Source: Sinohyriopsis cumingii
Lineage: Eukaryota; Mollusca; Bivalvia; Unionida; Unionidae
Assembly (NCBI GenBank): GCA_028554795.2
Contig: CM068842.1
Span: 21,734,590 to 21,798,589, forward strand
DNA: 64,000 bases
Direction: 5' to 3'
The translations under genes and the position numbers were made by a program. The notes beneath the pieces were generated by a model. The model had not been told where the DNA came from. It ran no database searches and saw only the letters and a program-made list of their open reading frames with translations. Positions 1-64,000 of this stretch are shown one piece after another. Each line of letters starts with the position of its first letter. Position 1 is the first letter of the stretch.

Positions 1-225
1 AAAAATTCAGTTTCCTAACTTTGAATCTGATAACATGTATAGAGACCATTGATTCTTTCGTAACATTATATTTCAAGATATACCGACATACTAAGTGTTT
101 GGTTAATATCATAATTCTGTTTTGTAAATAGTCATGTTTTTCAACTCGTATGCCTTTATTCGGTCGATTCTACAAATAAATCCACAATATATTCCTACCT
201 CTTTGGGACATCACGCATTATAAAA

Positions 226-358
226 GACTGTTTCGGGCTAGTTTTAAAACAACGCATGATTACAGACTGCATCGGGCTAGTTTTAAAACAACGCATGATT
301 ACAGACTGCATCGGGCTAGTTTTAAAACAACGCATGATTACAGACTGCATCAGGCTAG
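226..358. repeat. 39-bp tandem repeat, about 3.4 copies
   Basis: Units start near 226, 265, 304 and 343, each beginning GACTGCATCGGGCTAG or a close variant and running through a TTTTAAAACAACGCATG segment. The copies are nearly identical, so the array is young. The open frame on the minus strand here is only the repeat translated. Confidence 0.85.
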
Positions 359-1536
359 ATTCAAAACCACACATAATAACCACACATAATAATATGACAT
401 GCATGGTTTTGTTCCTAAACTAACTCGCGTTTAAGACGGTATCCACCTGCAAATCAGCATACAAGAAAACGTACCTGCTCGTGAAATACATATTTATATT
501 GTATCTGATGGTTAAGTATGCATTCAAAACAATCCGTGTAAAAAGGGTTGTGTTCTGTTTATTAATAAATAGCTTTAACACAATAAATGAAAGAGCCGTG
601 CAGTATAAGAATCTGTGGAGTGACTAACTGTGAAAAGATTAGGTTTGTTCTAACTCAGAGCCTGGATACAAACACTTCTTTGAAGTGCATCGTTAACATA
701 AGTCCGACTGTCTTGTTAAGCTGCAGTTGCAACAGAAACGTATTACTTAAAGATGGTACGTTGAACCTGAAAATTAGTTAAATAAGTGATTAGGGCTACC
801 AGCTAATGCCTAAGTACAAATAATTTATTCACAATTGAGGATTGTGGAAGTCAGATGATGTAATAAAAAAATATAACCTAACTATGCTGGCGTACGTTTT
901 GAAATATGAATGAAGAATACATTAAAAACGTGCAGCACAGTGAATCCATATTTCAGAGAAATTACACGTGTTTATTTGTCTCCTTCGTCAAGGAAAGAAA
1001 CCCATGGTAACGTTTCTAAATAGGTCTACGGTAGTGAAAAGAGAATCCATGTAAACTATCAAATAAAATAAAATAAACAAAGTTTCAATGATATATGAGT
1101 ATCTGTTCGACTTTGACGTCTGTAAAGACTGCACCAAAAGTGCATGACTAATGAATACTTACTTAATTTTGTTCTCAATTAAACACGCTTATCATGATTA
1201 TAGGACGTGTTTGTTCATGTTCGTCCTATACATCTTACTGTATGATCAGAGAAAATTTATTTTCTACTTATTTTCACCTGAGATAAAATGAACACTTTTT
1301 ATGCATTCAAATTTTACATTTTGATCACATACTTTTATTTTCTTAAACAAATTATTTGTCAGATTTGGCCGATTTGAGTTAATAGCGTTTTACCTTAACG
1401 ATCAAATCTCTTTAACGGAATAGGTATTCAATTTAACCTTTATAAATCAAACAACTTTCTTGTATTTATTCATGGGTAACTCAATGTAGAGTGTGTTCAT
1501 TGTAGCAGCTTTTAGTGTCATCATATAACCTGATCC

Positions 1537-1745
1537 TACATGTCATTGTCAAAGTCCTACGTGTCATTGTCAAAGTCCTACATGTCGTTGTCAAGGTTCT
1601 ACATGTCATTGTCAAGGTCCTACATGTCGTTGTCAAGGTTCTACATGTCATTGTCAAGGTCCTACATGTCATTGTCAAGGTCCTACATGTCATTGTCAAA
1701 GTCCTGCATGTCATTGTCAAAGTCCTGCACGTTATTGTCAAAGTT
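1537..1745. repeat. 21-bp tandem repeat, about 10 copies
   Basis: The unit is close to TACATGTCATTGTCAAGGTCC with A/G and T/C variants. 21 is a multiple of three, so open frames appear on both strands with a 7-residue period. These are repeat artefacts. Confidence 0.9.
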
Positions 1746-2613
1746 GTTCTGCCTCAGCAGAGATACACAATTAATCAATATAAATAATGTATAATCTCAT
1801 CAAATTATTGTATTTATACTAAAACATGTTCTAGGAGAGTGCATAAATGAAACACTTGCTTATTTCTGATATCAGTGATACTGAATGTCCCTATCCATTT
1901 GAGACAGTCATAAATCATTGGTGCTACATAATCTTTCCAAGATGTTATTTGTTTCGTCTGTTCTGTCTTCCTGCTGTGTGTCTTGTACACTAAAATGTTG
2001 CATTTTAAACGTTATCGATGTAACGTTTTGTGCTACGGCTGAGTCTAATTTCAGATTAGTGGTCCAATCTCAGTCTAAAATGTCATGGTGAAAAACGTTG
2101 CTTGTTTTGCAAACAGAACATACCTTCTTTAAACATTGCATATTGTTTGTATTTTAGCTCAATGGCTTATTCTCAGCTTTCAGCTGACCAAACTGATAAA
2201 CACGGATTGTATTGCTAGGGAAAAATCTCATGTGCATCGGGAAACATTAACAAAGAAGCCTTGAATATTAGAAAAACAGCGAAGCAAGGACTGGAATAAT
2301 TTCGTTATTGTCTTATGTTTCCAACCCAAACATATTTCCAGTGCTAGAAGTATATTATAAACCTAAACGTGTCTTTTTCCCAGAGTTTGCGAGGAAAGCA
2401 AGTTAAAGTAATATTATTGCCGATATTCCTTGACTAAGAAGAAAACCGAAACAAAACAATTTAACTGACTTAAATTCTTGACATTTTACGATATGAAGCG
2501 ATTGTCATTTTTAGGTCGTGAAAGCCTTAAGTTTGAAAATTTTAGACTAAATAAGCGGCAACTTGGTTTCTATATATGTCTATACATTATTAGCTTAATT
2601 TGCTACTAATTAC

Positions 2614-2616
<3 letters not shown>

Positions 2617-2644
<28 letters not shown>

Positions 2645-2669
2645 CATACATACATACATACATACACAC

Positions 2670-2704
<35 letters not shown>

Positions 2705-2760
2705 TACATACATACATACATACATACATACATACATACATACATACATACATACATACA
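2617..2760. repeat. (CATA)n microsatellite, left flank of the element
   Basis: Tetranucleotide array with a few CACA interruptions, ending in pure CATA repeat at 2760 where the element begins. The same microsatellite resumes at 23304, so the element inserted into it. Confidence 0.95.
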
Positions 2761-3094
2761 AGTAGTGAAGGGGGCCACCCTACGTACAATGGGAATTAGC
2801 ATTACAGACCCCCTTGGGCAAATCTACGTACAATGGAAATTTAACATGGAGAAAAATCGTGGGCAAATCTACGTACAAGGGGAATTAACATGGGAATAAA
2901 TCGTGGGCCACTTTACCGACAAGGGGAATTTAACATGGGGAATAGAGTTTGGGCTTGTTTAGGGACAAGGGGAATGGAACATGGGATTTTTTTTTTTTTT
3001 TTTTTTTTTAAAAATTTAAAAAAAAAGGGGTAGGCAATTGAAAGGCTATCTCTTTTCGAGAAATATGGGGGCCCTGAAAAGGGCCTTTGGGTTT
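2761..3094 (+). repeat. Left terminal inverted repeat (TIR)
   Basis: This matches the reverse complement of 22971-23303. Apart from one C/G mismatch near the tip, differences are confined to the T/A tract around 2986-3026. The outer 200 bp consists of degenerate 44-46-bp subrepeats, with TACGTAC or variants at 2781, 2826, 2870, 2914 and 2960. The inner part contains an outward-facing histone-type stem-loop. Confidence 0.95.
3070..3085 (-). terminator. Histone-type mRNA 3' stem-loop in left TIR
   Basis: Read on the minus strand, AAACCCAAA precedes a 16-nt hairpin GGCCCTTTTCAGGGCC: six base pairs with a TTTC loop. CCCAT follows, then CTCGAAAAGAGATAG. This is the architecture of metazoan replication-dependent histone 3' ends (SLBP site plus U7-pairing purine element), except that the first A of ACCCA is missing. 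It lies 24 nt after the stop codon of the leftward gene ending at 3110. Confidence 0.8.
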
Positions 3095-3109
3095 ATGTTA
3101 ATGTATTCA

Positions 3110-3343
3110 TTAACATAAAGGACACCGCATTGGTCTTCTTCTTGTCCTTAGGCTGCGTCTCACTGTTGGCCCGTAAATCAGGACTCTTTTGAGGCATCCT
3201 TGCCTCTCCACGTAAATCCTACGTATCCACAGGCTGGTGTTTGTCCTGTGGACAACGGTCCACTTGGATCGGACATACATGAGCATGTCCGTCCTGAACA
3301 TCATGGAAGACACAAGCGTAGAAGATTGCACATCGGTCCACAT
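3110..3343 (-). CDS. Small basic protein of unknown function, left-terminal gene
   Basis: A 77-residue Arg-rich protein that I do not recognise. I call it real because it sits in a complete transcription unit. A TATAAATA box (minus strand, 3394-3387) lies about 45 nt upstream of the ATG, and a histone-type stem-loop lies 24 nt past the stop. The C-terminal third is strongly basic (clusters RRSLRTRRRP). No membrane segment or enzyme motif is visible. It is transcribed outward into the left TIR, mirroring the gene at 22358 that runs into the right TIR. An overlapping plus-strand frame (3200-3421) has no such signals. The sequence could also be a decayed gene. Confidence 0.5.
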   Translation of the reverse strand: MWTDVQSSTLVSSMMFRTDMLMYVRSKWTVVHRTNTSLWIRRIYVERQGCLKRVLIYGPTVRRSLRTRRRPMRCPLC

Positions 3344-3386
3344 CTTGAAGCGACGAGAACAGGTGAATCAATGCACGAACTGCGCT

Positions 3387-3394
3387 TATTTATA
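3387..3394 (-). promoter_or_regulatory. TATA box for the left-terminal gene
   Basis: The minus strand reads CTATAAATAAGC here, about 45 nt upstream of the ATG at 3343. Transcription starting about 30 nt downstream would give a very short leader. Confidence 0.55.
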
Positions 3395-3499
3395 GGTAGA
3401 GGTAGGATTGAAACGGATTGAATTCATTCACCAATCCAAACACGCGTTACAAAATTCAGTTACCCCTTACCCCGCATCCAATCCGAAGAGAGCAGTCTG

Positions 3500-3521
3500 T
3501 GACGTCAGTTGGTCTATATAG
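3500..3521 (+). promoter_or_regulatory. CRE/ATF palindrome plus TATA box
   Basis: TGACGTCA (3500-3507) is a perfect cAMP-response/ATF site and is followed 8 nt later by TATATAG (3515-3521). The first ATG downstream is at 3569. ATF sites next to TATA boxes are typical of adenovirus early promoters; the comparison is by analogy only. Confidence 0.6.
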
Positions 3522-3568
3522 ATTCGTTAGCGCTTGTGTGCAGTCAATCTATGCGACAGTGATTCAAC

Positions 3569-4154
3569 ATGACGGAAACTCAGAAAACGATCCATTGGGG
3601 TGCACCAACAGGGGAGACTGCCCAAGGGAACCCGGACTTACTTTCAGAAGAGTGAATTGGGATTTTGTGGATTTTCTTTCCTCGCAAAAATTTGTTCCGG
3701 AACCTTCGTTACCTTCTTCATTACCGCAAGTGGAGAATTTTAGACAGAGACAGAAAGAAGAATTGGAGAAATTTATACAACGACAAAAGGAAGCGGAACA
3801 GGCTTTTCTCCTACAGCAACAGCAGCAAGAAGAAGAGGTAAGAAAAAACAACAGCAACAACAGCAAGAAGAAGTAGCAGCAAAGAAACAAGAGGGTGAAA
3901 ATGAAACGGTCACGGTACTGTTGGACATTTTAGCGGAGTTAAGAAGTCTGAAACAAATGTATCAGACTTCTTTATCACGACCGAAGAGAATACGACCTTC
4001 CCGAGCCAAACACGTCAACCCTGTGACTAAGCCTACCGTACCACCCTTAGTGATTTCAACCCAATCATTATCATCATCATCATCAACATTACGCAGTCCA
4101 GAAGTAGGCCTTGGCCGTGGCAAAGGCTTAAGGCAGTTAAAGTTGATTGCTTAA
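3569..4154 (+). pseudogene. Frameshifted Gln/Glu-rich coiled-coil protein, element gene
   Basis: From the first ATG after the CRE/TATA promoter, frame 2 runs 28 codons to a TGA at 3653. Frame 1 then gives a plausible stretch (NWDFVDFL, then a Glu/Gln/Lys-rich coiled-coil ending in poly-Gln at about 3837). Frame 0 continues poly-Gln and then a Ser/Pro-rich tail to the stop at 4152-4154. The second break falls at an A6 run (3843-3848), so each break looks like one missing base rather than an intron; the GTAAG at 3838 has no acceptor in phase at a workable distance. A histone-type stem-loop starts 28 nt after the final stop. Function unknown. The breaks could be real decay or homopolymer sequencing errors. 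Confidence 0.55.
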
Positions 4155-4181
4155 ACTCACCCCTACACCATAAAGAAAAAA

Positions 4182-4222
4182 GGCCCTTTTCAGGGCCACC
4201 CACATTTCTCGAAAAGAAATAC
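4182..4222 (+). terminator. Histone-type mRNA 3' stem-loop and U7-like element
   Basis: An A-run leads into the hairpin GGCCCTTTTCAGGGCC (4182-4197), exactly a 6-bp stem with a TTTC loop. ACCCA follows directly (4198-4202), then a purine-rich CTCGAAAAGAAATAC (4209-4223). Every element of a histone 3' processing site is present at normal spacing, and no AATAAA is seen between the stop at 4154 and this site. Confidence 0.85.
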
Positions 4223-4444
4223 AATTTCAATTTGCCAATAACTCAAAAAAAAACCACCCATTTTACCCCTATAGTACGTGTCTTTGTATGAGTGCGTGAG
4301 TGTAGCTTCTTATTTTAAAATCAAAACTCAAAGACACTTACCTTATATCATTCATTTTTTCTTTTATCCATTGTTGCAATCCAATTCACAATTCACAACA
4401 CAACACTTTAATTAAAAGTTCATTGACTTCTTCTGTCTCCTTGT
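4223..4444. other. Intergenic AT-rich spacer between convergent genes
   Basis: No gene is seen. TTTAAT near 4407 would read ATTAAA on the minus strand and could be a weak poly(A) signal for the zinc-knuckle gene. Confidence 0.4.
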
Positions 4445-4915
4445 TTAGTCTCTCTGTTTTTTGAATTTCTTCACCGTCACACTCTTTTTCTCTTCTTCCT
4501 CCTCACTTTCTTCCCTTCTTCTTTTCTTCTCCTGTTTCTTTTTCTTCACCTGTCTGCTTTCTTCCTCTGAAGAATCCCTCTCTTCCTCCGAAGAATCCCT
4601 CTCTTCTTCTGAAGAATCCCTCTTTTCTTCTGACTCCTCTTGTTTCTTTTTTGGGCAATCTGGAGACCAATGTCCTTTTTCTTTACAATAATAACAGGTA
4701 TCTTGACTTTTGTCTTTTTTAGCCCCTGTTTTTGTTCTTTTTTGACGGTCTGGACACTCTGAAGACCAATGCCCTTTCTTCTGACAGATATAGCAAGTAT
4801 CTTGACTTTTATCTCGAAAGGAAGGAGAGTAGTCCGTAGGCTGGTCTGAAGAGAATTTTCTAATGACCCCTCGCAAAGCTCTGACGAAACGTTCGATTTG
4901 GTTAGTCTCTTCCAT
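4445..4915 (-). CDS. Two-zinc-knuckle (CCHC) nucleic-acid-binding protein
   Basis: The protein carries two CX2CX4HX4C knuckles, CYICQKKGHWSSEC and CYYCKEKGHWSPDC, separated by a Lys-rich linker. After them comes a long charged tail with at least three DSSEEER-type repeats and Lys/Arg clusters. CCHC knuckles of this type bind single-stranded nucleic acid in retroviral nucleocapsids and cellular CNBP-like proteins. The open frame reaches ATG 4963, but the TATA box at 4978-4970 leaves no room for a leader there, so I choose ATG 4915 (about 156 residues). It is divergent from polB, sharing an ~80-bp promoter region. A role in DNA replication or packaging is inference from position. I do not know it as a standard Polinton gene. 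Confidence 0.8.
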   Translation of the reverse strand: MEETNQIERFVRALRGVIRKFSSDQPTDYSPSFRDKSQDTCYICQKKGHWSSECPDRQKRTKTGAKKDKSQDTCYYCKEKGHWSPDCPKKKQEESEEKRDSSEEERDSSEEERDSSEEESRQVKKKKQEKKRRREESEEEEEKKSVTVKKFKKQRD

Positions 4916-4969
4916 CGTTGTGCTCAGCTTGAGAGTGAAATGAATAGTGAAAGGACAAGACACACACCC

Positions 4970-5002
4970 TTTTATATACGCTGGTCTGCCATGACTATAA
5001 AT
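4970..5002. promoter_or_regulatory. Divergent promoter: zinc-knuckle gene and polB
   Basis: TATATAAAAG is read on the minus strand at 4978-4970 and TATAAAT on the plus strand at 4996-5002. The polB ATG is 48 nt downstream of the plus-strand box. Confidence 0.65.
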
Positions 5003-5049
5003 TAGTCTATGGTGTTTAAACTTGAGTCATTTGACGTTTTTCACTCAAG

Positions 5050-8000
5050 ATGAAACGATCCTATTCATTCGAGAAGAAAGAAGAAGAAAGTAAGAGGCAG
5101 AAACGTGATCTATCGCCTCTAACCAGGGCTGAAATCTTGGCACAAATTCATGCCAGTGATTTTGAAGAGGACATGAGTGAACCAGAATTTGAAACCTCTA
5201 AACTAAGTTCACCACCCTTAGTCAACCCTGAAAAGTACTATTCCATTCGAGAGACGGAAAAGCGCTCCTCTAGAAAATTTGGAACCACGGCTTACAAATA
5301 CACGGTGAAGTTTAAAGATTTCAAGTCCGAAGTACCGTTAGAGAAAGCAGAAGTGTTTATCACTGGGGTGTGGGATTCTCTGCTCACTTCACTCAAGCGA
5401 CAATGTCAACCCAAAGAAGACGATCGCTTGAGACTTTCCATACAGCACGACGGTTTGAAATCCCCTGTTTGGATCGAGTTTAGCACCCCTGCAGAATTGA
5501 CTGCTTCCAAAGTCATGGACAAGATTCAACACGTACAACAATTTAATGATCAGTTTGACATCACCGATGGTAAAGCCACACTGGACATGACCCACGTCTC
5601 TCCTCCTCAAGGGACTGGACGCAAAAAGATGTTATTGGTGGACGACCTTCGCAACACCAAAACAAGTCTCGTCCGAATTCACAAACTTCATGACCAGATG
5701 TGTTTAGCCCGTGCCATCGTGGTGGGGCGAACCTATGCCAACAAGAACGACACGGTAGAATGGAAAAGAACCTGGAACACTATTCAACGATCCGATCGAG
5801 CCAAACAACGAAACGAAGCAGAACTCCTGTTGCAACAAGCTGGCCTGTCCAAAGACACACCCTGTGGCATTCCTGAGATGCAAAAATTGCAAGATGCCCT
5901 AGCTCCACGCTACACCTTGAAAGTGCACCCTCAAGAAATGCGCGGGCCTCTGTTGTTTCGAGGCCAAGATTTTAAGGACGGAAAATACATTCATGTTTAT
6001 TATCACGATGACCATTTCGATACGATTACCACTATCACTGGATTCCTGGGATACAGTTATTACTGTGAGAAATGTGACCATGGTTATAATAATCGAGAGC
6101 AACACAAGCATTGTGGATGGAAATGCCCAGGATGTTTGGCCTCTCCACCCTGTCTGAGCGAAGAACCAGTGCCTTGTTCAACTTGTCTGCGCACGTTTGT
6201 CAGCCCTACCTGTTACCAACAACATCTGAAGACGCAAGGTTCACAGAAGAAATGTGCTTGTCAACTGCTGAGATTGTGCCCTACGTGTGAACAAGTGATA
6301 CGTACCAATAATACCAAGGCACACGTATGTTCAGGAAAGAAAAAATGTCACATTTGTCACCACATCGTGGACTTGGAACACCAATGTTACGTGCAAAAAT
6401 ACCAACCCCCACCAGAGAAAGAGGACAGTCACAAGAAGAAAGGCAATTTCATCTTTTTCGATTTCGAACGCATGCAAGAGACCGGCATTCACATTCCTAA
6501 TTTCTGCGTGGCTCATCGAGCGTGCGAGAAGTGCATTCAAGAACCTATCTTCAGTCATTGCCCTCACTGCAGCAAGATTCCTGGAGGGCGTGAAAAAATC
6601 TTTCGGGGACCGAACACGTTAGCCTATTTTGCCCAATGGGTCTTAGACCCCGTCGACAAGACGTGGAGCCAAGAGGACATCGAACGTTACGGAGATTGTC
6701 ATCATCATGCCACGGTGATGGCTCACAATTTCTCCGGATACGATGGACAGTTTCTTTTGAGGTACTATGCGGAACAAGGCACCGAGCGTCCTAAAGTGAC
6801 TTTGAACGGAGCCAAAATCATTTTCATGCAAGTGGGACAAGTGCAGTTTAAAGATTCGATGAGTTACTTGGCCATGCCTTTGAGTCGAATGCCTAAAACG
6901 TTTGGAATGACAGAAATGGCTAAAGGGTACTTTCCACACTTTTTCAATACGGAAGCCAATCAACACGCCGTTCTACCCCATTTACCTGAGGCTCACTATT
7001 ACGACCCCGACAACATGCGTACCGAACAACGAGAAGCTTTCTACGCTTGGTACCAGGCTCACGCCTCTGACCCTTTCGACTTTCAGGAAGAAATGCTAAA
7101 GTATTGTCGTTCCGACGTGGACATTTTACGGCGTTGCTGTGGAAAATTTCGAGAACTGTTCATGGAACACGGAGGGGTCGATCCTTTGAAAGAAGCTTGC
7201 ACCATTGCCAAAGCGTGTTCCTTAGTGTATCGACAACGATTCATGCCTGAAAACACCGTGGCTGTCATCAGCCCTCAAACGACCCACTATGTCAAGCGTC
7301 AATACTCGGTCAAAGCCCTACGTTGGTTACATTACTTGTGCGACAAGGAAGACAAGTGGATTCAGCATGCCCGCAACGGAGGGGGTGAAAAGACCATCGG
7401 AACGTATTCGGTCGATGGCTGGGACTTAGAAAACCCCAAGATCGTGTACGAGTTTAACGGTTGTTTATTTCACGGATGTCCCGTCTGTTACCCTGACCGT
7501 GGCACTAAAAATCAGTTTTTGCAACGAACCATGGAAGACTTGTACCAGGACACTTGTCAGCGGCGCCTAAAGTTAGAACAGCAAGGATACCAAGTGGTGG
7601 AAATGTGGGAACACGAGTACGATCACCGTATGAAAACCGATCCCGAGTTTAAACACCTCGTGGAAAGTTACCAGTTCATGGACCCGCTGAACCCGAGGGA
7701 TAGTTTGTACGGAGGAAGGACCAATGCCACCTGTTTGCTGTACCAAGCCGACGAAGAGAAAGGAGAAGAAATCAAATACTTGGACGTGTGTTCGCTGTAT
7801 CCCTACGTGTGCAAATATTGTCGCTTTCCTGTAGGGCACCCGCAATTGCTGACGGAACACATCGACCTGAAAAACATTCGACAATACGAAGGCTTGATCA
7901 AGTGTAAAGTTTTGCCTCCCACGAACCTATACCATCCCGTCTTACCTCACCATTGTCAAGTCAAACTGATGTTTCCCTTGTGCCGTACTTGTGCCGAAAC

Positions 8001-9111
8001 GTGCAACCAAGACCAACCTTGCCAACACAGCCAGGAAGAACGGGCCTTGACGGGGACCTGGGTCAGCGTAGAATTGTTCAAAGCTCTGGACATGGGATAC
8101 CAACTGTTAGAAGTGTACGAAATTTGCCACTTTCCCAAGACACAACAATACTGCAAGGGTGACCCTACTCAGAAAGGCATTTTCGCAGACTACGTGGATG
8201 CCTTTTTGAAACTGAAGCAAGAAGCCAGCGGCTATCCTTCCTGGTGTCACACTCCCGAAGACCAAATAAAATTCAAAGAGAAATACTACGAACAAGAAGG
8301 CATCACTTTAGACCACATCGAGAAAAACGAAGGCAGGCGATCGTTTGCCAAAGTGATGTTAAATTGCTTGTGGGGTAAAATGGCACAACGACCGTGTTTA
8401 CCCAAGACGGAATATTTGACAGAACCTTCCCGCTACTTCCAGATGATTCACGACAAAACCAAATACATGAAACACGTGGACGTCGTTCGAGAGAATTTGA
8501 TCTTGGTCAATTACGAAGAAGATCTGGACTTTGTACAAGACGACCCTTTTGGAAATGTCATCATTGCGGCTTACGTGACAGCCCATGCTCGCTTAAAATT
8601 GTACGAAGCTTTAGAACTGTTAGGGGAACGCGTCCTGTACTTTGACACGGACAGTTGCATTTACATCCATCACCCGATTCAACATCACCCTAACATCGAA
8701 GGAGACCGTTTAGGAGCCTGGACAGACGAGCATCCCGACGACAAGATTCTAAGTTTCGTCAGTGGCGGTCCCAAAAATTACGGCTACGAATACCGTGACC
8801 AACAAGGAGAAGTGCACACGACGTGCAAAGTGAAAGGACTGACTCTGAATTATCGTACCAGTCGTGTGGTCAACTTTGGGGTATTGAAAGAAGCCTTGCA
8901 ATCGGGAGAGGATGGAAACTTTCAAGTGACCACCTATCAACCGAACAAAATTGTACGTTTACCCACTCACCACATCGTCAGTCGACCCTTGGAAAAAGTC
9001 TATCAAATTGTATACCAGAAGCGAGTTCGACTTCCCAATCATTTCACCTTACCGTACGGTCACGTCGGTATTGGTCTGTATATAAAAAGGAACCCTAGGC
9101 AAGATCGATAG
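5050..9111 (+). CDS. polB: Protein-primed family B DNA polymerase
   Basis: 1353 residues. It replicates the element's linear DNA using a terminal protein as primer. The exonuclease domain shows ExoI FFDFE (about residue 470), ExoII HNFSGYDGQF (about 558) and ExoIII YCRSDVDIL (about 684). The polymerase domain shows motif A LDVCSLYPYV (Asp about 912), motif B KVMLNCLWGK (about 1101) and motif C YFDTDS (Asp about 1199). A Cys/His-rich zinc-binding stretch lies at about 340-450. YEFNGCLFHGC at about 800 is typical of Polinton polymerases. The frame is uninterrupted and the catalytic acidic residues are all present. The TATA box of the next gene lies inside its 3' end. Confidence 0.97.
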   Translation: MKRSYSFEKKEEESKRQKRDLSPLTRAEILAQIHASDFEEDMSEPEFETSKLSSPPLVNPEKYYSIRETEKRSSRKFGTTAYKYTVKFKDFKSEVPLEKAEVFITGVWDSLLTSLKRQCQPKEDDRLRLSIQHDGLKSPVWIEFSTPAELTASKVMDKIQHVQQFNDQFDITDGKATLDMTHVSPPQGTGRKKMLLVDDLRNTKTSLVRIHKLHDQMCLARAIVVGRTYANKNDTVEWKRTWNTIQRSDRAKQRNEAELLLQQAGLSKDTPCGIPEMQKLQDALAPRYTLKVHPQEMRGPLLFRGQDFKDGKYIHVYYHDDHFDTITTITGFLGYSYYCEKCDHGYNNREQHKHCGWKCPGCLASPPCLSEEPVPCSTCLRTFVSPTCYQQHLKTQGSQKKCACQLLRLCPTCEQVIRTNNTKAHVCSGKKKCHICHHIVDLEHQCYVQKYQPPPEKEDSHKKKGNFIFFDFERMQETGIHIPNFCVAHRACEKCIQEPIFSHCPHCSKIPGGREKIFRGPNTLAYFAQWVLDPVDKTWSQEDIERYGDCHHHATVMAHNFSGYDGQFLLRYYAEQGTERPKVTLNGAKIIFMQVGQVQFKDSMSYLAMPLSRMPKTFGMTEMAKGYFPHFFNTEANQHAVLPHLPEAHYYDPDNMRTEQREAFYAWYQAHASDPFDFQEEMLKYCRSDVDILRRCCGKFRELFMEHGGVDPLKEACTIAKACSLVYRQRFMPENTVAVISPQTTHYVKRQYSVKALRWLHYLCDKEDKWIQHARNGGGEKTIGTYSVDGWDLENPKIVYEFNGCLFHGCPVCYPDRGTKNQFLQRTMEDLYQDTCQRRLKLEQQGYQVVEMWEHEYDHRMKTDPEFKHLVESYQFMDPLNPRDSLYGGRTNATCLLYQADEEKGEEIKYLDVCSLYPYVCKYCRFPVGHPQLLTEHIDLKNIRQYEGLIKCKVLPPTNLYHPVLPHHCQVKLMFPLCRTCAETCNQDQPCQHSQEERALTGTWVSVELFKALDMGYQLLEVYEICHFPKTQQYCKGDPTQKGIFADYVDAFLKLKQEASGYPSWCHTPEDQIKFKEKYYEQEGITLDHIEKNEGRRSFAKVMLNCLWGKMAQRPCLPKTEYLTEPSRYFQMIHDKTKYMKHVDVVRENLILVNYEEDLDFVQDDPFGNVIIAAYVTAHARLKLYEALELLGERVLYFDTDSCIYIHHPIQHHPNIEGDRLGAWTDEHPDDKILSFVSGGPKNYGYEYRDQQGEVHTTCKVKGLTLNYRTSRVVNFGVLKEALQSGEDGNFQVTTYQPNKIVRLPTHHIVSRPLEKVYQIVYQKRVRLPNHFTLPYGHVGIGLYIKRNPRQDR
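9081..9088 (+). promoter_or_regulatory. TATA box for the BIR gene, inside the polB 3' end
   Basis: TATAAAAA is embedded in the last codons of polB, about 60 nt before the next ATG. Confidence 0.6.
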
Positions 9112-9143
9112 TTCATTGTGACTACCAAGACCGAGCGAACAAG

Positions 9144-9887
9144 ATGAATACTTTCAAAGAGACATCGTTCCAGTTTGGGGATTGTAAAAAAGTTGTATCT
9201 TTCTCTAGTGTGACTAATACTGGATGGATAAGACCCAGGCATTGCGACGGAAAATGTCCGGAAGGAAACTGCGATTGTCCATATGGTTACCATTGTAATT
9301 GCGTAACGGAGTTTGCAGACGAGTGCGATTGTGAGCCTTGCGATGGATACGATTCTGTACGTTGTGACCTGAGCGATGCCGTAAAGCATCATGGGAACTT
9401 TAGTGTCCCTACCCCTATCATGGAAAGTGATGCTGTGCGTGTCATACCTGAGGGATGCGAAAGTGATGCCGCTCGTCCTCTTGGACATTTTACTGGGTTT
9501 CGTTTTAAAGGGGAATGTTCACCTTCACGTTTACCTCCCTACGGATGTCATCCAGCCCTGAGCAAACCCCTACCCATGTCACTCAACCCTCATCGAAACG
9601 AACCTGTGAAAGACGAATATTCGTTTCCTGTGCGTTTGTCGGAATACTGCGACTTTGAAAATTGTCTTCAATCGTTCAAAGGAAAATGGCCTAAGTATCT
9701 GGGAGGACCGACCCCCGAAGAATTAGCCAGAGCCGGATTTTTCTACTTGGGCGAAGGAGATAAAGTCAAGTGCTTCAGTTGCGGTGTGTCACTTCACCAC
9801 TGGGAACCGCAAGATTCGGCCTACGTAGAACATGCTCGATGGTCACCGAATTGTCATTACTTACCCTTAGTGGGACCGAGACATTGA
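9144..9887 (+). CDS. BIR-domain (inhibitor-of-apoptosis-like) protein
   Basis: 247 residues. The C-terminal domain has the exact BIR zinc pattern C210-X2-C213-X16-H230-X6-C237, preceded by a conserved GFFYLGEGDKVKCFSCG core. IAP-family BIR domains bind caspases or pro-apoptotic peptides; DNA viruses of invertebrates often carry host-derived copies. There is a single BIR and no RING finger. Residues about 30-75 form a separate Cys-rich region (CPEGNCDCPYGYHCNC) that I cannot assign. Its position directly after polB, with its own TATA box, suggests an independent transcript. An anti-apoptotic role is inferred from the family, not shown. Confidence 0.9.
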   Translation: MNTFKETSFQFGDCKKVVSFSSVTNTGWIRPRHCDGKCPEGNCDCPYGYHCNCVTEFADECDCEPCDGYDSVRCDLSDAVKHHGNFSVPTPIMESDAVRVIPEGCESDAARPLGHFTGFRFKGECSPSRLPPYGCHPALSKPLPMSLNPHRNEPVKDEYSFPVRLSEYCDFENCLQSFKGKWPKYLGGPTPEELARAGFFYLGEGDKVKCFSCGVSLHHWEPQDSAYVEHARWSPNCHYLPLVGPRH

Positions 9888-9915
9888 AGTAACTTCTTAC
9901 CATAATAATCTGTTC

Positions 9916-10371
9916 ATGGATACTTTACAAGAGAACATTCGTGCTTTGCCTGTGGAGTTGAGAGAACGCATTTACCGAGAGCTGGTCAAAATACAAGTGA
10001 AACGTAAAGAACAATTGCATCCGTTACGTCACCGGTGTTTGAACCACTGGTACCTGAAGGCTATACAAGGATTGATTCAATTGAAAGTGTTCCATCTAAC
10101 AGACATTGATCAACGATCCTCTAGTTTTAAAAAGGATTGGTTTGGTATGGACGATTGTAGTTACATCATTGTAAACGTACTGCATCGAATTCCAGAGGAA
10201 GAGTTAACGAATTACCAACATCTTGAACACAATGTCAACTTATTGAAAGAGGAAACTTCTGAACGAATTGTAATGTGTAGATTAGTGACTCAACGATTTA
10301 AATTCGACACTGAAGTGAAACCATGTTTGTGCAAAGAGTACATTTCTTGTGTCAGACCAAAGAGGATTTAG
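9916..10371 (+). CDS. F-box-like repeated protein, copy 1
   Basis: 151 residues. The N-terminal segment LPVELRERIYRELVKIQ resembles the start of an F-box helix bundle; F-box proteins recruit targets to SCF ubiquitin ligases. The match is only a short motif, so the assignment is tentative. The rest is not recognised. The first ~40 codons are nearly identical in the two genes that follow, so this is the first of three tandem duplicates. Copies 1 and 3 also share a diverged body (HWYLKAIQGLIQ / HWYLNGIRELIR). Confidence 0.7.
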   Translation: MDTLQENIRALPVELRERIYRELVKIQVKRKEQLHPLRHRCLNHWYLKAIQGLIQLKVFHLTDIDQRSSSFKKDWFGMDDCSYIIVNVLHRIPEEELTNYQHLEHNVNLLKEETSERIVMCRLVTQRFKFDTEVKPCLCKEYISCVRPKRI

Positions 10372-10383
10372 TATGACCTATTC

Positions 10384-10656
10384 ATGGATACTTTGCTAGA
10401 GAACATTCGTGCTTTGCCTGTGGAGTTGAGAGAACGCATTTACCGAGAACTGATCAAGATACAAGTGAAACGCAAACTCAAAGTGATTCGTCCGTTTTTA
10501 AATTATGCTATGTTCCAAAGTACAAGAAGACTGATTATGAGTGGATATTACATTAGGCACAAAGTTAAACGAGGCTATTGGCCACCACCCAACGGTTCCA
10601 AAAACAGTGTATATACTTATGGATACTTTACAAGAGAACATTTTGGGCTTGCCTGA
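10384..10656 (+). CDS. F-box-like repeated protein, copy 2 (short)
   Basis: 90 residues. The first ~30 residues match copies 1 and 3; the remainder diverges (Lys/Arg-rich, Tyr-rich) and stops early. The 3' end overlaps the start of copy 3 by 38 nt in another frame, as expected of an unequal tandem duplication that truncated this copy. It may be decaying or may act as a short variant. Confidence 0.6.
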   Translation: MDTLLENIRALPVELRERIYRELIKIQVKRKLKVIRPFLNYAMFQSTRRLIMSGYYIRHKVKRGYWPPPNGSKNSVYTYGYFTREHFGLA

Positions 10657-11137
10657 GGAGTTGAGAGAAAGGATTTACCGAGAGCTGGTGAAAATACAAG
10701 TGAAACGTAAAGAACAATTGCATCCGTTACGTCACCAGATCTTTAAGCACTGGTACCTGAATGGTATAAGAGAACTGATTCGTCAGAAATTGTTTCAGTG
10801 GTCAGACCTTGTTCAATACTTCCAGGCCCCCGATGATCCACGTGTTGATCATTTTGGTTACTTCGAGATTCACCTAGAGCAACCCATTGAGGAAGACGAG
10901 GTAAAGGATTACCAACATATTTTCCGTGGAATCTACTTAGCGGAAGAGGAAACTTCTAATCGAAATCTGAAGTTCAGGTTACAGTATGCAAGATTTACAT
11001 TCCCAACTGGAAAACGAACATCACTGGCTAGAAAGTACGTGTGTTCTTTTCGAAACAAAGAGACTATAAAAACAGGCTGTTATGCCACGACTTATGTCGT
11101 ATGTAATCCAACAGATTCCGTGGAAGGAACTCAATGA
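10619..11137 (+). CDS. F-box-like repeated protein, copy 3
   Basis: 172 residues from ATG 10619. I chose this ATG over the in-frame 10541 because it begins the MDTLQENI block shared by all three copies and follows a GTATATAC TATA-like box at about 10608. It carries the same LPEELRERIYREL motif and a longer C-terminal region related to copy 1. A TATAAAAA (11065-11072) lies inside its 3' part and would drive the next gene. Confidence 0.7.
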   Translation: MDTLQENILGLPEELRERIYRELVKIQVKRKEQLHPLRHQIFKHWYLNGIRELIRQKLFQWSDLVQYFQAPDDPRVDHFGYFEIHLEQPIEEDEVKDYQHIFRGIYLAEEETSNRNLKFRLQYARFTFPTGKRTSLARKYVCSFRNKETIKTGCYATTYVVCNPTDSVEGTQ

Positions 11138-11306
11138 CCATATTCAAACCGTGGATCATTACCATCAATTATTACAAGAACTGTATCCGTTCAATTTGGG
11201 ACGACAAGTGGTGTGTGTCTTAGTGACTTGTTTTCTGGGATTTCTTTTACCAGCCGATTCTTTGTGGACTCTTTACGATCAGTATTTACCACCTCCATGG
11301 CCTTAA
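11082..11306 (+). CDS. Small hydrophobic protein, unknown
   Basis: Up to 74 residues with one hydrophobic segment (VVCVLVTCFLGFLLP) that could span a membrane. It overlaps the end of F-box-like copy 3 in another frame. The TATA box at 11065 suggests transcription starts near 11095, so translation may begin at the internal ATG 11094 or later. No family recognised. Confidence 0.4.
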   Translation: MPRLMSYVIQQIPWKELNDHIQTVDHYHQLLQELYPFNLGRQVVCVLVTCFLGFLLPADSLWTLYDQYLPPPWP

Positions 11307-11619
11307 ATGGTCACGAAAAACTCCTTTTGCTCAAAGCCTTGCGTTTTCATCTGGATACTTCTCGACCTCAACAGGAAAAAAGATTCGTCAACTTTTAGCT
11401 ACCCAAGACGTGTATGACGATGTGTGTGTAGCTTGTGACTTACATCCCCATTGGAGAGATGTCCGTGCCTGGAAAGAATGGGGTTTTGAGGCTTGGACCC
11501 AAGAAGTGGCCCAGTATGCACGAGAGTTGTTCAAGGAAAAAAGTTACTTTTCTACCCGTGTTAGTGACGGTGCCAGAAGAACCCGTCACCCAGAACGGGA
11601 CTGTCGTGGACAGGCCTGA
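11297..11619 (+). pseudogene. Frameshifted small protein of unknown function
   Basis: ATG 11297 opens a helical stretch (MALNGHEKLLLLKALRF) that hits a TAG at 11396. From about 11386 a second frame continues with a protein-like sequence (LATQDVYDDVCVACDLHPHW and onward) to the stop at 11617-11619. The switch falls at an A6 run (11375-11380) and corresponds to one missing base. The Cys/His and Trp-rich middle looks like a folded domain but I cannot name it. It may be a real lesion or a homopolymer error. Confidence 0.45.
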
Positions 11620-11827
11620 AAGACCCTTTCGGGAGGACACTTGTGTGACCTTACTACCCCCTACTATAGAACTGGTTAGAACATTACCCAAAACATGTTG
11701 TTGTACAGACACTTGTGTTTATTCCACGTTAATGGTTATCATGTGCCTTTTATCCTTGTACTTAAGCCTTTGGCTTTTATGTATTTTTGTCTTTCGTATT
11801 CATGTTTGTAAAAAAAACATTCAATAA
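11516..11827 (+). CDS. Small single-pass membrane protein, overlapping gene
   Basis: 103 residues from ATG 11516, in a different frame from the end of the preceding gene. The N-terminal half is Pro/Glu/Val-rich. After a Cys cluster (KTCCCTDTC) comes a strong hydrophobic helix (residues about 70-95, LMVIMCLLSLYLSLWLLCIF) and a short basic tail. The TAA stop is embedded in AATAAA (11822-11827), so stop codon and poly(A) signal coincide. Function unknown; a virion or host-membrane protein is possible. Confidence 0.55.
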   Translation: MHESCSRKKVTFLPVLVTVPEEPVTQNGTVVDRPERPFREDTCVTLLPPTIELVRTLPKTCCCTDTCVYSTLMVIMCLLSLYLSLWLLCIFVFRIHVCKKNIQ

Positions 11828-11843
11828 ACGTGTTCTGAAAAAG

Positions 11844-11851
11844 TATATAAA
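11844..11851 (+). promoter_or_regulatory. TATA box for the ATPase gene
   Basis: TATATAAA lies 47 nt before ATG 11898. Confidence 0.65.
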
Positions 11852-11897
11852 CTCTTGTCTTGTTTGTTTTCGTGTCACAAGTGACATTTCTCACACC

Positions 11898-12641
11898 ATG
11901 GCTACCTCTACTGTCTCTGCTCCCTCTTCCTCTACTGTCAAAGTCATCGACGAACACTTAGATCGTGCCAGTTGGGAGGCTTTGTATCTTCGCCATCCCT
12001 TTAGCATGCTCATTGCTGGACCTAGCGGTTCTGGCAAAACCGAATTCGTCAAACGTTTGATCGAACATAAACATCATTTGATCGATCGGCCACCTCAACG
12101 GATCGTGTGGTGTTACAAAGAGTGGCAATCGGCGTACAGCCTCTTGCGAGAAAGTCAAGGCGATTCCATCGTGTTTGTGGAAGGCATTCCTAAAGAAGAC
12201 GACGGCATCGTCTCTGACTCCCGTCAAACCCATTTGGTCATTTTCGACGACATGTTAGGAGAAGACGAAGAAGAAATTAAATTGTGGTTCACGCGCAAAG
12301 GGCATCACCGTAATGCCAGTTTCATTTACATCACCCAAAATTTGTTTCAACAAAGTAAAGCCCATCGTACCATCAGTCTCAATGCGCATTACGTGGTCTT
12401 GTTTAAAAGCCCTCGAGATAAATCGCAAGTGCAAGTCTTAGCCAAACAGTTAGGAACGCCTTGGCTGACTCAGGCGTACGACGATGCCACTCAAACGCCA
12501 CACGCCTATTTACTCGTCGATTTGAAACCTACGACCCCCGAGGATTTGCGATTTCGTACCCACTTGTTTCACCACTGGTGCCAAGACGGAGGGCCTGTCC
12601 TGTACACGTCTCCGTCCTCGACTTCATTTCACTCCCCATAA
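11898..12641 (+). CDS. A32/FtsK-HerA-type genome-packaging ATPase
   Basis: 247 residues from ATG 11898; upstream in-frame ATGs lie before the TATA box. Walker A is GPSGSGKT (residues 41-48) and Walker B is LVIFDD (Asp117-Asp118). It is followed by a sensor-like stretch FIYITQNLFQQ, in which the Gln/Asn after the strand is typical of this family. These ATPases pump viral DNA into preformed capsids. Length and motif spacing fit Polinton ATPases. The frame is intact. Confidence 0.95.
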   Translation: MATSTVSAPSSSTVKVIDEHLDRASWEALYLRHPFSMLIAGPSGSGKTEFVKRLIEHKHHLIDRPPQRIVWCYKEWQSAYSLLRESQGDSIVFVEGIPKEDDGIVSDSRQTHLVIFDDMLGEDEEEIKLWFTRKGHHRNASFIYITQNLFQQSKAHRTISLNAHYVVLFKSPRDKSQVQVLAKQLGTPWLTQAYDDATQTPHAYLLVDLKPTTPEDLRFRTHLFHHWCQDGGPVLYTSPSSTSFHSP

Positions 12642-12650
12642 AAAACAATC

Positions 12651-12658
12651 TATAAAAA
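12651..12658 (+). promoter_or_regulatory. TATA box for the gene at 12697
   Basis: TATAAAAA lies 10 nt after the ATPase stop and about 40 nt before the next ATG. Confidence 0.6.
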
Positions 12659-12696
12659 CCTCAGACCCTTTTTCGTCTGTCTCACACAGTGTGAAC

Positions 12697-13650
12697 ATGA
12701 CGTCCCTTCAGTCGCATCTTCCCGTCAAATTGATTCGTGCCTTGTATGGCATCAGTCGAGAAAAAAATCCACAAACACGAGCTCGTGTCTTTGAAGCTAG
12801 TCTCAAAGAAGTCTTACGATGGTTCACGGTGACGGCACGTCAAATACTCCAAGGAATCATTCAGATTCCTCATCAAACCCAACGCTTTTTCGATCGAAAC
12901 AAAGTCGCTTTGGTCCAACTGGCCGATCCCCGCATCGACACTCAAACCAAAAAACAAATCATTTTGAAACCTGGAGGGAGCGGTACTCTAGGAGGGGTCA
13001 TCATTCGCTCACTCTTAAGATGGGATCCTAATGCCCCCAAAGTTATCCCCAAGACAAAAGTCCAACGAAGCCCCAAGAAGAAAAAGAAAAAGACCAGGTC
13101 CCCAAGAAGAATAACTTCTCCAGTGGCAGGACCCTCCTCTTACCAGACACCACCCCGGAAAAAGAAAAGAAGCCCCCAGAAAAAGAAACAGAGAAAAAGT
13201 CCTCAGAAAAAGAAAAGTACACAGAAGAAAACTAGTCGCAAGAGAGGCACTTCGGCCAGGACGCAACCTTACACTCGCAAACCACGACCTGCCACAGCGG
13301 TGACTGCGTCTCCGGCAGCCTCACGTTTGTCCACTTCTCCGTTGATGTCACCAGGAACTGAAGAGTACTTGGAGACGTTGATCACACCAAGAACTTCTCC
13401 GTTGATGACCCCCAAAAGAACTTCCCCAGTGGCAGGACCCTCCAATTTAGCGGCAGTGGCTGCTGCTCACAAAGTACCTTCTCCCAAAATCAAAGTCCAT
13501 GAAAGATCGGGTATGTTACAAAGTTTACTGGATTTGTCCAAGCAAGAACTGACTCGATTTAGTCCGTTGCGTACCCCTGCACGACGTGTCATGCCTGTCC
13601 TCAAACTGATACGACGTAAAGATTATCAGTGGCGACGCGTTCCAGTATAA
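12697..13650 (+). CDS. Lys/Ser/Pro-rich basic protein, probable DNA-binding core protein
   Basis: 317 residues. The N-terminal ~110 residues are helical and ordered-looking (PVKLIRALYGISREKNPQTR) and end in a Gly-rich KPGGSGTLGG. The remainder is low-complexity, with repeated SPKKKKKK and SPQKKKQRK patches like histone H1 tails and TSPVAGPS occurring twice. Such composition suggests condensation of packaged DNA, but this is inference. The TAA stop (13648-13650) is embedded in a TATAAAAA box for the next gene. Confidence 0.7.
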   Translation: MTSLQSHLPVKLIRALYGISREKNPQTRARVFEASLKEVLRWFTVTARQILQGIIQIPHQTQRFFDRNKVALVQLADPRIDTQTKKQIILKPGGSGTLGGVIIRSLLRWDPNAPKVIPKTKVQRSPKKKKKKTRSPRRITSPVAGPSSYQTPPRKKKRSPQKKKQRKSPQKKKSTQKKTSRKRGTSARTQPYTRKPRPATAVTASPAASRLSTSPLMSPGTEEYLETLITPRTSPLMTPKRTSPVAGPSNLAAVAAAHKVPSPKIKVHERSGMLQSLLDLSKQELTRFSPLRTPARRVMPVLKLIRRKDYQWRRVPV

Positions 13651-13653
13651 AAA
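13646..13653 (+). promoter_or_regulatory. TATA box overlapping a stop codon
   Basis: TATAAAAA includes the TAA stop of the gene before, 41 nt upstream of ATG 13694. Confidence 0.6.
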
Positions 13654-13693
13654 GACCTGTGACCAAGTCGGGGTATCAGTGAACTTGTAAAAG

Positions 13694-13882
13694 ATGTCAC
13701 CTCCAAGAAGCCACAAAAGAAAGAGACAAAGGCAAACGCGTCATCCGACAAAGCGCTTAGCCAAGCATCGACGTTACCCTAAGAAAAGACACAGTCGTTC
13801 CAAGAAAAAGAGGCGTCAACAAAGGGGAGGATTCCTTGGCGATTTTGGGAAGAACATTGTCACCTTTATGACAAAGCGATAG
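13694..13882 (+). CDS. Small Arg/Lys-rich core-like protein
   Basis: 62 residues, about half Arg, Lys or His, followed by RQQRGGFLGDFG and a short hydrophobic end. The layout of basic body, RGG, then hydrophobic tail is that of adenovirus core protein X precursors. The next gene has the same layout with a better pX-like tail. It probably binds packaged DNA. Confidence 0.65.
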   Translation: MSPPRSHKRKRQRQTRHPTKRLAKHRRYPKKRHSRSKKKRRQQRGGFLGDFGKNIVTFMTKR

Positions 13883-13941
13883 TCCCAAAAAAAGATAAAA
13901 GGGTGTGTGTTAAGTCATCGACGTTAGTGTCTGTTTGGTGA

Positions 13942-14352
13942 ATGTCCCGGAACCCACAAGCAAAGATGTCACCCTCCAGAAAACCCCAAGGAAAGAAAAG
14001 GAAAGGACTACCACCACGTTTAGCCAAACATGGGGACATGTTATCTGTCCTGTCCAAAGCTTCTCCACCCCTACGAAAAAAACTCATTCAAACGGCCTCC
14101 AAAGAGGTCATCGATACCGTGTGCGAATGTTGTTTGAACGTTTTGAAAGGCACCATCCCTTTGTCCAAACACCAGAAACAATGCTTAGGCAAACATCGTC
14201 ACGTTCTTCGGAAAATGGTTCAAAAGAAAATTCCCATTCGTCAAAAAAAGAAGATGTTGCTCCAACGTGGAGGCATTTTACCTCTCTTGTTAGGCCCCAT
14301 GCTGAAAGGAGTCTTGGGAACCATGTTGGGAGGACTGGTGGGAGCAAGATAA
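13942..14352 (+). CDS. pX-like capsid/core protein
   Basis: 136 residues; ATG 13942 is chosen, with 13966 a possible alternative. A basic N-terminus leads into a helical Cys-containing domain (about 35-85, with CECCLNVLKG) and then a basic stretch. The C-terminus, QRGGILPLLLGPMLKGVLG, matches the RGG-plus-hydrophobic tail of adenovirus pX. This family recurs in Polintons next to the integrase and capsid genes. A TATA-like GATAAAAG lies near 13896. A role as condensed-DNA core or membrane-active peptide is inferred from the adenovirus comparison. Confidence 0.75.
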   Translation: MSRNPQAKMSPSRKPQGKKRKGLPPRLAKHGDMLSVLSKASPPLRKKLIQTASKEVIDTVCECCLNVLKGTIPLSKHQKQCLGKHRHVLRKMVQKKIPIRQKKKMLLQRGGILPLLLGPMLKGVLGTMLGGLVGAR

Positions 14353-14401
14353 AAAGGCCCTCGGAAGTCCCAAGATCTCATAATTCACCCCTGACAACCC
14401 C

Positions 14402-15109
14402 ATGGAAGGACGAAAACTAGCTTTAGTGCCTTACAAACGATGGATGGAATACCATCGGTGGCAAGAACAACGCACCCCGCATTTACCTCCCAATCCCAAT
14501 CTGAGCGAGATGTCCCAGTTACAACACGAATTGCAATCCTTGATGGATCGCCAAGATTTGTCCGAAACAGAAAAATCGCAAAAGTACGGTCAACTCTTGC
14601 AAAGACTGCAACTCTTTCACCAGAAAGCTTTAGACGAAACAGCTTTACCCACTCTAAAAGATTTTAAGACCTTGATGAAAAGTCCAGCACCATCATCATT
14701 ATCACCACCACCACCACTACCATCCCCAAGGGTCACCAGAGATGCTACCCCACAAAGACCTGAGGAAGAAGAGATGCGCGAAGTGTTTCAAACACCGTCA
14801 GCAGCTCCCATTTCGAGTAAGATTGTAGCATCCTTGTTGACCCCGTCCCCCACACCCCAACGAGAAGAAATGAAAGCTTGGGTTAAAAAGATGATGTCCA
14901 CGCCTCCTTCGACAGAAGTGAAAAAGAAAGAAGGGAAACCAGAAGCGAAAAAAGAAAAGAAAACCAAAACCATTCCATTGCCACCTCCACCACCACCACC
15001 ACTACCTTCGACTTCTACTCCCGTAGCCCATCGGACACGTAAATCCGTTTCCAAACCACCCTTTCGACCCACCCAAAGTAGCATCACCGAAGAGTGGGTG
15101 ACTTATTAA
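14402..15109 (+). CDS. Conserved Polinton-type protein with Pro-rich tail, unknown
   Basis: 235 residues. The N-terminal ~85 residues form a charged helical domain (ALVPYKRWMEYHRWQEQR, then LSETEKSQKYGQLLQRL) of a kind I associate with Polinton gene clusters beside pX-like genes. The rest is disordered, with two runs of Pro, Ser/Thr-Pro sites and Lys-rich patches. It ends 18 nt before the integrase ATG. No enzymatic motif; a structural or packaging role is a guess. Confidence 0.65.
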   Translation: MEGRKLALVPYKRWMEYHRWQEQRTPHLPPNPNLSEMSQLQHELQSLMDRQDLSETEKSQKYGQLLQRLQLFHQKALDETALPTLKDFKTLMKSPAPSSLSPPPPLPSPRVTRDATPQRPEEEEMREVFQTPSAAPISSKIVASLLTPSPTPQREEMKAWVKKMMSTPPSTEVKKKEGKPEAKKEKKTKTIPLPPPPPPPLPSTSTPVAHRTRKSVSKPPFRPTQSSITEEWVTY

Positions 15110-15126
15110 CACACAAACACAAAAAA

Positions 15127-16236
15127 ATGGAAAAAGTCTTAGCCAGCATTTACTACGATCCCTCGCATCCTGCAGGTTACGCAGGAGTTCAAAAATTGTA
15201 TCGTGCTGCCAAAACGCGACTGAAAAGTCTCCGTTTACCTCAAGTGCAACGATGGTTACAAGAACAACCTACCTACACTTTACACAAACCCATTCGACGC
15301 AAGTTTGCCAGAAGTCGCACCCGAGTGGAAGGCATCGATCATCAATGGCAAGCCGATTTAGCCGATGTCTCTCATTTGGCCAGCTACAATCGTGGTTACA
15401 AATATTTGTTTTGTGTCATCGACGTCTTTTCCAAATTTGCCTGGGTCGTGCCCTTGACTTCCAAATCGAGCAGCGAGTTAGTGCGAGCCCTGCAACGGGT
15501 GTTGAAACAAAGCGGTCGTCACCCTCTTCGATGACAAACGGACAAAGGCACCGAATTTCTGAACCAAGCTTTCCAAAAAGAATTAAAGAAACGTGACATT
15601 CATTTTTTTACCACCGAGAATCCCGAAACCAAAGCCAGCATCGTGGAACGTTTTCAACGCACTTTGAAAGAACGCATGTGGAAATATTTTACGCATCACC
15701 ACACTCTGAAGTACATCGACATCTTACCGCACCTGGTGCAAGCGTACAACCAATCTTACCATCGAAGCATCGGACGTGCCCCGCAAGACGTGACTCCCGA
15801 CAACGAAGTGCTGGTGTTTGAACGCCTGTTCGGTACGTACCCGACGAGGGCTGTCCCCAAGAAAAGTGGAGAGTTGACCGTAGGAGATTGGGTGCGCATT
15901 GGCAAAACCAAACGCACTTTTGACAAAGGTTACTTACCTAACTGGACGACCGAATTGTTTCGCGTCACTGGACGAGTGTATGGCCGTCATCCTGCCGTCT
16001 ATAAATTGGAAGACATGAACGGAGAAGTGCTCAAAGGAACGTTTTATTTGCCCGAGTTACAACGTGTCACCAAAAAAGAAGACGACGTGTACGACATCGA
16101 AAGCATTCTCGAACGCAGAACCCGTAAAGTGGGCAAACGACGTGTCAAAGAAGTCAAAGTACGTTGGAAAGGATATCCACCCAGTTTCGATTCTTGGATC
16201 GACGCTTCGCAAGTCATCGACTATAAAAAGAAGTGA
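15127..16236 (+). pseudogene. Retroviral-type integrase with chromodomain, one in-frame stop
   Basis: The rve-family integrase inserts the element's DNA ends into the genome. Catalytic residues are visible: Asp77 (WQADLADV), Asp139 (QTDKGTEF) and Glu174 (ASIVERFQ), close to the DD35E spacing. A C-terminal chromodomain-like segment (YDIESILERR and VRWKGYPPSFDSWID) probably targets chromatin. TGA at 15532-15534 (codon 136) interrupts the frame three codons before the second Asp. Reading frame and sequence quality are otherwise perfect on both sides, so this is a single substitution. As it stands the protein would lack the second and third catalytic acids, unless the stop is read through or is an assembly error. 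Confidence 0.92.
16222..16229 (+). promoter_or_regulatory. TATA box inside the integrase 3' end
   Basis: TATAAAAA lies 13 nt before ATG 16242, in the last codons of the integrase. The gap is short, so it may serve the penton gene (16649) or give a near-leaderless transcript. Confidence 0.4.
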
Positions 16237-16241
16237 CCATC

Positions 16242-16652
16242 ATGCCCTTTCACACAGCAGACGAAGCTACGTCGACCACTCCTCCTTCGCCTAGTTCTTC
16301 TGTGCAAGATTTACAAAAACAACCCTTGTGGGTGTGGTGTGGAGAACGTGTGCCTAAAACGCAAATCGTCTTTTTCTGCCAAATCTTCGTGGTTTATTGT
16401 GTCATCGGGGCAGCCATCGCCAATTTGAGTTTGCAACAAGGAGACAAACAATTGTGGACCATTTTATTGAGCAGTTGCATCGGTTACCTGCTTCCCAATC
16501 CCTCCCTGAAATTCTCCTCGAACGGGAACCTTGTGTCCAGTGCCAGTGCCAGTCACCACTCCAATAACAACCAGAACCCCATTTTGGGCGGAGACACGCC
16601 TCTGACGTCCAGTAATATCCCCTCGGACAGCCACAGAACTCTGGAATTATGA
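16242..16652 (+). CDS. Small two-helix membrane protein
   Basis: 136 residues. There are two hydrophobic segments, about residues 40-60 (IVFFCQIFVVYCVIGAA) and 72-90 (LWTILLSSCIGYLLPNP), then a Ser/Asn-rich tail. The LLSSCIGYLLPNP motif recurs in small proteins beside the penton gene in other Polintons (from memory of the family, not checked). Its stop overlaps the next start as ATGA at 16649, implying translational coupling or a shared late mRNA. Likely a virion-associated membrane protein. Confidence 0.65.
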   Translation: MPFHTADEATSTTPPSPSSSVQDLQKQPLWVWCGERVPKTQIVFFCQIFVVYCVIGAAIANLSLQQGDKQLWTILLSSCIGYLLPNPSLKFSSNGNLVSSASASHHSNNNQNPILGGDTPLTSSNIPSDSHRTLEL

Positions 16653-17587
16653 GTCACCAAAACCAATTTTACTTAACCTTACCCAGTGACAGTTCCATGG
16701 AGGTGTTTCCCAATAACACGTTGTGCTGTTACACGGCCAAATTACCTCAAGCCATCCCCTTAGATCACGAAGCCCATTGGGAAGTGGCTTTAGTAGAAAT
16801 GATTCACCCAACCCAAGTCCTCAATGTCCTTTCCAATCAAAATAAATTTGATGTGGAAGTTTATGACGAGCAAGTGCAACACTGGATGGATACCCATAGC
16901 AAATATGACAAGAAAACCCCTCCCACAAAAACTCAAAAGTGGACCACCTATCACTTGTTGATTCCCGCAGGTTATTATTTTAGTGGTCAACATTTGGTCA
17001 ACACCATAGCCACCAGGTTTAATGGTGTGTTTGGGGAAGCTTTAAAGAATGTCAAGAACAAAAGTGTCACCCTGGAATACCACAAAACAGCTCGTCGCTT
17101 CCTGATGAAATTTCCTGAGGGGGATAAAATCATGGGTTTCTATTTTTGTGATGAATTGTTTGACATGTTGGGCGGTGACATGAAGATGAGGAAGAGACTA
17201 GAACAAGAAAAAAAGGAATTATCAGTCATTTACAACAACGAGTCTTTTGGCCAGTATTTTCGTACCCCGGTAGAACTGAACCAAGGACTGAATTTGATGT
17301 TTGTGTATTCCGATGTGGTGGAATACAACGTGGTGGGACACACCTCCGTGCCGTTACTGCGTGTCATTCCTTTCAAAGTGGATTCTGCCGCAAACGCTGA
17401 CGAGGAAGGTGGAAACACTTACCACGTCCACCGCGAATTTGTCCATCCTCACTATTTGCCGGTCAGCAAGTCGTATTTGGACACGGTCAACATTACTATA
17501 AAAGGAGATTTGGGACAAAATATTCCATTCACCAAAGGAAAAGTCACGGTGAAACTCCATTTTCGAAAACGGTTCTCTCACGACTAG
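16649..17587 (+). CDS. Minor capsid protein (penton-like, single jelly roll)
   Basis: 312 residues. The N-terminus FYLTLPSDSSMEVFPNNT, followed by a WEVALVEMIHP strand, is the signature of Polinton minor capsid proteins, which form the pentameric vertices. Length fits the family and the frame is intact. It starts the block penton, pVI-like, major capsid, conserved unknown, protease. Inferred site of action is the icosahedral vertex. Confidence 0.85.
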   Translation: MSHQNQFYLTLPSDSSMEVFPNNTLCCYTAKLPQAIPLDHEAHWEVALVEMIHPTQVLNVLSNQNKFDVEVYDEQVQHWMDTHSKYDKKTPPTKTQKWTTYHLLIPAGYYFSGQHLVNTIATRFNGVFGEALKNVKNKSVTLEYHKTARRFLMKFPEGDKIMGFYFCDELFDMLGGDMKMRKRLEQEKKELSVIYNNESFGQYFRTPVELNQGLNLMFVYSDVVEYNVVGHTSVPLLRVIPFKVDSAANADEEGGNTYHVHREFVHPHYLPVSKSYLDTVNITIKGDLGQNIPFTKGKVTVKLHFRKRFSHD

Positions 17588-17603
17588 TAAGTAAGTAAGT
17601 AAG
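17588..17603 (+). repeat. Short (TAAG)n spacer between genes
   Basis: Four TAAG units fill the 18-nt gap between the penton-like and pVI-like genes. Confidence 0.8.
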
Positions 17604-17605
17604 TC

Positions 17606-18022
17606 ATGTATCCAGTGTACCGAGGGGTTGCACGACAGCGAGGACACGGTTTAGGAGACATGTTAAAATCGGCCTTTCGTTCGGTGGCTCCGGTGTTGAA
17701 ACCGATGGTGACACGCGGATTGCACGCCTTGAAAGATGCGGCACTGACACAAGGCAAAGAATTTCTCCAAAATGTCATCATCGACAAACAAAACCCTAAA
17801 GAAGCCTTCATGAGGGCAGGCAAAAATGTCTTGCTGCAAACGGGCAAAGACATTTTGGGCCGACGAGACACACCTATAAATGCCCTGCACGCTACCGAGT
17901 CAGGCATTCAGCAAGGACAAGGCAGAAAGAGACGACGCAGAAAACACCCTTTCACCAGACTTCAAGCGAGAAAGGCCAAGAAAAGAAGAACCGTTCGAGA
18001 CTTAGACTTTTTCGATTATTGA
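17606..18022 (+). CDS. pVI-like minor capsid protein
   Basis: 138 residues. An N-terminal RQRGHGLGDMLKSAFRSVAP segment forms an amphipathic helix after a Gly-rich turn, as in adenovirus pVI-like proteins. A second helical region follows, and the C-terminus is strongly basic (GRKRRRRKHPF and KKRRTVRDLDFFDY), suited to binding DNA or capsid. Adenovirus pVI cements hexons and lyses endosomes; equivalence here rests on position and layout. The TATA box at 17497-17504 is inside the penton-like gene. Confidence 0.65.
   Translation: MYPVYRGVARQRGHGLGDMLKSAFRSVAPVLKPMVTRGLHALKDAALTQGKEFLQNVIIDKQNPKEAFMRAGKNVLLQTGKDILGRRDTPINALHATESGIQQGQGRKRRRRKHPFTRLQARKAKKRRTVRDLDFFDY
17875..17881 (+). promoter_or_regulatory. 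TATA box for the major capsid gene
   Basis: TATAAAT inside the pVI-like gene, 168 nt before ATG 18043. The leader would be longer than for the other genes, so confidence is modest. Confidence 0.4.
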
Positions 18023-18042
18023 GACACAGCAACAAAAAAAAA

Positions 18043-19356
18043 ATGATGCACCGAGAGTCATGCGCCTGTTCCAAGACGGAACTGGATATGTTTGCCATGC
18101 CTCCCACCATGATGACGATGCAAGAATCCCAGTGGGTGGAATTTCACCCCGTCTCCTCATTGACAGCCTCAGCTCCCATCGAGTTTGAAATCAAAGGACA
18201 GCCCGAAGATTACATCGATCTGAATAGCAGTTACTTGTACTTGAAAGTCAAAGTAACCGAAGCGAACAACGATCCCATAGACAATAATGATGTAGTAGCT
18301 CCGGTCAACAATTTCATGCATTCCTTGTTTAGCGAAGTGGACTTGTACTTGAATAACAAACTAGTCAGCAGCAGCATGGATACTTACCCTTACCGAGCCT
18401 ACCTGGAGAATCTCTTGACGTATGGAATAAACGCAAAGGACACTCATCTGGATGCTTGCGTGGTATGGAAACCTGACCTAGCGAATAAGTTCAACACTAT
18501 TGTACTTGCTACGGATGCTTCACATTCAAAGGGATTTGTAGAACGACGAGCGAAAATTGCTGGAAGTCGTAGTTTAGAACTGATGGATCGTTTGCATTTG
18601 GACATGTGGTTGCAAGAAAAGTATTTGCTGAACGGGGTGGATGTCCGCCTGAGACTGAATCGCAGCAGTGCCGCTTTCCATTTGATGGCTGATGCTGATG
18701 CCACTTACAAAGCCATCATCCAAGAAGCCAGACTTTACGTGCGTCGTGTGGAAGTGTTGCCTAAAGTAGGTAACGACATCAGTCAGACGTTGAGCAGAAC
18801 GACCGCCAAGTATCCGATCCGACGCGTAGAAGTGAAAACCTTCACCATTCCTGCTGGACAGCGATCCATGATCGAAGATCATCTGTTCCAAGGACAGTTA
18901 CCCAAACGTTTGATTGTTGGTATCGTCAAGAATTCAGCTTTCAATGGAGTCTACAGCGAAAATCCTTTTGAGTTTAAGCATTACATTGTGTCCAAGATTG
19001 AAGTCAGTCGCGATGGCAAGACCTTGTGTACCCGACCTTTCGAGCCTAACTTTACCCAGAACAATTACTTGAGATCGTACTTTTCCCTGTACGAAGCTAC
19101 CGGACAGTTAGGAACCAACACCAGTCACGGTATTAAGTACGACGATTATACAGGAGGCTATGCTTTGTGGGCTTTCGATTTCACTCCAGACCAAGGCAGC
19201 GACGAGGGACATTTCCACCCTATAAAATCAGGCCAAATTCGTGTGGAACTTCAGTTTACTAATGCTCTACCAGACACGGTGAACGTCCTCCTGTATGCAG
19301 AATTCGATAATACGATAGAAATCAACAGTTTGAGAGAAGTCATTCTAGATTACTAG
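18043..19356 (+). CDS. Major capsid protein (double jelly roll)
   Basis: 437 residues. The frame opens 24 nt earlier without an ATG, so I choose ATG 18043, which follows a run of A. Family signatures are WVEFHPVSSLTASAPIEFEI, then EDYIDLNSSYLYLKVKV near the N-terminus and a C-terminal GQIRVELQFTNALPDTVNVL strand ending EIN. The fold builds hexon-like trimers of the icosahedral shell in Polintons and adenoviruses. Length fits and the frame is intact, so this copy could still specify capsid protein. Confidence 0.93.
   Translation: MMHRESCACSKTELDMFAMPPTMMTMQESQWVEFHPVSSLTASAPIEFEIKGQPEDYIDLNSSYLYLKVKVTEANNDPIDNNDVVAPVNNFMHSLFSEVDLYLNNKLVSSSMDTYPYRAYLENLLTYGINAKDTHLDACVVWKPDLANKFNTIVLATDASHSKGFVERRAKIAGSRSLELMDRLHLDMWLQEKYLLNGVDVRLRLNRSSAAFHLMADADATYKAIIQEARLYVRRVEVLPKVGNDISQTLSRTTAKYPIRRVEVKTFTIPAGQRSMIEDHLFQGQLPKRLIVGIVKNSAFNGVYSENPFEFKHYIVSKIEVSRDGKTLCTRPFEPNFTQNNYLRSYFSLYEATGQLGTNTSHGIKYDDYTGGYALWAFDFTPDQGSDEGHFHPIKSGQIRVELQFTNALPDTVNVLLYAEFDNTIEINSLREVILDY
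19221..19228 (+). promoter_or_regulatory. TATA box inside the major capsid 3' end
   Basis: TATAAAAT about 140 nt upstream of ATG 19362. Confidence 0.4.
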
Positions 19357-19361
19357 AAGCC

Positions 19362-19847
19362 ATGGAAGACTGTTATCCCTCTTTACCTAGTGGAGAAACT
19401 TTAGACATGGAATGTGAGGAGACCGTGGAAAAAGAAGAAGTGATCATGATGAAGTCGAGATGGCCAGAACAAGAAGCCCATTTAGTCTCCTGTTTTGCCA
19501 AACACTTGGTGGAAAAAATGACGGAATTGATCAAGAAAAATTGTTATGGATGTCAAAACGATCATCCCAGTCAAATTCAACACGATAAATGCCTGATGTT
19601 GAGTCAAGAAGAAAAATTGGACGAGTATCTGGACGAAGCTTGGAGTCTCATCTCGGACGAAGACGTGTTGCATCAGTGGTATAAAGACTTGCGTGAACAT
19701 TCTTGTCCACCATTAACCACTCAAGAGATCCATCGTATCGAAGCTCTCCTGAATCAAAGTGAGGAAACAGAACGAATAACCGTTTATTTGTCAGACATTT
19801 TCAAGCAAAAAGTCAGGATCGAATTGACGACTTATTATTACCTGTGA
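19362..19847 (+). CDS. Conserved unknown protein between capsid and protease genes
   Basis: 161 residues, acidic and helical. CYGCQNDHPSQIQHDKC (about 61-77) is a Cys/His cluster that could bind zinc. It starts 5 nt after the capsid stop and ends 24 nt before the protease start, so it belongs to the virion block. Function unknown. Confidence 0.7.
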   Translation: MEDCYPSLPSGETLDMECEETVEKEEVIMMKSRWPEQEAHLVSCFAKHLVEKMTELIKKNCYGCQNDHPSQIQHDKCLMLSQEEKLDEYLDEAWSLISDEDVLHQWYKDLREHSCPPLTTQEIHRIEALLNQSEETERITVYLSDIFKQKVRIELTTYYYL

Positions 19848-19871
19848 AGAAGAAGAAAAAAACACAAAACA

Positions 19872-20432
19872 ATGGATACCTGGGAACTTTATTACCTTTT
19901 GAACCACAGTTCGTATACGCCTTCTTGGAATCCTGTCGTCTGTGCTAAAGATGAACTCCCTCATCGCAAACCTAAAGACCATCAAGCTTACGTGATCAAC
20001 ACGGACGGCAGTCATCTCCCAGGAACCCACTGGGTAGCCGTCTACTTTCCTCAAGAAGGATGTGTGGAATATTTCGATTCGTACGGATTGCCCCCTTTGG
20101 AAGACGATATCATTGACTTTATGAGAAGAAATGCTCAAACCACCCGATTCAATAACGTGAAATTGCAAGGCACAGATTCCTTGGTGTGTGGACAGTACTG
20201 TGTGTATTTTCTGCATCATCGCAGCCTGGGCTATTCCTTAGAACATTTAGTGACTCATTTTGGTCCTCGTTCTTCTTCAAGAAATGATGCGAAAGTAGAT
20301 CAATGGTTTTGTGACCATTATGCTTATCTTTTGTCTCAAGCTAGGAAACGTAGTGTCCATCAATGGCCTAATGATTTCCAACAGTGGAAATCACAATTTC
20401 ATTCACAACGTTGTCAGCCCTGTTCAAAGTAG
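19872..20432 (+). CDS. Adenovirus-type maturation cysteine protease
   Basis: 186 residues; C5/ULP1-like fold. The catalytic set can be placed by adenain spacing: His53 in GTHWVAVYF, Asp69 in VEYFDSYG, Gln99 in LQGTDS and Cys106 in LVCGQYC. Gln to Cys spacing is 7, as in adenain. It would process capsid and core precursors during maturation. The frame is intact. An AATAAA signal lies 111 nt downstream. Confidence 0.93.
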   Translation: MDTWELYYLLNHSSYTPSWNPVVCAKDELPHRKPKDHQAYVINTDGSHLPGTHWVAVYFPQEGCVEYFDSYGLPPLEDDIIDFMRRNAQTTRFNNVKLQGTDSLVCGQYCVYFLHHRSLGYSLEHLVTHFGPRSSSRNDAKVDQWFCDHYAYLLSQARKRSVHQWPNDFQQWKSQFHSQRCQPCSK

Positions 20433-20675
20433 ATTGCCAAATGAGAAAAAATGTTTGTGATTACAAAAAAATTGTTTGATGTTATATTGTTGCATTATTG
20501 TTAAAAATGTTAGAGTTGTTGTTTAGTGTTAAGTGATTTTTGAATAAAAAATGTTGTGTTTTGAAAAAAATGCCTTTGTGGTTTGTTTAGCTATAAGAAT
20601 GTTGGATTGATGCTCTTTCATTTCTTACTATCCCTCTCATGACACTCACTGAACGTTGCGACTCGAAAACCGTGT
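20433..20675. other. 3' untranslated and intergenic region with poly(A) signal
   Basis: AT-rich. AATAAA (20543-20548) is followed by a GT-rich stretch, the usual layout of a cleavage/polyadenylation site, so the protease transcript is probably polyadenylated. No gene seen. Confidence 0.6.
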
Positions 20676-20714
20676 GGGGGATGTTTTCCTTCACGTCCGC
20701 GCTTTGACTTTAAG
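20676..20714 (+). promoter_or_regulatory. Shared promoter motif, copy 1
   Basis: GGGGGATGTTTTCCTTCACG, continuing TCCGCGCTTT (20676-20705), then a weak TATA-like TTTAAGA. The 30-bp block recurs upstream of the next two genes. Confidence 0.7.
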
Positions 20715-20768
20715 AACCGGGGTTGTTTCCAGTCTAACCATCCATTGTCGACTCATCCTCCTACGAAG

Positions 20769-21122
20769 ATGTGCTCCAAACTAGCTAAACTCAACGAAGC
20801 CTACGTGAATTTGCATAGGGTCAGACACAGTCTGATACCGAAGCCAGAAGAAATAGAAAATGTGAGAATGTTAAAAATCACTGAAGACCTGATAGAAGAA
20901 CTCTTCAGGGAAGAAATGAACAGGGAGAAAGAAGAATGGACAGAGAAGTATAGACTTCAGAGACAGCAACAGCAACAACAACAACAACAGCAGCAACCTG
21001 AAGCTGACAGAGGCTTTGTCGATTGTCGTATCGACACCAAAGAGTTCTTCTTCTCTTTCCGAAGAAGCAGACCTATCGCCAGAAAGTCTATCCTCAGAGG
21101 ACATCGCATTCTTAGAAACTAA
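20769..21122 (+). CDS. Poly-Gln coiled-coil protein, right-end gene 1
   Basis: 117 residues from ATG 20769. The N-terminal half is charged and helical (ITEDLIEELFREEMNREKEEW), followed by an 11-residue Gln run, then a short basic C-terminus. No family recognised. The frame ends 30 nt before a histone-type stem-loop. A second frame over the last 100 nt encodes a Ser/Glu-rich stretch (SLSEEADLSPESLSSEDI) that also looks protein-like but runs through the stem-loop, so a lost base here is possible. Its layout resembles the broken left-end gene at 3569. Confidence 0.6.
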   Translation: MCSKLAKLNEAYVNLHRVRHSLIPKPEEIENVRMLKITEDLIEELFREEMNREKEEWTEKYRLQRQQQQQQQQQQQPEADRGFVDCRIDTKEFFFSFRRSRPIARKSILRGHRILRN

Positions 21123-21152
21123 AAAAGAATGCCATAGCAAACAAAAAAAAAC

Positions 21153-21191
21153 AGCCCTTTTCAGGGCTACCCAATACTCTAGAAAAGAAAT
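21153..21191 (+). terminator. Histone-type mRNA 3' stem-loop and U7-like element
   Basis: Hairpin AGCCCTTTTCAGGGCT (21153-21168): six pairs, TTTC loop. ACCCA follows (21169-21173), then CTCTAGAAAAGAAATA (21177-21192). The closing G-C pair is A-T here. It is preceded by an A-rich leader. Confidence 0.85.
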
Positions 21192-21192
21192 A

Positions 21193-21518
21193 ACGATCGA
21201 TTTGCCAATGTGTGTAGGTAGAGTAGTGTGAATATAAACACTAACTCTTTTTTCATTGTGTGAGGGTATGTGTTTGTGTGTTTGTAAGTGCTCACGTACG
21301 TTGGTGTGGATAGTAGATTAAAATCATGTTTTTTGGTGTTAGAGGTGTATATTTGGAGTTAGATTTGATTGCTTTGCGTATGTAAATAGTCTATTGAAGT
21401 GATTTATAAAAAATTTTAAAATAGTGATGGGTAGCATAAAAAGTGAGTGTTTCTTTTAGGTCCGCGCGTTGTTGTTGTTTTTTGGTCATGATCTAGGTAA
21501 GAGGAATTTTATGTTTTT
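21193..21518. other. Intergenic region, part duplicated downstream
   Basis: The first ~70 nt after the stem-loop (GATCGATTTGCCAATGTG and onward) are repeated after the next stem-loop. The later part contains TCCGCGCGTTGTTG (about 21462) and CTAGGTAAGA (about 21493), which also recur at 22219 and 22241. No gene seen. Confidence 0.5.
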
Positions 21519-21557
21519 GGGGGATGTTTTCCTTCACGTCCGCGCTTTCAGTATAAA
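21519..21557 (+). promoter_or_regulatory. Shared promoter motif, copy 2, with TATA box
   Basis: The same GGGGATGTTTTCCTTCACGT block, then CCGCGCTTTCAG and TATAAA (21552-21557), 58 nt before ATG 21615. Confidence 0.75.
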
Positions 21558-21614
21558 TTGAAACTCGCTCGGCAGTCTAGCTACCCTTGTTGATTGATCA
21601 ACACCGCCAGAAGA

Positions 21615-21923
21615 ATGAACACCAGAATTGTGAAACTGTTAGAACTCCAGATGCACCTGGAATATGCCAGGCGCATAGTAAACGAACTATCAGCGGAGGC
21701 TATCGTAGAAGAAGCAAGAATAAAGAAGGAGGAGGAGGAGAGAAGAGAGAGGGAAGAAGAGGAAAAGAAAATAGGAGAGAGGATGTCATACAATATTCCC
21801 GAGACAGAGGATTGGGGTGCTGAAGCGAATCATCCCGCCTCTGCACTCTCAAGACAAAAAGTAAAAAGAGACTGGAATCAAAGATGCGTGTGTGGCGCCA
21901 GGCCAGGAAGGTGCAACCATTAG
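21615..21923 (+). CDS. Charged coiled-coil protein, right-end gene 2
   Basis: 102 residues from ATG 21615. A helical N-terminus (MNTRIVKLLELQMHLEYARR) leads into a long Glu/Arg/Lys coiled coil, then a Trp-containing segment and a C-terminal Cys pair (RCVCGARPGRC). It is not recognised. It sits in the same cassette as its neighbours, with shared promoter motif upstream and histone-type stem-loop 31 nt after the stop. Confidence 0.6.
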   Translation: MNTRIVKLLELQMHLEYARRIVNELSAEAIVEEARIKKEEEERREREEEEKKIGERMSYNIPETEDWGAEANHPASALSRQKVKRDWNQRCVCGARPGRCNH

Positions 21924-21953
21924 ATAGGTGCATCTGGAGTTCAAAAAACCAAC

Positions 21954-21992
21954 AGCCCTTTTCAGGGCTACCCAATACTCTAGAAAAGAAAT
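21954..21992 (+). terminator. Histone-type mRNA 3' stem-loop and U7-like element
   Basis: Hairpin AGCCCTTTTCAGGGCT (21954-21969), ACCCA (21970-21974), then CTCTAGAAAAGAAATA. Together with the following ~70 nt it is a near-identical duplicate of 21153-21260. Confidence 0.85.
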
Positions 21993-22198
21993 AACGATCA
22001 ATTTGCCAATGTGTAGGTAGAGTAGTGTGAATATAAACACTAACTCTTTATTGATAGTGAGAGTGTATGTGTTGGTGTGTTAGTGTTTATAAGAGCTCAG
22101 GTATGTTTGTGTGAATAGTAGATTATGGGTTTATTTATTGTTTCTTAGCGTATGTGAAGAGTATAGTTAGGGTTTTTATTATATGAAATGAGAAAGTA

Positions 22199-22306
22199 GG
22201 GGATGTTTTCCTTCACGTCCGCGCGTTGTTGGGTCATCATCTAGGTAAGATCAATTTTATGTTTTTGGGGGATGTTTTCCTTCACGTACGCGCTTTCAGT
22301 ATAAAA
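22199..22306 (+). promoter_or_regulatory. Shared promoter motif, copies 3 and 4, with TATA box
   Basis: Two copies of the GGGGATGTTTTCCTTCACGT block (starting about 22199 and 22268). The second leads into CGCGCTTTCAG and TATAAAA (22300-22306), 52 nt before ATG 22358. Between them is CTAGGTAAGA, a perfect splice-donor consensus that is also present before gene 2. Confidence 0.7.
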
Positions 22307-22357
22307 CTAACAGTGTTGGCCATTGGAACCCATTCTACGGAATAAGCAAACAAGAAG

Positions 22358-22804
22358 ATGCCAGCAGCTTCAGCTTTATACAACGATCTTATTGGAAGTT
22401 GGTATTGGATGGTGGATGGATTGAGTGTAGTAGAAAGGGTTGAACAGGAATGGAGGTATGCAGTGACAAAAGACTTCGTCTCAAGACAAGTAACCAGCCT
22501 CCACTTATCCGTAAATATTGTAAAAGAAATGATAGAGGATGAGGAGAAGAGAATCAGATGTTTAATTAACCCACCGTATGTCAAAGTGGGTAAGTTAAAA
22601 GAAGCGATAGATCATGTGACGAGTGCAAGGTGCTTTCTAGAAGACATTGTAAAATGGACAGATTGGTGTTTCGCGAAGTGGGGGTTAGAAAAACTTAAGA
22701 AAGCGGAAGAACTAATGAGGAATGTGCTGACCGAAGAGGTCAAGAAGATCAAAGAAAAGTGGTCAAAGGAAAGAAAAGAAGAAGAAAATAGAAAAAAAGG
22801 ATGA
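22358..22804 (+). CDS. Helical protein, right-end gene 3
   Basis: 148 residues, Trp-rich in the N-terminal half (DLIGSWYWMVDGL) with a highly charged helical C-terminus. Function unknown. The stop at 22802-22804 lies directly after an A7 run. Another frame continues from there with a plausible Trp/Lys-rich sequence (22830-23018), but that frame stops only beyond the stem-loop, which a cleaved histone-type mRNA would not contain. So either the 3' UTR is ~175 nt or a base has been gained at the A7 run. Confidence 0.6.
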   Translation: MPAASALYNDLIGSWYWMVDGLSVVERVEQEWRYAVTKDFVSRQVTSLHLSVNIVKEMIEDEEKRIRCLINPPYVKVGKLKEAIDHVTSARCFLEDIVKWTDWCFAKWGLEKLKKAEELMRNVLTEEVKKIKEKWSKERKEEENRKKG

Positions 22805-22970
22805 ATTCGAAAAACTGAACACAAACTGGATGAAAATCCAAGAGAAGTTCCGGGCCATGGGCCACCCGGACTGGCTGCCGGAAACAGAAAAGAAAAAGAA
22901 GAAAGAAATAATAGACAAAATAAGAGGATGGTGGAAAAAGTTAAGAGTTAAAAGAAGAAGAAGAAGAAAA

Positions 22971-23303
22971 AACCCAAAGGCCCTTTTCAGGGCCCCCATA
23001 TTTCTCGAAAAGAGATAGCCTTTCAATTGCCTACCCCTTTTTTTAAAACTTTTTTTTTTAAAAAAAAAAAAAAAAAATCCCATGTTCCATTCCCCTTGTC
23101 CCTAAACAAGCCCAAACTCTATTCCCCATGTTAAATTCCCCTTGTCGGTAAAGTGGCCCACGATTTATTCCCATGTTAATTCCCCTTGTACGTAGATTTG
23201 CCCACGATTTTTCTCCATGTTAAATTTCCATTGTACGTAGATTTGCCCAAGGGGGTCTGTAATGCTAATTCCCATTGTACGTAGGGTGCCCCCCTTCACT
23301 ACT
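22971..23303 (-). repeat. Right terminal inverted repeat (TIR)
   Basis: The reverse complement matches 2761-3094. It ends CACTACT at 23303, directly followed by CATACA of the microsatellite. Confidence 0.95.
22979..23015 (+). terminator. Histone-type mRNA 3' stem-loop in right TIR
   Basis: CCCAAA, then GGCCCTTTTCAGGGCC (22979-22994), then CCCAT and CTCGAAAAGAGATAG. The 5' flank CCAAAGG matches the histone consensus. It is a mirror copy of the left-TIR site and faces outward. Confidence 0.8.
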
Positions 23304-23427
23304 CATACATACATACATACACACACACACACATACATACATACATACATACATACACACACACACATACATGCATACATACATACATTCATACACACAC
23401 ACATACATACATACATACATTCATACA

Positions 23428-23461
<34 letters not shown>

Positions 23462-23554
23462 CATACATACATACACATACATACATACATACATATATAC
23501 ATACATACATACATACATACATACATACATACACACATGCATACATATATACAT

Positions 23555-23591
<37 letters not shown>

Positions 23592-23731
23592 TACATACAT
23601 ACATACATACATGCATGTATGCATGCATGCATACATACATACATACATACATACATACATACATACATACATACATACATACATACATACATACATACAT
23701 ACATACATACATACATACATACATACATACA
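23304..23731. repeat. (CATA)n microsatellite, right flank
   Basis: Long tetranucleotide array with scattered CACA, CATG and TATA variants. The open frames on both strands (Tyr-Ile-His-Thr, Met-Tyr-Val-Cys) are repeat artefacts. Confidence 0.95.
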
Positions 23732-24176
23732 CATATGAGAAACGTTGCACTGTATCTTATTCCGAACTGTTATTTACAGCAAAGTTTGCCACATACGACT
23801 TTGCATTTTATTTAAGTAACGAAATAATCTGATTACTATTCCAGAAATTTAAATGCGGTTCGCCACAAAGGAAATACATGACAAACGCAATCTATTAACG
23901 CACTGATTTTATCCGATATACATTTTACCTATTCAGCATCTTGTTGCTGCGGTTTAAATACTATTGATATAATTATTTCGTAATTTTACAATTGAACGTA
24001 TTTGTAGACTTGGTGAGCTGAGCTGAGTAGCTTACAAGGCACTGGATTCCTTACTAAACTGGACAGTAACCAATCATGACACCTGAAATAAATATAAAAA
24101 ATTAATATCGCCAAAATATCAAACACATTTAGATGAGCTGTGATTACTTTTCGTTTTTCGTTTTTCTTGCATCCTC

Positions 24177-24215
<39 letters not shown>

Positions 24216-26399
24216 AAGGTTTAAATCTACTACACTTCCATGTTTAAAATAATTAGGCTCGTATTGACATGCTGTGATAAAAAATATAGCATCTTAGTAA
24301 CAAAAAATCAAGACACGAAATTCAACTCATCCCTAAAGCATATGCCAGGGTAGAGAAGAAAAATGACAAAAATATCCTCAAATTGAAAGAAAGAAAGCAT
24401 AACTTTACTCGATAAACTCTGCCCAACAGTGAAATCATAATTTTTGTGTATTTGACTCTATATCAAGAATGTCCTCAACGTGCAGTAAAACGTTATTATG
24501 CAAAAAAAAGTGTACAAGTTGATTGCTAGTATATTGAGGTCGTTGAAATCTGGAGACACAATCGTCTCATCTACTGACATCATATGTTTATTCCACACGG
24601 AAGGAGTCATACATGTTCAAATTAATTAATTTAAAAATTCGCAAATTTCTTTAAAAATTTTAAAAGGGAAAAATGTTGTTATCAGAGCTTTTGTTGAAGT
24701 TCAGTTATTTTGTCAAAAGTCCTTTCCAGCTGCTATCTTCAAGCACCTGCTGTTTTTCGTGCATGAACGATACAGAGAAAGTAAGAAACGTGAGAGCAGT
24801 TCTAATTCTGGTACATTGTCAGCATAGGTTCCACGATGTCTTAAACTTTAAATTTACTAGTCTTCAGATGATAACTTAATTGATGTACTCAAAGGATCGT
24901 GTACAGTATAACCTAAATTATTCTAACCGGGTTTATCCAGAGTGTCGATATATTTGAACATTTTACAGTCAAACCTGATTTTAGTGGACACCTAAAGTTT
25001 TTCAGTAAGTCTGTTATAAACGATGTTGGCTTATTCAAGACATATATTATTACGTGATAAAGCGGTACTATAAAGAAATGTCCGTGACGAGCAGTTGTCC
25101 GTTTAAGTCAGTATCGATTATGTAAGGTTTTATTGTAAACGTTCTCGATATGTACAAAGATAATATGATCAAAAACTGGTTCACCCTAAATCCTGTTTAT
25201 CAAAATGAGCAGTATGAATACGAGAGGTTCTACAATTTATAAATTAAGAGGACCACACATGGAGCAACACACGGTGATCTCCCCCCTGGGGGACTGGAGA
25301 CGCATAATGTATGTAACAGAGTGAATGTTGAAGAAAAATGTTATTGTAACAAATATATAAGGCATTCTTGTTGCAGTCATCATGACTCGTAACAATTATC
25401 TTTGACGTATGGGCTAGTTCTGCAATAAATCGTTTTCTTGCGATGGATGATATACTCTTGTTTGGGGCATGATTGAGTTTTAATTAGAAATGAGTTTTTC
25501 CAGAAATAGTTATTAATAAAAGCAGAATAAAGATAGTTATTCTAACTCCATTATGCGTGTTAAATTTTTGGCAGTTATATAAAGTTAATCCGGTTCTTCT
25601 AGCCTAAATGACGGGGCGGGGGAGTGTTTCCCAAGTAATCTCCCTCGCGAAATCAGTCAGTCTATGTTTCTGTGGAAAGCCAAGAAGCTGACTCCGGGAA
25701 CTAATAAGTATTTCTCGTTATAAATTGTGCAAGGTTCTTGTGTTATAAATTGTGCAAGGTTCGTGTGTCTGGATGTTTAATGACACGAAACAAGAGATTG
25801 GGCTTCATAGTCTCAGAAAGCACAAGGTTGGTCTCAATCGCATGCAATATGTTCATTTACAAAATCTTGGAAATAATTGTTGAAATTTGTTTGTTTCACT
25901 TCATTCATTAATTTTCCTTGGATTCGAAAATTAATTGATTGCATTAATTTATCTTGAATATAATAGGACTCGTGTATTATGGGAAAGTCATAGCATATTA
26001 CGTTGATACGAAATTTGATAGAATAGTTCAAATTTACTCGTTGTTTGTAATAGGAATACTGTTTTCTAGGAATGTCATGCATTACTTATGATACTAATCT
26101 GGAGATTTGCGTGGATTCATCTGTATTGAATGATATGAGTCATGTAGGCTAGGAATTGATTTTACTAGGTCTGGAAATGTTATGCCAGTTAATTGCTAGA
26201 TAGCAAGTAATTTAGTTAAGACAAGACGTGAAGTATATTAATTCATATGTGTAATTAAGTTGTGAGTTCTTTCCTACCGAGAATCATACGCATGCTGACG
26301 AACGTAGTCGAATTAGTGAGTTATGGCCCAAAAAAGGGAGTAGTACTATGTCCAAAGATGTATAGTTGTGTCATGGTTCCAATCAAGAATGCAGCTAAC
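23732..26399. other. Host non-coding DNA
   Basis: AT-rich. It contains a (CA)n tract at about 24178-24212. I see no exon with good splice sites, RNA gene or transposon domain. Confidence 0.5.
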
Positions 26400-26411
26400 C
26401 ACAAGGGAAAG

Positions 26412-26652
26412 TTGTTGTTGTTGTTGTAGGGTTTAACGCCATTTTTCAGCACGCGATAGGCTATACATGGCGGCCAGTATTAATGGTGGAGGAAGAACCC
26501 GGGAAAACCCCGGAAAGAACCACCGACCCACGAGAAGCTACTGGCAAGCTTTCTCACATACCCACATTAGCCGAATCCGAGACTCGAACCCACGCAGATA
26601 GAGATGAGATGACAGTGATCCGTAACGGAGAGCGCTTTAGACCACTCGGCCA
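26412..26652 (-). mobile_element. tRNA-derived SINE (family A), complete copy
   Basis: Read on the minus strand it starts GTGGCCGAGTGGTCTAAAGC (A box), has GGGTTCGAGTCTC (B box), and continues through GGTTCTTTCC and CTTCCTCCACCAT to a (CAA)n tail. The 12-bp direct repeats CACAAGGGAAAG flank it exactly (26400-26411 and 26653-26664) and are the target duplication. The plus-strand 62-residue frame is the SINE in antisense. Confidence 0.9.
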
Positions 26653-26664
26653 CACAAGGGAAAG

Positions 26665-28808
26665 ACATTAATGCTATGATAATAGGGTTGTGTGTATCAG
26701 CGTAAGGCCTAACAAGAGTATGGATTATTGTTCGATCCCAGAAGTAACAAAGCCTTATAACTAATTACTTTGCATATTTAAGTATTTATTTAAAGGGGAA
26801 ATAACTAAGTATATAGACCATGCAGTGGGAAAGAGAACGGAAAACGAAGTTTCTGTTGATGACCCGTTATGAGTTGGAGAGATAGTGGAGGAAAATTAAT
26901 AGCCTGACTGTCACCAACGTTGATTTTAGGAGGACCGTAATCAACCAGATTATGCAGAGCAAATGAGCTGATGATGAAATTTGTTTTAAACGCTATACTA
27001 TAACGTCTAATAAAATATCTTATTAATTTAGTTATACTATTTCTAAGACAAAGTGACTCATTCAAATGTCATATTCACTTCGACTTGTTTACGTAAATGA
27101 TTTTCCATACAGGGCTTCGTGTTGTTCAGTTCTATATCTCTATCCGATCTCCGTTATTTTACCTGGTATTCTCCGCGTAATAATATTGCAGCTGAAAAGG
27201 TCTTGTTGTTTCGACTAGAGTGGTGTGTACATCTTTTAGTACTTTGTAATTAAACGATTTTACCCAAACACCCTCTGCACGGCATAACCACGATTGTGCT
27301 GATATGTCGTTTTACCCAACTCAAACACACTTGATATCCAATTAATCTAGTTTTCTTCCTTATGTATTATGTTTGTGTTAATATATGTATTTCATTTTTA
27401 ATTTTTGTTTGCTTAATGTGAGCGGTGTTGAAGGGTCTCTGTTTTATATCGCTGGTATCATACAGAAGAAAATGTTCCTCAACCTGTTTTCATACATAAA
27501 TTACTGTCCAAACTATTAACCTGTACGTTGCATCGCTGCTTTTAACTGAAGTATATCTAACGTTCCTCCAAACAAGTTGATGAAGTCGATAATTTCCCCA
27601 TAAACATCTTTATGAGGGCTAATGCTAACCATTAAACTCCTGGGAACGTTCATTAACACTTATTTGCACTTGCCTAGAAAATTTAAAATGGAACAAATAA
27701 ACTGCAAATTTGAAATGCAGTCTATGTTTTATTACAGGGAATGCTAAAATAAAGTAATATAAATAGTGCATGCCGTCGCTGTTTTCTGTCCTACTGGCCT
27801 CACTATGAACTGGAAGAAACTACCGTGCGTAATCACTGTTCTTTTAGTTTAATTAAAAATGCATTTATTATTAGAATATAATGACACGTTTAAAACTGCG
27901 CAAAGAACAGAATTATTCCGTGTTGGAGACCTTGACAAGCATTTTATGAAGATCGTCAAGTAGAAATATAATAACAAATTAAAAAGACCAATTGACCGCA
28001 GGATTTACAACATCAATACAATAAGATAAAATTATTTATAAACCTTTAAGTTCTTGAAAGAGAAAGTCATTTTAGGACTTGCCGTAAATGATATAAAAAA
28101 CATTTCTAAGGTGATCGTAGTTTTCAGGCTAACGTGTCGTTATGGAACATTACGTTGTCCTTTCACAAGAAGATTCATGAAATTTGTAACTGTTTAATAC
28201 ACTGCTTTATTTTTTTAAGTTAAGACTAACTAGCACTTTGTTGATGGACATGGCACCTTGTTGATGTATGTTTATTTCAATAACAGTAACCTTTTCAAAA
28301 GCTTACATTTTTTAACATATCTTTGCAACATATGTATAAAAAACATATGAGTACAAGAAAAATAATTAAGAATCTAGTCATATTGTATAGTGTAAGATGC
28401 AATGCAATCGAATGCAGTGTAAAAATTAATTGGATATGGTACTATTTTGTCAATAGTTTGTAAACAAGTGTAAGGTACATACTATCCTCCAACTTCCATC
28501 ATGTTGCAGTATTTAATTATATTTAAATGTGCATACCATAATGGATATAGTGCCAGAGCAAAACGGCACGTATACGGAATGGCCAGAAACGGCAACAAGA
28601 CGAAAGTACATGTATACGAAAATTTACCGGTTAAAAACGGTAAGTGAACATTATTTACTACGGTTCGGTTCCAGGAAACTCAGGACAGTAGTGCTAATAG
28701 TCAGAATACTGTACTAAACGTTATCAGACGCAATGTGTGCCTGGCTGACTGTCTTTATGTATGTATGTATGTATGTATGTATGTATGTATGTATGTATGT
28801 ATGTGTAT

Positions 28809-28868
<60 letters not shown>

Positions 28869-31240
28869 GCTATCCATGGATCCAAAGGAAAATAATTGAT
28901 AACATTAACAGTTTTTAAATGAAAAAAGAAAAAACATTATGATACATTCACTCGTACTGGTGTCGTGACCGACCATCTCTTTTGAGTGACTTTGCAGTTA
29001 TAATTTTCCCAGAGTCTTTTTGTGCTAAGATGAGAATTAATTACCGCTGGCTCGATATAAGGGTGTATCTGATATCATGATTGCTGCTTATACCAGCGAC
29101 TTTGTAGCAACAGTTATTGGTGATGTTTGCAAGGTCGAGATGTAGAAGGGGTTGGTGCGTGCAGGCTAGGCAACTGGTGCCGTAACACGCGGACCTGAGT
29201 TCGATTCTCTCAAAAGTACAAATTAACAGTCTCTTATCTGTAATTAAATAGTATTTCTTCGTACACATATCTGCTTAGATTCTGTCAAATGCTGCCAAAT
29301 GCTACTAAAATCACACCACTAGATCGTGAATTTCTTACCAATAAGAAGATGAGGCAGATGGATTTTGATTACAGAGTCATACAGGCAGCTAAAACGAAAT
29401 TAAATTTTAAAAGAAAAGAAGAGAAAGAAGGAACCAAACTACAAGAAAGCAACATAGACCCTATGCTTCCCATAATGGTTCATCCTCTTCTCTCATACTG
29501 CCCCGCCATTGGCCCAACTATCCCTGCTTTCCTAGCTCCCTCTATGAAGAGGCTGGGTGGGTGGAATAAACATTCTTAGACCATTGCTTATGTCTACATT
29601 GCACACGCACGTATTTACATTTGACATGTCTCGCGCTTTCACTTCAGTGGGTGGGAACACAAATGAGCGATAGTATGCTATTTGTTCCAATTTTCAGTTA
29701 ATATTTAAACCATTCTTTAAACAATCCAGAGCAATAAATGCTCCCTTTTTTTACTGTTGAATATATAAGTAAATATCGCCTGATTGCTTGGATGTTACTA
29801 ATTTAGGTAAATCGTTTATTCTTGCACCAACCGTCTACATGAATCTTGGTATCAAAATTTCATTTTTAATTTCTTAGAAGGATTATATTGTTGAAACTGA
29901 TCACTTCTAAGACTTGAAAGAAAACAGATTGTCAAGATAAAGATAGAGGAAAAATGTTAAGAAGATCTCAGTAAACTTATAGACAGAAAAACACCATTTG
30001 GCTTCCCCATGGGAAGATGATAGAAGCTAGAATATAAACTCTCGATTTTTTTATGAATTCAAAGTGTTATAGTCAATTTGAAATCTGTTAAACAAGTAAA
30101 AAAAATGTATTAAAATTTATTTGTAGACCTTTTAATTTCCATAATTCTATTTTTATCATAAAAGCCAGCCGTATAAAATATTGTTAGTTTGTGGGGGTGG
30201 GTGGGTGGGTAAAATTTTATTAGGGGGGTCACTGAAAGTTTGACAGTTGTTGACAAGGGGGGAGGGGGGTAAAACATTGCCTAAATATTGTTGACATAAT
30301 TAATGTACGTCCCCAAAGACGAATGCAAACGACGCAACGCTCAAAATGGGATCTTTATTAATATAGCAAAGCCGTTGATTGGTTTAGTTTTGTGGATTTA
30401 ACAAAATGTCAATAAATACACAAACAAGCACACACACAAAAAAATTTTAAAAAAAAATTAAAGAAATAAACATACGAAGCTGGATATTCTCTCTTGATTT
30501 TGGATGTAAGATAACCTTTTTGAATAGTTGGGTTTTACACTGAAAGTATTGATTAGATCGGTTTAAAACGGTATTTAGATGAACTATAGCTTGAAGAAAG
30601 AACTTTCAGTCGTTCTCGTATGCGCCGTCTACTTTTGCAGTGCATCTGAAAACTGGCATCTCCGGCTATGAAACTCAAGTATAATTTTCACATTCATTTT
30701 TAAGTTTGTCAAAATATGATTTATTTTTAGTTGTTCACCAATTAGCTCAAAAAGATTTGTGCTTAATTTATTTATGTTGATCAATAAGCGCGTCTCTCTT
30801 ACATGAATTTATTCTTTAATCCATGTTTTATTCTATTTTTGTCTTGTGGGACATTTCAGTGAAAATTATTTTTGAACTAGAATATGTGGCAAACTGAGAA
30901 AGTGCAATGACCGTGAAAACCCTAAATTTGATTGATGTGTGAACTGCAAGTTACCATTAGGGAATTTTGGTATGGGGAGGGGCTGGCGGGAAACAAGTAG
31001 CCAATGTCGCAGCAAAGTGAATAAAACATATATCCGTGGTCGTTTTCTTATTCTCTTATCATAAAAAAGCTCGGTTTCTGACAGGTTTAAGAATCTACAT
31101 ATATACGTCCTCCTCTTTAGTTAACTAAAGTTAGTTCGTTCGAACGTAAAGTTCAACAGAAACGAGGTGGAAAGAATACATATAGCAGAGTAAGGAGAGA
31201 AGCCGAACTATTTGGTACAAAACTTGCAAGTATTTAAAGA
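26665..31240. other. Host non-coding DNA upstream of the collagen-like gene
   Basis: AT-rich, with (GTAT)n at 28756-28806 and (AG)n at 28815-28864. There is a tRNA-like fragment with a GAGTTCGATTCTC B box near 29193, and a G-rich tract at 30193. A 96-codon frame at 29289 is listed separately. Any promoter of the gene at 31241 would lie near the right end; I see no clear TATA box. Confidence 0.4.
29289..29579 (+). CDS. Hypothetical 96-residue open frame
   Basis: An ATG-initiated frame with a Lys-rich middle and a Pro-rich end, followed closely by AATAAA (29563-29568, overlapping the last codons). It has no recognised domain, and its length is near what chance allows in this region. It may be a decayed retrocopy or nothing. 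Confidence 0.15.
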   Translation: MLPNATKITPLDREFLTNKKMRQMDFDYRVIQAAKTKLNFKRKEEKEGTKLQESNIDPMLPIMVHPLLSYCPAIGPTIPAFLAPSMKRLGGWNKHS

Positions 31241-53051
<21,811 letters not shown>

Positions 53052-53322
53052 ATTCTCAGACGCTTGCGACCGTATTAATGAGGCGAGAGATCTAAATGCA
53101 AGTCTGCTTTTATACAAGTCCTCCAGAGTGACCATTTTACAGAACAGTAAGAGTGTATAGCCTCTGTGTGTTGTAAACTTCAACAACTGTTTAATGGTTA
53201 CTATTTTTAATCCCTTTATCAATTTTACAGTATATGTCTAGTTCCTATTAGCATGAATATTGTAAATGTATTGAAATTTTCTAGTGATTTCTCAATAATC
53301 ATCATTCAGCAAAAACATCAAG

Positions 53323-53328
53323 AATAAA
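53323..53328 (+). promoter_or_regulatory. Poly(A) signal of the collagen-like gene
   Basis: AATAAA 272 nt after the stop codon. Confidence 0.6.
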
Positions 53329-53339
53329 ATGCTTTTCAT

Positions 53340-54770
53340 CTACATTGTTTGATTTTCTTTACTGTCACCAAATTTGTTGCTGGAAGCTAATATGCATATT
53401 AGCTTGGCCGACAATCATAATACACACCACGTAAACACGCAAAAACAGGACGAAAATGGAACGGAGATGGGTTAAACTTATAATGGCGGAAAATGCACAA
53501 TGTTAATTCCGATTTTTTCAAAAATAGAGTCGAATTTGTATTTTCTATATGTTGCTTAGCTTTTGTTTTGAATGGTTTTTTTTTTTTGCACTCATAGTTT
53601 TAATGAACAATGGCAAATATTTACAAATATCTTTTGTCAACAAAATTAGAATCTTCTCTCATTGTTTATAACATATCTTATCACATTTTATAATGATGCA
53701 GAAATCAATCGGATAATATATTTTTGTATGCACATACGGTGACTTTGGGAAAAGAGCAGCGTGTTAACACACGCAGAGACGTTTTCAAAATTTTACTTAA
53801 CTGGAAATTTCTTGTCACTGACTGATACATATTTCATCTGAAGAAATATAGGATATATGTATATCATTTATGTGTTGATTGTTCTTGAGTTTTAGAAGAA
53901 ACAAAATGCAGCGACGTGCAAAAGTAAACTAGGAGATGGCAAAGTCACGCAAAGACAGGCCACGAGACGCAAAATGAGCGCAGAATCGTTATAGGGTAGA
54001 TGTTTACTGAGTTACCGTGTTTGTTAAGCATTCTATACACATTCATGTATATGGAACAGCAAAGATATGTTCTCTGAACTTTCTACGTAGACATTGCTTT
54101 GTAAGTCCCACAAGTTGCAAGTATGTATATACTAACTGCATACCTGCGAATGCGTCGAAACATAAGTTTTCAAATATAAAGTTATGTGAATTATTATCAT
54201 TCTTTTATATAAATGTTAACATATATTTATACTGAATTAAGTTTACCACATATTGTTGAAAATAAACTTAGATACCAAGAAGTGAATTGTATAATCAGTT
54301 ATTATTCTAACAGCTATACAATTTTGACAAGCATTAATATTTATAGCATTGATTTTCAGTATATACTATTCAAAGATTAATAAAATAATTCTCACTTTAG
54401 GTTGTTTAAAGAGATTATATATTGATGCAAAATTTGACAAAACCGATGCAAAACTCAAAAGAGACACTTAAAGACAAAGAAAATATGCTATAAATGTAGA
54501 TGTAAAATCATTTCGTTACAAATACAAAAAGTTGAAGCCTGAACATAAGTTAATTATTTCGTTTTATTCCTTGTACAAATTCACGTTAGAACTGAACATA
54601 AAAACATGTATACGTAATCAATTGCCTATTTCATTTTTGTGTCTATTCCTTCTGTGTTTTAAAACAAATATTTGACTTCTTAGATTTAGTTATATATGAT
54701 TTGTTTTAATATTCATACAAAGAAATGAAAATTAAACAAGATAAAAGAGATTAAAATTCCCTTTAATCTA

Positions 54771-54858
<88 letters not shown>

Positions 54859-55584
54859 ATGTATATTCAAAGCAGTTCAACATGAGCTCATTTTTGAGTG
54901 TTAACTTCATGTCTGTGCAACGGTTCTTCAGGTTCAACTTTCTGACAAGGGACTGATGCATCGGTACTACGAGGTTTCCATCTGGTGGTTTTGTGCCTTC
55001 TCTTGCACGACAAAATGTTGAAACGCTTCTGAAGTTTGTAGGTGATTAATATCTTGGTCATTGTTTTTGCGGACTTAATTATCAAAGGGTAATTGAAGTT
55101 TTAACGTTATTGCTATTTCATCAGTTTTAATTCAGGTAATTTGCCGGCCGCACACTTTTAACCATTTTAAAAATTACATTTTGACAATGCGCTGATGCGA
55201 ATATCCAGTTAACTGGACTGTTATTTCTTTAATGTAAATATTTATTGCCGATAATTTCAAAATTGTAGAAAATGTGTGGCTCAGTATTTAACGAGCACAT
55301 AAAAGAAGCACAATTGTGACTGCAATAGACTACTGTATTAGAATTAAAGTGGAATAAATTCATAATCTCATATCCATTACATACCACTTGTGATTGCAAA
55401 CACGTGTTGGCACGTGTTAATTGGATTGCAATAGCATGTTCCTACCGTATACCTTAAATTTAGTAACACAGTATATGGTCTCTAATATTAGAAGTTTACG
55501 ACGTGTCTGTCCTTGTTCTAGTGCTATGGTAATTGAGTTAAGTTGATATTTTGTTGAAAAAAGATAAATCAACACGTAACAAGG
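53340..55584. other. Host non-coding DNA
   Basis: AT-rich, with an (AT)n tract at 54777-54854. No gene recognised. Confidence 0.5.
54777..54854. repeat. (AT)n microsatellite
   Basis: About 38 units. Confidence 0.95.
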
Positions 55585-56790
55585 CGACCGCTCCGGCCGC
55601 TTAAGTGGTTAGAGCGTCTGTCTCGGACGCGGAAGGTCGGAAGTTCGAACGGCGGCCGAGTCATACCAGAGACTTATGAAAATGGTACTAGCAGCTGCCT
55701 TGCTTGATGCTCAGCATTAAGAGATGAGTGTTAGGAGTGGTCGGCCTGGTGTCAGGATAATTTGACTGGGTGAGGTATGATTCCACACTTCTACACATCA
55801 TTGTAAACTGTCACTCTGCAAACATCGTTGTAAACTGTAACACTGCAAACATCGTTGTAAACTGTCACACTGCAAACATCGTTGCAAGCTGTCAGACTGC
55901 AAACATCATTGTACACTGTCACACGGCAAACATCATTGTACACTGTCACACGGCAAACATCATTGTAAACTGTTACACGGCAAACATCATTGTACACTGT
56001 CACACTGCAAACATCATTGTAAACTGTCACACGGCAAACATCATTGTACAGTCACACGGCAAACATCATTGCACACTGTCACACGGCAAACATCATTGTA
56101 AACTGTCACACGGTAAACATGATTGTAAACTGTTACACGGCAAACATCACTGTACACTGTCACACGGCAAACATCATCGTACACTGTCACAGGGCAAACA
56201 TCATTGCACACTATCACACGGCAAACATCATTGTAAACTGTTGCACGGCAAACATTGTAAACTGTCACACGGCAAACATCATTGTAAATTGTCACACTGC
56301 AAACATCGTTGTACACTGTCACACTGCAAACATGATTGTACACTGTCACACGGCAAACATCATTGTACACTGTCACACGGCAAACATCATTGTAAACTGT
56401 CACACAACAAACATCATTGTAAATTGTCACACTGCAAACATCGCTGTACACTGTCACACTGCAAACATCATTGTACACTGTCACACGGCAAACATTGTAC
56501 ACTGTCACACAGCAAACATCATTGTAAATTGTCACACTGCAAACATCGTTGTACACTGTCACACTGCAAACATCATTGTAAACTTTCACACGGCAAACAT
56601 CATTGTAAACTGTCACACAGCAAACATCATTGTAAATTGTCACACTGCAAACATCGTTGTACACTGTCACACTGCAAACATCGTTGTAAACTGTCACACG
56701 GCAAACATCATTGCAAACTGTCACACGGAAAACATCGTAGCGATATGACTAAGACTGGTAAAGCTACGTGGAAAGTCTAAATCAAATCCC
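55585..56790 (+). mobile_element. tRNA-derived SINE (family B) with internal minisatellite expansion
   Basis: Head GACCGCTCCGGCCGCTTAAG and B box AAGTTCGAACGG, the family body to about 55795, then the array, then the family 3' end (CATCGTAGCGATATGACTAA and GCTACGTGGAAAGTC). The whole insert behaves as one SINE with an expanded segment. Confidence 0.85.
55795..56735 (+). repeat. 27-bp minisatellite born inside a SINE, about 35 copies
   Basis: The unit is CATCATTGTAAACTGTCACA plus CGGCAAA, with variants. Each unit matches the single CATCACTATAAACTGCCACA plus CTGCAGA segment of ordinary family B copies (for example in 45758-46078). The 336-codon frame across it is an artefact of the 27-bp period. 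Confidence 0.92.
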
Positions 56791-57770
56791 ACATAAAAGG
56801 GGAAATAATTTTATTAAAATATATTTTGCTTTAAAACAGTAAATATTTTCTAGTATTGTAAGATTACGAGTCTCAGAGTCTCAAAGCCGTCTTTGCCGAG
56901 TCTGTGTCCGTCTTTGCGTGTCCTTTGTCTATCTTTACCATATTTTTGCGCGTCCTTGACAGTCTTTGCGTGTCTTATTCCCTTTCGCAACACTACTGTG
57001 TTTAAATATTTGAGACATTTGCACGAGGTTTCTTGATGGGTACTGAAAAAATAAGATATAGTAGAGGTAACAATTAATTATCTGTCAAAATGAACTTTCA
57101 CAATGAAATTCATTTTAAAAAAATGCAATCCAAAAATATAGAACTATCAAAACATAACGTATACGTCGTCTATTTCTTTATATGAAGTATACATCAATAT
57201 AATGATTTATTTAGTTAAGCAAAGTTTTAAAATGTATTTGCTTGTTTTTGCACGCTTCTCCTTATATATACATACATACATACATACATACATACATACA
57301 TAAATACAGACATACATACATATATACATACTCACGAGTAAATTTCCGTATCCGTATGAGATAAAATATGTTACAATTAAGATTAAAGGAAGATTCCATT
57401 GTTCTGACAAAATGCAGTATTTAACATAATTTTGTACAACGTTCGATGGGTGCAAATACTTATTTTAAAAAAATAGAAGAACAAAACAAACATTTCTAAT
57501 TTTATGTCTATATATAAAGTTTGTATGAAAAGTAAATATTTACCCGTATTGTAGTTATATAATAACTCTGTAATGTTTTTGGCATTATTTTTCTTTCTTT
57601 GCCTTGTCTTTGTCCGTCAGTAGGTGTCGTTGAGCGTATTTGCCGTGTCTAGTATTACTATTGTCTGACATATTTTGTCTTTCTAGTGATTATTTCATAT
57701 GCGTTGGATTTCCATTGCAGTCAAATCAGCTTCCCTTGGAGACGGGTGACCGAAACGTGTGTGCGTGTGT
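56791..57770. other. Host non-coding DNA
   Basis: AT-rich, with a (CATA)n array at about 57268-57330. Nothing else recognised. Confidence 0.5.
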
Positions 57771-57991
57771 GTGATTTCGATTTTTAACGTAGCTTTAAAG
57801 CAATTTCAGTCATATCGCTACGATGTACACAGTATGGCAGTTTGGAATGATGTCCAGCACTGGGGCATCATGCTGAAGACATGTATCATGATGTCTCACC
57901 TAGTCACATTATTCTAACACCAGGCAGACCAGATGAACCTCATAATGCTGAACGCCTGGCGAGGCAGCTGTTAGTACCATTGTTATGTCTT
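57771..57991 (-). mobile_element. tRNA-derived SINE (family B), 5' truncated
   Basis: The minus-strand copy retains the TACGTTAAAAATC tail, CATCGTAGCGATATGAC, and the body up to GGTACTAACAGCTGCC; the tRNA-like head is absent. Confidence 0.8.
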
Positions 57992-58000
57992 TGCTGCGTG

Positions 58001-58009
58001 TTTGTGTGT

Positions 58010-58067
<58 letters not shown>
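58001..58067. repeat. (GT)n microsatellite between two SINE copies
   Basis: Corresponds to the CA-rich 3' tail of the neighbouring minus-strand SINE. Confidence 0.9.
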
Positions 58068-58324
58068 TTTGGATTTTTAACGTAGCTTTAAAACAAATTC
58101 AATCATACCGCTACGATGTCTGCAGTGTGGCAGTTTCTAGTGACCCAGTCACATTATCATGACACCAGGCCGATCAGTCCTAACACTAACCTCTTAATGC
58201 TGAGCGCCAAGCGAGGCAGCTGTTAGTACCATTTTTACAATTCTTTGGTATGACTCGGTCGGGATCGAATCCACGACATCCCGCATCCGAGACGGACGCT
58301 CTAACCACTAGGCCACCGGGGCGA
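58068..58324 (-). mobile_element. tRNA-derived SINE (family B), shortened body
   Basis: Minus strand: head CCCGGTGGCCTAGTGGTTAG, B box GGATTCGATCCC, body and tail TACGTTAAAAATCC. About 50 nt of the body (the CATGATGCCCCAG part) is deleted. Confidence 0.85.
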
Positions 58325-58361
58325 TGACCTAAACGATGTTGGGCAGCTATGTCAACTTGAG

Positions 58362-58450
58362 TAAATTCTTTGGTATGACTCGGCCGGGGTTCGAACCATC
58401 GACCTCCCTCATTCGAGCCAGATGCTCTGACCACTAGGCCACCGGGGCGA
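58362..58450 (-). mobile_element. SINE family B head, tandemly duplicated
   Basis: Only the tRNA-like head is present (GGCCTAGTGGTCAGAGCATC and GGTTCGAACCCC). The following ~40 nt (GATGACCTAAACGATGTTGG and onward) occurs after both this head and the copy at 58324, so head plus flank is repeated locally. Confidence 0.75.
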
Positions 58451-58491
58451 TGACCTAAACGATGTTGGGCAGCTATGTCAACTTGAGTAAG

Positions 58492-62323
<3,832 letters not shown>

Positions 62324-62592
62324 TGTTGTTGTTATTGTTGTTGTTGTTGTTGTTGTTGTAGGGTTTAACGCCATTAATCAGTACAAGATAGTCTATATAT
62401 GGCGGCCAGTATAAATGGTGGAGGAAGAACCCGGGAAAACTCCATACATAACCACCGACCAACAAGAAGCTACTAGCAAAAATTCTCACATACCCACATT
62501 GGCCGAACCCGATACTCGAGCCCATTCAGACAGAGGTGAGAAGACAATGATCTGTAACGGTGAGCGCTTTAGACCACTCGGCCACTCAGGCC
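62324..62592 (-). mobile_element. tRNA-derived SINE (family A)
   Basis: Minus strand: GTGGCCGAGTGGTCTAAAGC head, body with CTTCCTCCACCAT, tail GGCGTTAAACCC and a long (CAA)n. The B box is mutated (GGGCTCGAGTATC). The plus-strand open frame is antisense SINE. Confidence 0.88.
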
Positions 62593-63702
62593 CCTTTGCA
62601 TTTCGGTCATATTACTTAAGCAGAGCGGAACGTTATCCAACCAGTAACACCCCCTCTGATAACGCATGCGCCTTTGATCAAAGTGCAATGCCAAAAGTAA
62701 ACTCTGTCTCTTTATATATAGTTTTTCGGATCGAAACGAGTTTATATTTTTGCATACAAATGCAGTAACCTGTTTATTATATGCTCCTTTTCGTATTCTA
62801 CCTAAGGCTTACTTACATAAGCAAAAACACTACAAGAAACAAAGTAACTGAATGTATGCTGTATTCCAAACTAAATACACAAGATCAGATTCATTATTAC
62901 ACAAAAACAACATTATTAATGCGCACATAACACATAACCCCGCCTTGATACATTTGAATTTATTAGCGCGCTAGACATACCTTTCGAAAGAAAGTGTCGT
63001 TTTGGTCTACTTAAAAATTGAAATTTGGAGTCATATTGTGAATGAATGCGCATTGCATCAACTTTTCCATTTGATCTGGAATTAATAAAATTTGGTATTT
63101 TTGTCGTTTCTACGAAATTTCGTGATTATGGACTGGATTTACCTGTGTCGATTCTACATGAAGTACATCGAATTTCAGCGGCGACGGAGCAGCGTGTTGA
63201 CATCTACAAGTGTGTTTCTGTTCTGTCACTGAATGTTTTAAATCATACTGTGGGAAATATATGCAGTCTTTCAATTGTAATTATCAAAAAGACGCTTTGG
63301 AATATAATATTTATTTCATTTTGAGTGCAGTAAGGATGATGTAATTGCACTTGGAATATAGTTGATATTACAGTACAATTTCGAAATGTGTAATCAAACT
63401 TGAGAATCCATGACATTTGCAGAACTAAGACAGTACATTCTGAGGAATTCAGGCTGTAGAACTGTACGTATATATTCTGCCATTCTTAGTACCAGCTAAC
63501 GAAGACAGCTTATTCCTTGTCAGTTGCATGTTATTTGTATCGAGCTAGCAATTATATGAAATATGGCGTCTATCGCCAGCCTAAATCAGTATAAAAAAGT
63601 TAACGTGGACTGTGGCAAGGCAGCTTCTATGTGGCAGTCCACGAAACATCAGCTTTAGTTCATTCAGAAACAAATTTAATTAACCTAAACGTAAAGCGCC
63701 TA
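62593..63702. other. Host non-coding DNA
   Basis: AT-rich with no recognisable feature; the 92-codon frame at 63046 has no motif. Confidence 0.45.
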
Positions 63703-63933
63703 CTACGTGAGTGTACATGACTTGTTTACAAAGTAGTTATCATACAGCCATCGCTGCACATTTCTGATGTCACGTTCAGTAGTCAGCTTCGTTGAAAGTT
63801 TATTTTGTGAGTCTATGAAGTCATCCACATTGTCAACTTTGGCATCTCTTCTACTTTCAAATGACTCAGACAGCTGGTTTACTTCATCCACAGACAAATA
63901 AAATAAATCAGAAGTGCTGGCGTCTGCGTCCAT
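63703..63933 (-). CDS. Possible first coding exon of an unknown host gene
   Basis: 76 codons from ATG 63933, acidic at the start (MDADASTSDLFYLSVDEVNQ), then FIDSQNKLSTKLTTERDIRN and VQRWLYDNY. The latter resembles the N-terminal segment of DUF3504/tyrosine-recombinase-like (Crypton-derived) proteins, where a Thr-Lys-rich stretch precedes a Trp-Leu helix. A GTAAAC near the codons for YFVN could be a donor. Assignment is weak; it may be an exon or a relic. Confidence 0.35.
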   Translation of the reverse strand: MDADASTSDLFYLSVDEVNQLSESFESRRDAKVDNVDDFIDSQNKLSTKLTTERDIRNVQRWLYDNYFVNKSCTLT

Positions 63934-64000
63934 TGTTTGTTTACAAATAGCAAATAGTTCTTTTATTCATATGAGTTCAATATGAAGTATGCGCGAGTGC

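Follow-up and report, generated by a model that had tools for sequence, protein, structure and literature searches.

Histone-type mRNA 3′ processing sites very probably end small end-proximal genes of a bivalve Polinton

Small genes near the ends of a complete Polinton in Sinohyriopsis cumingii (genes A, B, C, D, and E) very probably terminate in working replication-dependent histone 3′ processing sites of the host's own form, and the element's messages are probably finished by the S-phase histone machinery of the host. The evidence consists of the sequence, structure, and placement of the sites, their match to the histone genes of the host, their retention in diverged copies, and one site in another Polinton. 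The kind of signal is known; that a virus-like element places it on non-histone genes is new to our knowledge.

The element spans positions 2761 to 23303 (20.5 kb) of the window, by which we mean the whole 64-kb stretch of DNA that was analyzed. Its earlier identification as a Polinton was borne out: a polymerase, an ATPase, an integrase, a capsid candidate, and long inverted repeats are present (Table 1), as in Polintons/Mavericks (adintovirus-like). CATACA lies immediately outside each end, within a TACA-type repeat (microsatellite), and is consistent with a 6-bp target duplication rather than proof of one. The closest named relatives of the polymerase are from oysters. The capsid assignment was made through a homologue only (P0235, which matches a double jelly roll domain at E 1.5e-7), and a relative of both integrase parts in another Polinton contig (L005) exceeds the rve cut-off. 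The product of a gene at 19872-20432 gave no match in Pfam or PHROG; we tentatively read it as a Ulp1-type cysteine protease.

Table 1. Positions of the Polinton's repeats, genes, hairpins, and associated motifs in the window
Feature	Position	Strand	Remarks
Left terminal inverted repeat	2761..3094	.	334 nt, 97%; hairpin E at inner end
Hairpin E	3070..3085	-	3′ of gene E; Histone3 32.2 bits (gathering score 34)
Gene E	3110..3343	-	77 aa
Gene A, last open frame	3957..4154	+	65 aa
Hairpin A	4182..4197	+	3′ of gene A; GGCCCTTTTCAGGGCC, six pairs, UUUC loop; Histone3 41.2 bits
Purine-rich downstream element of A	4211..4219	+	GAAAAGAAA
TGCC block	4233..4236	+	+35 behind hairpin A
Family B DNA polymerase	5050..9111	+	DNA_pol_B_2, E 3.7e-41
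BIR (inhibitor of apoptosis) protein	9144-9887		Directly behind polymerase
Packaging-type ATPase	11802..12641	+	Pox_A32, E 5.3e-7
Integrase, two frames	15127..16236	+	rve 30.7 bits (cut-off 32.6) and chromo above cut-off
Major capsid protein candidate	18043..19356	+	No Pfam match of its own
31-nt promoter-side motif, gene B	20675..20705	+	Upstream
Gene B	20769..21122	+	117 aa; no Pfam family above cut-off
Hairpin B	21153..21168	+	3′ of gene B; outer pair A-U; Histone3 31.0 bits
31-nt promoter-side motif, gene C	21518-21548	+	Upstream
Gene C	21615..21923	+	102 aa; copies elsewhere in genome
Hairpin C	21954..21969	+	3′ of gene C; outer pair A-U; Histone3 31.7 bits
31-nt promoter-side motif, gene D	22266-22296	+	Upstream
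Gene D	22358..22804	+	148 aa as it stands
Right terminal inverted repeat	22970..23303	.	334 nt, 97%; hairpin D at inner end
Hairpin D	22979..22994	+	3′ of gene D; Histone3 32.2 bits

No histone family was found by Pfam among the five products of genes A to E. These products are non-histone, and the signal would therefore be used outside the histone family. The 31-nt motif is common to the upstream regions of B, C, and D and is absent from the other 14 of the 17 compared. In genes A (3570-4154) and D (22358-23018), related-looking protein stretches occur in more than one frame, with changes in A-rich runs; decay, sequencing error, or splicing could be the cause.

The site behind gene A was described in the earlier note as a 16-nt hairpin with six pairs and a UUUC loop, preceded by an A-rich flank and followed by ACCCA. 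All of these are present at 4182-4202, with an A-rich run on the 5′ side of the stem and ACCCA at 4198-4202. The purine-rich stretch placed about 10 nt further on was found as GAAAAGAAA, which starts 13 nt past the stem and 8 nt past ACCCA. A search with Infernal cmscan against all of Rfam matched Histone3 (RF00032) at 4177-4221 (41.2 bits, E 9.6e-9), above the gathering score of 34. This match and the detailed agreement with the host histone genes described below uphold the reading as a histone-type signal.

Four more Histone3 matches were found in the window, at 3046-3090 (minus strand), 21148-21193, 21949-21994, and 22974-23018, with 31.0 to 32.2 bits (E 7e-6 to 2e-5); A alone exceeds the gathering score. 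Up to E 10, the 64 kb contained no further match. The earlier claim of five copies, all correctly oriented and just behind reading frames, holds in full for A, E, B, and C, whose hairpins follow the last stop by 27, 24, 30, and 30 nt; hairpin D is likewise on the strand of its gene, but at a gap of 174 nt (counted from same-strand frames of at least 60 aa). Of all strand-positions in the element, 1.7% fall outside such frames at a distance of 15 to 40 nt from a preceding stop on the same strand. The longer gap behind D may arise because the frame is shorter than its three database relatives (148 aa here versus 184 to 195 aa). Hairpin D additionally lies inside an unrelated 62-aa frame.

The five sites are not independent of each other. 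They fall into three sequence types: A, the near-identical copies B/C, and the inverted-repeat pair D/E. The stem is followed by ACCCA in A, B, and C and by CCCCA in D and E of the window. The outer pair, the sole variable pair of the stem, changes from G-C to A-U on both sides in B/C; this covariation is statistically weak, being one pair that was matched by 47 of 500 shuffles. Folded singly, the five hairpins and the one from L005 all adopt the stem-loop predicted for them, with energies of −9.0 to −11.4 kcal/mol and z of −1.7 to −3.1. GAAAAG stands at +13 after the stem in A, B, and C and at +12 in D and E, and the chance of GAAAAG in a 3-position window is 0.0026 at the element's own composition. 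A further block, TG[CT]C, stands at +33 to +35 behind all five. Pairing with a human U7 5′ end, used in place of that of the host, did not exceed chance: it was equaled by 110 to 279 of 1,000 letter shuffles and by 192 to 610 of 1,000 random 30-mers of the element. AATAAA within 400 nt was seen behind none of A to E, once behind the protease-like gene, and not behind the polymerase, BIR, and capsid genes, so that poly(A) signals divide the gene classes uncleanly.

Searching the host genome with Pfam Histone gave 662 candidates, of which 150 were scored, and located tandem histone arrays with a spacing of about 8.27 to 8.29 kb. Two repeat units, L097 and L098, each carry H3, H4, H2B, and H2A, and we read the 201-aa protein before the fifth hairpin of L097 as histone H1. 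Each unit has five Histone3 sites (35.0 to 39.4 bits). In L097, GAAAAG follows the stem at +13 or +14 in all five histone genes, and TG[CT]C is found at +34 to +36 in four of the five. The hairpin starts 27 to 35 nt past the stop in four host core histone genes, compared with 24 to 30 nt for A, B, C, and E. The stretch behind the host H2A hairpin is like that of the Polinton down to a TTTGCC block. Judged by sequence, the Polinton signal follows the host's own form, second downstream block included. The TG[CT]C block at about +35 (L097:3985-4050; window 4198-4247) may be an additional component of the processing or termination signal; we know of no description of it in the literature.

Searched with Histone3, the genome that contains the window (2.9 Gb, 1,138 contigs) gave 589,472 loose candidates, 75 of which were scored and taken with about 1.5 kb per side. 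All 75 lie above the Histone3 cut-off, 69 of them at 42.6 to 45.6 bits. They are a sample and not a ranking: the idea that they are the best-scoring sites of the genome was dropped, as the host histone sites (35.0 to 39.4 bits) are absent while six sites at 34.5 to 36.5 bits are listed. Proteins of this Polinton were found in 75 of 75 scored loci by tblastn (E ≤1e-4) and core histones in none. By place, 29 of the sites lie behind E, 24 behind A, 12 behind D, and 9 probably behind D (with gene C upstream), and 1 could be assigned to the right end only. Across these loci, 140 hairpins with a purine element were counted (72 being the finding sites), whereas five letter shuffles yielded 2.4 on average; two of the 140 look accidental. 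The A-run of the purine element falls at +13 or +14 in 136 of the 140, and ACCCA is present in 112. The detector demands the second pair and the closing pair, and the constancy of these is uninformative.

To avoid selecting for the hairpin being counted, retention was assessed at genes whose own hairpin had not retrieved the locus and whose 3′ side lay within it. Behind gene E, a six-pair hairpin was present in 22 of 23 cases, with identical 16 letters in all 22. Behind gene C, 16 of 20 had six pairs and 19 of 20 had five or more; in 18 of these 19 the hairpin starts 27 to 39 nt past the point where the protein match ends, and in the other one 61 nt past it. The matched parts of the C proteins are 36 to 96% identical. 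The single case of gene D had none. On its own strand, the neighboring zinc-knuckle gene ZK was followed by a hairpin in 0 of 27 cases (five pairs in 1 of 27), and on the opposite strand in 23 of 27, as gene A, which converges on ZK, would lead one to expect. For the other genes the counts were 0 of 2 (protease-like), 0 of 2 (g161), 0 of 1 (integrase), and 1 of 1 (polymerase). The polymerase case is the rearranged locus L069, with the hairpin 1.8 kb behind the polymerase piece in nearly 2 kb searched; polymerase pieces run both ways in this locus, and the other strand bears an extra hairpin. The same genes thus keep their hairpin in copies that have diverged.

Protein-level constraint acts on gene E: summed dN over summed dS is 0.10 for 18 distinct open copies, and dN is below dS in 149 of the 149 pairs used (open full-length copies only). 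Around hairpin E, in loci retrieved via hairpin A, identity is 0.93 in the 5′ flank, 0.93 in the purine element, and 0.94 in the TTGCC block, against 0.62 to 0.84 between and beyond; the set was chosen by the exact 16 letters, which builds in a stem identity of 1.00, and the flanks alone were used. A second set, offset by 4 nt, was left out. A conservation table of hairpin-chosen loci is biased and was not relied on.

The comparison was extended to eight other Polinton contigs (L002 to L009) from bacterial genome bins. These encode Polinton polymerases though filed under bacterial genomes, i.e., they are eukaryotic contamination of bins or assemblies. The earlier note had proposed a covariance-model scan over other Polintons as a check, and its outcome was divided: L005 has a Histone3 site (35.8 bits), but the other seven contigs have none. 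The histone-type site is therefore not universal among Polintons, or not at the parts seen; L002, L003, and L006 hold mostly core genes, and in L004, L007, L008, and L009 about 2 kb or more lies beyond the matched genes. L005 shares with the window a related polymerase (38% identical over the best segment), protease-like gene, capsid, and integrase and, weakly, a penton-like gene (E 0.006). Its site follows a C2H2 zinc-finger gene of 89 aa, starting 28 nt past the stop, and lies close to an array of CCATTGTCC repeats that may be the end of the element. When the L005 site is compared with those of the window, the unchanged positions belong mainly to the hairpin, to AA preceding it, to CCC following it, and to AAAAGA. 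Hairpin patterns searched in IMG/VR returned 0, 0, and 1 contig, the last with a bare hairpin (21.3 bits) that has no downstream part; polymerase and capsid searches there confirmed no relative.

How else might such sites have come about? The IMG/VR contig illustrates that a bare perfect hairpin does arise by chance, but the Histone3 matches, the copies in every scored locus, the hairpin-independent test, and the excess over shuffles speak against chance, and the genome-wide copies led us to reject it. A DNA-level inverted repeat, such as a protein-binding or replication site that merely resembles the histone hairpin, would suit the two copies within the terminal repeats. It is nevertheless very improbable, given that orientation is fixed behind genes and that the single-stranded loop, the flanks, and the purine element at fixed spacing match the host histone genes. 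Somewhat less remote, yet still unlikely, is a captured relic, in which an ancestral element acquired a host histone gene's 3′ end, whose pieces have been passed on unused ever since. The likeness to the stretch behind the host H2A hairpin, down to the TTTGCC block, fits such a history, and because all copies belong to one repeat family, part of what their letters have in common reflects descent. Against an unused relic stand hairpins that persist behind gene C across its range of protein identity, identity that is highest at the functional parts and lower between them, placement behind five separate genes with the outer pair altered on both sides in B/C, and the same arrangement in the distant L005. 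Capture as such is a different matter: because the stretch behind H2A is similar, working sites may also have originated from the 3′ end of a histone gene.

A further alternative accepts histone-type processing as real and places its benefit elsewhere than in S-phase timing, in compact ends before the inverted repeats or in poly(A)-independent expression. Two of the five hairpins do lie at the inner ends of the inverted repeats, facing outward, and we hold this possible, if clearly the less probable account: A, B, and C lie away from the repeats, and the known function of the signal, in passages of PMC5011920, includes coupling to S phase.

For working histone-type sites, then, we propose the following sequence of events. 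The pre-mRNA would fold into the 6-bp hairpin, which would be bound by host SLBP, and the purine element 13 nt behind the hairpin would pair with host U7 snRNA. The RNA would be cut about 5 nt past the hairpin and would carry no poly(A) tail. Hairpin-ended messages would be produced and translated chiefly during S phase, with the other genes using ordinary ends, and the hairpin in each inverted repeat may stop outward transcripts inside the element. The probable benefit is S-phase expression of the end-proximal gene set, with clean termination at the inverted repeats as an alternative or an addition. We infer the use of SLBP and U7, the cleavage, the lack of poly(A), and the S-phase timing from the analysis; S-phase coupling and non-polyadenylated mRNA are what the established biology of histone mRNAs would predict. 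Passages in PMC1924863 and PMC5011920 describe such hairpins as bound by SLBP, the downstream element as base-pairing with the U7 snRNP, RNA ends 3 to 6 nt past the hairpin in C. elegans, and expression tied to S phase. Passages of a bivalve study (PMC6210712) report that histone mRNAs carry the hairpin and that some of them also have purine-rich elements. Beyond this one element, we lean modestly toward the view that more than one animal Polinton lineage took over the histone mRNA 3′ end pathway for end-proximal S-phase genes, in a host dialect that includes TG[CT]C at about +35.

The Polinton sites share with the metazoan replication-dependent histone mRNA 3′ end (RF00032) the six-pair hairpin, the four-base loop, the A/C-rich 5′ flank, the ACCCA-type cut site, the purine-rich element at +13, and the short gap from the stop. 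In these features they match the ends of the H3, H4, H2A, H2B, and H1 genes of the host. Unlike in those, the genes that carry the signal are non-histone, and unlike in described Polintons/Mavericks, the end-proximal gene set here has histone-type 3′ ends. According to passages in PMC12819152, no protein-coding transcripts of animals other than S-phase histone mRNAs lack poly(A), and bracovirus histone H4 is a case of a virus interfering with host histone expression. The bracovirus encodes a histone protein, whereas the Polinton carries a histone RNA signal on non-histone genes. Word searches for stem-loop, stem loop, SLBP, hairpin, and polyadenyl in a review of viral histones (PMC9145170) gave no match, and histone-type 3′ ends in Polintons were not found by word search in PMC11071296, PMC11071308, or PMC8097293. 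Among the matches listed from the open-access literature (titles and starts of abstracts), there was no report of such ends in Polintons or other viruses.

If the reading is true, these genes would be the first non-histone protein-coding gene class, and the elements the first virus-like elements, to depend on SLBP and the U7 snRNP. By copying this ending, a virus-like element could couple its genes to DNA synthesis in the host while encoding no switch of its own. If so, the genes would escape poly(A)-selected RNA libraries, and the activity of such elements in animals may be underestimated.

Several minor observations concern other parts of the element. GACGTCA-type and CCAAT/ATTGG motifs occur upstream of A/E (3344-3569) and, in L005, upstream of the zinc-finger gene (L005:7850-8000); CCAAT and GACGTCA-type boxes are common in histone promoters. 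The LxCxE (Rb-binding) motif has two matches across all six reading frames of the element, and no hairpin-ended gene contains either of them. At 12697-13882, two very basic proteins with lysine/arginine runs and SPKK-like motifs are encoded, and no histone-type hairpin follows them; the first has no Pfam family above cut-off, and we read both as resembling DNA-packaging core proteins. A tandem gene family at 9916-11137 comprises three consecutive frames with a common N-terminus of about 30 residues (MDTL.ENI...ELRERIYREL.KIQVKRK); the two frames scanned are without a Pfam match. Outside the element, the window contains two long minisatellite arrays of 27-bp units, at 36738-40011 and 55795-56736.
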